Below, one piece after another: positions 1-64,000 of a stretch of DNA of 64,000 nucleotides. A program made the translations under genes and the position numbers. The number at the start of each line of letters is the position of its first letter. Position 1 is the stretch's first letter. The stretch lies in NCBI GenBank assembly GCA_022264855.1, contig JABYQU010000018.1, positions 534,729 to 598,728 of the forward strand. The letters run 5' to 3'. The stretch is from Lenzites betulinus (lineage: Eukaryota; Basidiomycota; Agaricomycetes; Polyporales; Polyporaceae). The notes under the pieces were generated by a model that was not told where the DNA came from, made no database searches, and saw nothing but the letters and a program-made list of their open reading frames with translations.

Positions 1-579
1 TATTCATAATCGGACGGGTTCTCGGCGCTCTGCAGGAATTGCTTTATTTCATACTGATAGGGTGTTGGTGTGGCTACAATGTTACAGATGCACATTTTAA
101 ATACATCAGGTAACGCTCTGGGATGCTGTGCATCCATATGTGAAGTCCACTTGCGAATTGAAGCTGTTTTACAGAATATATGCTGGAATTACTGCTCAAA
201 GGGGGGAGGAGGAAGGGTAGTTGACAGAAACACGTACAGCGGTCGTGTCGCGGCGCAAAGTATACCGTCGGAACGCTGCGTTTAACAGCTTTCCAGAGAT
301 ATACTTTGCGTCTTGTAGCGTGCTCGACTGGCGGCGCTATGGGGGAGACAGTCACCCTGTGTCTGAGCCACAGAGCAGTTGCTGACAAGCAGCTTTCAGC
401 GCGTTTTGCGCCCTATTAACGACTGATACATGGCCCTATATGTATAAGTAATATTATATAAAGGTCTTGAAGTATACAGACATGTTTGGGGGGATGTATG
501 GACTGGGGAGGTGGAGCTACCCTCCTACCCCAGAAGGGTGGACGGTATCTCCACCGCCCCCGGTCCGTTTCGCGTCGTG

Positions 580-626
580 AAGGGCTCGCCGGAAAGCCAC
601 GTTCTGTGGCTTTCCGGGGAGCCCTT
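580..626. repeat. 21-bp-stem hairpin inside the foldback element
   Basis: AAGGGCTCGCCGGAAAGCC and its reverse complement flank a 5-nt loop, with one mismatch in 21 pairs. An outer arm, GTTTCGCGTCG before it and CGACGCGAAAC after it, extends the fold. It belongs to the set of nested palindromes that characterise this element family. Confidence 0.75.
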
Positions 627-640
627 ACGCGCGAGGGGGC

Positions 641-679
641 GACGCGAAACGCGCGAGATATCGCGCGTTTTGCGTCGTC
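641..679. repeat. Subterminal palindrome centred on GATATC, copy 1
   Basis: GACGCGAAACGCGCGAGATA pairs with the following TCGCGCGTTTTGCGTCGTC around a GATATC centre with very few mismatches. The equivalent place in the other foldback copy (49741-49783 and 51333-51374) also holds a palindrome centred on GATATC, but with different arm sequence. Confidence 0.75.
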
Positions 680-1267
680 TCACTAGCCCATTTTGTATCT
701 AATGTAAAACAGTCATTACTCACCGGATTCTGGACGCGTTTGCGCGCGATTGTAGTCCCTAAAAATTCAAATCGAACGGTGCTAGCGCGAGGGTGATCTG
801 ACAGGAATTGAGCCCAGGAGAGCCGGAGGGAGGAGGGTGATATGGAGGGAGGAGGAGGCAGTTGCCTAATTGGGGTGTTGTGAGCCGAGAGCCGAAGCGC
901 CCGCTTCCTGAGGCCAGTGGGGCGCGGGAAAGCGCCGGGCTGATAAGATTAGAGTGTAATCTACAAGAGATAAGCAGTAGATCAGTAAAAACAATAGATA
1001 ACAGCGCTCCCCCGGGGCACCTGCCTAATTAGGCAGGCCCCGGAGGCTTTCCGGGCACTTTCCCGGGAGGTCCTGATGCATCAGAGTCCCTACGGTACAT
1101 AATGCAATAGGCCGCAGGCCATTTACCGGTACCTGATACATCAGAACTACCACAGCTTGTGGCGCGACCATGTACTGCTTGTCTTTCCTAGTCCGCGAAG
1201 GGAGCTTAGGGGTTGTCGTGCGAACTGGAGTAAGTAAAGACGATTCTGGGCTACGCAACAAATAACG

Positions 1268-1300
1268 CACACCGGGTCCCGCTCATCGGGACCCGGTGTG
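1268..1300. other. Perfect 14-bp hairpin of unknown origin
   Basis: CACACCGGGTCCCG, a 5-nt loop CTCAT, then the exact reverse complement. It lies in the roughly 230-bp gap between the foldback element end and the gene starting at 1393; I see no other feature in that gap. It could be a terminal structure of an old mobile element or a transcript hairpin. It is not followed by the CTRR end expected of a Helitron. Confidence 0.5.
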
Positions 1301-1392
1301 TCTTATGACCTCTCTGCCACGGAATATATAACACAAGTAAGCCCCATCTTAATGCTACGTTGACCTTGTGCTAACCACAAACTTCCCCCGCT

Positions 1393-2178
1393 ATGGCGAT
1401 AGAGCCTAAGGAGTACTTCCTTTTCATTCACGATGACGATACTGCCACGACCGGGCAATGTGCGTGAAATACTGCTTGTATACGAGTCGTACTTATGCGA
1501 TGTCTTAGCGCGGAGGCGGATAGAAGGCTTCCCGGATGCAAGCACGGCTGTAATGTACACAAACGGCTATCGAATGGCCATCACCGCGACCCTCAACCGT
1601 GCCTTCCAAGATGGTGTTCAAGAAGCCTTCCCTTTCCTGCCCACGTTACTGGCGGTATGTTCGTAGTTGTAAATCCCCGACCGTCTACTAAAGTCTACCA
1701 GCCCTCCTCTCAGGGAACGTATGGTTCCGCCATCTTGCGCGATGTGTTCGACATCCGCGCACTCATCGTTTGGCGGAAACTTTCGCCCTCTCAACGACGG
1801 CGCCATAATGCCCAATACTCCATCGCATTTCACATCCCTGCGACTCGACCTCAAGCAGCTATACATTTGGCGTACTTTTTGATGTCATTTACGTACTCCG
1901 CCATCCGGGCGTACGTCACCACTCACTACAACTACGACGTCGCCCGCCAACCTTGTGTGAAAGGTCTCGCCTACCATCTTCATCCCTCTGGCTCGACTGG
2001 CATCGTCTTCTATGATTACATTGACGACGTGTTCGACGCCGCGACCGAAAACAAGCCGTTGTACCCTCAATACCAGGCAAGCTCCCTTGCTGGACTGACG
2101 GTCTCCACGTGGCCTCCGTACGAAAGTTCGCTGCTGCAGGAGGCCTTTGTCACTGAACGATACCTTTACTCGCTGTAA
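1393..2178 (+). CDS. Uncharacterised protein, family II copy L
   Basis: A three-exon model reads through cleanly: exons 1393-1459, 1509-1654 and 1714-2178, introns with GTGCGT/TTAG and GTATGT/TCAG borders, giving about 225 aa and ending at a TAA. I do not recognise the family. The same gene structure occurs at 21818-22670: exon 1 is 67 nt in both, intron 1 starts with GTGCGT in phase 1 in both, and intron 2 is in phase 0 after a Leu-Leu-Ala in both. The proteins align weakly but throughout, for example FPFLPTLLA against FPVLPELLA and RALIVWRKL against NALLIWQEL. No signal peptide or obvious membrane segment. Before retrotransposon A inserted, the two copies lay about 6.4 kb apart on the same strand. 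The conserved exon structure argues that this is a real gene; expression is unknown. Confidence 0.6.
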
Positions 2179-2454
2179 GTGCATAACATCTTGTTCTGAA
2201 TTCATGCTAAACGACCTCGTACAGTGCACTCGGTCGGTCTTGACTCAAGAGCCTCACACCTCATAAGCGAACATTGATTACACAACCTGTACTGTTCAAT
2301 TGCGCTCGTAATGCAGACGTCGTAGCTCGAAATAAAGCGGTCTGAACCGGATTACGCGCGAATGGTCGCTAACTGCAGGCGGCCTTCTCTCGTTTCTTTC
2401 AGCGAATCTGAAAGCGGAGTATGAGTTCAGTAATCGAGATAAGTAATAGCATGC

Positions 2455-2977
2455 CTACTTTGTCAAGAGACGTTTGACTGCTCGGTCATCGCCTTGTCGA
2501 ATGTTAACAAAATCGCCCGCAGGATACCCGCCTTTCCGAACGCCATGTCGTATGAATATCGCATGTCCACCCCACTCCCTCAATGTCTTTGCTTTTTCGG
2601 GCCCGTGCTCACTAAACCGCTCCTCCTGTAGTCTTCCGCATAGCAGTCCACCCGGGCCCGGTCGGACCACCAACGTCACCAGGAACCCCTGCTTTGATCG
2701 CGTGGTTGACTTTGCGTACAAGATGTGCTCTTGTTCCTCAGATATGACGCCGAGGTCACAGGGTAGGTCGTTCTCCCGAAACGCGCGCAGTTCGAGGGCC
2801 TTCCGTGTGTTCGTCCCCCTAACCACCAACTTAACTTTCAGGCACCGTCCGACTCCACCGGGGCCGACGTGATATACTGTGATCACCCGGTCGGACTGCC
2901 AACGGTCGCAGCATTATTACGAGGAAACAAAGTTCATAATCACAACGTACCAATGCTGCTGCATTCGCGTTTGACAT
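2455..2977 (-). CDS. Possible small uncharacterised gene
   Basis: A 140-codon open frame on the minus strand lacks its own ATG, but a short first exon starting at the ATG at 2977 can be joined by an intron with donor GTGATT and an acceptor at GATCACAG, giving about 150 aa. The frame has mixed charge and no membrane segment or known motif that I can name. The donor is not a strong one. It sits between two better supported genes of the same unusual cluster. The gap 2179-2454 holds nothing I can assign. Confidence 0.3.
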
Positions 2978-3387
2978 CGAGTGCAGGACTCGGGTACAAC
3001 AGCGTGGACGGCGCTCTCGTTCCCGACCTCTAATCATTTGAATGAAGCAGTCCCGTGTCGGTGAGTGTTAGGGGACATCCATATTCAAACTGTGCACTCA
3101 TCCGCCACTAGATCAAAGTGAGACACAACAAGACGACCCCTTTGAAGCCCCTGTGTGCACGAACCCCATTACCTTGTACCATTTTTTGTCAACTTATGTC
3201 CATTGCGCAACTGATTGTCCGATTGGCTGCTTTCAGGCTTACAGACACGTCATTACACTGGTCATTGCTGACACCGACACCGACGCTGCCTCCTCGTTCC
3301 CGCACTCTACATCCCTCCACATCCTTCCACATCCCTCGCCGTCTACGTCCCTCGTAGTATCAAGCTTCCTCCCACTCTACGTTCATC

Positions 3388-4447
3388 ATGGCTGGCCCGA
3401 CATCCCGTAAACACAAACCTCAGGATGAACTGTCGTCCCCGACGAAACGGCTCCGGTAAGTTGCTTCGATCTCTCGTGCGACTACAATTCCAACGCCCCT
3501 GTAGCAAAGGTTCGCCTTCCGCGCATGGGTCAGACAGCTCTACCACCGCGGAAGAAGCGACGACTGCATCCAATGCGGTACTGAACAACACTATGTATGT
3601 ATATAAACCCGGCGCAGCTGTAATGTACTTACATCTCACGAAACCAGCACATCTTCCAACACAGACAATACCGCCAACCCCGTGGTCCTCAATATCCCCG
3701 ATTACGTGCCCGACGAGGTCTACCCGTACGTAACACGTACCTGTATTCAATCACATACTCACATTCCCCTCTCCTAGTCGCCTTCAACGTCTCCGCTCAT
3801 TTAGCGAACCAGAATTCAATAGGTACAGTCTCCTCACAATCCCGGCCAACGCCGATTGGGGCTCGGGAGCGAACGGCAGGTGGTCGCACCTTGAAAGCCT
3901 TCTGTGTCACGACAATAAACCCCTCGTCGTCTGGATGGTTGGCGTGACGCGGTGGGTGAATCTCGAAGATAGCGAGAAGCTCACCATCGGCCTTCGTTTG
4001 CTTTCCGACGACGAGACGGTCGCAGCCGCCCGAAACTCGACTGGACGCTGCGTCCCAGAGCAAGGTGAGTATTGCTAATAACACGTGTAAGCCACATCCA
4101 CTCATATCGTTTCAGCACCCAAAGAGCTCGGAACGTTAACGTACGCAAACAAGTGGGTCGACAAACGCGATCGTACGCCCATCTCCGAATTCACTGAGGT
4201 TTACAATGCTGTCGACGGTCAGCTTCGCGGATGGAACGCCGACCAGAAGATGAACGCCGCCGACATCCGTCCCTCTGACATCGTCGTCGTGGAGTTCTAT
4301 ATCAGACGCTTCAAGAACAAGGCCTTGAACAAAGGCCGGGGATGGACCGCTTGGGGGGTTAACTTCGATCTCCTGCGCATTGCCCAACTTGTCGTCGGTC
4401 CTGGACTCCCTCAAGAGCTACCGCCGGCTAGCAGCGCTGTCATCTGA
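3388..4447 (+). CDS. Uncharacterised GD-V-VE motif protein, family I
   Basis: Five exons join without any conflict: 3388-3455, 3505-3594, 3648-3725, 3778-4064 and 4116-4447. Every intron is about 50 nt with GTAAGT, GTATGT, GTACGT or GTGAGT donors. The product is 284 aa. The N-terminus is basic (SPTKRLR) and low in complexity, like a nuclear targeting tail. The C-terminal third has the pattern RPSDIVVVEFYIRR, a basic linker, then GWTAWGVNFDLLRI, which recurs in the interrupted gene at 4781 (RRGDFVEVSVFAEI) and in a remnant at 25690 (VGDIVFVEATVTC). I have the impression that such proteins are widespread and unannotated in Agaricomycetes. A small beta-barrel fold would fit the pattern, but that is speculation. 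It converges with the gene ending at 4781. The stretch 2978-3387 holds no gene. Confidence 0.65.
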
Positions 4448-4780
4448 CACGTACGTCCCTTCACGTCGTTCGCGTATCGCCATTCACTGATGTAACTTGG
4501 TAGACGGAACCTGCCTTCACGACGTGATTGTACTACTATGTATCTTCCTTTCGATGTAGCGTATCTACTTCCAATGTCAACGACGTCTTACCTTTGAATG
4601 CTATACGGTCACCGCGTAACAAATTGACTAATAGTAACTCGTACCTGTACTCCATACACTGAGGCACATGATTCATAATGACAACCAATCGCGGGATCCT
4701 CGTTCAACGTCGCTATTCATACAGGATACACTTTACAAACGCGCAACAACGTGCAAGTCACACAAACTCTCGACGTTTCG

Positions 4781-6034
4781 TCACTCTTCCATAGCTCCTT
4801 CAATATTGAAAACCGGGGCCGTCTCGAGAACTTCGACGTCGTTACCTCCTTGATCAGTGCGGTCAAACCGAAGCTGATACGGCGTAAATGTCAATGCGAA
4901 CATCATGCCGGTAACAAATCACTCACAGCGGCATCCTCTGCGGACCACAAACGCACGACCTCCTTCATCGCGAACCTGACCACAGATCCTGTGCGACGCT
5001 GACGGCGCCCGTATTGGATTTCCGCAAAGACGCTGACCTCCACAAAATCGCCGCGCCGAAGTGCTGTGGGCACTATGGCCATCGTCTGCCCGTTCTCCTG
5101 ACGGGCGCCAGTTTGGATAACGTGGTCGACTCGCCACACCTTTGCGAGTTTCATCGCTTTTCCGCCAGGATCGGACGCTGTACTCAAACGTACAGCAGGA
5201 GCCTGCGTGCCGGATGGACGGACCTGCGAAGTGCTCATGGTCAGCTACCACAAACAATCGTCACCGGAACCGACACACCTTCGTGAACACCGAACGCTCC
5301 AAAACAATATGATCCATGTCGCGCTCTCCCTCCCGTTCTTCGTCCAACTCTGCACCCACCTTCGCCCGAATGAACGCTCGCAAGTTATTCAGAACATCGA
5401 CCTGAGCATTGAAAGGTATGCCCGCTCCTCCACCTGATTCGAGTGTAACGTACTGCACAGCCGCGTGAGCAGAACGGTCCCTCCTAAGCAGGGATGTCAG
5501 ACTATATACGCGAATAGACAAGCAACTATCGTCTTACTTATCCCAGTTTCCCAGAGGCGATATGTTGAAATCCCCCAAAAACCCTTGCAAGACAACAACA
5601 AAGGGACGCATCTGGGCTCGCATGTCGATCGGAAGGACTTGCGGGTGATGAACCAACGCCCTGCTGGACCACGCCACATCGCCATCGTCGTCGCCTTTCT
5701 TCACGACTAGCAAAGAATCGCATAGGCCTTCGTACGACTCCGGTACATACCGCCAATCATCCTCGAGCTGCATTTCGGCGAACGGTCCGCTATCGGAGCG
5801 GCCGAGATTGTTAGGCCACAACGCAGGTGCAATAATGCCTTGGTCTGCCGCGAGATGAGTACGTGAAACGACGATAAGAAGAGCTACTGACGGGTTACGA
5901 CAGACATGATGGAAACAGGATGGTAAAGCGACGCAGTTTCGTCCCCTTTTCGAAGTAATCGCCGTACAGGCACTTATAATGCGCAGAGCCCCGCGCTTGG
6001 CAGATGACCTCCCAAACAAACACGGCCTCTCCGG
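4781..6034 (-). pseudogene. Family I gene interrupted by retrotransposon A (main part)
   Basis: Read on the minus strand, coding sequence enters from the LTR border at 6034 and runs to a TGA at 4781-4783 through about five exons. Clear introns include GTGTGTCGG...TTCGCAG near 5216-5275, GTGAGTGAT...TATCAG near 4870-4925 and a short GTAAGAC...TATATAG near 5500-5535; the one near 5850-5910 has uncertain borders. The C-terminal region repeats the family I pattern (KLAKVWRVDHVI, RRGDFVEVSVFAEI, then RFAMKEVVRLWS). The first six codons, MTSAWP, lie 14 kb away at 20083-20065 on the other side of the retrotransposon, and splicing the retrotransposon and one CCGG copy out restores a continuous frame. 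The insertion therefore separates promoter and start codon from the body. Function unknown. Confidence 0.65.
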
Positions 6035-6803
6035 TGATGCACTCAACCGACCGGTAAGGACGGATGAAAGAGACGGTCGAGAGCCCAGAAGGTCGAGACC
6101 GGGCTGCGAAGACGTCTCGCGGAGCGCGAGGAGATGCAAGGTTCGCGTCGGGTGCCCTTACGGCGGCGCAGTACGCAGAGAAGCGCGGAGGGAGGGGAGG
6201 GGTAGCGGTAAGGCGGAAGGTGCGCAACGACTCAGCTAAGCTGGCGTTTCCGCAGTACGCAGGAGGGTCGCTTCGTAGCCGGTGTCGGCGTCGCAGAAAA
6301 CTCGTAACGCAATCGCAACACTAAACGCTAAATCGCAGGGGTTCGCAGTTCGCAGAGTTCGCAGGGTTCGCAGTTCGCAGTTCGCTGTTCGCAGGGTCGT
6401 CGCTGGGTTCTTCGAGGGAAAGTGAGATTCTGAGCCAAGGGGGGGTCTGATTGTCACGGCCCGAGGGCGTAGGTATTTACAGGGAGAGTCCGCACGTCCG
6501 ATGTCATCAGAAAGTCTCTACGGAAGGCCCATCGCGAAGGGGATCGAGGCCACGATGTGCCGGACGCTAACGCGTAACGCGGAATGCGGAACGTACCATC
6601 GCGCTCCGTACGGACCGGCACCACGGAACGCAAGCCCTCGCGCGCGGATCGGCCCATGCCCTCGCGATACCGCGCGATAAGCCGTCCGCATACGGGCAAG
6701 GCCCCCTGCGCTGCAATGAGTCCTCCGCACCACGAAGCCCTCGGACTCGCGGAAACCGCGAAAAGAGTAGGTCGCGGGCGTTGGCTCGGCACGGGGCGTA
6801 TCA
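6035..6803 (-). repeat. 3' LTR of retrotransposon A
   Basis: 769 bp, TG...CA ends with the short terminal inverted repeat TGATGC/GTATCA. It contains a run of GTTCGCAG-like octamer repeats at about 6338-6400. It is followed on its inner side by the polypyrimidine tract expected for a minus-strand element. Confidence 0.93.
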
Positions 6804-6840
6804 CCTCCCCCCCACTGAGATCTCGACCGTCCCCGGTCGA
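6804..6840 (-). promoter_or_regulatory. 3' polypurine tract of retrotransposon A
   Basis: Directly inside the 3' LTR the plus strand reads CCTCCCCCCC, i.e. a purine run on the element's coding strand, followed by ACTGAGATCTCGACCG and a small inverted repeat (CGACC/GGTCG). This is where plus-strand DNA synthesis is expected to be primed. A close copy lies inside pol at 13597. Confidence 0.8.
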
Positions 6841-6869
6841 CTTCGCCGCGGTCCGCGATCCTTGCCGGC

Positions 6870-6878
6870 GATATAAAG
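6870..6878 (+). promoter_or_regulatory. TATA-like box before antisense gene 1
   Basis: GATATAAAG lies about 50 bp upstream of the ATG at 6927, a spacing that would place a transcript start just before the ATG. It is outside the LTR and points away from it, so the antisense cassette seems to have its own promoter. Confidence 0.5.
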
Positions 6879-6926
6879 TCTCCGCGGGTAGTCCTTGCCT
6901 GTGGCCCCATCCTGACCTCGTACACC

Positions 6927-7615
6927 ATGCTCCACTACCTTGCCGACGTCGAGCTCGCCTTGAACGCGCTTCGCGCGGAAACCTGCCGTTTGGCAATTCG
7001 CCAGCTCGAAGGGCAAGCCGCGAACCTTGAAGTGATGAAGGAGAGCGGGGCCTATAACCTCCAGGATTGGCGCGACGCGCTCAAGGAGACGGTCTTCGCC
7101 GCGGTGAGTACCCTCGTAGAGTCGCCAGAGGCTGTCCTGACGGATCGTGGCTGAAGGAGGCCTGTGTCATCGTCGCCAAAGGCGACGAGCTCCTTCCGCC
7201 GCTCATCCGCCGTGTCGCCCGCCTCCTGGATTCCGAGGACGCGGACCCGACCCTACTCCCGTACTTCCACCGCTGCCTGTTCGCGATGAAACGCGAACAC
7301 GAGGAACGCCTGGTGCAGGCCGCACAGTACCGCCTCGATGTCCTTCGTGCGCGCGCGGAGGCCACCCGTTACGTGCTGACGCGCGCCGGGCCGACCCAAG
7401 TACTGCTCCTCTCGCAATTGGAAGAGGCTTCCGCGGGCGTCGATCGTCTTGTTCGCGACTCCCGACGCGAGCTCGCCGCCTTGAACGCCGCGGTCGCGGC
7501 CGATATGGATCTGCAGTCCCTCCCGATCAGCCTTGTCGCGCCCCCCGATGAGCATACATGGTACGGGATGCCCGACCTCGCCATCTACGACGACGCGATG
7601 GCCGAGGACGAATGA
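6927..7615 (+). CDS. Antisense cassette gene 1: helical protein, tandem paralogue
   Basis: Exon 1 is 6927-7103 (59 codons), then an intron with donor GTGAGT at 7104 and an acceptor at 7156 or 7159, then an exon to the stop at 7613-7615, about 211 aa. The product is rich in Leu, Ala, Arg and Glu and looks entirely alpha-helical, probably coiled-coil in part, with a short acidic tail ending MAEDE. No known domain recognised. Gene 2 next door has the same length, an intron at the equivalent place and matching segments (ALRAETC against CYRAETA), so the two are tandem duplicates. It lies antisense to the retrotransposon between its 3' LTR and pol. A partner role in a complex with gene 2 is possible but not shown. 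Confidence 0.6.
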
Positions 7616-7764
7616 GACTGCAGGAAAGGGGAGCGTCGCTAGAAGTCGGCGCGACAGATGAGGCGGCGAAGGGAGGGTAGTCGGCCTGGTAGATAGATCC
7701 CCTGTACACCTCGAACACCTTTTATCGACCGATCGCAGGCCTGATTGGACGCGCGCCCGAGGGG

Positions 7765-7773
7765 CTATAAGAG
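7765..7773 (+). promoter_or_regulatory. TATA-like box before antisense gene 2
   Basis: CTATAAGAG lies 57-65 bp upstream of the ATG at 7829. An in-frame ATG at 7778 is only five bases downstream of the box and is therefore an unlikely start, which is why 7829 was chosen. Confidence 0.5.
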
Positions 7774-7828
7774 AGAGATGGCGACGATTGAGGAGGGACC
7801 GACACCCGCTGCCTTTCGCCCGCGAAAC

Positions 7829-8531
7829 ATGTCCGCTCACACTCTCCCCTCCGTGGAACGCGAAATCGGCGCCTTATGCTATCGCGCGGAGACGGCCGCG
7901 ATCCGCGAAGTGCTAACGGCGGTCCTCGCTCTGGAGGCCCTCCGGGACGCCGGCTGCGACGAGTCCGCGCGGTGGGAGGAAGCCCTGAGTCGCTTTCAGA
8001 CTACCTGGGTGCGTGTCTTCTTCCTGAGTGCGCCGCCACCCGCCCTTCGCTGACCAGCCACCGCAGGCTCACGCCCAGGCGATAGCGCCTACCTCCTCCG
8101 CGCTCGATGCCCTCTGCGACCGCGGGGATCGCGCCCTCGGTGCCCCGACAGTCCCCACAGGCTTCCAATGGCGCCTTCGCGGATTCGTCCTCGACAGTCT
8201 CCTATTTGCGCAGGAGCGCGAGCTCCAGATCGAATGGCTCCGTCTCGAGACCTGCCGCGTTAGCCTTATCAGCCTCCTCGGTACTCTCACGCCAGCTTCC
8301 CGCGCATCCGGAACGGCGCCGCTACTACTCGCCGCGAGGACCCTGCTTACGCGTGTACGCGAACTCCAGGATTGCCATGCCGCGAACCAGGGGGCTGTCG
8401 AGGCGGCCCGCAGAGCGCAAGAGCGTATCGAGGAATACCTCAGCCTTCCGGGCCTGTCGACGCCGCCTACGGCCGCGCGCGCGCTTGGGAACTCTTCCGT
8501 GGGATCCTATGTAGACGATGTCCTCTTGTAG
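7829..8531 (+). CDS. Antisense cassette gene 2: helical protein, tandem paralogue
   Basis: Exon 1 is 7829-8008 (60 codons), the intron 8009-8066 has donor GTGCGT, a GCTGACC branch point and acceptor GCAG, and exon 2 runs 8067-8531 to a TAG, giving 214 aa. The intron sits at the same codon and phase as in gene 1. The sequence is helical and rich in Leu, Ala, Arg and Glu, with a short acidic end (YVDDVLL). I recognise no domain. Codon use is GC-rich like the rest of the retrotransposon. The two genes plus gene 3 form a head-to-tail series on the strand opposite to pol. Between 8532 and 9265 I see no gene, only the presumed promoter of gene 3. Confidence 0.6.
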
Positions 8532-9265
8532 GCTCCGCACAGCCACTCTGTCGGCAATGACCCCACGGGAGTTCGCTAGCCACCGTGCCAAGGGGAGGGG
8601 TCGGAGGAGGAGCTGTATTGACGCTATCCGGGCGCGATAAATGATAGCGTTCCACCAGGAGGACGAATGGTTTGACGCTGCGCGTATTCCCGCCGATGAC
8701 TCTAAACTCCCGTCGTAAAGGCCTCACCGATCGCACCGTAGGCGTAGTAGCCGGCCGTGACTGACACAGGCGCGCGCGCGTCCGCAGCGTCCCGTTCATT
8801 TGACCGAGTACGGGTACGCCGGGCGTGTCTTCGCGACCCTAAGTCCTCGTGTTGGCCAGCGCCTGCCGCGTGTATCGCCGTAGAGCCTCGGGGCGCGAAC
8901 CTCGCAGGGGTGCGCCGTTGCGCCTCCGCCGCATTGCCTGGCATTTCACCCCGCCAGCCCGCGTATGCCTCTCTAACCTTCCTCGCGTATCCCCGAAGGA
9001 GAGATCCGACCGCGCGAGCTGCCCGGCTGCGTCCGGCTGTTGTCTCGCGGTCTCGCGAACCGTAGCGCCGGCGCGCAGGATTGCCAGTCTGCTTCCGCAG
9101 CCCTGAGCGGACTTGATCGCGTCTTCCGCTGACGTCCAAGGCTCCGGGGCAATCCTCTAAATAGTGCCGTCTTCTCCTCCCTCCACCTCGCGGTCCCCTC
9201 TCGCTCCTTGCCTCTGTCCTCCTCCCCGCTCCTCTAGCTAAGTCGTCCACTGCCGCCACCCCGTA

Positions 9266-11719
9266 ATGTCGAACGACCAACGCCGCGAACAGTCGCGCCA
9301 CGCGCTCGAAGAGGAGCTCCGCATTGCCGTTCTGCCGGATGCCGCCGACGAAGATGTCGAGGAGAGGGCGCGCGGGGCTCTGGCCCAACTGGTGCGCTCC
9401 CCCCCCCTCTTGCCTGGCGGACTCCGCGATCACTGACGCCTCCCTACCCACAGGACGAGCTCGTGCTCCTGACCGAACGGCCAGGCACGGTCCGTCGCTT
9501 CGCCGACGAGCTCTATACCCACTTCGCGGACTTCGCGACGGGCATGGGAGATCCGCCGGCGGACCACCCCGACGACTACCCCTGGGTCCACCCTCTTTTC
9601 GTCCGCGCGTGGGCTCGCGCGACCGGTGCGCCGCTCCCGGAGTCTGTCGTTGCCGCGCGGGCTACTCCAGCTGCCTCGGCGCAGCCCCCTTCGTCGCCCG
9701 CGCCCGTCCCCGTCGCACTTCCGGGCGCCTCCGCGCGCGCAGTCCTTCCACCGCCGGCGCCGCCTCCAGCAAGCGTCCGCGCCCTTCCTCCTCCCCCGAA
9801 CCCACGGCCCCGCCTGCGAAGCAGCCGAAACGCGATAAAGGTAAGGGTAGGGCCCTGCCGCAGGAGGATCCGCCGGCTGCTTCCGCGTCCGAGACCGACG
9901 ACCCCATCGCGTCGATCCCCACACGCGCGTCGACGTCCAAGCTCCTCCCCGTGGAGAAGAAGGCGGGGTACCGCCGCGCACCAAAGAAGAAGACGGTCCG
10001 AATCGAGGCTCCTGCTCCGCGGAAGCGTCGTACCGGCCTTCCCCAGCTCTCGCCGCCGGTCTACCCGCGTAAGGCGCGGCTGCCAAATGATCGCATGAAG
10101 CGCGTAAGTCCCCTCAGCCTCGTTCTCCGTTCGCAGGCTAACAATCCCCTTGGCCCCCCTCCTTTTCGCAGTGCACTGGTTGCCGGGGCCGCGAGCCTGA
10201 CGGTAGCGAAATGCGCTGTATTATGCGCGAAGGGCTCGACCGGTGCGACCGCTGCTGGTACGGCCGGCAGTCTTGCCATCTAATCAACCCGGTCAAGGCC
10301 TCCGGGAAGATGGCCGCGATCCAGGGTCGGGGCTACGCGGACTGGTACCGCTCGAAGGGATACTCGTACGGTGCGCCCTCCCCTTCTATTCTTCTCCGCG
10401 CTCTGCTCGAGCTCCGAACGCTGACTTCCTACTTCGCGTAGCGGCCCCGCCTATCGCCCGCGAGGTCTTCAACGTCTGCCACATCCGCGGCTCCAAGCAC
10501 CTCATCCCGCCCTGGGTCGTCGAGGAGCTTACGCAGGAACTGGGTCGCCCGCCCGTCTATCCGCTCCCTCCGCAAGACCCCGTCGCTTCCGGTACCGAAT
10601 CCGCGAGCGGCGACGATTCCGACCAGGGTTCCGCCCAGTCCGCCGGAGAAGAAGCCAGCGACGCGGAACCGGTAGAACCCCCTGTCGACGCTCCGGTCGC
10701 AGAGCCCCGTCCTCGCCCTCGTCCTCGGCCGGTGTCTGCCGCTGCCTCGACCTCCGTAGCTACCGCGAGATCCTCCGGCGCGGTCGAGAGGGCGTTCGGG
10801 GCTCACGGCTTCACCGTCGGGGTCCAAGGGGCTCCGCCGCTCTCAAAGCAAGGTCCGCCCTCCTCCTCACGCCGTCGCGCAAGACGCGAAACTAGTGCTG
10901 ATGTCGCGATAGCCCCTCTCGGTAGCGGCGCTACGCCCGGCGCCGCTTCGACCTCGCTCGCGTCCGTCGGCGCGACCAGTGGCCAGACTGCCGATGCGCA
11001 GGCGCGTCCGCGAGAGGTACGCGTAGTTTCGCGATCCTTCAGCTGCACTTGCTAACTTCTCTTGCTCTTTGTTTCCATAGGACCTCGAACTCCACCAAGA
11101 GGCGTCGGACGACGGCGACGCCGACGGACCCTTCGTGCCCTCGGCCTCGGCCGAAGATCCTCCCGCCTACTGGCCCGTCAGCGAGGCTAGCTTCCGCGAC
11201 TGCGTCGACACCGAGGTCGAGTGGTTCCGCCGCGAGTTCACCCGCGAGTTCCGCCAGTCCCTGTCCAAGCAGCGAGCCAACCCACCCAACGAGCTCCCCG
11301 GTCTCCCGCTCGACGACGTCGTCGCCTTCCGCATCTTGGCCCAGCAACAGGCCTTGTTCAAGGCGCGGTCCGACGCCTTCGGCACCCTGATGGCCGGGGC
11401 TTCTCGCGGCATGGCCGACTACTTGGAGCAGTCGAGCAAGTTCCTGGACAAGGCCTTCCAACACGTCGACGCCCAGCTCGCTGCGCTGGCGAACGGTTCC
11501 GCCGAGCCGGAGCGCGGTTCCGCTGAACTGGAGCACGGTTCCGCCGCCTTCGAGCGCGAGTCCTCTGCCTTCGCGCGCGGTTCCTCCGTCGACGCTGCCT
11601 CCTCTGCGGGCCCCGTCGCCGGTCCTTCCTCGCTCCGCCAGGTTCCGCTGCCCGGCTCCTCCGCCGGAGCCGGAACGTCCGCGAACGCCGAGTCCGCGAC
11701 TCGCTCCAGTCCTTCTTGA
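9266..11719 (+). CDS. Antisense cassette gene 3: cysteine-rich, zinc-cluster-like protein
   Basis: Six exons join in frame: 9266-9391, 9454-9625, 9685-10103, 10172-10370, 10442-11016 and 11081-11719, giving about 709 aa. The second intron (GTGCGC...GCGCAG, 59 nt) is inferred from a required frame change; the others have clear borders. Residues about 80-240 are basic and Ser/Pro-rich (KQPKRDKGKGR, APKKKTVRIE), likely nuclear. Exon 4 carries six cysteines spaced C-x2-C-x11-C-x8-C-x2-C-x6-C (CTGC ... CDRCWYGRQSC), close to but not the same as a fungal Zn2Cys6 cluster. The C-terminal part is acidic then helical (FRREFTREFRQSL) and ends in imperfect repeats of ERGSAEL type. A nucleic-acid-binding or structural role is possible. 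I recognise no named family. Confidence 0.6.
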
Positions 11720-12040
11720 GTTCCGGAACGCGTTGGCGTCCGAGGAGGTCTTCCGGCTGTACAGGTTAGCTCGCTCTCGTCTTCGCCCGCCGTCGCTCCG
11801 TCCTACTGTCCCTACGTAACCGCACCAGTCCATATAGTTCGTCCGTACACCAGCGAGAAACAGTTAAGCACCGAAATGAGTGTAAGAAAGCCGCGTAGAT
11901 CGGCGGAAGAGGTACGTGTATTGATGAAGTGAAAGGCTTGTAAGTACAAGAAGGGAAAGGGCAGTGGCCCGAAGTCCAAAACGAATGTAATACTAGCTTC
12001 TCGTATCGAAAGCGTCTCGTCCGTAGCGAGCGTAACAGGC

Positions 12041-15000
12041 TTACTGGTCCTCCTCCGCGGACTCCTCTTCCGCGATTGCGTGTTCTGGGGAGAGGATTTC
12101 CGGCTCCGGTACGTCTTCGCCATCGTCGTCGGAGCCCACTAGCTCCGCTAGGCGTTTGTCCGAAATGTCCGCGAAGTTCGGTGGCAGCGGTATCTCCGTA
12201 CGCGCTAGGTAGGGGATCAGGCGAAAGGCACCGACCGCGCGATGCAGAACGGAGCCGTCGAGTTCGCACAATACGTAGGCCCCTCCGCGGTTCCTCGATA
12301 TCACCACTAAGGGCCCGTGTACCGCGCGCGCATCTTGCGATTGAGGGACTTCTCGATCTGCGTGTGTCGCATCAGTACGAGAGCTCCCGCTTTGAAGTCG
12401 TAATCGCGGATCGTGTGCTGGTGGTCGCGCTCGAACTTCCGCGCCGCTTCCGCACGGGCGCGGAATACCTTCGAGTTGAGCCGTACAAGCTGTTCGTGCC
12501 GCCGTTGTAGCTCCACCGCGCGCCGCGCTATGAGATCGCCAGTGCTGATGAGGCTGTCGGGAGCTGGCAAAAGGTACGTTGCCTCTACGATGTCTAGGGG
12601 CAGGACTGGGTGACAGCCTGTGACTGCGAAGTATGGTGAACAGCCCATTCGCTTTCGGACAGTGACCCGTTCCGCCCAGAACGCGAAGTGAGCCCCTTGC
12701 GCCCACTTGTGCTGTTCGCCGCCTACGATCTTGTAGAGGACCTGACGTGTGTCGAAGTGGGAGTGCTCCACTATGCCGTTCGCTTTGGAATTGTAAGGCG
12801 AGATGGAAATGTGGTGGATCTTGAATCGCTTCTGCAGGTCTCGTACCGCGCTGACGAACGCGGCGCCGTTGTCCGTTACGATCTCCGACATCGCCCCCCA
12901 CCGGCAAAGTAAGTCCTGGAAGATGAAGTCCGCGAGGGTCTTCGCGGTTTCGGCGCGTAGCATACGCCATTCTGGCCACGCGGAAACCGAGCATCGCGCC
13001 GCGACTAGCATGGTGAATCCGCTGGACGTCGGCATCTTCATCGTGTCGATATACCACTTCGTGCAGAGTGCGCCAGGCGCCGCCACGACCGGAGGGATGA
13101 GTACCAGACGGTGTTGTCGCGTTTGGCAGATATGGCAGGTCCGCACGTACCACGTCGTGTCTTCGCGCATCGTCGGCCACCAGAATCGCTGTGCGATATG
13201 TTGGAGTGTCGCGTAGTGTCCGCGATGACCCATCTCGTCGTGCGCTGCGACCATGACTGCTAAACGTCTCTCCTTCCATACAATCACCTTGTGCTCGCCA
13301 TGGACGTCCTTCTTCCACAGTCGGCTGCCGTCATAGAAGAAGCCCTGCGCGTACTTGATAAAGGTCGCGTATGCGGAGTCCTTGCTGAGATGTGCCGGTC
13401 GCTGAAGGGTCCTCAACCAGTCCTTCACGTCATTGAGACGTCTGTCCACTCGCGATGCGTGTTCCGAGTAGGGCATCGCCGGTGGGCCGTCCGGTATCGC
13501 GATCTCGTGTGTATGTTCTTCTGTCGCAAATCTGACCTTCGCGCGTGCCTTCGCCCTCGCCGTTCGCTGAGTGGTCGCTTCGGAGTTCGTGGTAGCACCC
13601 TCCCCCTCACTGAAATCTCGACCGTCCTCGGTCGCGTCCACGAGGGCGAAGAGCTGTACGGGTGTCGAAACTGTTCGCGTGCCGCGCGAAGGTACTGGGA
13701 GGATGTGGTGTATGAAACCGTGTACTCGATCGATCCAGTCTTCGAAGTCGTCCAGGTCACTCGCGGGTGCATCCCCAGGCTGCGCGGGTCGTCTCGAAAG
13801 GCCATCAGGGCCATGCGACGTGCCGGGAACGTGAACAAGGTTGAAATGGAAGGTGAGGATGCCTAGGATCCAGCGATTGATGCTCGCGCCGGGCGCAAGA
13901 TCGGGGTTCTGGAGCATGCCTTTGATGTACCGTGCGTCGACCTCCACGATGAGGTTACGAATGCCGACGAGGTAGATCTTGGTCGCCTGCAGCGCACGGA
14001 AAAGGCCATACAGTTCCAGTTTTGGTTGGGAAAACCGCGATTCGCGGTCGTTGAGGGTAATGGAGCCAAAGCGACTATAGAACCGCTTCCGTGGGTCTTC
14101 TTCGTCGCACTGGCAGAGGTGATATCCAACCGCGATGTATGAAGTGTCGACCGCTAGGATTACGGGGGCATGCGAATCGTAGTTGATCGCACGAAGTGCC
14201 GGAGACTCCAGTAGGGCCTGGCGGAGGTCGTTCATCGCGGCGAGTTGTGCTTCGCCGAACTCGAACGGTACGTCTTTTCGCGTAAGCTGTACCAGTGCGT
14301 TCGCGCGTTTCGCGAAGTTACGAATGAAGATCCGCACGACCCCAATGGTCCCCAGAAAGGCTCGTACGTCCGATAGGTCTTTGCAGGGCCCCCAGTTGCG
14401 GATTACCGCGGCGCGGGACTCGTCCGGCAGTCGTCCTTCCGGGGTGCAGCGATGTCCGACGACCATGATTTCGCGGGCGCACAGAATGGACTTGGTTCCT
14501 GAGAAGGTCCCACCAGCGTACTTCATTCGCTGGACTACGCGGTTGATGTTCCCGAAGTGCTCCCACACGAAGCGCCGGATTCCGCGGTTCTGCGGAATGG
14601 TTTCGTAGACTCCGTTCGCGTCGCGATAGTCGGATTCGGGTCCTTTGCAGGGCACATCGTCGATGTAGGGAGCTGTGAGGTCCGGGATCTCTGGGCGCAG
14701 GATATAGGTGACGTCCTCGTGAAAGATCGGCACAGAATTGGACCAGCCCATAGGCAGCGTACAGTGTCTGAGCGCGCCGAAAGGCGTCTGGAAGGTAGTG
14801 AGGTCTCGAGAGGATTCCGCGATTAGCCGCTCGTCGTAGCCCACGTAGAGGTCGAAGATCGCGCCGCAAGCGCGTCCCCCAAACTGTTCCGCGAGGTAGT
14901 CCGGCGTTGGCGGTACCCCTGAGTGTTGGATGGTAACGCGGTTCAGCGGCTCAAGACTGTGGACGATACGCAGCGAGTGTTTGTCCTTCTTGAGGACGCA

Positions 15001-16023
15001 GAACCATCGCGAACGGTAGGACGAATTGGAGGGTTCGTAAACGCCAGCTGCGATCTTTCGCTTCAGCATTTCGCACACCTCCTTGTACAGTCCCGGTGGA
15101 ATTGGTATGTTCTTCTCGACCCACGGAGTATGCGGGAGGACGGGGAACTCGACGGGCGGAAAGAACTCGGCCTTAAAGCAACCGCGTTCTTCATCGCTCC
15201 ATGCGAAGCCATCGTTGTGGAGGCTCATGAAGTGGTGCAGGAGCTTCTTCTCCTCCGGCCATAAAAAGTCGCCGCCGTGAGCCTTGTCGAACGCCTCCTT
15301 ACGTTCCTGAGTATAACGCCCAGTCGGTGTGAACGGTGGAGGCGTCGGGGAGAGCGTGGGCATCGTGGCCAGCGGATCCCCAGTGATATTGCGCTCGATG
15401 CGGAACTGCTCCGGACACGTTCCGAGAACGGCGCGAACCTTCTGTGCGACGGGCTTGTACTTCTTCTTGGACTGGACATAGGCACTTGCAAGCCCTTCCT
15501 CAGTCGAAGCATCCGCCGCTACACCAGGACCGACGTCCGTCCGCGGGGCCTCGCGGAGCTCGTTTGCTACCGTGCGCGAGTATACTACGCGGGAGCCCTT
15601 GTCCGTTCTATAGGAGAACGCGAACACACCGCTGGAGTGGGGATTGGGTTGCGCTGATTGCGAATATCGCGGGGTATCGCCTTCGCTAGTCTGCGCTGAG
15701 CTAGAGAAGGGTTTTACGGCTATAGGCCCGCGAGCAGTCGAGGCTGAGAAGGAAGGAAAGAGAGAGGGAGAAGGACAAGAGTACGAGTCATCGGACGGTT
15801 CGCTTTGTGGGTTTTGGGCGTGGAAATACGCTTTCGCTAGGCTCGGGAGTTGATCGCAGGCGGAGAGATAGAGAGCAGGCATAGGGAGGGAAGGATCGGA
15901 GAGCAGGGTATAAGCGCGAATGCGCGGAACGTCGCCTTCTAGTTCTATGATAACGGCGATGTCGTCACTACCTTCCTCAGATAGTGGGTTCGGGTCGGAC
16001 TGGCTCGGGGTTCGGACGGGCAC
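12041..16023 (-). CDS. pol: Retrotransposon A pol: reverse transcriptase, RNase H, integrase
   Basis: An open frame of 1238 codons begins inside gag with no ATG and is shifted +1 relative to gag over a 47-bp overlap, as expected for frameshift expression. In order: a linker, RT with TTFQTPFGALRH, LPMGWSN and the catalytic APYIDDVPC (about residues 300-480), a Ty3-type RNase H with ILAVDTSYIAVGYHL (about 620-760), a linker that contains the polypurine-like duplicate, an integrase HHCC finger (HRGHYATLQH ... CHICQ, about 890-940), and the DDE core (WYIDTMKMP, VTDNGAAF, SKANGIVEH). The first frame stops at 12307 just after MRARYTGP. Conserved-looking sequence continues in the adjacent frame to 12041 with an acidic tail, so one base seems lost in a G run at about 12311. 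No chromodomain is visible. Confidence 0.88.
13597..13634 (-). promoter_or_regulatory. Central polypurine-tract-like copy within pol
   Basis: The plus strand reads ACCCTCCCCCTCACTGAAAT and continues CTCGACCGTCCTCGGTCG. The 3' tract at 6803-6840 has the same pyrimidine run and the same following 26 bases with two differences. It lies in the linker between RNase H and integrase and is translated in frame. By analogy with lentiviruses and some yeast elements it could prime a second plus-strand start. Confidence 0.6.
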
Positions 16024-18497
16024 GAAATCGAGCCCGTCCCCGCGGAATGGTGGGGATCGTCGCGATTTGTCCAGTATTGGGGCACTCGATGGTGATGGTC
16101 TGGTCCTCGTTGTCGAAGTTCTTGATGACGCTCTTGGTTAGGACATCGAACGGCCTTCCGAGGAGCATGTCGTACGCCGCGTTACGAACGACGTGGACTT
16201 GCAAGTATAGGACAATTGTCGAGACCTTGAACGGCATGTTCCGCACCAAACCGAGCGACTTCTCGACCTCCCCGTTCGCGGATTGCATATTCAGCCGTAT
16301 CGTGGGGTCGTACGAGAGCCCAAGATGGTGGCAGACGTGCTCCGACATCGCGACGATCATGCAACCAGGGTCGACGATCGCTTCTACGTACTCCTTGGTG
16401 TCGACGAGACCAACGATTGATCGCAGCGCATGCGACTCCTTCGCGTTCTTCAGAGGAGGGCTCTCACCAGACGGGGCAACATCCCGAAGGTAGACATCGT
16501 AAAGGTCAGGGAGAACGTAACCGCCAGGCTCCAAAGGTGTTCCGAAGCACGAGAGCTCTTCCGGTTCTGCTCCGTCCGCGGTCGAGGATCCTTCGACGCC
16601 AGCGAAGGCAACGGTCCTTTGGCCGGTGGGTGGGACTCGTCGCGGAGTGACCGCTTCGCGGAACTTCGCGCGGACCTCCGGCGCCAGTGAGAGGAGCTCC
16701 TCCGTTGAGACATTGATCACGGGAGTCTTCATCATACGCTCGAAGACTGCGGCTGCGAGCCCTGGCTGGTAGACTGGTGCAATCGTGCGAAAGGCGCCGT
16801 CGCGCTCCTGTTCCTTCGGCTTCGCGGGCGGCGCTCCAAAGTTGCGTACGTTCGGGGGCGCGTAAGTCGCATCGCGCGCCTTCGCGAAAGGGTGTTCTGG
16901 TAGCGGTGGTTGGCCTTGGTCCGCCGGTGCGCGATACGGCGTCGCTGGGCGTTCCTGTTGTCGCGGCGGCTCGGGCACCTGGTTCTCCGTCGTCCGGATG
17001 GTTGCGTCGTGTACGGGTCGCTCGCGGTCCCCGGTCGCTACCGTTTCGCGGAAACGCAGAGCGGGTTCGAGATGCGGAGGGACCAGTCGCGCGGGTTGCC
17101 CAGTGGCGTTCGCCTTAGGGGGCGCGAAGGCCGCTGGCGAGCGCGAGGGTCCCGGGCGCGAGTCCGCGGAGCGTTCGCGGTTTTGAGGGCCTGGCGACGC
17201 AGGTCGCGATACCGGTCGCGAGCGCGGTTTTGGGAACGAGGGTACCTCCACGCCATCGAAGCGTTCCTTCCCCTTCTTGAGCATGTACAGCTCGTGCTCT
17301 AACTGTTGGATGCGGTCCTCCGCGGTGAACTGGAAGCTACTAATCCACGGTTCGACGTCCTCCGCGATCGCAAATACCATTTGGGCCGCTGGGGCTGCCT
17401 GCGCGGGGTTCTGACCTTGGCGAACACGTTCCCGTCGGTGCCATTCGTAGAGTCGGTCGCGCATAGTCAAACCGTCGAACCCAGGGAGCTGTCGCGGGAG
17501 GAACTGACCAGTAGGGAGCACAATCAGCCCTTCCGGGTTACGCGAGCACTTCCCTTCGCGGATGTCAGTCTCCGCTGCCGGGCAGTTCCGCAGCATATGG
17601 TTCGCATCGCCGCAGTAGTGGCAGAAGCCGTTTGGTAGCGCGTTCGCCGCGAAACCGTTCCCTCCCTGCTGGAAACCTTGCGCTCCCTGCATCATGCCCT
17701 GGTAGTTAGGCGCGGGGCGCGCTCCGGCGTTCGGGGGTCCTAGAAAGCGATTCGCGGTCGCGGAAGCATTCGCATTGTTGCCACCTTGCGCGAGGAGCCG
17801 GAAGAGCGGCGCGAGATCCTCCACTTTGATGGTCGAAGAGTCCGCGGGCGTCGTAGTCGTAGGGGCCGCCGGGGCCACTTGGTACGACGCCGTCGTCGTT
17901 CCGTGCAGGATGAATTTCGCGGCCTCGTAGACTTTGGCCAGCTCGTAGGCCTCGTCTGGATGATGGTCTGGGTCTTTGAGCTGAAGGCGCTGCGCGACCT
18001 GGTCGTGAAGGGGGTTGCAGAGACCGCTGAAGAATAGTCTCGACTGCTCGAAGGTGGACATCTTGTTGTGCTGAATCAGGTAGGACGTCATGGCATAGAA
18101 CGGCCGATAGAAGTCGCCGAGTTCGCTACTGGTGGTGATTGGAGCCTTACGGCGCGACTCGACCAGCTTGTCCACTTCGGCATTGGAGAACTTCCGCGTC
18201 TCGCTAGCGCCGGGGTGCGAAGCGTAGATCGCCGCGCGGAACTCCTCGAAGGTCTTCGTTTGGTCCTTGTACTCCTCCATCTCCTCGTAGAACTCCGACT
18301 CGCTGATCGGCACGTAGCGCGTGACCCACTTCTTCTGTACGTTGGGGTCCGTGATTCCCGCGATCTCGAAGAGGGTCTCGAGGTCCTGGAAGAACCTGCG
18401 AAGGTTCCGCGGCTCGCTAGAGTCAAAGGTGGGCGCGGTCGCATGACCGCGTGCCGGCATAGCACGGCGCATCGCGAAGTTGTTCTGTTCCGCCATC
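15977..18497 (-). CDS. gag: Retrotransposon A Gag with zinc knuckle and protease
   Basis: From the first in-frame ATG at 18497 the frame runs 840 codons to a stop at 15977. Early residues (SSEPRNLRRFFQDLETLF) resemble retrotransposon Gag capsid proteins. A CCHC knuckle CHYCGDANHMLRNC follows at about residue 320. A long Pro/Arg-rich, disordered linker leads to an aspartic protease region with EAIVDPGCMIVAMSEH and later MLLGRPFDVL. The active-site triplet is Asp-Pro-Gly rather than the usual Asp-Thr/Ser-Gly. The same frame stays open upstream of the ATG for about 268 more codons, to just inside the 5' LTR, with no ATG. That upstream part has protein-like composition. Pol is entered by a +1 shift within the last 47 bp. 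Confidence 0.8.
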
Positions 18498-19280
18498 GAA
18501 GAGACTGTAGATGGCTCGCGCGAGTGAGAGGATACGCTGGGGGTTTTACGCGTCGCGTTGCTGTCTGAAGACGATGGCTCTAAAGGAGTGAGGTTCGAGA
18601 CTGCGGATTGCGGGCTACCGTATGGCGTCGCGTAGTTGACGAAGGACTCTTCGGCGCCTTCTGGGAGCGATTCGGGAAAGAGAGGCGGCGACGAGAGAAT
18701 CGCGCGGTGTACGATAGCGTCTGCCGTGTCCTGTAGCCACTGGGTCGCGGACGGATCGGTTTCAAGCGCCTGGATGCTTTTCGCGAGTAGCGAAAAGAGT
18801 GGGTCTACTAGCGCCGGTACCAAGTCCAGTACCAGTTGATTCCGAAGTCGCGAGACACCTCGTAGGAGCTGATCCACGAAGTCTTGTTGTTGAGGAGCAG
18901 TGAGGTTTGACTCGTCGTCGTTCGCGAGCGTCGCGTTTGAGGCCCACTCAGGTAGGGGGGCGGTTGCGATGACTGCGAGGGCGTCCGAGCGGATTCTAGC
19001 TGCAGTGGAGGCGCGGAGCGGAGCAGGTTTGTTCAGAAGTATCGCGGTGCCCGTATCGAGAACAGCCAGTGCCGCACGGAGGAGCGCGTCGATCTGATCT
19101 TCACTGAGGGAGCGCGGAAGCCTTTTTGCGAAGGCGCGGATCTGGTCGGGTAGGAGGGCGCTTGAGAGTGTATCGTTTTGCCGAGACGCGGAACGCGATA
19201 CGCGGTGAATTGCGGGTGAGACGGCGCTATCGCCGTCGAAGGAGGAAGCCGACAAGTGAAACTTGTACACACACCCCCTG

Positions 19281-19292
19281 CGGTGGTCACCA
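19281..19292 (-). promoter_or_regulatory. Probable primer binding site of retrotransposon A
   Basis: On the element strand, three bases after the 5' LTR, the sequence is TGGTGACCACCG. A TGG start a few bases inside the LTR is what a tRNA 3'-CCA end would pair with. I cannot say which tRNA it matches. Confidence 0.45.
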
Positions 19293-19295
19293 GAA

Positions 19296-20064
19296 TGATG
19301 CACTCAACCGACCGGTAAGGACGGATGAAAGAGACGGTCGAGAGCCCAGAAGGTCGAGACCGGGCTGCGAAGACGTCTCGCGGAGCGCGAGGAGATGCAA
19401 GGTTCGCGTCGGGTGCCCTTACGGCGGCGCAGTACGCAGAGAAGCGCGGAGGGAGGGGAGGGGTAGCGGTAAGGCGGAAGGTGCGCAACGACTCAGCTAA
19501 GCTGGCGTTTCCGCAGTACGCAGGAGGGTCGCTTCGTAGCCGGTGTCGGCGTCGCAGAAAACTCGTAACGCAATCGCAACGCTAAACGCTAAATCGCAGG
19601 GGTTCGCAGTTCGCAGAGTTCGCAGGGTTCGCAGTTCGCAGTTCGCTGTTCGCAGGGTCGTCGCTGGGTTCTTCGAGGGAAAGTGAGATTCTGAGCCAAG
19701 GGGGGGTCTGATTGTCACGGCCCGAGGGCGTAGGTATTTACAGGGAGAGTCCGCACGTCCGATGTCATCAGAAAGTCTCTACGGAAGGCCCATCGCGAAG
19801 GGGATCGAGGCCACGATGTGCCGGACGCTAACGCGTAACGCGGAATGCGGAACGTACCATCGCGCTCCGTACGGACCGGCACCACGGAACGCAAGCCCTC
19901 GCGCGCGGATCGGCCCATGCCCTCGCGATACCGCGCGATAAGCCGTCCGCATACGGGCAAGGCCCCCTGCGCTGCAATGAGTCCTCCGCACCACGAAGCC
20001 CTCGGACTCGCGGAAACCGCGAAAAGAGTAGGTCGCGGGCGTTGGCTCGGCACGGGGCGTATCA
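19296..20064 (-). repeat. 5' LTR of retrotransposon A
   Basis: 769 bp and, by eye, identical to 6035-6803 except for one base in the sequence preceding the TTCGCAG-repeat block. It should contain the promoter for the genomic transcript, which runs leftward. Its outer border abuts the CCGG duplication and the first six codons of the interrupted gene. Confidence 0.93.
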
Positions 20065-20083
20065 CCGGCCATGCCGACGTCAT
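20065..20083 (-). pseudogene. Start codon and first six codons of the interrupted family I gene
   Basis: ATG at 20083 followed by codons for Thr-Ser-Ala-Trp-Pro reaches the LTR border. The frame continues on the far side of the retrotransposon at 6034 with EAVFVWEVICQ. The gene's own promoter must therefore lie between 20084 and the divergent gene starting at 20206. Confidence 0.65.
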
Positions 20084-20205
20084 GCTAGTCTTGTTAATTT
20101 AAACCAGCACCGAAAGGATCCAACCTGTGATAGTGCTGATAATGCTCCGCGTCCAGTGCTCGTCGTATACAACCTGTCTTCCACTCACCGCCCTACCCCC
20201 ACCCA

Positions 20206-20897
20206 ATGGCAGAACCTCATTCTCATCTCACTATTCCTCTCTACATATATCTTCCGTCCACTCGCACACCTGGAGAACGCGTAAAACTGTTTACTGTTGA
20301 TAGCGAAATGACGGCTGATGATCCTTATTGTGCAGCGACACCTCCTCATGTCAGTACGAATCCGCCGGTTGGACAGCCATCGTACCTCCGTGAATGCCGA
20401 CTGGAACGAAGTACTGGCACCTCACCCCTACCAGCCAGCGACACCATCGTCTCGGCCATCCGCGCCTCCGACGCCGGGCGTCCAATTCTTCATGCCAGAC
20501 AATCCTCTCACATCACCGATCTACTTAATTGTCAACCGAATCTTGGACACACCCCTACAAGTAAGTGCACCGTCGATTACACAAGACACGTACTAAGAAC
20601 CGCACCCATCCACGAAAGCCGCCTATCCTAATTGCCATTTCAGTTAACGAGACCCGGCCCAGCACTGTCCACGACGCCTCACCCGAGTCAGATGAAACCG
20701 TACTCGTCACGTTCGACGCTCGGCCCCTCGATCGACGACACCGCGTAATTCGGACAGACACTCTCCTGCCTCCTCCTGACCGTCTCATCCGCGCACTCCG
20801 CACCATTTACAATAACAGCGCCACATTACGCAACATCCTAGCGCGTGCTGCCCGTGAACCAAACCTTAACATCCAGGAAGATCATGATACCGCATAA
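20206..20897 (+). CDS. Small uncharacterised protein, family III copy 1
   Basis: Starts ATG-MAEPH with a stretch of LTIPLYIYLP, then an intron with donor GTAAAA after 25 codons and acceptor TGTGCAG, then an exon containing SVRIRRLD and FFMPDNPLTSPIYLIVNRIL, ending at a GTAAGT donor at 20571. The last exon begins after TTTCAG near 20643; its frame is ambiguous, one option giving a short end and another, using a weaker donor, a longer end stopping at 20895-20897. The gene starting at 20978 shows the same plan (MDEPH, TFTIYLPP, then SIRVCRTD and FIPRNALLAPIYIII) with the first intron at the corresponding codon. I do not recognise the family. It is divergent from the interrupted gene at 20083. 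Confidence 0.45.
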
Positions 20898-20977
20898 TGG
20901 CACCGTACACACATATCTAACCCATACTGCCATCTCGGAGCCATAACGTTCATCTCTCTTTTCTTGTTCACCGTCGT

Positions 20978-21514
20978 ATGGACGAACCTCATGTGACGAT
21001 CACATTTACTATTTATTTGCCCCCCTCCACCGAAACAAGAGAAACCGTGCGTACAACAGCTTTGAATGTTAAACATCTTGCTAATACCCACACAGAACGC
21101 ACTTGTGACTTCCATTCGCGTATGCAGGACCGACAGACGGCACACCACCGTTACCGCAATGACTACTGTTATCGAAAGCGGCCTTCACGAACACCCCCCC
21201 GGAACAACGCGTCAACATGGACCCGTGCTGCATGGAGTGACAACCTTCATTCCTCGTAACGCCCTCCTCGCTCCTATCTACATAATAATTACCCACATCG
21301 AGGGATTCCGTCTCCGCGTGCGTAAATCTTATTCCCTGAGATCATCGAGCTCATGCTCCTACAGTCACGTCGCCTCCTGGTTCTCACAGTGACAGAATGG
21401 CTCTACGGCCACATCGACACACTTCATGTGGACATTCACGGACAACGATTGACACACCCACGGCGATCAGGGAGAATTGTGGAGCAGGATTCTGCGACTG
21501 CCCCTCTCATGTAA
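20978..21514 (+). CDS. Small uncharacterised protein, family III copy 2
   Basis: MDEPHVTITFTIYLPP opens the protein. Intron 1 has donor GTGCGT after ACC, a GCTAAT branch point and acceptor CACACAG at about 21093; exon 2 encodes SIRVCRTDRRH and FIPRNALLAPIYIIITHIEG. A second intron of 47 nt (GTGCGT...CTACAG near 21319-21365) leads to a last exon ending with a TAA at 21512. Two of the three exons correspond to those of the gene at 20206, so they are tandem duplicates. No function can be proposed. From 21515 to 21817 I see no supportable gene. Confidence 0.45.
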
Positions 21515-21817
21515 TCGTTGCCACGAACCTTCTGCATGTACTGACCCCATAATCCTGATTGCAAATATTAGGCTCTCGATGAGATCCTCGCCACTAGAGC
21601 TCGATCACCAAGATCGTATGAGCCCAAAACAACAAGGCACAAGGATCTATTCCACGAGCCGAATCTACACTCGAACCGGAACGTCGCCAGACCCGACCTT
21701 CCCGGCTTTTCCTATTCGAACACCACGCTAGATCGCTGGAGGTACACCGCTACCCACCCGCCTCATCAACCTCTTCCAACGCAGCTTCGGACTGTCCTCA
21801 CTCGTCGACCACCAACG

Positions 21818-22670
21818 ATGGAGAACTTAACTACTCATTTTTATCTCTTCGCTAAAAACCCCTACATCACAACTGTTCGGAATAGTGCGTACCCTACCTG
21901 TCTTTGGTATTGCTCTGACTTCATCTGTTCAACAGGGCGTATCCTCGCCGGTTATCCCGACGAAGATGGTGGGGTCAAATACACCACCACCAACAAATCC
22001 GCCATCCTCGGTGTAGTTAACACTGTATGTCAAATCGGTGTTCCTGCACTATTCCCAGTGTTACCGGAACTTCTCGCAGTACGTACCGTAATCCGTATCG
22101 AACAACGATCATTCCTTCACACAACCTCAGCCTGCTAATGGAGGAGCATACAACACTCATCTCCCCGATGATGACCACGCAATCAACGCTCTCCTGATTT
22201 GGCAGGAGTTAGACATTCGCGGTAGACTGGCCCACAAGCACGCGACCTACGGCATCCACTTCGCGATAGAAACCGAAGCGCCTTCCTGCGCCGTACAGCT
22301 CGCTCTGCTGTTGGCCCACCTTGCTACAGATGGTGGAAACGCGATGGCTACTTCACGCACACCGAAACTGGCTGACCTCGTCTACTCGATCACTCCGTCT
22401 GGCGTGTACGGCACCGCATACTTCAACGGACTACGACGCACTTACAAGGCCGTGAAGGCGACAGCGAACATCGACTCCTACTTCTCGCGCATCCTGTCCG
22501 GCACTGAAATGCCCATCTCCACCTTACCCGATGGTAGTCGTGCCCTCGCTCAACCACAACTCGTTCTGGATTGCTATGAGACCACTTGGTACGCTCATCT
22601 TACCCTCAACTATTACGTAGTATTACTAACAATGACCTCCACCATTAATAGTGCTCTTAGTACTGTGTGA
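21818..22670 (+). CDS. Uncharacterised protein, family II copy R
   Basis: Exons 21818-21884, 21936-22078 and 22131-22670 join to about 249 aa; introns have GTGCGT/ACAG and GTACGT/TCAG borders. Exon 1 is 67 nt, exactly as in the copy at 1393, and both introns keep position and phase. The proteins align weakly throughout (RRILAGYP against RRRIEGFP, LLIWQEL against LIVWRKL). This copy is 24 residues longer, with a C-terminal segment rich in Tyr and Leu (LTLNYYVVLLTMTS) that could be amphipathic. No named domain recognised. It lies in line with family III upstream and the nucleotidyltransferase-like gene downstream. Between 22671 and 23136 I see only short uninformative frames. Confidence 0.6.
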
Positions 22671-23136
22671 GGGTTCGTAGCTTACTCTTGTTCTTCTATA
22701 TGTACTTCCCGCCGCACGCGTTCCCGCGGGGCGAGGCGGAGGGTACCTGCAGCGACATATTGACCGCGAACATTCTGACGCCGTCGCGCTCCGCCGCAGT
22801 CTCACATTTGGCGCTTGTGTTTGCAATCGTTCCACTATTTCGGTAAGAAACCTAAGACCTTGAGCTCCCTCTCTCATCTGCGCACTCGAAAGGATCTAGA
22901 CCGTACACTTGTTCAACCGTTATCATCAAATGCCCCTACCACGGTGACAGATCGGCGGGACTCAGAGGTGACTGAAAGGGTGCCGCTGCTCGCATCTCAT
23001 TACGAATCTGCATTCTGAGCACCCCTCGCCTACAAAATAAATCAACATGTGTTTCGACCCTCGTAGTCCACCCGATCTCACTTAAGACCAAAACAGCCTG
23101 AATGCTCTACCGCTGACCACACTATTTGCGGAAGGA

Positions 23137-24262
23137 ATGCCGCAAGGAACGGGGGTACTTTCCCGCTCTGTGCCAGTCGTACGGAATAGCTGGCATATGA
23201 ACCCCAGTGTAACTCGCCTACCCACCCACACTGCAACAATGACCGACACCTTTCGGTAAGGGAACATCACAACGTGCAGCTCTTCTATGCTAACATACTG
23301 GCAGAAACAACCGCGAACTCATTGAGAGCGTCATGGGCTTCTCCGACATCAGATCTATCCAAAGTCTGAGATCTGTCTCGACCACGTACGACAAGATAGG
23401 TGGCCACCTACTCAACGTTGCCTACAATGCGGGACTAGAGAAATTTGTCTCTGATCCACCGGCACTTCGCTCTATGATGCGAGCTATGGGCGCCGTAATC
23501 TCCGGATCCTTCGCCCTACACTTCCTAGACCGCGACCGTCAGCTTCAGTGGTGCGCGAGAGATCTCGACATCTACGTTGGCGCGGAATACGGCTGTCGTC
23601 TCGTGTACTACCTCATGTACGTCGAACACTACGGAAACTTACGCCACAAAAACCGCGAATATCCCCATTCCTTCGGAGGGTTCCGCACAATAGTTACCCT
23701 CTCGCGCCACGACAGCAGCATCGACATCGTATTCTCGACGTCCTCATCCCCTCTCCTTCCAATCGCTCATTTCTGGGGCTCTCATGTCGTCAACTACATC
23801 GCCGCCGACACCTTCTGCCTCGCATATCCCACCTTCACACTCGAAGGTCGAGGATTGCTTCATCCCGAGAGGCTACTCCAGTGGCGACACACGACAACGT
23901 ACATTCTCACCCTCATAGAGAAATACGTTCAGCGCGGGTACGACTTCCGCATCCGGCCAACTGCGTGGGAGCGGGCCGAGAACCCCACAGTGGACTGCGA
24001 TGAAGGCGAAGGTTGTCCTCGCACTGCTCGATTCTTTGGCGACCGCTTCTCCCTAGTTGGCACATTCTACGGTGCTGACACATGGCGTATGCCGACGGGC
24101 GGTCTACCCAACCACAAAACGGTAGTATGGTGGAGGGGAGGAGACGCGTGTGGCGGACTATGCGATTTCACCCCAGACGACATCTCCACCTTTGTCCCGC
24201 ATGCACGTACTGTTTCTGTGGGTCGCCTGTTCCAGTACGGATTGAAAGATCTGCCCATGTGA
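23137..24262 (+). CDS. Nucleotidyltransferase-fold protein
   Basis: Exon 1 from the ATG at 23137 encodes about 40 residues and ends at GTAAGG; the acceptor is TGGCAG near 23304, and the second exon runs to a TGA at 24260. The alternative start MTDTFR further along exon 1 is also possible. The core reads VISGSFALHFL, then CARDLDIYV about 20 residues later, the G-S ... D-x-D arrangement of the nucleotidyltransferase superfamily, followed by a later SSIDIVFS that could give the third acidic residue. Such proteins form expanded, uncharacterised families in Agaricomycetes; whether they transfer nucleotides is unknown. The C-terminal half contains several Cys and Trp residues (WWRGGDACGGLCDF). It is embedded in the cluster of lineage-type genes. 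Confidence 0.55.
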
Positions 24263-24394
24263 CGACGGGTGTATAACGACTTTCCTTCCCTCTACGCTCC
24301 TCACCCCTGTTTAGGTTAGCGCGATTCGGAATCTCGCGCTCGTGCCTTCTTATGTACATCCTCCGTTCCTCCTACCCCTTATTATGTTAGCCCG

Positions 24395-25278
24395 ATGACT
24401 ATGCCTTTCGTATGTACCTATGTATCTCGAACAGTATCCAACGCCGTCTCACGACACTCTGACATCCCCCCTCCTGCAACTAACCACTGCCGCTCGTACC
24501 TCTCGTCCGATGCTGAACACGCAATTGACCTCAGATTACCTTCATCGTCGTCCGGACTTCCTCCGGTTAGCCAAACGCATGTGATCGTTAATATTTTATT
24601 AACAACAATTCACCAGGTTGTATCACGATGTAATAGAACGAAACGCCCCTTCATGCCGCGTGTCGGATCTCCCCGTCGACGCACTCTGGGAGTGGAAAGA
24701 GCCGGGAACTCGTCATGCTGTTTTGGCGATCCACAACAAACCTGTCGTCGTACATGTCGCGGGTATGGTCGCCGACAACCAGCTCCACATACAATCGACA
24801 ATCAGCACTCCCTTTATCTCCTTGACACCTCTATTCGAACGCGACGCCGAAGTGTTGGCCACTCTTTTGAACGCTCACAACGCCCCAGCCACACGTGTGT
24901 TGTACAACCACTATCTACTTGCATTGAACTGACCGATATTTTGCAGCACAACGCGCACCAATCAGACTGACGGTGTCGGAAACTCAGCAAGTACCAAGTG
25001 CAGAGGAATTTGCTCATCTAATCCGTGCTCGGGGGTTTGGCTCCGCGACGAACGTGTACGACTCCTCGCGCGAGACGGATCACAGAAAGCTACGAATCCA
25101 TCCCGGTCTCGTACTTGCCGGCGACGTTGTGATCGCGTACGGCCACTACAACTTGAACTCCCCAATCCACTCCGCCCCGTACTGCGATCTGACGTTAATT
25201 CGCTTGGACGTTTTGCAATACGCACATGACTCTACTGTAGCTAACTTGGCCGACATACTCGTGACGGACAGCGACTAA
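24395..25278 (+). CDS. Uncharacterised four-exon protein
   Basis: A tiny first exon encodes MTMPF and ends at GTATGT. Exon 2 (YPTPSHDTL ... FLRLAKRM) ends at GTGATCG, exon 3 begins after CACCAG near 24616 (LYHDVIERN) and ends near an ACAC/GTGTGTTG donor, and the last exon starts near 24988 (QVPSAEEFAHLI) and stops at 25276-25278. All joints keep frame, and the whole codes about 230 aa. The last exon includes GLVLAGDVVIAYGHYNL. No domain recognised; the segment around VVVHVAGMVADNQ is predicted beta by eye. It is the last intact gene of the cluster before the remnant at 25690. The stretch 24263-24394 holds no feature. Confidence 0.45.
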
Positions 25279-25689
25279 TGTATACACGCCCTTTCGACAT
25301 GCGCCGTTACCGTTACTTGTAATTGTAATATCGACCATCACAGGTAGCGGGCAATGCCGCTCGCCGGCGCTATGAGATATCACAGAATTCCGATTCCACT
25401 AGGAATCGGCTTTACAGTGACTATAAATCTCCGGCACGTGATCTTCGTTGCACCGCTGTTTTGCCATATTTGCCTTCTGTTGTATCTATTTGGTCTGTCT
25501 GCGCCGTATGATCACGCTGGTTTTGGGTTATCCATGCATGTTCTTCGTCATAGCCGGTCGCTGAAGATACTGCTGGCGGCCAGTTCATCGTCACCCAGGG
25601 ATAACGTAGTGGATGGTAGTGTTCGTGAGGTACCTGCTTCCATCCTGATGAAGGCGGCATACGCCAGAAGTACCAATTGAAAGCAGAAA

Positions 25690-25870
25690 TGGTCCGCCTC
25701 TCTCCGCGTGACTTGGTCGTCGGCGACATCGTGTTTGTGGAGGCTACGGTGACGTGTCGCTCTGTGAGGCTCGGCAAAGCTAGGGAATGGACGTACTAGG
25801 ATGTCGAGCTTGAGCCGAACGCGATCTCTCGGCTCGTGCCACACATAAGGCCAAGGCCTAAGGGTCACCG
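25690..25870 (+). pseudogene. Remnant of a family I gene
   Basis: From ATG at 25690 the frame reads LSPRDLVVGDIVFVEATVTC and, after a basic stretch, REWTY, a TAG, then DVELEPNAISRLV. This follows the family I C-terminal pattern seen at 3388 and 4781 (GD-V-VE, basic linker, W, then E-L--I--L). The in-frame stop and the lack of recognisable upstream exons suggest a decayed copy. Between 25279 and 25689 nothing else can be supported. Confidence 0.45.
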
Positions 25871-26732
25871 GTCAAGTTGGGGTCAAGCAGGTGGACGCTC
25901 CCAACGATTTCATTGCTTATCTGTAACTTAAACTCAATTGTGTGCATACGTTCGTAGTATGCGCTGCAGTGTCTGGTCCCCAGGATTTGAAGCTCCACTT
26001 GCGCAGATATTTCGCTCGGCCACTATATTACAAACAAGACCATCAGGGAAACCACCCCCTCCGAAGAAGTACATATTTGTATGATTTTTCAATATTTCGC
26101 AATAATTTACTGTCTGCACCAAGTAGTGCAATTTAGATCGGTCCCCAGAATAAAAGTGCAGTGCATGACATAGGACTCATTCGGACTTAATAGTTGGAGC
26201 TAATAAGTACTACTTTGCCCGGATTATGACCAAGCTACTGCCCGAAGGATACTGATAGCAGACAGAAGGCACACGGGTAGAGTCCATTAGCAAGAGAGTA
26301 TATTATTGGTAGCAGGACACCGGTAACGACGAGCATGCTGGAACAGTGACTAGCAAGCCAACTATAGAGTGAGAACTGTATTAAACGAGCGTAGGGATCG
26401 GGGGAGTCGAGACATCCGAGAATCATTATTTGTCATGAAGGGGGCATTAGAAGGGCATAGCGGGAAAGATGGGGACGACGGCGATGGCCCACCCAGCGGT
26501 GGAGGCCGAATGCGAGACTGGGATTCCGAGGAGAAAACGGCACATGTACACAAATATGATGGGGTATAGGCGAGGATTTGGCAGCGACGATCAGGCATCG
26601 GGCATGCCGGCGACATCGAGGGCATCGAGGTCATCTACGGATTTTCCGCTGGCACCAGATGCGATGCTCACATGCGAACCGCTAAACAATGCACATATCA
26701 GCGCCGTAAACCCTGCAGTAATAGAGACTATA

Positions 26733-29643
26733 TTACCATAGGCTTCTAAAGAAGCCATGCATGAGGACGTGGTATTTATTGGTGTCATGATCCTTGATCT
26801 TCTGTAACGCTCGCATGTTACGTGCATAGGTGTCAGCGAACTCGTTTCCGGTGAAGTCCCGGGCTTTGTACACAGGCGCGCTATAGTCGACAATTGACGC
26901 ATATATCTGTTCGGTTGTTCAGCATTGAGGAGCGCAGGTATAAGATATATCATACCGCAGTTGCTGCCAGCGCGAGCATGGGTGCAGGAATCTCCTTCTC
27001 TCTCGGCTGCTCCAAAGACGACGACGTGAATCGCTCGATGATCGCAAATCCGTACGCAGTTGGCCTGCTGAACCATGCCGAACGCATGACTTGAATAAAG
27101 ATCGTGGGCTTGTACGGAAGGTGCCTGTCGACCTTCTGCGACTGATAGTAATCAAACATTAATGCATGCATTACGTGCAGAAGGTTAGACATCACTCACC
27201 TTGTAGTTATGCGGGTAGATGTAGTTGAGCTGCTGGTCTAGCCAGTCCACCCTGTGACCGTCGCCAGGGCGGAGATTGTATGTTTCGGCGACCACTCCAT
27301 CGGTGTATTTCTTGATGCGACCACGGAATGTCGAGATTCTCTGAGCAGGCTAGAAACAGAGAGAGAGGTAGTAAGAAGACGCCATAAGGGAATAGAGCAG
27401 GTGGAAACATACAATGGACCCAAGGTGACGTGAGTAGATCATGTCGGTCTGTACACGACGGGCTATGTCGGGATAGCCAAGTTTCTGTGCAACGCGCACA
27501 AGGGTCGGCAGCGTGAACTGATTGTGCTTGTCCGGGCCTTCTGGGAAGGCATTGTTGAGGCACACATTGGCCTGAACCTCGTCAATCGCAGCCTTCGCGA
27601 CGGCGCGCACTCGGGGGTGTTGGCAGCCCAGCGCTAGCTTAGGCCCTGGATTGACGAGGTCAATTTCCTGATCGATTACAGCTTTCTCCTCAACAATGAA
27701 TTGTTCCTCGTCGTCGTCGTCCTACAGAGCAGAGGTTAAGCAATAATAATCTGGGATAAAGATGTGCACATGCCTTCTTGATACGACGATGCATCACGCT
27801 GGCTGTACGGGCACGCTTTGCTGACGGAGGTGGGTTGAGAGCACCGCTGTCGGACTCGTTGACCCATTCTGGCGTCTAGAGATAAGTACAGGTCAGCGTA
27901 TACACATTCAGGAGGGTACTGGGCGCATTGATCGAACCTCGGATTGCCTTGGCTTACGAGGCTTAGCAGCAGGACCTCCTTTGATGGAGCGGTGCTTCGT
28001 GTCGCGCTGCTCCATCTTGCCATGGGTAGAGGCCTTCCGAGTTGTTAGCAAGCTTGTATTAAAACAAAGAAGCTGCCCTACTAACCTGCTCACGGGGCCG
28101 TTCATCGAGCTTGCGCTTCTTTGAGATGATGGCTGTCTTGTTGCTTCTAACAGAGTCTGATACGGGCACGCGGGTTACAGATTTAACTGAATGCCGTTGT
28201 TGGCCCTTGCTGGGAGCCCGGGAGGTATCAGAGTGCTTCTTAGGAGTGTTTGAAAGCTCCTCGCACTCGTCATGAGCAAGAGTGTTGCCGTGCGCACCCT
28301 CTGTGATGGTGGAGGCAGGTTAGTAAGAATATGTGTGCGGAGGACTCAGAGAGCAGACTTACGCAGAGCACTCCGTGCTCGCAACTTCTCAACGTTCACA
28401 CGGGGTGTCCGCATTCGAGCGACTTTAACCCGCTTGGAGGTGCTCGAGTTGTGCTCGTCTTCGGACAGAATGTTTGCAGAACGCTTCTTGATGCGGTGCA
28501 GTGCATGCGGGGATGATGCTTGGCGATCAGAGCTCTGTTTTGGTGATGGAGGATGAGATGAAGGTACAGAGCATGGGCGCTTGTGTGCATCAGCGAGCGC
28601 ACGTACCGCGGACTTTGCTCGAGGTTGTATGAAGGCGGATGCATTTGGAAACTCGTCTTCATCTTCATTGTCCTCCTGGTCTGTATTGCCATCTGTCCAG
28701 GATGCCCGCTGTCCAAATCAAAGTGAATGTCTGGCGAGCAAGGTGATAGGCGTGCTCGAACACTCACCTCCGCTTCCATTTGGCGCGCGAGATTGTGCTC
28801 GTCCACATCATCCTCTGCGCCCTCATCCTCATCCAGCTCGTCGCCTTCCTCGTCATCCAGGTCCTCAGGCTCCTCCTCCTGCTCGTCATCTTGTTCCTCC
28901 TCCTCATGGTCAGCGTCATTGTCCGAGTATGCTGCATCACAACGAGCAGTGCTTTGATCGGCAAAGTCGCTGCCATCTTCGGCAGCATCACCATCCACAT
29001 CCACGTCAGTACACTAATGAAAACATACACTGTTCAACTGCGTCGTAGCGAAGCATTAGTATAATGAACTTACCCGAGGGGATTGCCTCTGCAAACGTGC
29101 CCGTAAGGTGCGACGCTCGTCTGGCTCTTCCTCGCTAACCTCCATATCGGGTGCAGGAAACTCTGCTGCAGCAAGTCGCAGCGACGACGGGATCGAGCCT
29201 TTTACTATACCGGTAAGTGTAAAGTAACTTAAGGAAATATTTGAGCACGAACTGACCTTGTTTACGCTGCTTTCCCTTAGAAGCTGAGGTCATATTGTTC
29301 TCTGAACTACCCGCGCGCCGCTTTGTCTGCTTCGTCCTTTTGCCTGGTTTGAGGGCTTCCCAGGCTAGTGATAACAATATTTGTAAGTAGTTCACTGTAA
29401 ATACGAGTCTTGTAGTACTAACCTCGATCTGCGTTCGCTTTCGTCTTCCGGGAAGCTAGAGTTAGTTCACTGTATCAGTAAATACCGCTCTGAGCTTTCG
29501 AGTAAGTACCACAGACGTTGTGTTCTAGGGGGTGAGCCTGGAGGTTGGGTTTCGTCGGGCATGGGGTGCTGCTGGTCGTCCTCATCAGAGTAAACAATCT
29601 GCTGGGAACGTCCAGAGCTGCCCCGATGTGCGCCTTTCGACAT
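26733..29643 (-). CDS. DUF6532-type protein, partner of the Plavaka transposase
   Basis: Read leftward from the ATG at 29643 (MSKGAHRGSSGRSQQIVYSD), the gene has many short introns. The first third is basic and low in complexity, followed by a very acidic block (EEEEQDDEQEEEPEDLDDEE at about 28890). The conserved C-terminal domain includes NNAFPEG, LARRVQTD-like LGYPDIARRVQTDM, STFRGRIKKY, YIYPHNYK, GRHLPYKPTIFIQVM, EIPAPMLALAATA and FTGNEFADTYARNM, in the order I know for DUF6532 proteins of basidiomycetes. The frame ends after FFRSLW at 26733. Exon borders were not all resolved. It is divergent from the transposase at 29915 with about 270 bp between, which suggests a shared promoter and a two-gene transposon. 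Function unproven. The stretch 25871-26732 holds no gene I can support. Confidence 0.6.
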
Positions 29644-29914
29644 GCAAATAAAATAATGTAAAGACAGTGTTGGGTATGCGAGTTAAATGAGTGGTGGGGA
29701 GAAGGGAAAGAGAGAGGGAGAGAGACAGACGTGGCGGCGAAGGTCGACGGGTGAGTGGCGATCAGCTGAGATTCCGACTCCCGAACCTGACCGACCCCGC
29801 GATCCAGTGACCCAGCTAGATCCGATCCCCCGCCCACCCCAACATCTCAGCAGACTCCACTACATCCTACGCTCTCTTTCCTTCATTTTCCTGAATTTAT
29901 TACTATTTCTTTCG
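29644..29914. promoter_or_regulatory. Divergent promoter region of the Plavaka/DUF6532 pair
   Basis: About 270 bp separate the ATG of the minus-strand DUF6532 gene (29643) from the preferred ATG of the transposase (29915). An earlier in-frame ATG for the transposase at 29687 would leave almost no space, and the zinc-finger-like N-terminus typical of the family begins at 29915. No clear TATA box was identified. Confidence 0.4.
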
Positions 29915-32900
29915 ATGCCCACCGTCTGCCAAGGTTGCCACAGGCAGTTCACGCCGAGTGGATATCTCAGTCACCTCCTCCAGACAAAACAAGCACGCTG
30001 TATCCGTGTGCGAGAGGACCATGAGGCACAAGGCCTTTTTGCGCTCCAGGAAACCGTTGTTGATGACGGCGACGACGAGGATGAAGTGGATGCACAGCCC
30101 GCAGCCCCGCAAGCCTTCGAGGGGGACTATTTCGGCGACTACGGTCCTGAAGACTTCGACGACTTCGACGACTATCAACAAGGTGACGACGGCGACGAGG
30201 AGGCAGATGAAGAAGACCTCGACAATGGGGACGGCGATGACAATGACGACGCCAACGACGACTACCAGGACGCCCAGAATTACGAGGACGAGCAAGCTTG
30301 GGAACCTCCTCCTTCATCCCCACCTCGACAATCGCCCTCGCCGCTACCTTCTGACCCCCTCGCGCATGCCGATGACTCACAAGGTGCTCAGGCTGACGCA
30401 GATCGTGTGCAGCAGGAGCGTGCGCGCAGACACCTTCAGCAACATCAGACTTTCTGTGTCAACTTTCCTGGCACGACTGCTGGGATGCCTCTCTCTGATG
30501 CGCGTGTTCCAACCGAGTACGAAAGCTTCAAGACGACCACAACCGGTGCAAACAGCAATCCGTATGCCCCCTTCACCTCGAAGGTTGATTGGGAGTTTGC
30601 GCGGTGGGCAAAAATGCGCGGCCCAGGATCAACGGCCGTCACTGAGCTGCTTTCGATAGAGGAGGTATGTTCGTTCGATGCTGCTCTCCAGGTACACATC
30701 CTCACTGATTATCTTGCAGATACCGCAGCTGCTGGGCTTGTCATTCAAGAACTCGGCTCAGCTGAATGCAATTATCGATGATACGCTCATCTCTGGCCGC
30801 CCGCGCTTCACGCGACGCGAAATCATCGTCGCCGGCGAAGTGTTTGAAGTCTTCTACCGGGACATCATCGCTTGTGTACAGGCACTCTTTGGCGATCCCG
30901 AGTTTGCTGGGATCCTCGTCTTTACTCCGGAACGCCACTATGCGGACGCCGACCACACAGCCCGTGTATACTTCGACATGCATACAGGGCAATGGTGGTG
31001 GGCTCAACAGGTGTGCTTCAAATCAAGTTCATGAGGGCCCTTAGACAATCAACTAACAATATTTTTCACACTAGCGAGCAATGGAGCGACGCAAACCCGG
31101 GGCAACCCTTATCCCTATCATCATCTCCAGCGACAAGACACAGTTGACGCTCTTCGGGAGCAAGGCCGCATATCCTGTCTACATGACCATCGGAAACCTC
31201 CCAAAGGACGTGCGCAGGAAACCGTCACGACGCGGGCAGATTTTGCTAGCATATCTCCCCACTTCCAACCTCTCTCACATCACTAGTCCGCCCGCTCGAC
31301 GACGCGCGCTCACAAACCTTTATCATGCATACATGTCTCGCATCATGAAACCGCTGCGCAAGGCTGGCGTCGACGGCATTCCCGTGACTAGCGGCGATGG
31401 AATTCGGCGACGAGGGCACCCCATCTTTGCTATGCATGTAGGTGACTATCCGGAACAGGTGCTCGTCGTTGGCTGCAAGACAGGCGAGTGTCCTAAGTGC
31501 CCCATCCTTGCAGAAGACATCGGCAAGACGACGGACTGCGACCGACCTCTACGCGACTTCAAGAAGGTGCTCGCCGCACTGCAGACCGTTAACACGGGCC
31601 CGCGGGCCTTCTCTTGCGCCTGTCGCGAGGCTGGTATCAAGCGGATACAAGATCCGTACTGGGCACACCTCCCGTTTGTCAACATCTATCAAGCCATCAC
31701 CCCCGACATACTACATCAGCTCTGCCAAGGCGTTGTCAAACATCTCTTTGCTTGGCTTATTGCGGCTTACGGCGCGGAGGAGATAGATGCACGCTGCCGA
31801 CGCTTCCCTCCCAATCACAACATCCGTCTTTTCCTCAAGGGGATCTCCAAACTCCAACGGGTGACCGGGAAGGAGCACGCGGACATGTGCCGCTTCGTCC
31901 TGGGCCTTGTCATTGGCGTCCCCCTGCCTGATGGTTGCTCTTCCTCCCAGCTGGTACGGGCAGTGCACGCCCTTCTTGACTTCCTGTATCTTGCCCAATA
32001 TCCTGCGCACACGGACGACACCCTCGAGCTACTGGAGCACGCCCTGCAGCGTTTTCACGCCAATAAATCGGTCTTTGTGGATCTCGGCATTCGCGCCAAT
32101 TTCAAGATACCGAAGCTCCATTCCCTCGACCACTACATACAGTGCATCATACTGTTTGGGACGACAGACAACTACGACACTCAGTACACCGAGCGACTTC
32201 ACATTGACTTCGCGAAGGACGCTTATCGCGCAACCAATCGCAAGGACGAGTTCCCGCAAATGACACTTTGGCTCGAACGTCGTGAGAAGATTCTACGTCA
32301 TGGATCATACATTCAATGGCGACTGCGCAATCCGACTACCCGGGGTTCCACACAGCAAGCCCTCGCTCCTCGCCGCATCCCTCCTGCTGATAACCCCCTG
32401 GCGGCCAGCGACTCGGAAATACTATCCCGCATCAGGCTCACCCGTTTCGCAAGCGTCAAGGCTGTACGATTCACGACAGCTTCACAGCGCTATGGTGCAA
32501 CGTACCTTCAAGATGCTCTGGCTCGATTTGTCATCCGCTACCGTGATCCACAAGCAACTACAGCTCAAGTCGAGCAAGCTGCTATAGGCACGTCTGCACT
32601 CCCTATAGATATTATGACGCATAGCTGACATCCTAGTATGTGTGCTATTACTAGGTGTATACATACGACGGCACTGGACCATGCCCGTCTGGCATAAAAT
32701 TCGGTTCGCTCTTGAGGACGCGCAGGATCTTGGCGTCATGGAGGATGCTCACGATGTCGCCCACGCACGTCCTGAACGGCGCGATAGTCAAGGCCGGTAT
32801 GTCCCGGGAAGATTTGATACAGTACTCGTCCGGGAAGCCACGCCTAATGGGGATCGTCTCACGGGGCCAAAGCGTGCGTCCTCGGTCGAACTTTCGTGGG

Positions 32901-33293
32901 ATTACTGACCACTCAATCGTGTGCATGGCGGGCATGGCAGGTTACCGTATCGGGCAGATCCGCATGTTGTTCAAGCTTCGCAAGACAACCACTGATGAAC
33001 TCTTCCCCGCGATCGTCCCTCCCTCTCACCTTGCTTACATTGAATGGTTCACGGCGCTCACTGATCCCGAGCCTATACACGGCCTTTATCGAGTCACTCG
33101 ATGCCGTGGGGCTGCTGGAGAGCGTCTTGCAGACGTTGTAGAGGTCAGTAGTATCGTTAGAAGCTGCCACCTCCTTCCGTGTTTTGGTGTATCGGCTCCC
33201 CGAGAGTGGACGAGTAGTAATGTCCTGGACAGCTGCGATAATTTCCTTTTAAACACATTTAGCGACCAACATATGTACATGTCGATAGTGTAG
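29915..33293 (+). CDS. Plavaka-family (CACTA-like) transposase, probably slightly broken
   Basis: Exons 29915-30666, 30722-31010 and 31075-32628 join in frame. The N-terminus is a CQGC...H...C finger-like motif (residues 5-35), then a long acidic segment, then the transposase core: SSDKTQLTLFGSKAAYPVYM, TIGNLPKDVRRKPSRRGQIL, a CPKCPI segment and LPFVNIYQAITPDILHQL followed by FLYLAQYPAHTDDTL and KIPKLHSLDHYI. These are hallmarks of Plavaka transposases. After the TGA at 32626 the usual C-terminal part continues in a shifted frame (PVWHKIRF, then GRYVPGRFDTVLV), and, through a good 67-nt intron at 32874-32940, to PREWTSSNVLDSC and a stop at 33291. I found no intron that removes the stop cleanly, so a small indel near 32600-32680 is likely. 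Terminal inverted repeats were not found. Confidence 0.8.
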
Positions 33294-34538
33294 GTTATAT
33301 CATTTGATACTGATGTCTAACCTGGGGAAGATATGAACTGAGTAGTGTGTGTTAGCATTGATATAGCTACTGATATCTGAGTAAGGAGTGTTTGGCGGTG
33401 TTAGCAGAGCAGAAGTGCTATTGGGGCGCTTTTTTGCGCGGGGCGGTTTTCCTGATGACCACATAAAACAAACCTCGAAATCGTGGAATCGGGCCTGGCG
33501 TGCGGAGCATCGCCGTTCACCCTCAAGTATTTGGATATTGACTTTCCGTGCTGCAGCCACCAGCTGCCAGCAGCCCTGCGCGCGGTTCTCCTCATTCTCA
33601 CGTTCGTACGTGTCAGTGGACATCAAGTTATCTGGATTTTGCAGTCGGACGTCGAGCTTCAAAACATACGCGAGATGGTCCACCGTCTATCGCCGACATA
33701 CCGCTACATCCGCTTCGCCGTCTCCCCACCCTGCGCAGGCGCCCTCACCCTCCGGAAGACGATCCAGGACGCGCTTGGGCAGTCATTCGGCCTCGTCTCC
33801 TCACACACATATGTCGACATTCTATGGACTGCCGACGATGGGTCTGCTCTGGTTGTGCGCATAGGCGAAAGGTGCGTTTCGATGTTCCGCAGCGATTGTA
33901 CCCGTGCCGGTGTAGTGTGCTTACGCCGGAAATACGCACACGACCAGTGATGCTCCCAAGCTCCTTGCTGCGGTGACCGCGTCAAATGCGATGCCTCGAC
34001 TATCTGTGGTCAAAGAATCCCCATTTCTACCGACCCTACTAGGAGGCGAGCCGCTGGCCTGAATTCCGATGAGCCTCGCTGCAGCATGCAGTAGGCGCAG
34101 TATACAAAAGCTGCGGGCAAGCTGCCGACCGGGAGCTCGAGTCTTCGAACTAATCAGCTGCACGCGACATGCATACCAACTTAGCGAACATGGGCAATAC
34201 GACATGTATCAACAGCGTGACCCGCAAAGTACCTGCGGCTGGCGTTGGACATACAACTAAGGTCAGTTGCTCCACGTTCTACCAGTGGATCCCTGGGCTG
34301 ACAAGTAATATCGTCCAGTCAGCCCTCCGATCGAGTGCACACGAGCGGTCGACCGTCTCGTAGAGACCAACCACCTGGTATATCCGCACAGTACCAGCCA
34401 CACACCCCGGACCTCCACCAGAACGGAGGATGCAGCGCAACGGGAATATTGATAGCAACTATACAACACGATTGACTGTACACCCACAAACTAGCATCTT
34501 CTCCTGGTATGCATACAAACGATGGCGGCAGGCCGCTA

Positions 34539-35965
34539 CTACGCGCCACCAGCGATCCTCTCCCGCGCGAATTCAACAAAGTCGTCGATCGTTGACGGCC
34601 ATGCGGCTGACAGTACGGGGTGTGGTCAGCACAGGTCGTGTGCGGCTGGCAGCCGATAGGCCAATGCAGAATGCGCGCACCTTCTGCGTCGTACTGCTCG
34701 AACCTCCCGTCGATCGTCCGCACGAACTCGAGGAACTGTCGCATACAACCTCGTCAGCCGCTGTCAAGTCGCATGGCCACCCGCCCCTTAGACCGTCAGG
34801 CATCCTGTCAGCCTCCACTGGCATCCCCCGCTCCCTCCAGTCCACCCGTGTCCGTGTACCACACGAATCGAATTTGCGAGAAAGAAAGACATACCATTTG
34901 CCACACGTCCTTGCTCACGCCCTTCGCCCCACTCTTCTCCAGGAACTCGAACCACCAGTCGGTATGCTCACTCTTCCACCCGCCCTCCGCCGCGCCCGGG
35001 GCCATCACCTCGTCCCCATCCGCATCTTGCGCCGCCGACACATGAGCAAGCGCGCCCCCCGCGAGCCCGTGCGGAATGAGCAGCGCCCAGAAGCCCTGCG
35101 CCATGTCGAGTCCTACAGAGATGGCGCGGCACGGGGAAGTGGCGGCGGGTTCACAATTACACAGTCAGCTCGCATGCGCGCTATATGGTTAGAGAGCCTG
35201 AGGGAGGGACGGGACATACCGAGCGAGCGCTGCCCAGGCGGGCGCGAGAACTCGAACGTGTAGTTGTACACGCGCCGGAAGTAGTCCGTGTCCGTCGCCA
35301 TCTGGTTGCGCAGCGTCTCGAGCGAGGTCTTCATCGCCGGGATCGTGTCGACTCTGTGCCCCGCGCGTCAGCGCGTGTCCCATAGCGTCGGGATGCGGGA
35401 GAGGGTTCAGCACGCACCCGAGCGCCTTCCAGCCCTCCGTCCAGCCCTTGCGCGTCCACTGGCCCATCGCGGGCGACTTGAGTTCGTACGCCACCGCGAG
35501 CAGCACTACGTCCTCCGGGTTCACCGCGAGGTCCTCACACAGCCGGATCGTCCCGTCCACAGTGATATCGTCTCCATCTGATTCTGCGGGCGGGCACAAG
35601 CGTCAGCGCGGGCCCGTTCGATTGGTGATGGGGGAGGGGTGAATGGTGAGAGCGGGATCCGTGCGGGGAGGGCGGCGGAACGGGGGAGATGCGGCGGACG
35701 TACCCTTGTACGTGTCAAACAGCGCGTTCAGCTTGCTTGTAGACGCAGTGGGGCGCGGGGTTGCCGCGGAAGGGTCGTTGAAGTACGCGTCGAGGGCCTG
35801 TTCGAGCCGCTTGTACTTTGTGAGATAACGTCGTGCGTCCTTCGCGCTATGTGGCGTTGCACGCGGGATGTCGATCGTGGTGAGAAGCGGGGTAGGCCTG
35901 TGGGACGGGGGGAACACTCACGAAGCACCGGTGACGGCGGAGAACTGTGCGATCTTGTCGTCCAT
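34539..35965 (-). CDS. DCN1: DCN1-type cullin neddylation scaffold
   Basis: Exons read from the ATG at 35965 (MDDKIAQFSAVTGAS) to a TAG at 34539. The N-terminal UBA-like part (KDARRYLTKYKRLEQALDAY) is followed by the PONY/DCUN1 domain: DGTIRLCEDLAVNPEDVVLL, GQWTRKGWTEGWKALG, TDYFRRVYNYTFEFSRPPGQ and VSKDVWQM, then FLEFVRTIDGRFEQYD and a short final exon WPSTIDDFVEFA. In other eukaryotes DCN1 promotes Nedd8 transfer from Ubc12 to cullins and so activates SCF ubiquitin ligases, in cytosol and nucleus. About six short introns interrupt it. One exon contains an inserted segment (VSAAQDADGDEVMAPGAAEG) between conserved blocks, longer than in yeast. Length and domain order otherwise normal. Confidence 0.9.
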
Positions 35966-36864
35966 CTCGCGCTCTGCTCGCGATTTGACGTTCTTTGACT
36001 ACGCTCGTGTGCGCGCGTACGAGAGAAAGCAGCAACAGCAGCAGACGCGGATCCGTGTGCACCGAGAGTGATCGCGTGCGTGGGTGCGAGCGACGAGCGT
36101 GAGCGTCCGAGGGTAAGTGGATGCCGTCCATATGCAGCCGGGATGAGCGGGGAGATAACATCGGATGCAGATCGGGTGCGAAGAGTCCAGACGATTCGCC
36201 GGTAGTCCGCAGATGTGGGGAGAAGAATGCGTGGGTGCGATAGGTGAGTACTCGTTTTAGATCTGGAATGCGGAGGACAGTAGTCGGACTGACCATATAT
36301 AAGCAAACCGGGCGTTCCTAACAGTGGCGTAGTCCCGCTGCTGCTTTCAAGCTTGGGCAGACGCAGATAGGTGCTCGTGCAGTAGTAGTGGCCGAAGTAT
36401 ACAGATATGCACAGGGTCTATCAAGATACCCTGGTGGGTGTTGCAGCGTGTAGTAGCGTGGCGGCGAGCAGGAACGGCTACTACAGCGAGATTCGAGTAT
36501 GGCCATTGCCGAAGCGTCATCGCGAATCGCGATCTGTGGGCACGAAGCGCCAACGCTACTCTACCCATGACATTGATAATACTATATCGTCCGTTGTCGA
36601 CGAAGATCACAGGTCTTCAGAGTTTGCATGAGTACTAGCTAGTCAACGTTGCCATCCCCCCTCAAAGCTGTCGCCTTCGTCTGCCTCAGGGAGACTACCG
36701 ATACCACTCGCACTAAGCAGTACCCGCCTCACACATACCAGCGAGAAGAATTCATGGATACACAAGTACTATCACAAGTACACAAATATTATATTACTTT
36801 CTACAGCCTCTGCTGCGCCTCATACGTGGGCATCAAGTCCCCAAACGAGCACACACGTCTCGCA

Positions 36865-38251
36865 CTATGCTGTCCCCGCCCCCGCCGCAACCTTCAACTC
36901 CCCCAGCTCCTCTCCCGTGAGCCCCCACTTCTCCGCCACTTGCGCAGCGCCACCCTCCCTGCGCTCCGCATCGTCCAGCCATCCCCGTAGCGCCGCGCCC
37001 TCCGCCGCAGGGAGCGCGCGCCGCCCGCCCGCCGCGTACGTGTGCAGCCCGCGGAGCACCTTCTCCTCGAAGTCCGCGTCGTCCTCGCGGTCGCCATCTG
37101 GCCCGTGCGGGACCGGCTGCGCGAGCGCACCGACAAGCGCGGCGAGCAGACCGCTCCGGGGTAGGGCGCGCGCGGTGGGGAGCGAGGTCGAGGCGGAGCG
37201 TGGGTCGGAGACGAGCGCGGCGTGCGAGTTCGGGTGCACCGTTTGCGGCGGCGCGAGGGCGGGCGCTGAGGTTGTTGATGGTGCAGGTGCGGCGGAGGTG
37301 GACGGAACGGACGAAGGGTGGATCGTCACCGCCTGAGATTGGGCGGTTGCGGAGGAGGAGGTTGGAGGTGTCGCGGGGGCCGCGATGGAGGCGGCAGCGC
37401 GGACGCCCTCGGAGGAGGTCGGGACCTGCAGGGGCTGCTGCACGTTTGCCGGGACGTCGTCGTCTGACTCGTCTCCATTCGGTGTGAGGAGCGTGTTAAG
37501 GAGGAACGCGACCTTCCGCCGGACGCTGATGTCCGAGTCCTGGAGCGCGGCGCGGAGGGTGTCCCAGCCTCCGGCGCTTTCCATTTGTGCGACAGCCGCG
37601 GCGTTGTGTTTGAGGAGGCCGGAAAGCGTGTACACGGCTTTTGCGCGCGTTGCGCCCGAGCGCACGGTGGGTGACAGGAAGGTGAGGATAGTGCTCAGAG
37701 GCGAGAGCGCGAGATACTAGGTGGACGTGATCAGTTGACGTCTGAAGGACAAGAAATGTGACACGTACGGAGTGCTGTGCGGCCGGGTTGTTCTGCATGG
37801 CTGTACCGAGTATCCAGAGGACTTGTGTTTGGATCTCGGAGGAAGAGGCGGGATTGGTGAGGAGCGTGTGCAGAGGTTTCCACATCTGCAGCTTTTCCAA
37901 GTCTATAGTACAGGGTCAGCGTCGATCACTTCTCGTATGATCAGCAAAGCTCACTGTTTGCGTTGTCTATCTGCTCTATTAGCTACAAACCGCAGTCAGC
38001 TACTGATTTCTGAAGCATTCGGGGCAAGCGCGGCGTACCATTTCGAAGTTGTCCAAAGCTTGCAACCGGTCGTCCTCGTCCTTAGTCTCGTCCACCGCGA
38101 TCGCAAGAGCCTCCTTCATGAGCTCCGCGTCAGGCTTGCCCAGGAGCATGTCTATGACCCCTGGATCAAGGTCTGAACGCGGTTGTGGTGGAGGTTCGTC
38201 TGGACCGCGCGGATCCGAGTTTGCGAGTCCCCAGCGTAGAAGGCCTTCCAT
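36865..38251 (-). CDS. FES1: Hsp70 nucleotide exchange factor Fes1
   Basis: The product begins MEGLLRWGLANSDPRG at the ATG at 38251, the usual Fes1 start, followed by GVIDMLLGKPDAELMKEALA. After introns near 37920-38010 and 37718-37772 come armadillo-like repeats (LWILGTAMQNNPAAQHS, TLSGLLKHNAAAVAQM, RRKVAFLLNTLLTPNGD). A Ser/Pro/Ala-rich insertion of about 100 residues precedes the last helices (DFEEKVLRGLHTYA, WGLTGEEL) and the stop at 36865. Fes1 (HspBP1 in animals) releases ADP from cytosolic Hsp70 and promotes degradation of misfolded proteins. The insertion is longer than in yeast Fes1. The 1-kb region 38252-39294 is shared with the divergent membrane-protein gene; no heat-shock element was clear enough to call. 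The 900 bp between 35966 and 36864 hold no gene. Confidence 0.9.
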
Positions 38252-39294
38252 GATTTTGGCAACAGAGTTTTTGGTGCGATTTGCTAACGATACAGAGATA
38301 TGGCTACAGATGAGCGAGAAGAAAGAGAACGGTACGGACACGCGAATCGGAGCAGATATATATTGGCGGGAGGAACGCGAGCGAATATTTGCGAGAAGAA
38401 AGGAGAATACGCGAGAATCTTTCCACGCGCGCGACGCGTCTATTACTATATCTAGCGATCAGCCACATTCGCGTTGTCTTTGGGGCGGAGATGAGCGGAG
38501 ATCGAACGCCGCCTGTATATACCGGCGCGTCGAAGTTTTCTTCCAACGTCGACGACGCGGTGAACGGCGTCGGCGACGCAGGTTTTGTTTGGTGAGTGTC
38601 TTCTCTGCACATACTTTATGATGATCCAACCTTTTACCATACTCAATTCGTCCGAAACTACTTGTGGACAACCTCAGTTTCAGCCTTGACTGACCCTTTC
38701 CATCTAACACTACTTCTCAACGTGTCGCTAACAAAACTCCATATTGTAGTGTCTGGTCTGCTGGATTGTCGCTGGTTCTCTTGTGGCAGCTAATTGGTGA
38801 GTCAAGCTATTCTATGACCCGGCCCCCATTCGGATGAAACCCATCGATGGGCGGACATAACACCCCCGGCCTATACCAAAGTCTCCCGGTGTACAATGTG
38901 GAGATGGGTTCGGGGGTTTGCTGAGACGCATCGAATACCTGACTCTACATATCTGTCTCGATATACCTGAAGACAATCTTTCTGACTGGCCTTCTTTCTC
39001 ATCAGGCTTTCATTACACGCCGTGCTTGCTTCCCAGACCTGCCCTTGATATCCTGTCATGTACATATCCACGTGTCTTCTGTTGTATAGTCGCAATATAT
39101 GTCTCTTCCTACGTCTTCCCATGTCGTGCATTAGTGAACTACTTGCGAAAAGCCAACCCGGTCCTCTGACGCCCTGCGGCGACAGCTTCCTCTGCAACGA
39201 CCATCACTGTCACATCTTCCAACTGTCTCCTGCTGAACCTATGACTAACCTCGTACCACTCTCCGACCACACTTGACCAGACCAGAAGACCGTG

Positions 39295-41024
39295 ATGGGC
39301 ATCGGGCGAGTCATTGCTGCCGCAGCGGCGGCGGCGCCAACCGTGCGCGACCACCTCCGCCGCGTATACTCCGGAGAGGACGACGACGAGACGGCGGCCA
39401 CTGCTTCAACCGCTACACGAGCGTCAGCAGCCCTCTATCGAACCCAAACATCCCCGCGAGCCCGTGCTGCCGCTGAACACACAGAAGAGGAGATGTCGAG
39501 GAGACCGCTCATCGGGGTCGACACCCAGAACCCTCCGGCCGCCGTCCAGAGGCCCTCGTATACTCCTGTGCAGTCATACGGGACGATCCCGCACGAGGGA
39601 TCTTCGAGCCTACGGGCTAGCCCGGAGAGGTATAGGAGGGACAGCTGGTTGGACAGAGTTCCGGAAGAGACTACCTTGGACGGCGAGGGTGCAGCTGCCC
39701 CGGACCCGGAGACGGACGAGTGGGATCTGGAGGAATATGGATATTATAGCGGTGAGTCCGTACACCTCTCCATCGCGGAGCGTCGTCGTACCCAAAGCCA
39801 TGGTCAACTACCTCTGTGATGGGATGGCCCGTGTATAGAGTCATGCTCATCCAATATCTTACTAGGTTCATACAAACAAAAAGTGGCCGTCTACGGCCTG
39901 GTCCCCCTCACATGCATCATCACCTTTCTGTTCCTCGCCAACCTCGTACGGTGGATATGGCCGCCCCACTATCCCGCACCGCCCACCCTCCCGCGCTCCT
40001 TCCCCTCGCCCCTCCCCGAAATCATGCTCTCCGCCGCGTTCTTCAGCCTGACACATGCGCTCCGCGAGCCGCTCTACGCCCTTTCCGCGACGCTCCTGCC
40101 CCCCATCTGGGACACGCTCGCGTTCAACGCGTTGTACGTGCTGCTGAGCCAGGTCCTGCGGCTCGCTGCGCTCGCGCTCCTCCGCGTGCGGCACGAGATG
40201 CTCTTCCCGCTCCCGACATGGCGGGACCCGGCGTTCACCACCGCGTGGTGGCTCGCGCTGGGGTGGGCTGCTGCGGACGCCGCTACAAGCGTCGTGCAGG
40301 GGTACCGGCAGCTCGCGCTGTACGAGAGCGTGATGGTGCCCGTCGAGCGCGTGCGCGCAATCCTCGACGCGTCGAAGGGTCTCGTCACTGGGACGGGGGG
40401 TGCGAGCGAGCGGAGCGCGAGTGGGGGCGAGAGCGCGCACGGGAGCAGGGAGTACATGCCGCTCAGCCCACGGAGCGAAAGGGAGACCGTTGGTACCGCT
40501 ACCCCGCGCGCGAGCGGGGTGAGGAGGCGAGAGATCGTCAGCGTGGAGGAGGCGGTAAGGCTCGCGGTCGACCAGGACGTGGAGCAGCTCATGCACCTGC
40601 AGGAGCGGGAGGAGCTGGAGGAGGTATACGGCCTCCCACTGATTGTACGTGGTCCGCGTCTCGAGGGTCCATGACATCTTATACTAACTGTCGAGGTTTT
40701 GCAGCACATCCCGGTGTTCGTGCCCTGCCTGCAGCGGATCGACTCGTTCCTGTTCTCACTTGGGTTCACGCTCGTGCTGGCGTGGGCATACCTCCGCTCG
40801 CCACTGTCGTTCCCTGCCGGAGGCGACCCGTTGCCGCCGATATACTCAAATCATGCCCTGGCCATCGCGTTCCCCGTCGTCGTCCTTGCGCATTGGCTCC
40901 TGTCCCTACTGCACTCGCCGTTGGTCTTGCCGCGGATCGGAGTTCATACGACGGCCTATGTGGGACTGCTGGTCGGGCTCGGAGGATTTTTCACAGGCCT
41001 CGGTCTCTGGGGCGCGCTCTCATG
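39295..41024 (+). CDS. Multi-pass membrane protein, uncharacterised
   Basis: The ATG at 39295 opens MGIGRVIAAAAAAAPT; exon 1 ends at GTGAGT after EEYGYYS near 39750, the next exon starts after TACTAG near 39864 (GSYKQKVAVYGLVPLTCII), and a second intron (GTACGT...TTGCAG) ends near 40704. About 495 aa in all. The first 155 residues are disordered and acidic. Then come four to six likely membrane helices (YGLVPLTCIITFLFLANLV, FNALYVLLSQVLRLAALALL, TTAWWLALGWAAADAATSVV), a cytosolic, charged stretch with EEAVRLAVDQDVEQLMHL, and three more helices (LFSLGFTLVLAWAYL, ALAIAFPVVVLAHWLLSLL, AYVGLLVGLGGFFTGLGL). I do not recognise a named family; it looks conserved and intact. Confidence 0.7.
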
Positions 41025-41866
41025 ACGAGCGTATACTCATTTTGTTTCCCACACATTCTTCGGTCGGCCTCTCGGACTATCAGATATGCATGTCATTGGT
41101 GTACTCTTGTATCATCTGGACTCTGGAGGGTTTACACGCGCACCCTCGCCGTTCGTGTTACAACAATTGATCGGGTGTTTTTGAAGGACCAGATCTCGCC
41201 TAGTTTTAGAGTTGCTTTAGTTGAGATCGGCCTCACAAACTGCGCCCCGAAAGGGATCAGTGCTTCAAGTACTTGAGGATTAAATACATATGCCCGAGCA
41301 TGGCATGTTGTACTGGGTCTCTGTGCAAACGCCTCGTAGAAAGCCGCATTGAGTATCGCGCCCGCCGCCGATTGCTCCCGTCCATCTCTCGTCCTCCTCT
41401 CACTCACTCATCCCCCTCCTCCTGCGCCCCTCCCCAGCCCTCCCCCTGCGCGTGGGCGATGCGGCGCTGATCTATACTCTATTTAGAAATGCCATAAACG
41501 CGTTCCTGTGCGCGGTCCCTTACAAGCAGACGCCGCCATCAGCCTGGAAATGGCAAGGCCGCGTCGAGAGTGCTGCAGCGATCACCGCTCACTGACCACT
41601 GCTTGCCACTGCCCATCGCAGTCAGTGCCACCCCAAGCACTCGTATAAGACTTAAAGACGACGCAGAAGAGCGAGCGGATGCTCCGTACGCGATTCGTTG
41701 CTATCTCGCGTGGCTGGTTGCCAGGTCTGACATTTAAGCTATTCCGCAGGCGGCCTCCCACGGCGGAACGCGCTCAATTCGAACTTGCGACATTCAAGTT
41801 CGCGGACCTAGTGCGGACCTCTCCAGCCCAGCCCAGCAGCGCGCGCCCTGCGCACTCGCAGCGTCG

Positions 41867-42251
41867 ATGGCCGCCGCCGTCTTCCTGCACAATGCGATCT
41901 TCACCGCCGACCCCCCGCCGCCTGCCTCGCTCGCGCACCGCGCTCCAAACCGTCGCGGGCCACACGACCGCCAGTTGTCGTCCGTGTCCACCGTCACGCT
42001 CCAAACATCCACCTCTGAACACTCCCACCCCACCGAGCCGTTGATACACGGCCACTCCGAGTCCTCCGTCTACCTCGACCTTCTCGCGCGCCAGCCGACA
42101 CACCCGAGCAGCCATCCACCAAGAGGACCAGGCTTGAGTCTGCAGGGCGACCCGGTGACGCTGAGAGGGAGACGGAGTATATGGGAGCGGTCAGTGCGGA
42201 AGCGGCTAAAGAGGCTGCGGTGGGCAGGGCGGGTCCTGTTAGCTGTCATCG
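41867..42251 (+). pseudogene. Orphan first exon of an uncharacterised gene
   Basis: ATG at 41867 opens about 128 codons (MAAAVFLHNAIFTADPPPP) ending in a basic stretch RSVRKRLKRLRWAGRVLLAVI directly at a GTGAGT donor at 42252. The arrangement of a disordered start, a basic patch and the beginning of a hydrophobic segment is typical of membrane-protein first exons in Agaricomycetes. Nothing that could be the next exon is found on this strand before retrotransposon B, so the gene seems cut off. The stretches 41025-41866 and 42500-43598 are GC-rich with overlapping open frames on both strands that I regard as non-coding. Confidence 0.4.
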
Positions 42252-42356
42252 GTGAGTGTTCTGCGATGCGCGTGCTGAGCTCGCGACCTTGATCGGAGCG
42301 CGCGCGGGGGCGGGCCGCGCAGAAAATGCCGCGACGAAAGCGCGATAGTCAGTCAC

Positions 42357-42450
42357 GGAGGGGGGAAGGAGTTCCTGTAGGTACTAGGTGGGGGAAGGAG
42401 TTCCCGTAGGTAGGTGGGGAGACACAGGTAGGTGGGGCACTAGTTCCCGT
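42357..42450. repeat. Short degenerate tandem repeat
   Basis: Units of the type GGGGGAAGGAGTTCC followed by GTAGGTA recur two to three times, ending in CACTAGTTCCCGTTG. No coding sense. It follows the orphan exon. Confidence 0.5.
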
Positions 42451-43598
42451 TGTGTTCCCAGCACCAGGTGCGTCCTCGTATTCGCCTCGCACTCATAGAC
42501 TAGCTAGTAGGAAATATATTTCTTGCCCAAGCAGCTCCCGCCGTCGTGCAGCGTTGACCCCCGGCGCCAACAGGCTGGCACTCCCCACCAAGGCCCAAGT
42601 CCCACCCCGCCAAGTCGCGCCCCGCGCCCTGCCCGTCGCGGACGCCCCAAACGCCCCGCGGCGCGTGCGCACACACCGAGTCGTCTGGGAGGCATGGCGG
42701 CTCGCGCCCCGCCCTCGAACATACCGGCCGCTATGGCCACGCCACTCCCAGTACGCGCGCGCTCGCGCTGTTTCCCGCCGCGGTGTCTCCTCGCGCCAAG
42801 CCCGCCGCGCGCTGTGTCCCCCGCCCGAAACTACAGTGGGACGACGAGTCTCGGCGGCGCCCTTCTGCGCTGTGCGCGATCAACCGCGACGAGGGCATCG
42901 TGCCCTACGCCGCGGCACTGGCAGATCGCCTACGGTACGCACTGGCGGCCACAAGGGCAGAAAACTGATATGTACGTACCAAAACGCTGCCCCACGTCGG
43001 CGTCCGCACTCTCTGGCGCTCCCCGCTGCTCGCCTCGCCGTCCACGCCCGCCCTGCGCACTCTCCGTCTTGCACCAAAAGATGACGAGTCTGGCAAAGTG
43101 CTGCGGCGCCGCCCGCCTCGCACCCGCTCGCCGACGCCGACGCCGCGCTGCCGTGCGCCCGATTCTGTCCTCTCTGCGCGTCCGATGCCGAGCTGCACAA
43201 GGCAGACCTCACACCGTGCCGTCCGCGCCGCCGGAAGCACTCGTCACGCGCTGGGTGTCTGTAGTTTGACTTGCTCGTGAGGCTTGCATTGTGGTCGGGG
43301 AGACGGGCGTGAAGGCAGGAGAGGGAGGGGAAAGACCTCTGAGTGTGCCGTCCTCCGATCTACTTGACTTAGACAGCAAGTCTGTCCCTGCATCTCCACC
43401 CGCGTGCTTCTTCATGACCCTGACACACCGCTCTTCCCAAGCAGGTGCGCGGAAGCGCCGGCCGCCTGCCCTCTCCCAACTCTTCCCTGGACCGCCACCA
43501 CCGCCCACTGGTCTCGCCTCGCAACAGTTCATCGGCATTTAAAATATCACAAACAGTATTGTGCTACTCCGCCGCCACTTCCCGATCTGCACGCGATC

Positions 43599-44440
43599 TC
43601 ATCGCCCTCTGCCGCGCGTCCCTCCGACAATGCCCCCTCTGTACGCCGAAAAGTGCTCTATGCGATCGTCGACAGCGCAGTCTTCGCGCGCACGCTTCCC
43701 CGGTCGCGCCGACGAGTCCCAGTCACCCGCAATCACGCTCCGCATGCTCAACACCCCGCGCTTGGGCGGACGCTTCAAGTCAGGACGCTTCAGCGGCCGA
43801 TGCCGCCTCTTGTTGTCAATCCGCTGCTCCCACCGAGGCTTCGGAACGTCTGCCCCGTTGGCCGCAGCAGCCAGCTGCGTCGAAGTGTGCTCGACACCGG
43901 TGATGTCGAGTGTGTGCGGGTGGAGGACGATCACATCGACGACCAGCGGCGGCGTTGGCGATGCCTCCCTCCCCCGCAGCCCTGCATTCGGAATCGCACT
44001 CTGCGGGTCCCGCTCGGCGTTCGCGCGGTCCTCCGCGGTCGTCGCCTCGAATCGCAGCCTCTCCGGGTCGCCCTCTTCCAGATGCCACCGCCGGTGCAGC
44101 TCCCGCAGCAGCTGGACCCCGCCCGCCTTGCTCAGCTCCAGAAACGGCACCCCCGCCGGCCACCCTTCGAGCTTCAGCCCGCACTTGACGACGATGTATT
44201 TGGCATAGCCGTCTGCGCCGTACCGCATGTACGTTATTTGCCCACCGGACGCTTCGACTGACATCTCGTGTGAGCATGCTTCCTTCGCTGCAGGTAGTGC
44301 GGGTCTAACTCACAAACAGCATTGTTGAATAGCGTCCGGGCTTCGGAGCGCTCGCGATCGCGGTTCGACGCCAGCGCCGGTCCCTCAGCGTGCTCGTCTG
44401 GGTCGGCGGTGAAGTGGATGAAGGTGGGTTCAGGCGGCAT
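43599..44440 (-). CDS. Uncharacterised agaricomycete protein, possibly DNA-binding or TE-linked
   Basis: From ATG at 44440 (MPPEPTFIHFTADPDEH) an exon runs to a GTGAGT donor after FNNAV; the acceptor TGTCAG near 44269 restores frame with FEASGGQITYMRYG. The second exon continues IVVKCGLKLEGWPAGVPFLE, LLRELHRRWHLEEG and a basic C-terminal tail (RPGKRAREDC) to a stop at 43599. The pattern MRYG...IV...G--L-GWP...P---L--...LR-L resembles a large uncharacterised family of agaricomycete proteins. A further upstream exon on the same strand (about 44516-44770) may belong to it. The basic tail suggests a nuclear location. The function is unknown. Confidence 0.45.
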
Positions 44441-44881
44441 GCTGGGAGAGGGGAAACTGACAGGATGCTGACGCTGCACTAATACAGACTCCCGCCGTCG
44501 CTCGTGCACTCGCATTCCAATTGGGATGTCCCCGCCGCTTCGTTCGCTGTGCAGGTACGTGCTCCCGCTTCACAATATTCTCTTGTGGCTCACTCCGCGA
44601 CCCTAACAGTCCCTCGAAGTTCGCGTCGCTTGGCGCAAGGCCCTCTATCAATGTCTCTCTTGCCAGCCGGCGCGCGTTCCCAGCGCGGCCATCTGTGGGC
44701 TTCTGAACACACCTGGCACACCCCCCTGTCAGTGGCCCCTGCGCAAGCCAGCGTGAACTCGAAGCCGACACATGTCTGAACGAAATATATTATGGAACAT
44801 GACGAGACAGTGGACGTGTTTCGCATGCCTGCTGACCCTGAAAAAACAGCGTGATTTGTACCGGATTACAACGGCGCGCGC

Positions 44882-45177
44882 TGTAAGAATGACGGGGTAG
44901 GTGCCTTACTGGGCTCCTATCCCTTGGGTACTCTGGTCCGGGCTCGTATTTGGGCTCGGCGTACTCGTAGGGATGGTGGAGGGTAGTAAGGACTTACCCT
45001 CCACCAGGCGCCCGAGTTCCGAATACTCGGGACACCGTACGCGGTGGCATTACATACATGCGGCTATCCGCGCGCTAATATGCGCGCGTGTACGTATGGT
45101 CCGATTCCGTATATTTTAGTTGTGCGTTTCGCACAACTAAAGGATCCTGTAGGAGCGCAGGATACACGCTCCTTACA
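44882..45177 (-). repeat. 3' LTR of retrotransposon B
   Basis: 296 bp with TGTAAG/CTTACA ends; includes a palindromic GCGCGCTAATATGCGCGCG and a GTTGTGCGTTTCGCACAAC hairpin. The polypurine tract follows on its inner side. Confidence 0.92.
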
Positions 45178-45190
45178 CTCTCCCCCACTA
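45178..45190 (-). promoter_or_regulatory. 3' polypurine tract of retrotransposon B
   Basis: The plus strand reads CTCTCCCCCACTA directly inside the LTR, a purine run on the element strand, at the position required for priming of plus-strand DNA. Confidence 0.7.
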
Positions 45191-45520
45191 GACCTGATCC
45201 CAGGTCTACAGATGTATAGTAAAGAATATAAATAGTATATATTTTTTGAGGGCCACAAATAGCAGTGGCCATTACGCCTATGATACACAGAAGTCATCGT
45301 GGCGTCCGACGGTTCATGGTAGGGGTCACCGATAGGTGACCCTGCGTCTGGGTGTACGAACCGTGCTCGACGAGGCTGACGGTAAGAGGCGGCATGCCCG
45401 ATAATATACTCGTCCACCAATTTCGGTGGGGTTATGATTGTTGATTAGCCAATAGTAGTCGACGCAGGTGGGGCAGGCACCTGCGCGGTGATAGTATCAT
45501 GGGCGGTGAACCACATAGGT

Positions 45521-47785
45521 TCACGACGCCATGGACGTAGCATCGTCGTAAGGAGGGGGAGCATCGCCTCCCGGCTCTCCTTGAGTCTCTTGACGAGCCC
45601 CTGCGTCACCCATTTCGGTGACCGGGGCCGTGGTGGTGGGCGCAGCCTCGCCCTCCTCGACCTCCATGTTGTCGTTCGACGCGTGAGCTGGAGGGGGAGG
45701 AGCGGGGTTAGCGGCCGGAGCCTCGTTGGTAGCGGTCGACGTGGGTGTCGCCGCTATGTTTAGGGATTGGGGAGGGGGTACATTGACCACCTCCGATACA
45801 GAGTGTATGCCGGGGAGAGCCGTGATAGGTTCCCCGGGAGTGATTCCTTCGCGAGAGGCGCGGGATCGCGCGGCCGCGTCGCGGTGCTCGTCTGCCCACT
45901 CGATGGTGACGCCTAGTCGGGCGTACCAGAGTGCGACGTGAAACAGGGACAGCGCGTCCTCTGCGAAGCTGCCGGGATATGCCTGCGTGGTGCTCTCGGG
46001 GCTGACAGGGTACTGTCCCGTCAGAATGATGTGACGGTACAGGCCCGGCACTGAGAACAATACGTTCGTCAGCGAGAGCCACCGTCCGCGTTCAGACGGG
46101 GTTACACGGCGCGTCAAAGCGCGGCGACCCATCTGGTGGAACTCGACGTGGACCAGTTGCGGCCGACCGTCGGGGGCGACCGTCATCCACGACGGACGAG
46201 ACGACGGGTAGTTCTTCATCCACTCGCGAAGCTCCTTCGCGGTGGAGTCCAGCCGTGGCTGCGCGAGCTTCACGTGCGGCTGCTGCTTGGAGCGATACGG
46301 CCGTCCTGCAATCGGGCGGTCGTTGCGGGTGGTGGGCATCGGCAGATGCGCCGTGCTGGTAGGGATTAACCCCGGCGGCGTATATGCAGCCGGGTGGGGC
46401 TGGTCTACGGTGGGACCTGTCCGACTGGATGGGCCACCCGAGGGACCAGCTCGGTCGGGGTTCCGCCAGCTGCTCACCAAGACTTGTAATCCCCGCACGC
46501 TGGTCAGTGCGGGGTTGGCGTTGACCTGCGCCAGCAGATGTTGTATGCGATGCCGCGCCTGACCCATGTCAGTGTGCGAGGCATCCAAGATTTGCCGGGC
46601 CTCCTCTTGAGTCATTGGCACGAAGTCGTACCAATGGTTGGTGAGCTTGGGGTCCGAGTTCGCCGGTGCGGCTAACTCGTCGTGGGGCCAGTTGGGGATG
46701 AGCGACTGATGAGAGGCGGCAGTCGTGCCTGTCCACGTCATCGTGCCCGGGCGTGGAGGAGCTGGTACTCCTCGACGCGCGTTCCGCATCACTTGCCGAC
46801 TCGAAATACGCCGCGCCCGTTTGGCGTCGAACGTAGCCTCGTCTTCCGACGAGAAGTCGTAGTCGACCATGGGGTGCGGGGCCGGCTCTTCCCGCGGCGG
46901 CTCGATTCTTTGGGTCTCGGGCGACGTCTGCGTCGGCCGAGTCGTGGTAGACGATCCTTGTCGGAACATGTCAAATCCACGAACGTCCCCTGCTGATATT
47001 GGCGGGGGAAAGCGGGACGACATGTCCTCGCGCCTATCCCCGCGCCGCACCGTCCTGTCCTCGTTGGGACGGCTGTAAGGTTGGTAACGAGCAGTTTCTG
47101 CTCGAGACTCCTGTTGTTTCTTCATATCCTCCAGCTGCTGCTGGAGTCGATCCTTCTCGTCTTGCAGATCGTCGTACCGCTCGCGCTCGTCGTTGCGCTC
47201 ACGACGGTACCGCTCCATCGTCTCACGACGCTCATCTGCGAGCTGCCGTGCCTCCTTCAACTGCTCTTGCAGTTCGGCTATACGCCGCTCGTTCTCCGCG
47301 GCGTCCCCTCCCTCCTTGGAGCGACTATGCTCCTCGAAGTACTGCCAGAACCGGGCTTGAAGCTGAGCTTGCACGCTCATTTGAGCTTCGCGCAGCGATG
47401 GCTCCGACTGCGCGCCCCGAAGATGGCGGATGAACTCGGCGCAGATCACGCAGCCCGTCGTATGCGCGACGAGGAGCGGATGCTCTGCTACCGGTCCCCA
47501 GGCCAGGTTCATGCTCAGTGGCATGATGGGGGCATCCCTGGCATTACGCCCATGGGAGCGACCTGATTTTGGGCGGAGCAAACGCTGAGACCGACGCCCC
47601 ATGTGCTTGAGGGTACGGGGCGGGTACGCGTAGCCGTATCCCGGCTGCGGATATTGATTCGTAGGCGGTGTCTGCGTTGGGGCACCGCCGTACTGGTACT
47701 GGGCCGGATACGGCGCAGGATACCCAGCTACTTGTTGATGCACGGCTGGGGCGGCAGGATCCGGGAAGGCCACGTTTGGTGGCAT
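45521..47785 (-). CDS. Extra ORF of retrotransposon B, coiled-coil protein
   Basis: An uninterrupted 754-codon frame from a true ATG at 47785 (MPPNVAFPDPAAPAVH), in sense orientation between integrase and the 3' LTR, the position of env in retroviruses. It has no signal peptide or membrane helix. The N-terminus is Pro/Tyr/Gln-rich, a CVICAEFIRH segment follows, then about 90 residues of heptad-like coiled coil (LREAQMSVQAQLQARFWQYF to LEDMKKQQES). After a disordered part, the last third is globular (SLTNVLFSVPGLYRHIILTG, TTQAYPGSFAEDAL, ALWYARLGVTIEWADEH). I have the impression that similar proteins accompany many agaricomycete Gypsy elements. Its intactness, in an element with broken gag, is notable. 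Role unknown; the composition argues against an envelope protein. Confidence 0.7.
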   Translation of the reverse strand: MPPNVAFPDPAAPAVHQQVAGYPAPYPAQYQYGGAPTQTPPTNQYPQPGYGYAYPPRTLKHMGRRSQRLLRPKSGRSHGRNARDAPIMPLSMNLAWGPVAEHPLLVAHTTGCVICAEFIRHLRGAQSEPSLREAQMSVQAQLQARFWQYFEEHSRSKEGGDAAENERRIAELQEQLKEARQLADERRETMERYRRERNDERERYDDLQDEKDRLQQQLEDMKKQQESRAETARYQPYSRPNEDRTVRRGDRREDMSSRFPPPISAGDVRGFDMFRQGSSTTTRPTQTSPETQRIEPPREEPAPHPMVDYDFSSEDEATFDAKRARRISSRQVMRNARRGVPAPPRPGTMTWTGTTAASHQSLIPNWPHDELAAPANSDPKLTNHWYDFVPMTQEEARQILDASHTDMGQARHRIQHLLAQVNANPALTSVRGLQVLVSSWRNPDRAGPSGGPSSRTGPTVDQPHPAAYTPPGLIPTSTAHLPMPTTRNDRPIAGRPYRSKQQPHVKLAQPRLDSTAKELREWMKNYPSSRPSWMTVAPDGRPQLVHVEFHQMGRRALTRRVTPSERGRWLSLTNVLFSVPGLYRHIILTGQYPVSPESTTQAYPGSFAEDALSLFHVALWYARLGVTIEWADEHRDAAARSRASREGITPGEPITALPGIHSVSEVVNVPPPQSLNIAATPTSTATNEAPAANPAPPPPAHASNDNMEVEEGEAAPTTTAPVTEMGDAGARQETQGEPGGDAPPPYDDATSMAS

Positions 47786-48203
47786 GGCGGTCGAGGGGGT
47801 GCTGGGCGTCCACTACCATTTCGGTAGTGGCGCTCGGAGGTGCGTTGAGGGGCGCGTGAGGCGGCTGGGTTTGGTCGGGGTTCATGGCGGTGGTGCGAGT
47901 GTTGAGAGCGAGTGGCGAGCGAGGAGTCGTAGTGAAAGCGAGAGAGACAGTGTGAGTTAGGCGAGCGCGAGCTGGCAATTCGCCAGTCGCAGGGTCGCGG
48001 AGCCACGCTAAGTGCTGGCTGAGCTCGAATCTGAGCTGTAATTACGCGACGCGTCGCGCGTAGCACATGTGACCGCGTGCGAGCGCTGCTAGCAGGTGGC
48101 TGTGCTCGCGCCTTCAACGCCGGACGCACAAGTCCTTTTCTCCTTTGACGCCGCACTGGCTACACTCGCCGTATCGGCGTAGCTACTCCCCACCGCACAC
48201 GTA

Positions 48204-51200
48204 TTAGTGTGCGGCTGGTTTCCGGGGTAAGGCTCGCCATGAGCTGACTCCCATGAGCGTGCAATACTCGTCCAACGCTGCGAGATCCTTACAGCTCTCA
48301 TACGGCTCCCAAGTATGGTCGCCCTGGGTCCACCGTACGTGAAACCGACATTTGGCGCCTTGCCACTCATGGCCGACTATCTCGTCGACCAACCATTCAG
48401 CGTCGTCGCTGAGCCCGAAGTCGTAGAAGGCTTGGGCATCGCGATGCGGGAATACCGCATCGTCGTTGGCTTCATGTCTCCTAAGTAGGGAGACATGGAA
48501 TTTGGGATGTATTCGCCGCTCTCGTAATTCCGAGGGCAGGTCCAATACATAGTTGGAAGTGCGAGGTATGCACTCCAAAATCTTGTATGGCCCAATGTAC
48601 TTAGGCACGAGCTTGCGTGCTCGACCTTTGGGTACAGTTAGATTCTTAGTCGAGAGATAGACTAAGTCTCCAATCTGGAACTCAGGCTCCTCCTGCCTAT
48701 GCTTATTCGCATGGTAGGTTTGAGACACGCGAGCGTCGATTATGGCATCGTGCGCTATCTCAAGATTAGCACGAGCTCGTTGTGCGAACTCGCGTACTCC
48801 CGCGAACGGAGTTTCCGTTCTGATTCCGCTCATCGACCGAGGTAAATACCCATAGTTCAATTCGAACGGGGCAAACCCAGTAGTAGAGCTGGCGGCAGAA
48901 TTCAATGTGAATTCTGCCAATGGTAATTTCTCGTACCAATCGAGTTGATTGGGCAATACTATTGCACGGAGAATCTGAGTAATTGAACGAATAGTTCGCT
49001 CACTCAGCCCATCCGTTTGCGGGTGGAAAGAAGTGGACATGAGCAGCTTCGCGCCCATGAGTCTATGAAGCTCACGCCAGAACTTCGACGTGAACTTGCT
49101 GTCTCTATCGGATACGATAGATTCAGGCAACCCGTGGAGTCGTACTACCTCTCGCAGATATACGAGAGATAGTTCCGCGGCCGTGTCGGTCGTTCGTACA
49201 GGTATTAAGTGTACCATAGACGTCATGCGGCATACGACTACCCATACGTAGTCGTATCCGTTTGACAATGGAAATGGACCCACCAGCTGATGTACTCCTG
49301 ATGTATCAGGAACCGTTTGGGACTCCGCGCCGCTTTACATCAGGAACAGGAAGCGTTCCTGATGTATCACGGGCGGCCGGGAGCGCCAGCGCTGCCCTCC
49401 GGGACCTGCCTAATATGGTAGGCAGGCCCGGGGGACAGTGCTGGCGCCCCCGGGAGCCTTTAATCTCTTATCTAACGTAGATAATAGCCATATCTAATCT
49501 CCCCGGTACTTTCCCGCGCGCCTGTGCCTCCCTCGCAGCCACATCCCGATTAGGCAGGTCTGCCTCAGCCAGCCACCCCTGCCTGCTTCCTCCCCCTCTC
49601 CCTCGCTCAGTTCGTGGCCGATTCGCTTCAAAGATAGCGCGTTTTACTCTGGTGTACATACGCTACAATCGCGCGCAAACGGAACGGAAATCCGGTAAGT
49701 ACTAACCGCGCTACACTACATACAGTAACAGGGTAAGAAAGGCGACAAAGAACGGGCGATATCTCGTCCGTTCCTTGTCGCCTCGGCGCGCAAAGTACTT
49801 TCCCATGACGGGGGAGTCCAGCGCGTTCGAACGAGCCGTCATGCGCGCGAATCGGCCGACGGACGGTGGAGCTGCGCTCCGCCCACCTTGGGGGGAGTGC
49901 AGCTCCAGCTCTTGTGCTCATATTTCGTTCGATTTTGCTCGCATCTGTGTCCTTCAGTTACTAATACACTATATGCTACAGGAAAGACGTTTTACAATCA
50001 ACACAGGGGCCAGAAACCCGTCGAGGAGGGTGGGTAGTAGTGAGACTACTACCCACCTTCCTCGACGCATAGCTCTGCCAGTTCTGCGCGTATCGCCGCG
50101 CAGAGGGCACCTTCAGATTGCGGCGCAACACGGCGTTCCAACGGTGCCCTTTTCGCGGCGATCCGACGGCAGAAACCCTCGCAATAGGCTATCCTGTGTT
50201 TTATACATTGTAACCACATGTTTTAGCAACAGATTCATGTAAAAAGCTTCAAATCACATTTCGTTTCTTCCATATACGAGTATAGTCCATCTCTATGCGT
50301 GCACCAAAGTATGAGACAATCGGTGACCGTTCAGGTGAGTGATCTGTTTATCTGTGTCCAAGATGTACCCCTTTGCTGCGCACGATCCGCCGGGCCGATT
50401 GTTATGAAAGCTGGCACGCTTAATACGCCGTGGAAACGCTACCTGTATACAAAGTTGCAAGGGAAACGGATGGGAACGGACGGAGATATTCCGTTATCAG
50501 TGCACAGATGCAGGTAGCCGCCCACCGTCTTAAGACGGTCTCGGGCAGCTTCTGCAAGTTTGTAAGTACTGTACATTACTATACATCACTGTAGGACACT
50601 TTGTAGCACATTGACATGAGTTCTTCGCCAATTTACCTGTTTCTGGGCTTGTTTGAAAGCTGTATACGTTAGCTATCGATTTATACACTCCACAGATGTA
50701 TTGGAGGTCTACCTAGCTTTGTAGGGACGGAATGAGTGTGCAAAACTCGCTGTTTTGCTCAGTTTTGCTCAGTCTACTATTTATGCAGCACATAGGAGTA
50801 CAAATCATTATTGAAAAGGTATATACACTACATAAGATGTTACTAGACATGTACATAGCATTCCAGAGTCCCTGTGGAGAGATAGAAGGGGTGGTGAGCA
50901 GCTGGAGGGGGGAGGAGGAGCACATGTAGATAGCGACGCGCTACATGGTCGTATCGTTGCGCAAAGGGTACCGACAGAAAGCTGCATTCAGCCGCTTTCT
51001 GGCGGTGCCTTTTTCGCGGCGATACGATCAGGAACGGTAGCGCTGTGCGTCGAGGAAGGTGGGTAGTAGTCTCACTACTACCCACCCTCCTCGACGTGTC
51101 TTTGGGCTGTGGTTCGTTCAGATAACGTTCTACCTGTGGAGTAGAGTGTATTAGTGAATGAGTAAAGCAAGTACGAGCCAAAACGAATGAAATACAAGCA

Positions 51201-54200
51201 CAGGAGGAGGAGCTGCACTCCCCCCGGGGTGGGCGGAGCGCAGCTCCACCGTCCGTCGGCCGATTCGCGCGCATGACGGCTCGTTCGAACGCGCTGGACT
51301 CCCCCGTCATGGGAAAGTACTTTGCGCGCCGAGGCGACAAAGAACGGACGAGATATCGCCCGTTCTTTGTCGCCTCTTTTACCCTTTTACTGTATGCACT
51401 GTAGCACGATCAGTACTTACCGGATTCCCGCTCCGTCTGCGCGCGATTGTAGCCTGGGCTCTCCCGAGTAAGACGCGCTAAATTTGAAGCGAATCGGAGC
51501 AGAAGCGAGCGAGGTAGAGGCGGAACAAGCAGGGAGGGGAGGGTGGCTAAGGCAGGCTTGCCTAATTGGGAAGTGGCTGAGAGGGAGGCAGAGGCGCGCG
51601 CGGGAAAGCAGGCAGATGTGATAAGGACGCAATCTACAATAGATAACAGATTAGAGACTCCCGGGGGCGCCAGCGCTGTCCCCCGGGCCTGCCTACCATA
51701 TTAGGCAGGTCCCGGAGGGCAGCGCTGGCGCTCCCGGCCGCCCATGATACATCAGGAACGCTTCCTGTTCCTGATGTAAAGCGGCGCGGAGTCCTAAACG
51801 GTTCCTGATACATCAGAACTACAACAGGGGCTGATGGACCGACAAAGTCCATGGAGATCGAGACCCATGGGGCCAGGGCCAAGGGTAAGCTATGTAGTAG
51901 CCCCATAGGTAGTTGAGTGGACGACTTTGCGGTATGACATGTACCGCAAGTTATACAAAATTTATCTACGTCTTTGCGTAGAGTCGGCCACCAAAACCAA
52001 CGTCTGAGATACTCAGACGTGCGTTGCGGTCCGAGATGTCCCAACGTATTGTGCGCGCGATCAATCACGATCTCGTGTAGTGATCGTTTGTTCAATAGAA
52101 CCCGGGGCAGGCATAACACGGCCTCGCCTTCGCGGTTCTTGGAGAAAATCAACCCATCGCGAGTGGCGAATGCGCTAAACTGAGATGGTTTAGCCATAAT
52201 TTTGCCAAACGTCTTGTCCGTAACGTATCCGTTACAGACGGCTTTCATGAACCCATCTTCGTTTTCGAAGTGGGTGCGCAGAGAGGGGCCGGACGCTAGT
52301 GACATCGCTAGCGTAGGATCGTCAGGCGACGTTGGTTCAGGTGTAACCTCAGCCGCTGGAGCGTGCGTGGCATACCGTGCGCTCTCTATGACTCGCTCCT
52401 CCACTGGCTCCGGCAGCGTGGTAGCTGTCGGCTTCGCTTTTGCCGGGAGAACGACTTTGTTCTTCGGGCGTGCTACTGGCGTCTCGTCATCGGAGTCACG
52501 ATAACGAGCAGGTTTCCGAATGACTCGTCCGGCTCGTATCTCGAGCAGACGACTCTGAGGTAGATCGTCTCCCTCAGGATCTAATCGCGCGTCAGCGTTC
52601 ACGACGTCGTATTCCGGCGTCGTGTCATGCAAGGAGTCCATCTCGTAGTATCGAGATAGACAGTCCGCGACTTTGTTGAGTCGCCCAGGTACGTAGGTAA
52701 TATTGTAGTCAAATCTGGCTAGGTATTCGTACCAACGAATCTGGCGACGATTCGGATTCTTGACTCCTTTCATAAATTCTAGGGCCTTATGGTCAGTTAC
52801 GATACGTAACTTGCGGCCGAGAAGTTTATCCTCCCATTTCAGGAGTCCTTCCATTATTGCAAGGGTCTCTTGCTCGTACGTGTGATATGCACGCTGAGCA
52901 CTGGTGAACTTCTTCGATAGAAACCCAGCGGGACGGCAAGTTTGCCAGTCTTCGCCTTGGCCGTATAAGGCCCCGATTCCAAACAGTGAAGCATCGCATA
53001 TGAGCCATATCGGCTCACTGCGGCGCGGGTCTATGGGTCTCAGTATGGGGACCTTGCACGCTAGAGTCTTAATGGACTCGAAGCATTTCTCGTGCAAGGC
53101 TCGCCATACAAAAGGTCTATCGTTGTGTACCATCTCCGAAAGCGGAGATGTGTACGCCGATATATCTGGCATGAAATGGGCTAGGTAATTCACTAGTCCC
53201 AGAAACCGCTGAACTTCATTGTAAGACTGCGGGGTTCTCCAATTACGGATACGGCTCATCTTGTCTGTATCGGCGTGCAAGCCGCGGTCATCTATGCGAT
53301 GACCTAAGCAGTCCAAATCCTTAGAATACAAGTCGCATTTCGACTTGCTAAGGAATAGTTGTGCCTTTCGAAGCTTGTTAAACACCAATTTCAGGTGTTT
53401 CTCGTGATCTTCGATAGTATCCGAGAAGACAAATATGTCATCAAGGTATACGTGAACGAATCGGCCTATGAATTCACGAAATATCGTGGTCATTAGCCTT
53501 TGGAATGTAGAGGGTGCATTTGTGTCGCCCTGCTGCATTACTTCGCTCACGAAGGTTCCGAAAGGAGTGGAAAATGCGGTTTTCCAGATATCCTCCGCTA
53601 CGATGCGTATTTGCTCGTACGCGTCGGATAAGTCGATCTTCGAGCGGTATTTCGCTCGTGCCACATCCATCCGGATCTGATCTTGATCCGGAAATGGCGT
53701 AAGATCATGTACAGTATTGTCATTGCGCTGTCTTGCGTCAATGACAGTTCGAAGTTTGCCATTTTTCTTCGCTACGCATAGTAGCGGAGCTGCTTGTGTG
53801 ACCGTAGCAGGTCTCCACCAGCCGGCCTTTACATACCGGTTGATCTTCGTAAGAAGCTCATCCTTGATCGCCTCCGCGCATCGCGGTAGGTGATACTTGT
53901 ATAGTTTTTTCTCATCAATCAGCGGAATACGATGATTGATCTCCCTATACGGTGGTAGAGTCTCAGGCGCAGGACGCATTATGTCCTCCGTCTCCTTATA
54001 CCACCGTTCTCGGAGCCTATTCAACTCTTCTTCAGATTCATCTATGACAAATCCGACGTGTGTCCGTCGGATTATTTCATCCTCCAGCTGCTCTTTCGCT
54101 ATCTGGTCGAGCATCTCGTGGATGCCGAATGGGTCTTTGCCATAGTTGTTGACCAATTTCGGTCTCGATTGTGAATGTACGGTAGGTACACTACGTTCTC

Positions 54201-54354
54201 GTATGTCGGGAACAGCGGCATTCGCTGCCCGACCTTGATGTCGTACCGGAGTTACGACGGTTTCGCCGTCGTTCCCTCCCCCTTCCGGTGACATACTAGT
54301 CATCGCGTAGCGGGTTTGGGGAGGCTCCACCTTGGTGGATTCCACTACGCTGTG
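48204..54354 (-). CDS. pol: Retrotransposon B pol, interrupted by the foldback element
   Basis: Reading starts directly after the gag TAG at 54355-54357 in the same frame, with no ATG. RT carries FSTPFGTFVSEVMQQGDTNA and VYLDDIFVFSD; RNase H has LICDASLFGIGALYGQG; the integrase finger includes HNTLGHLGPQRTS and CGTCHTAK. The frame meets the inserted element after SMDFVGP (51840). It resumes at 49280 with GPFPLSNGYDYVWV; removing the insert and one ATGGACC copy restores one continuous frame. The remaining core (IVSDRDSKFTSKFW, HPQTDGLSERTI) gives the full D,D,E set. The C-terminus is a chromodomain (LVDEIVGHEWQGAKCRFHVR, WTQGDHTWEPYE) ending at 48204, which in chromoviruses steers integration to methylated histone H3. 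The 418 bp to the extra ORF are non-coding. Confidence 0.88.
49274..49280. repeat. Target-site duplication, left copy
   Basis: ATGGACC directly precedes the foldback element; the same seven bases follow it at 51834-51840. The next base on either side differs, so a mutated 8-bp duplication is also possible. Confidence 0.75.
49741..49783. repeat. Subterminal palindrome, copy 2 left arm
   Basis: GGCGACAAAGAACGGGCGAT pairs with ATCTCGTCCGTTCCTTGTCG CC around GATATC. The right arm has the matching palindrome at 51333-51374. Confidence 0.8.
50019..50067. repeat. Inner palindrome, copy 2 left arm
   Basis: CGTCGAGGAGGGTGGGTAGT pairs with ACTACCCACCTTCCTCGACG around TAGTGAGACT. The counterpart in the right arm is at 51047-51095. 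Confidence 0.75.
51047..51095. repeat. Inner palindrome, copy 2 right arm
   Basis: Inverted counterpart of 50019-50067 with the central bases TCTCAC instead of TGAGAC read on this strand, i.e. the same sequence in the opposite orientation. Confidence 0.75.
51333..51374. repeat. Subterminal palindrome, copy 2 right arm
   Basis: GGCGACAAAGAACGGACGAG, then ATATCGCCCGTTCTTTGTCG CC; it is the inverted partner of 49741-49783 and itself folds back around GATATC. Confidence 0.8.
51834..51840. repeat. Target-site duplication, right copy
   Basis: ATGGACC, identical to 49274-49280. Codons on both sides of the insert join as Val-Gly-Pro-Phe-Pro when one copy and the insert are removed. Confidence 0.75.
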
Positions 54355-57110
54355 CTAATACGCCGCACGCTGGCTGGCGTATTTGCCTCCTTCAATGAAT
54401 AACGGGATCTCCTTCCCATTCATCACTACTCGGTTCTTCGCGAAGTCGAGAATAACGCCATATTGACGACAGAATACGGTGCCTAATATGGCATCGTATT
54501 TGTCAATATCCACTACGTCAAAATAATGCGTTTCGCATATATTTCCGAGCGCTATTGACGCTTGAGCCCCGAAGTTTATCTTCGTGCGGCTGCCTTTGGT
54601 GCCCAACTGTAGGCCCATTGGCTCCTTCAAGTCGATACGACTTGCCTTGCACAAATATGCGAACTCCGGAGTGATAGAGTCCGTGGTGCATCCGGAGTCA
54701 AAGAGCACTAAGCCCTTGACTCCGTTGATCGGGAGCTCGGCACATAACGTGCGTTGCGTATCCAGCGTACGTGCTGGTTGTGCCTGCGGATCCTCGATGC
54801 GCCGTACTTTGGCGTCATACATCCACGCATGTCTCGCAGCACGGTCTTGCCCTACTGCCATGCTGTGGATGTGTATCGTATCCGATACTTCATCGGCCAG
54901 AGGTTCTATACGCATTCCTGCAAACTCCAATTGATCGTAGTGATCATTGGTGTCGAACACTTCTTCGTGCTCTGATTCATACTGAGATCCTCCCCAGCCA
55001 TATTCAGACTGAGGGTAATCCCCTACGACTTGCAGGTCGGTCTCGTCCTCTACCAGAGCTTCATCCTCCTCTGGTTCGTGTACATGGTCCTCAGCTGCGC
55101 CGACTTGCTCGTCGTGCGCGGCCTGTTCATGGTCGGACGTATCGTCCAATACGCGTTGAGCAAACATGCGAGGACCGGAGTGGTCGCGTTTACCCGCGTT
55201 CGGACAGACTGGATCGGACGCGAAATGTCCGATCTGTCCACACGAAAAGCACGTCTGCGCTGCTTTAGTGGCGGCCTGCTTTCCGTTGGGACGATTGTTC
55301 GGGTGAGGCACGTTACGTGTCTTGTCCCCTGACGGACCTCCGGTTCGAGGCCGCCCTTGTTCGATAGGCTTAGCCGCGTAGTGCGCAGGCCGAGAGACCG
55401 ATGTAGGTTGCGTCGGTTTACTCGGAGGAGCAGATTGCTTCCTCCGAGTGGAGAGGTCCTTCGTAGGGCGCGTCACCGTAGTTGAAGCGACCGTATTATG
55501 GCCTTCACGGGCACGCCTGCGCATCTGCATAGCGCGCGTATTCTGCTCGATATCCAGAGCAGCATGGTACAGGTCGGTCAATGTATTGTACTTAACGGAT
55601 AAGCCGTTAACTACCGCTATCACATGCTCGAAACTCTCGGGCAGTGCGTCAAGGAATTGGTCCTCATCTGGTATCGCGAAGGGCGCTCCCACATCCTATC
55701 GGATATGTAGAGTAGCCGTTCATACAGAGCGGCTACCCCTCCCTTGCTAGCGTCGTATTTCAGACGTTCAAATTGCTGGGCCGCGTAGAGGTAATTATCC
55801 CGATGGATAAACCGGCGGAACAGCCCGATTACGGCCTCGGAGAAGAGCCAGTTTCTCTTCTCGCGAGAAGTGGACTGCACCGTGTTGTAAAACCACAATG
55901 CCGCTTCGTCCGTGAGACTCGAGCTGAGCAGACGTAATCTGTCTGCATCCATGCTGTCTCCGGTGATGCGGAGAGTATGGAAATACTCCAACAGTCCGCG
56001 GAGCCACAGCTCGAACTCGTCCAGATTGTCTTTGCCGTCGTACGATTTCGGCGGCGGCAACTTGGACATCTTGAGATAGGCTGGGGGAGGAGAGGTAGCC
56101 TCTTCGCTTACCATCTCCTCAATCATGTCCAGCAATCGCTGGACGCCAAAACTATCTCGCGCGATAGGACTGGGACCCATATACGCCAACTCAGGTACGT
56201 CATGTGCCGTGTTGGCATCGCGCTCATTATCGGGGCGGGCGTAGTGCATCCCGCCCATGGCTGAGGGGGCCATCGACCGACGAGGTCGTAGTCCTGGCAT
56301 TGCAGGAGGAAGCGTAGGGCCCGTAATTCCCGCGGCGTTCAGGCCTCTGGTAAGAGGCGCGGCCGCGTCGGGCCAGGCGTTCGCCCTGGATATGGAACCG
56401 TAACGCGGTTCCTCCGGGTCGAACACTACGTTCCGGCGAGGCATCGCATTCGATGCTCCACCTTGACCGATAGGTCTCGGTGTCGACTCAAACGCCGGCT
56501 GCGAACGTCTACGTTCTATGTCGGATTCACTGAGTCCAGCCCTCTTCAGTCGCTCGTGCCGGCTGGCTTCCCAGCGACGCTGTTCGTCCATTTCCGCCTC
56601 GAGATCTGGGGCTGACTCGTATCCGAGTAGCTCGTCTTCGACCTCGTGTTCGTCGCCAGCAGCTTCACCTGCTGGCGGCTCGACATCGCTGTCCGTTTCG
56701 GACCTATTCTGTCCATGCCCGTCTGATCCATGTAATATGGTCAGGCCGGTAATGTGGCCAGCCAGCTCGTCTTCTGCGTCCAATATCTGGTTCCGTAATT
56801 CGCGGAACCGGGTTGCAGACCGCTGAAGCGCGCTGAGCAGCTCGAGCGAGGTTGATGGGGCAATGGAGTCGCGACGATGTCGGTCGCGAACGCCTTGCCA
56901 CCGTTTGCTGACCTTCGCTAGACCTTTCGAGTCTAGCGACAGCTGGGAACTCCTACTTGCTGACCTCGGCAATTGACTCGCCGCTGGCCGCGGCGATTCC
57001 GGGCCTCGTACTGAGCCAACCACGATACTACGTGGTTGGCTGACGTATTCCAACGACGGGGAATCCGCGCGAATAGACGGCGGGCCTGTCCGAGTCACTG
57101 GAGGGGGCAT
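54355..57110 (-). CDS. gag: Retrotransposon B Gag and protease, frameshifted
   Basis: The first in-frame ATG is at 57110 (MPPPVTRTGPPSIRADSP); the frame is open further upstream without ATG. The capsid-like region (ELWLRGLLEYFHTLRI, DEAALWFYNTVQSTSREKRN) reaches a frameshift near 55692, where homology continues in the next frame with GAPFAIPDEDQFLDALPESF. This second part has a zinc knuckle CFSCGQIGHFASDPVC, in which the last spacing is six instead of four residues, then an acidic stretch, and an aspartic protease with LVLFDSGCTTDSITPEF and YDAILGTVFCRQYGV. It ends at a TAG (54355-54357) after QRAAY, and pol continues in the same frame. Either the TAG is read through, as in some retroviruses, or it is a CAG-to-TAG mutation in one long gag-pol frame. 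Confidence 0.75.
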
Positions 57111-57493
57111 AACACTCGTATGCGAGTGAGCTCTTGACGGCGCACGAGAAACGTTCGCTGCGGGGTGTACGGTCGTCTCGACCGGCACGTTTACATTCTC
57201 GGAACGCGAAGTTACGTTCCGAGTCCGTCGCGCGCCCGCATGCGGGTGTGAGTACACTGGCGCGGGGGGGTGTTGCGACGTGGCACGCCAGCACCGATAT
57301 CAGTGCGTGGCGGGAGGGAAGAAGCTCGCGGGGGGGAATTAGGCCTACTCGGCCGCTTGCTTCCGGAACCTGGCGCGGATTCTTCCATTTGGAAGGATGT
57401 CGAGTTGTTTATGGCAGATGTTGTTGATGATTGATGACGTGGTAACGTCGAGCCCCAAATATGGGCGTGTAAGTATCACGGAGAGTAAAAAAG

Positions 57494-57789
57494 TGTAAGA
57501 ATGACGGGGTAGGTGCCTTACTGGGCTCCTATCCCTTGGGTACTCTGGTCCGGGCTCGTATTTGGGCTCGGCGTACTCGTAGGGATGGTGGAGGGTAGTA
57601 AGGACTTGCCCTCCACCAGGCGCCCGAGTTCCGAACACTCGGGACACCGTACGCGGTGGTATTACATACATGCGGCTATCCGCGCGCTAATATGCGCGCG
57701 TGTACGTATCGTCCGATTCCGTATATTTTAGTTGTGCGTTTCGCACAACTAAAGGGTCCTGTAGGAGCGCAGGATACGCGCTCCTTACA
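57494..57789 (-). repeat. 5' LTR of retrotransposon B
   Basis: 296 bp, six differences from 44882-45177. On its inner side I do not see a standard TGG-type primer site directly next to the LTR; the element strand reads CTTTTTTACTCTCCGTG there. Confidence 0.92.
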
Positions 57790-57848
57790 GTCCTCGACGC
57801 TATTTTCTCTACGCCCCACATCTCTTCTGTCCAGTTCGGACCATCGTT

Positions 57849-59209
57849 ATGCCTCCCGGCAGAATTCGTATCCCCAAACATCTTCGACTCACAGGTCCTG
57901 TCGCCTCTCTTACATCCTTCCGCAGACCTGTCCGGACCGACACACGGTACTCTCAGACGCCGGAGGAGGCAAATCTACTCCTCTGCCTGTTCAAGCAAAT
58001 CCATCATACCATTGAGGTCGTAGAGATGCCAAGCGAAACCGCGCCGTTTGAAGTGTTCCGAGGGAGGGACTGGCCATGTCTCCGCGAGCTTGTCCTTCGC
58101 GGGGGACCGCGACGCTCCCTGCGTGCGTACCTGCTCGAGAACCTGACGCGGATGCCAAACCTGCGTGTTCTCAAGCTCGAGGTCGCACACTCTCCTGGAT
58201 CAGGGCCGCAGCGCATATGTCCCCCTGGCTGGACGGGCGGATGTCCGTGGCCGAAGCTAGAGGTCCTGACGGTCTCGAACCCGCACCCGGACGAGGAACT
58301 GTTCGCGCACCTGCCGAGCAGCCTTCAGGAGCTGACAATACGGTGTTTTCCTCGACGCTACGCTGTGGCGTATTCGTGGGCAAAGGAGATCAAGATTATG
58401 CACGAATATGGCTGGGGTTTGACTCTGCCGACGTCCCACGAGCTGTTGTGGCTCCTGAGGCGATGTGGGACGTCTCTTGTCCGCCTTCGACACCTTGACA
58501 TCGAGTTTGCAGCGTGCTCGGAAGATATCGGGCTTATGCGGCACATCGCAGCTGTGTTCCCCACGCTGGCGTTCCTTCAAATATTCCGCTATTGCACCGA
58601 TGGTTCCGAGCAGGGTATGGCTTTTTGGGTAAGTGCGTTCGCTCTCTGTGGCTGCCCTCGCCGATGACGCGCACAACAGGCCGCGCTGGGGAAAGCCCTC
58701 GCCCCCCTGACCACGCTGCGTCTGCTTCGGGTGCACTTCGACTTGAGACCAACAGAACACGTTGGCGACACGGCAAGGTTCTACGAAGAAATCTTGGGCA
58801 CTACCCGACAACACGAACAGGCGATGAACGCGCTTTCACATCCTCTCAGCCCGACCGTCCAATTCGTATGTGTAATGGTTCTATGTGGAGATTCCTTTCA
58901 GTGGATGCCATATCGTATCGTTCGTGACCCTGCAAGTGGCGAAGCATTTCGACTCGAAAGTGCAGTGCAGTATAGCTATAGGGGTATCGATGGGTACTAG
59001 TAAGTCATCTGCTTATTACTATTACTAAGATGTGCTCACTCGTGTGGCTCATGCCTCGCAGCATGTTTGAAGCAGACAGAACGTCGCGCCGAAAATACAG
59101 ACGTCGTGGCTTTCCGCCCCCTATCAGTAACGCAAACGGGAGAGATGTACCTGCAATTGTCTTGGGAGTACGTACCGGCAGTGTCGCCCGTACGGGTGAC
59201 GGCGTCTAG
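57849..59209 (+). CDS. LRR-type protein, probably F-box family lacking its N-terminus
   Basis: ATG at 57849 is only 60 bp from the retrotransposon B LTR. Exons 57849-58628, 58680-59001 and about 59065-59209 join in frame (donors GTAAGT in both introns), giving about 415 aa. Leucine-rich units are spaced along the first 280 residues (LRELVLRGG, LRVLKLEVAH, LEVLTVSNPHPDEELFAHLP, LQELTIRCFP, LRHLDIEF, TTLRLLRVHFDL). Agaricomycetes have hundreds of such F-box/LRR-like proteins, presumably substrate receptors of SCF ligases. No F-box is visible at the N-terminus, so either it was lost when the left flank was replaced or this member never had one. The last exon is basic (TSRRKYRRRGFPPP). 59210-59679 holds no gene. 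Confidence 0.6.
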
Positions 59210-59679
59210 GGAGGCACCAGCTGCCAACTTGTGAGAACTACATCTCTTGATGCGCTGGCATCACGGACTGGGGTGGTGGTGTGGAACAAAGAACGCGGCA
59301 ATGCGGAAAGAGCGTGGCCGCCTACAACGCAGCCACAGCGTACCCCGTATGTACAAGTCCAAGGATGTATTTATTTGTCACGATAGGTTCCACACGATGT
59401 CCGGCCGGAGGTAGGCTACTAGTACTACAAATTCTACGGCTGATACTGCCAGTAAGAGTACTACTTATACGAGCTATATACAACGCAGAGAGCGAATGCG
59501 CCTGAGGCGGTGCGGGGCTGGTGTTACAATATAGAAAGAGAGACAAAGGATGGAGCGGTGCTCAGCGGTTGTAATTGCGCGGATAGATGGCGGTCCACTC
59601 GTCGGTCGGGGACGGAGGCGTCGAGCCTAGCGGCCTTCTAACGGGGGCGGGAATAGCTGGTATTGGCAATGGATGGAGC

Positions 59680-61580
59680 TTACACGACCTGCGCGCCCTT
59701 CTCCAGCCCGTCCCGCACAGGCGGCTTTATCGGCAGGTGGCCCGTCGGCGAGTACTTGCTGTTCTTCCGCAGGTGGTGCCCGTATGCGCGCAGCACGAAC
59801 GGGATTGGGCCGAGCAGGATGGCGATGCACCCGAGGACCGTCGACGCCCAGCGCGGGTTCAGCGTGTCGAACATCTGCGTCGCGAACAGCGGGAAGCCAG
59901 CGCCGAAGAGCGAGCGCACGACGGTCATGGACGAGAGCGCGGACGCCGCGACGGAGAGGTATGCGTCGATGACGTAGTTCGACAGCCCGAGGAAGAGGAA
60001 GACGATGGACATGCCCAACGGGAGGCCGGCCATCATCGGTGCCCAGAAGGAGATCGACGGGTAGGATGTCCACCCGAACCAGAAGAAGGAGAGCGCGAAC
60101 ATCGGCGCGGCCCAGAGGCAGAGCTCGAGACGGTATTCCGGGGGTACGGGGTGGGGCGAGAACGCAGCGATGGCGCGCTCGTAGCGCGGGTTGAAGATGA
60201 AGATGTAGGCTGCGACACCGAGCTCTGCGCCGACGAAGATGGGCAGGAACGTGAGCCCGGTTATTCCTGCGTTGAAGTGGTGACCCTCGCTGAAGACGAT
60301 CGGGTACGCCTCAAAGAGCAGGTAGACACAGCCGTAGATGAACTGTGCGGCGAATCGGTCAGTCGAACGGACAACCGAGGAGAGCCGCACGTACCCCCAT
60401 GTATAGGTTGATCGCGATGAGCATGGGCTCGCGGACAAGTACGACGAAGGGACGCCCGAGGACGTGCGCTAGGCGTTGGCTGATCGACATCGTGTTGCGT
60501 TCCATGGGTGCCCAATATCTGTTGTCGCCGGTCTCCTTGCGGAGCTTCTTGGCACGTTTGACAAGAATGACAGGGCTGCGTGGTCATACGTGTCAGTACT
60601 TTCTGTGCGGCATTGACCTGGACAAACACATACACAAAGGTCTCGCGCAACGTGAAGAAGGTGATAACCAGACACGTCCCGGCGAAGAAAGTGAGCACCC
60701 AGAAAATCCAACGCCACGAGACGCCGGCGACGGCCATAAAGCCGCTGACAATGGGGCCGAGAGTGGGTCCCGCGAAGGGCGCGAGGGCGTAGAGGGCGAG
60801 AGCCTTCCCTCGAGTGTCCGCGTCCCAGATATCCGACATGACAGCCCTGCGCACCTCACGTTAGTCATGGAATGCTAGTCACTGAAACATAACCACTCAC
60901 CCGCTGTTCGCTAGCGGTGCTGCCGCAAAAGTGCCGCCGAGAAAACGAAAAATAAGGATAGATGCTGTGTTCTGAGAAAGCGCGCATCCGACTTGGAAGC
61001 CGGTATGGACAAGGAATGTGATGAGGAAGACCGGTTTGCGGCCGATTTGTTCAGATAGCGGTCCCCATATCAGGGGGCCGACGCAGTAGCCGGCGACAAA
61101 GAGGGCGATAGTGAGTGTGGCCACTTCTTTGCCGAACGAGAATTGTTCCATGAGGTCAGGGATGATGCCCTCCGGAGCGGACGAAGCGAATGTTCTGCGT
61201 GGCATGGTTAGCATGCTCGCGCGCATCCATCTTTCTTTCTCGCGTGCGGAGACTTACGCGTTGAGGACGAGCACGGCCGAGAGCATAGTGACATACCACC
61301 GGTACGGGCGCGACCACGTCTTTGGGTTGTCCGGGTCGTCGGGCGCCATTGTCACTTCGAACGGGTCCTCGGGCTTCTCGCCCGCTTTGGGCCCGAATGC
61401 CTCGCGCTCGAACTCGGAGTTCACATCGTCGTAGTCTGCTGCTCGCCGAAGCCCCCTTCCGAGGTCAACGACGGTCAGTGACGACCGGCTGGCGACTGTG
61501 TGGGGTTTGGTGAGGTCGGGCGGGAGCTCGAGGTGGTTCCCGGACTCGGCCAGTGAGAGTGTGCTTGTCGCTGCAAACAT
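59680..61580 (-). CDS. MFS transporter, DHA1 drug/polyamine type
   Basis: ATG at 61580 (MFAATSTLSLAESGNHLEL). After an acidic N-terminal cytosolic tail with DDPDNPKTWSRPYRW, typical of fungal DHA1 transporters such as Tpo1 and Flr1, come about 12 membrane helices in six or so exons. Motif A is GPLSEQIGRKPVFLI between helices 2 and 3, and motif C-like APFAGPTLGPIVSGF lies in helix 5. The central loop contains ERNTMSISQRLAHVLGRPFV, and the second half has FWAPMMAGLPLGMSIVFLF and ASALSSMTVVRSLFGAGFPL. The frame ends at 59680 after EKGAQVV. It would export drugs, toxins or polyamines by proton antiport at the plasma membrane; the substrate cannot be told. No disruption seen. 61581-62785 holds its promoter and no gene. 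Confidence 0.88.
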
Positions 61581-62785
61581 GATTATGAGGGAAGGTAAGG
61601 AAGGAAGGGTCCGGGAGACGAATGGGACCAGCAGAAATTATTGGGAGGTAGGAGGGGGAAACGAAGGGGAAACGAAGGGGTGGAAGAGAAGGATATGCGC
61701 GAACGGGTGGAGCGGTAGCGGGTCGTTGATATAAGGTTGGAGGAATAGCGTGCCCGAAGGAGGCGGAACTGCGTGTCGCGTCAGCGGTATGTGCAGCGTC
61801 GATTCGAAGGGGTCCAACTGGGACAGTTGAGCTACCCTTCTAGGCAGGGCGAGTCGCATCCGCGTCCGGTGCTCCGCGGACCACCGTGGATCCATGCCGT
61901 GGTCCAGTCTCAGGCCTGCCATGACGGCTGCCAGTGCGGTACGGCACAATGGCTCGCAGGCTTCAATGACACTCGCGCGTCAGGCTTCTCTGCGGCCTGA
62001 GTCCGCTCACGGTCGGGTCCATATGCATCGGATGGATGGAAGCTGCGATCTGTCCGTAACGGTTTATAGACGCTGACCCACTGCGGCACTCACCATACTC
62101 GCGAGGCCGCCCTTCAAGTTGAGGAGCGGTAGCTAGTCGTGTCTTGGGACGAAGTCCGCTTCCCTCAAAGCGGCGAACTAGAGAAGGTAGGGAGCTAGCG
62201 AGAGGGAGAGAGAAAGAGGGGATCATACTGGCATAGCCACCCGGAGACTAAGTAGTAACCGCATGATGCGTTTCACGCGCACTAAACGCTGTGCATTTCT
62301 GACGAGACCGGGGACAGCTGGGAGCAGTACAGAACGCCCCGAGGGTGTGTGTGTGCTGTCCAGATATGACGGCGTCTGACACCATCGTCGTGACTCGCAA
62401 CATGTGCACGGCCGATGAGTGAAATCGAGTCCAGGGAGCAATTGGTTTTCCCAGGGACCGTGATCCCCTTCGTTCCTATGAAATAGTTAAATTGATTGTA
62501 TCAAGAATAGCAATGCACAACGGCGTTGACCTCACTGCCATGTGCATTGTACGTTTGGGGTACGTCGTTCTGACGCGCCACTTGATGCCCCCAGTATTCC
62601 GCGCCTGCCGGGCTGTTTGTGTGCCGTCATTGTGGCTTCGATGTTTATCAGTAGACGCGTGTATTACTATGGAGATGGGGTTGTATGCCGGACGTCCCGC
62701 AATGACGTCCCACAAATGAATATACAAGCTTACAAGAAACGAGTGGAAGCGTAGATTACGCGTGTCCACCCCCGCTCGCCCGCCC

Positions 62786-63951
62786 TCAAGTAGACCGCAT
62801 GGCGACGAGCACGCCCTCATAGACAGCCCACCCGATCGCAGAGCTGAAGATCTTGCGTGACATACGCAGAGTCGCGCCATCGAAGAACCCTGGTACACCG
62901 CGTTGCTGTGAAAGACACGGTGAGTCTCCGAACATGTGGGCGCGTCGCAATGTCTTACCCTGAATATAGCAACCGCGGTGCTCAGCAGCCCCCGATACTT
63001 CGTCTCCGAACGCACTTGCATCTTGGTCTTCAGCACGTCGAACGGCTGCGTCGCGAGCGTAGCTAGGGCCCCGGCGGTCGCAGCCGCCGCGGAGTTCACC
63101 GCCGCTGAGGTCGACACAGGTATGGGAATGCTCGCCGCATTCGGCGCGGCCGATACCGCGTTCGCTGCATGCACCCGGTCAGACCCGGAATCCGCAGATG
63201 CGGCTGTGGAGCTGACTCACACATAGTGGTCTTTATGTACTCGTAGAACACGACGAATATCCCGGCATACGGCGCGTCCCGCAGCGAGGACGCGATGGCG
63301 CCGCGGAAGATCTCGGACGGACCAGAGCGCATTATGCCCATAAATGCTTGGGGCAGGGAATTATACGAGTAGTACGAGCTCTTGAGAGAGGTCAACTCGA
63401 CTGCGCGAAGGCAGGAAAGAACACTGACCTCATAACGAGCCTTCATAAGGGTGAAGGGGTTTAAGACGAATCCCACGGCTACCCGGGTGACCGCGCCGGC
63501 AAGAAGGTTCCCTTGAGGCGTGAGTTTTGGTAGTGTCGAGGTAGAATACGAGCGGGCGGATGGCGCGCGTAGAGGCGCAAAGTAGACCGACGTGGCAAGG
63601 AACGCGCGGAACTGGTTCAGGCCGGTGAAGTACAGGGCGACACCAGGGACGTTTCGCAGCAGTGACGCTGTTGTGCCACGCCAAAGGCCCAGAACGCCAT
63701 TTGAGTGGGCGATGTCCCGCGCGGTGCGGAAGATAAGAGTGGACGTTGGGGAGAGGGGGGAGTGTTTGAGCTTGTTCAAGTGGTCCGGCTGTTGTATACG
63801 CGTCTTGAGCAGGTCAACTGAGAGGTAGAACGAAGGTCATTACGTGACGCGACATGGATCAATAAAACAATTAACATGGCTGCAGGATTATCGTCGACGC
63901 AAAGCCCGAGAGGGCACCTGTGAAGGGATAGAATGAATTGACCGCGGTCGG
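62786..63951 (-). CDS. HEM25: Mitochondrial glycine carrier, SLC25A38/Hem25 type (5' end outside window)
   Basis: Read leftward, exons encode GALSGFASTIILQPF, then (after an intron with GTTAATTG/CTCTCAG) DLLKTRIQQPDHLNK, LWRGTTASLLRNVPGVALYF, NLLAGAVTRVAVGFVLNPFT with LMKARYE, GAIASSLRDAPYAGIFVVFY, TAGALATLATQPFDVLKTKM and finally VPGFFDGATLRMSRKIFSS, ending at a TGA at 62786. The three carrier signatures QPFDLLKTR, NPFTLMKAR and QPFDVLKTK match SLC25A38, which imports glycine into mitochondria for 5-aminolevulinate and haem synthesis. The segment before GALSGF, including the start codon, is beyond the right edge or in an exon I could not place. Five or more introns of ordinary size. Intact as far as visible. 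Confidence 0.85.
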
Positions 63952-64000
63952 ATACGCCACGAGGAATGTGAATCATACCCGACATGAGGTGCTGGCTGAC

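Follow-up and report, generated by a model that had tools for sequence, protein, structure and literature searches.

Can an LTR retrotransposon keep a block of intron-bearing genes as a lasting part of itself, or are such genes the passengers of a single copy? The question is raised by a locus of Lenzites betulinus, where the initial annotation had described an LTR retrotransposon carrying three spliced genes in antisense within the window (the whole stretch of DNA analyzed, 64,000 nucleotides). The analysis presented here suggests that this element, termed A, belongs to a clade of Ty3/Gypsy elements, probably fungal, in which the space separating pol from the 3' LTR would already have contained an antisense three-gene cassette before the split of families A and B. 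We put this reading, in which the cassette has promoters and splicing of its own, at a probability of roughly 85%.

Structure of Element A and Its Cassette

Element A has the LTRs, the target duplication, and the domain order of a Ty3/Gypsy LTR retrotransposon (Metaviridae), and it is one (Table 1). The near-identity claimed for its LTRs amounts to one mismatch in 769. Matches to Asp_protease_2, RT_RNaseH, and Integrase_H2C2 were found above the Pfam cut-offs, in that order, with RNase H preceding integrase as is typical of Ty3/Gypsy; in the same search, rve fell under its cut-off and no RVT_1 match was reported. A comparison of the pol protein with viral contigs confirmed no relative. Four-base flank repeats are present in three of the four A copies checked (C19, C43, and C87, not C12), and the flanks of C51, a family B copy, have no exact match to each other.

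Table 1. Features of element A and its cassette, in window coordinates.
Feature	Position	Strand	Remarks
Target duplication, CCGG	6031..6034 and 20065..20068		left and right copies
Element A	6035..20064	-	Ty3/Gypsy-type retrotransposon
3' LTR	6035..6803	-	769 bp, TGAT...ATCA; 1 mismatch vs 19296..20064
Polypurine tract	6804..6815	-	adjoins 3' LTR; by eye
TATA-like box of g1	6870..6878	+	TATAA at 6872
Gene g1	6927..7615	+	211 aa; exons 6927..7103, 7157..7615
g1 intron	7104..7156	+	GT...AAG; position common to g2 and family B
TATA-like box of g2	7764..7772	+	TATAA at 7766
Gene g2	7829..8531	+	214 aa; paralogue of g1; exons 7829..8008, 8067..8531
g2 intron	8009..8066	+	branch site, strict signature scan
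Gene g3	9266..11719	+	729 aa in C43 and C87; one-base frame break in window copy near 9.72 kb
g3 intron 1	9392..9453	+	branch site, strict signature scan
Proposed intron, rejected	9626..9684	+	CTRAY branch site absent; frame open across it in three aligned copies
g3 intron 2	10104..10171	+	phase 0; also in family B
g3 cysteine exon	10172..10370	+	CX2CX11CX8CX2CX6C; six Cys invariant in six aligned rows from A, B, C
g3 intron 3	10371..10441	+	phase 1; also in family B; donor place same in C
g3 intron 4	11017..11080	+	not modelled in family B
pol (RNase H, integrase)	12041..16137	-	main open frame 12307..16137; remainder to 12041 in other frame, window copy
gag-protease open frame	15977..19303	-	stop to stop; aspartyl protease; 8 bases overlap 5' LTR edge
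Likely primer binding site	19280..19292	-	TGG-starting stretch; by eye, tRNA not identified
5' LTR	19296..20064	-	pair of 6035..6803

The interval from pol to the 3' LTR (6804-12040, about 5.2 kb) is taken up by the cassette, which is encoded on the plus strand, against the direction of gag-pol, so that the opposite-strand block of some 5 kb first reported is borne out. The same is true of its three genes, g1, g2, and g3, whose translated exons join in frame, and of the TATA-like boxes noted before two of them, with TATAA lying 55 bases upstream of the g1 ATG and 63 bases upstream of the g2 ATG. Both of the other copies readable whole, C43 and C87, contain a complete g3. The window copy differs in length by one base from C43, C40, and C87:378k near 9.72 kb, and its g3 is therefore frame-broken; the pol frame change is also found in this copy, and either damage or an assembly error would account for these breaks.

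None of the three proteins matched a Pfam family above threshold, and a single sub-threshold match was seen, that of g2 to CitG (E 0.05). Likewise, a search with the g3 protein scored 7986 candidates, none of them at E<=0.01, and a Foldseek search with the g1 exon-2 model gave 0 of 190 matches at E<=0.001.

Introns

Eight introns had been claimed and seven listed; six are supported as predictions. A CTRAY branch site lies 13-30 bases from the 3' end of each of these six, and a strict intron signature found nine matches in all on the cassette strand, covering five of the six (200 random sequences gave a mean of 0.89 and a maximum of 8). The g1 intron, with its AAG acceptor, fails the strict signature. 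The proposed intron at 9626-9684 was rejected, as it lacks a CTRAY branch site and C43, C40, and C87:378k are open across the region; judging from these alignments, the call is an artefact of the one-base frame break in the window-copy g3. A public sequence, P0001, is 88 and 91% identical to the two g1 exons and diverges in between, at the intron place. Transcription and splicing of the cassette are inferred from the sequence. On the genomic-RNA strand, no match to the strict signature was found across the internal region, 6804-19296, and this fits the logic originally offered for the antisense orientation, namely that introns lying opposite to the genomic RNA cannot be spliced from it.

Families B and C

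The gene content, gene order, and orientation of the A cassette recur in the sister family B, whose proteins are 26-32% identical to those of A, which argues that the cassette is old. In the B copy C51, g1, g2, and g3 follow in the A order, opposite pol. Of the eight pol matches classed as B, seven have a g1-like match no more than 12 kb away on the other strand, the eighth being without a g1-like neighbor. An intron falls after codon 59 of A g1, 60 of A g2, 57 of B g1, and 59 of B g2, always in phase 0, and after codon 59 of a family C gene when the best-looking of several possible donors is used. The introns flanking the g3 cysteine exon match in place and phase between A and B (the family B g3 translation leaves out C98), and intron 4 of A g3 is without a modelled counterpart in B. 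A third family, C, has diverged cassette remnants, and no cassette could be recognized in a 6-kb region taken from beside its copy L036. One alignment omits L020, the frame of which contains stops. Since B has the cassette at the same intron positions and C has remnants of it, the predicted genes are not one-off cargo and predate the split of the families.

Coding Selection and Alternative Roles

An excess of third-codon-position change was found in five of five diverged relatives (p 1.9e-8 to 1.3e-21). Calculated with the sequence next to the g3 frame break set aside, dN/dS is 0.11 (C40) and 0.15 (C52) for g1, 0.35 (C40) for g2, 0.15-0.21 for the N-part and 0.42-0.48 for the C-part of g3, and 0.19-0.20 for family B g3. 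These sequence comparisons show coding selection on the cassette genes, with weak constraint on the C-terminal part of g3. Insertions, stops, or frame changes have partly degraded the relatives C40, C52, and C55.

Cassette RNA would be the complement of a section of the genomic RNA, and antisense transcripts of this kind are discussed for plant elements in the available part of PMC7264820. The proteins might then be minor and the cassette might mainly yield antisense RNA that, paired with the genomic RNA, serves copy-number tuning or small-RNA silencing. This is improbable, given that the codon-position bias, the dN/dS of 0.11-0.35 in g1, g2, and the g3 N-part, and the intron phases common across families speak for selection on proteins. 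An antisense-RNA role and a protein role could coexist.

The cassette might also be cargo without benefit to the element, acting, for example, on the host, and the lack of any Pfam domain match or assigned function in g1-g3 would agree with this. However, selection has persisted as the families multiplied independently, and C12, a pol-less derivative, still keeps g1 and g2 open; both observations are compatible with a host target, and we consider such cargo quite unlikely.

Presence Among Copies of A

Six pol-bearing A copies were found at 99-100%, with BLAST pieces under 80 bases left out of the match list. The contig spans the cassette site in four, and all four have the cassette; the contigs of C39 and C52 end before the site, placing them outside this count. 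The search for cassette-less elements called for in the initial annotation thus found none among the four spanning copies, and the claim that the genes travel with a mobile unit holds.

These counts also bear on whether a single lineage recently acquired the cassette, either by capturing host genes (transduction) or as a nested insertion. Intron-bearing genes look host-like, and isolated fragments resembling g3 are present at C32, C55, and C87:378k, with gag/pol absent from the 10 kb fetched. Nevertheless, the fragments are partial, and C87:378k, which matches window positions 8649-8982 (just upstream of g3) and 9242-10057, extends beyond the gene as expected for an element remnant. With the cassette in every spanning A copy and an identically arranged but diverged module in family B, recent capture is very improbable. 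A nested insertion or single-copy cargo was ruled out by the four spanning copies together with the family B cassette. Finally, long open frames are numerous on either strand of GC-rich DNA and one reported intron (9626-9684) was spurious, yet chance frames with chance splice sites are rejected on the codon-position bias in all five relatives, the introns common to diverged families, and the whole genes in independent copies, and have a negligible likelihood.

The Cysteine Exon of g3 and Family-Specific Motifs

The six cysteines of g3 follow the CX2C...CX2CX6C order of fungal Zn(II)2Cys6 transcription factors, for which the consensus (PF00172) is CX2CX6CX5-12CX2CX6-8C. The spacing in family C, CX2CX6CX8CX2CX6C, presumably fits this consensus. 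Unlike these factors, g3 has a second gap of 11 in family A and of 7 in family B, the cassette proteins have no match to PF00172 at E up to 10, and the fold is not confidently predicted (pLDDT 51.9, low confidence); the cysteine-exon model gave one chance match against the PDB (Foldseek, E 7.1). The invariant cysteines look like a putative zinc cluster.

Families A and B also each have their own short motif enriched beyond codon constraints, strongly in B and more weakly in A. In B gag-pol, TGCGAC occurs 45 times versus 9.7 expected within codon constraints (z 13.5), and in A gag-pol TCCGCGA occurs 14 times versus 3.7 (z 6.8); the maximum z in a control element was 4.3. In a whole-element Markov test only B is clear, the top 7-mer of A (z 7.5) not rising above a control region (8.5). 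Family C reached z 2.5 on 306 codons of a stop-to-stop frame, the first part of which is perhaps not genuine pol. Motif sites between the B copies C51 and C81 are conserved weakly above background (10/20 vs 129/491, p 0.036). An alignment to A was obtained for 56 of the 64 gag-pol motif sites, and residues were identical at 13 of the 56; seven of these 13 are without the motif in A, and synonymous gain of the motif therefore rests on few sites.

The enrichment points to a putative self-recognizing regulator, although as a hint. It is doubtful, but conceivable, that in each family the zinc-cluster-like g3 recognizes its own motif, namely TGCGAY in B, a TCCGCGA-like one in A, and perhaps CGCGCG in C. 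The motif would be spread element-wide, through the coding regions too, via codon choice, with protein and motif co-evolving as a private self-recognition or anti-silencing code that parallels VANC/VANDAL but is independent of it.

Possible Mechanism and Significance

Under the preferred reading of an old antisense cassette, each gene would have a plus-strand promoter of its own and give a transcript that is then spliced. The genomic RNA, made from the other strand, would hold the cassette introns backwards; carried there in reverse, they would not be removed, and reverse transcription would copy the cassette with its introns kept. The g3 product would be a nuclear zinc-cluster-like DNA-binding protein with g1 and g2 as small helical partners, together regulating, protecting, or de-silencing their own element; these protein roles are tentative, perhaps correct but at well under even odds.

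An LTR retrotransposon lineage can, on this reading, keep a multi-gene, intron-bearing module across long divergence, and antisense placement relative to the copied RNA offers a plausible way around the intron loss expected in retroelements. Antisense accessory genes, of a function described as unknown in plants, are now placed in a probably fungal setting open to simple tests, and the family-specific motifs provide a direct and cheap handle on a self-recognition or anti-silencing role.

Comparison with Known Systems

In the open-licence literature searched, no spliced multi-gene antisense cassette was found. Single antisense accessory ORFs are already known, in plant Retand elements and in Boty of Botrytis, and it is the spliced three-gene form that counts, as far as found, as new.

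In plant Ty3/Gypsy elements of the Retand lineage, antisense ORFs lie between pol and the 3' LTR (gene23 of Grande, RIRE2, TRP28 of Retand), occur in nearly all recently active copies, and may bind DNA, gene23 having its own promoter, according to the available parts of PMC7264820 and PMC11963269; the word intron never appears in the main text of these two papers. Element A resembles them in the position and orientation of its accessory genes and in its long pol-3' LTR region, and differs in its three genes, of which g1 and g2 are paralogues, and in the conserved positions of their six introns. TRP28 (PF04195) had no Pfam match in g1, g2, or g3 of A or g3 of B. Among fungi, the gypsy element Boty/BcGypsy1 of Botrytis cinerea likewise has an additional antisense gene, and it is described with one such gene, brtn, as opposed to three, a comparison by description only (PMC8365987 and PMC7264820, in part).

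In Arabidopsis VANDALs, the fast-changing accessory protein VANC counters silencing, and a family-specific short motif is enriched in the element as tandem repeats in non-coding parts, with VANC binding shown, in the part of PMC5735166 available. A and B likewise encode accessory proteins that change fast and are each enriched in a family-specific short motif, but these motifs extend into gag-pol as well, and g3 is a putative binder. VANDALs are DNA transposons.

Finally, HBZ of HTLV-1 and other retroviral antisense genes encode a protein opposite the genomic RNA from an antisense promoter near the 3' LTR (available parts of PMC7264820 and PMC11963269). The cassette proteins are likewise encoded opposite the genomic RNA, with a predicted antisense promoter close to the 3' LTR, a likeness of layout. 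HBZ overlaps other viral genes, whereas the cassette forms a separate block.

Structure of the Element and Its Antisense Genes

Element A is a Ty3/Gypsy-type LTR retrotransposon whose gag-protease and pol occupy the minus strand, and its three antisense genes, g1, g2 and g3, are together termed the cassette. Pfam matches to an aspartyl protease, RNase H and an integrase zinc domain occur in Ty3/Gypsy order; the integrase core scores below the Pfam cut-off, and RVT_1 gave no match in the element. By eye, a polypurine tract adjoins the 3' LTR. The tetranucleotide CCGG is found on both outer flanks (6031-6034 and 20065-20068), and the four-base flank duplications of the window copy and those on contigs C43 and C87 (CCGG, CCGC and ACGG) have a central CG, possibly reflecting a target preference. 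At 12300-12340, pol changes frame, its final stretch lying in another frame than the rest, as it does in C87, while C43 has a single frame; this frame change is damage or an assembly error.

Positions of element A, its LTRs and the antisense genes in the window
Feature	Position	Strand	Remarks
Element A	6035-20064	minus	paired LTRs
LTRs of element A	6035-6803 and 19296-20064	minus	769 bp, one mismatch
Cassette region	6804-12040	genes on plus	between pol and 3' LTR
g1	6927-7615	plus	
g2	7829-8531	plus	
g3	9266-11719	plus	

The Cassette Travels with the Element

The genome searched (37.4 Mb in 108 contigs) contains at least 40 scored LTR matches (of 50 candidates), at least 12 matches to the g1 region and at least 14 to the g3 region, and six pol-bearing copies match element A at 99-100%. 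The initial annotation had placed the genes within a mobile unit, and other copies bear this out: the cassette is present in all four pol-bearing copies with a contig spanning the site (C19, C43, C87 and C40); on C39 and C52, the contig ends before the site is reached. Copies on C12, C74 and C86 are without window interval 11482-16514, which comprises most of pol, and have a common break inside g3 at 11213-11220; g1 and g2 are still open in the pol-less C12 copy, and the C74 and C86 contigs end inside or near g3.

These three copies (L015/L016, L026 and L027, respectively) represent a pol-less derivative with breakpoints in common; each aligned piece is 98-100% identical, and approximately 2.8 kb stands in place of pol. 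Mosaic copies were also observed. C40 (L017-L019) matches at 98.6-99.1% over most of gag-pol and at 86-91% in cassette pieces, and in sister family B, the C98 and C81 copies (L032, L033) differ from the C51 copy (L029) by 0-4% in g1/g2 and 17-50% in g3, counted by codon position. Such alignments suggest that modules were exchanged by recombination. Lone g3-like fragments, with 73-84% DNA identity in pieces, were found at L023 (C32:955.3-957.2k), L024 (C55:172.7-174.6k) and L025 (C87:378-379k), and no gag or pol match was obtained in the 10 kb fetched around them; they are remnants or, possibly, cases of host adoption.

Introns and Orientation

Eight GT-AG introns had been claimed, with seven junctions listed. 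Six of these are supported: they span 53-71 bases, begin with GT and end with AG, and in each a CTRAY branch site precedes the 3' end by 13-30 bases. Such short introns with this type of branch site suggest a fungal genome, probably that of a basidiomycete. The remaining junction, 9626-9684, has been rejected, as it lacks a CTRAY branch site and the aligned C43, C40 and C87:378k copies read straight on there. Near 9.72 kb, the window copy differs in length by one base from the same three copies; therefore, g3 is either broken in the window or affected by an assembly error. In both of the other copies readable complete (C43 and C87), g1, g2 and g3 are open, g3 encoding 729 aa. Outside the window, GT-AG is retained in seven of seven g1, five of five g2 and eight of eight g3 introns read, with no intron-less copy among them, and g1 is open to its usual stop in six of seven copies, C12b having a premature stop.

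When 6804-19296, between the LTRs, was scanned for a strict signature combining donor, branch site and acceptor within 45-90 bases, the cassette strand yielded nine matches; 200 random sequences averaged 0.89 and peaked at eight. Five of the six supported introns are among these matches; that of g1 fails, having AAG. The signature is absent from the genomic-RNA strand across the cassette and from both strands of gag-pol, in agreement with the earlier proposal that introns antisense to the genomic RNA survive reverse transcription.

Coding Selection

The cassette was compared with five diverged relatives from the same genome (C40, C52, C87:378k, C32 and C55), and the third codon position is the most changed in all five (p 1.3e-21 to 1.9e-8); C40, for example, shows 100, 81 and 220 substitutions at codon positions 1, 2 and 3, each of 1146. 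The dN/dS values are 0.11 and 0.15 for g1 and 0.35 for g2; in g3, they are 0.15-0.21 upstream of position 10700 and 0.42-0.48 beyond it. Most indels whose length is not a multiple of three fall within introns. In exons, C40 and C87:378k have indels of +6 and +1 at 9688-9713, which correspond to the g3 frame break; besides these, C40 has a single-base indel at 10714, C52 a four-base indel at 7077, and C55 two indels, of 34 and 1 bases. Insertions or stops show C40, C52 and C55 to be partly decayed.

Sister Families and Predicted Proteins

Aligned gag-pol DNA of family B shares 71-78% identity with A. On the other strand from pol, the B copy at C51:60500-75500 carries homologues of g1, g2 and g3, arranged as they are in A. 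Three further B copies fetched also have cassette homologues, some frame-broken: g2 is broken in C98, and g3, read in C51, C12:385k and C81 with C98 left out, is broken in the first two as modelled and open in C81 over the stretch translated. Among eight pol matches classed as B, seven have a g1-like match no more than 12 kb away on the other strand. Protein identity to A g1 is 26-32% for the g1/g2 proteins of B, and the g3 proteins of the two families share 27%. A phase 0 intron follows codon 59 in A g1, 60 in A g2, 57 in B g1 and 59 in B g2, and both introns flanking the g3 cysteine exon match between families in place and phase. Because of a pairwise E of 7e-4 and the common intron, g1 and g2 look like paralogues. 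Family C is 71-75% identical to A in aligned pol DNA; its C24 copy has the cysteine exon followed by a donor at the place matching A, and in its copy at C12:82300-88300, a g1-like gene runs opposite pol and offers several possible donors, the best-looking giving a 59-codon first exon. The cassette is not recognisable in a 6-kb region at C65.

No Pfam match above threshold was obtained for g1, g2 or g3. Among public-database proteins, three match g1 exon 2 at 88-99% identity; one of these extends over both exons and reads through the intron in frame. A further protein matches the g3 cysteine exon at 64%. For g1 exon 2, the predicted structure consists of long helices (pLDDT 70.6, pTM 0.48, 4 sequences), and this model has no significant PDB match. 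By eye, g3 has basic stretches, and six cysteines, CX2CX(11, 7 or 6)CX8CX2CX6C, are invariant throughout the six-row alignment of families A, B and C. The pattern is similar to that of fungal zinc clusters, although the predicted fold of this exon is not confident. We infer that g3 may be a nuclear DNA-binding regulator, with g1 and g2 as its partners.

Family-Specific Motifs

The motif TGCGAY in B (L029, L030, L032-L034) and, more weakly, TCCGCGA in element A of the window occur along whole elements, coding sequence included, above codon-shuffled expectation. B carries 169 TGCGAY sites over 12.4 kb. Their density is 12-13 per kb in the cassette, pol and gag and 22 per kb in the LTR, relative to 0.2-1.2 per kb for six other stretches, and it is 11.6-14.9 per kb in three additional B cassettes. 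Under a shuffle that preserves the protein and its codon usage but not codon-pair context, TGCGAC occurs 45 times in B gag-pol versus 9.7 expected (z 13.5) and TCCGCGA 14 times in A gag-pol versus 3.7 (z 6.8), the top 6-mer of the latter being GCGGAA (z 6.5). Exchanged between families, the motifs score z 1.7 (TGCGAC) and 2.4 (TGCGAT) in A and -0.8 (TCCGCGA) and 2.7 (GCGGAAC) in B; the core CGCGA, common to both sets, is raised in both gag-pols (4.6 and 6.3). The single control, a gypsy element in the window with no antisense cassette noticed, reaches a maximum z of 4.3 over all 6-mers. Counting against the motif idea for A, the top 7-mer of a whole-element Markov test scores z 7.5, versus 8.5 in a control region and 21.4 in B; weak site conservation (p 0.036) and synonymous gain at few sites count against it in B. 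Family C reached z 2.5 over 306 codons, in a frame that may not be true pol in its first part. Arabidopsis VANC anti-silencing proteins are described as binding family-specific motifs in their own VANDAL transposons (PMC5735166), and this system offers a working analogy for the cassette and motifs.

Antisense accessory genes are already known; a module of three spliced genes whose introns are conserved is new, as far as searches of the open-licence literature show, and the word "intron" is absent from the main text of two papers on plant antisense ORFs (PMC7264820, PMC11963269).

A second LTR element at window 44882-57792, in which no antisense cassette was noticed on cursory inspection, has 299-base repeats 98% identical and gag-pol, followed by an additional ORF of 763 aa in sense orientation. 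Within it, at 49287-51827, are inverted repeat arms of 653 bases at 83% and 217 bases at 91%.
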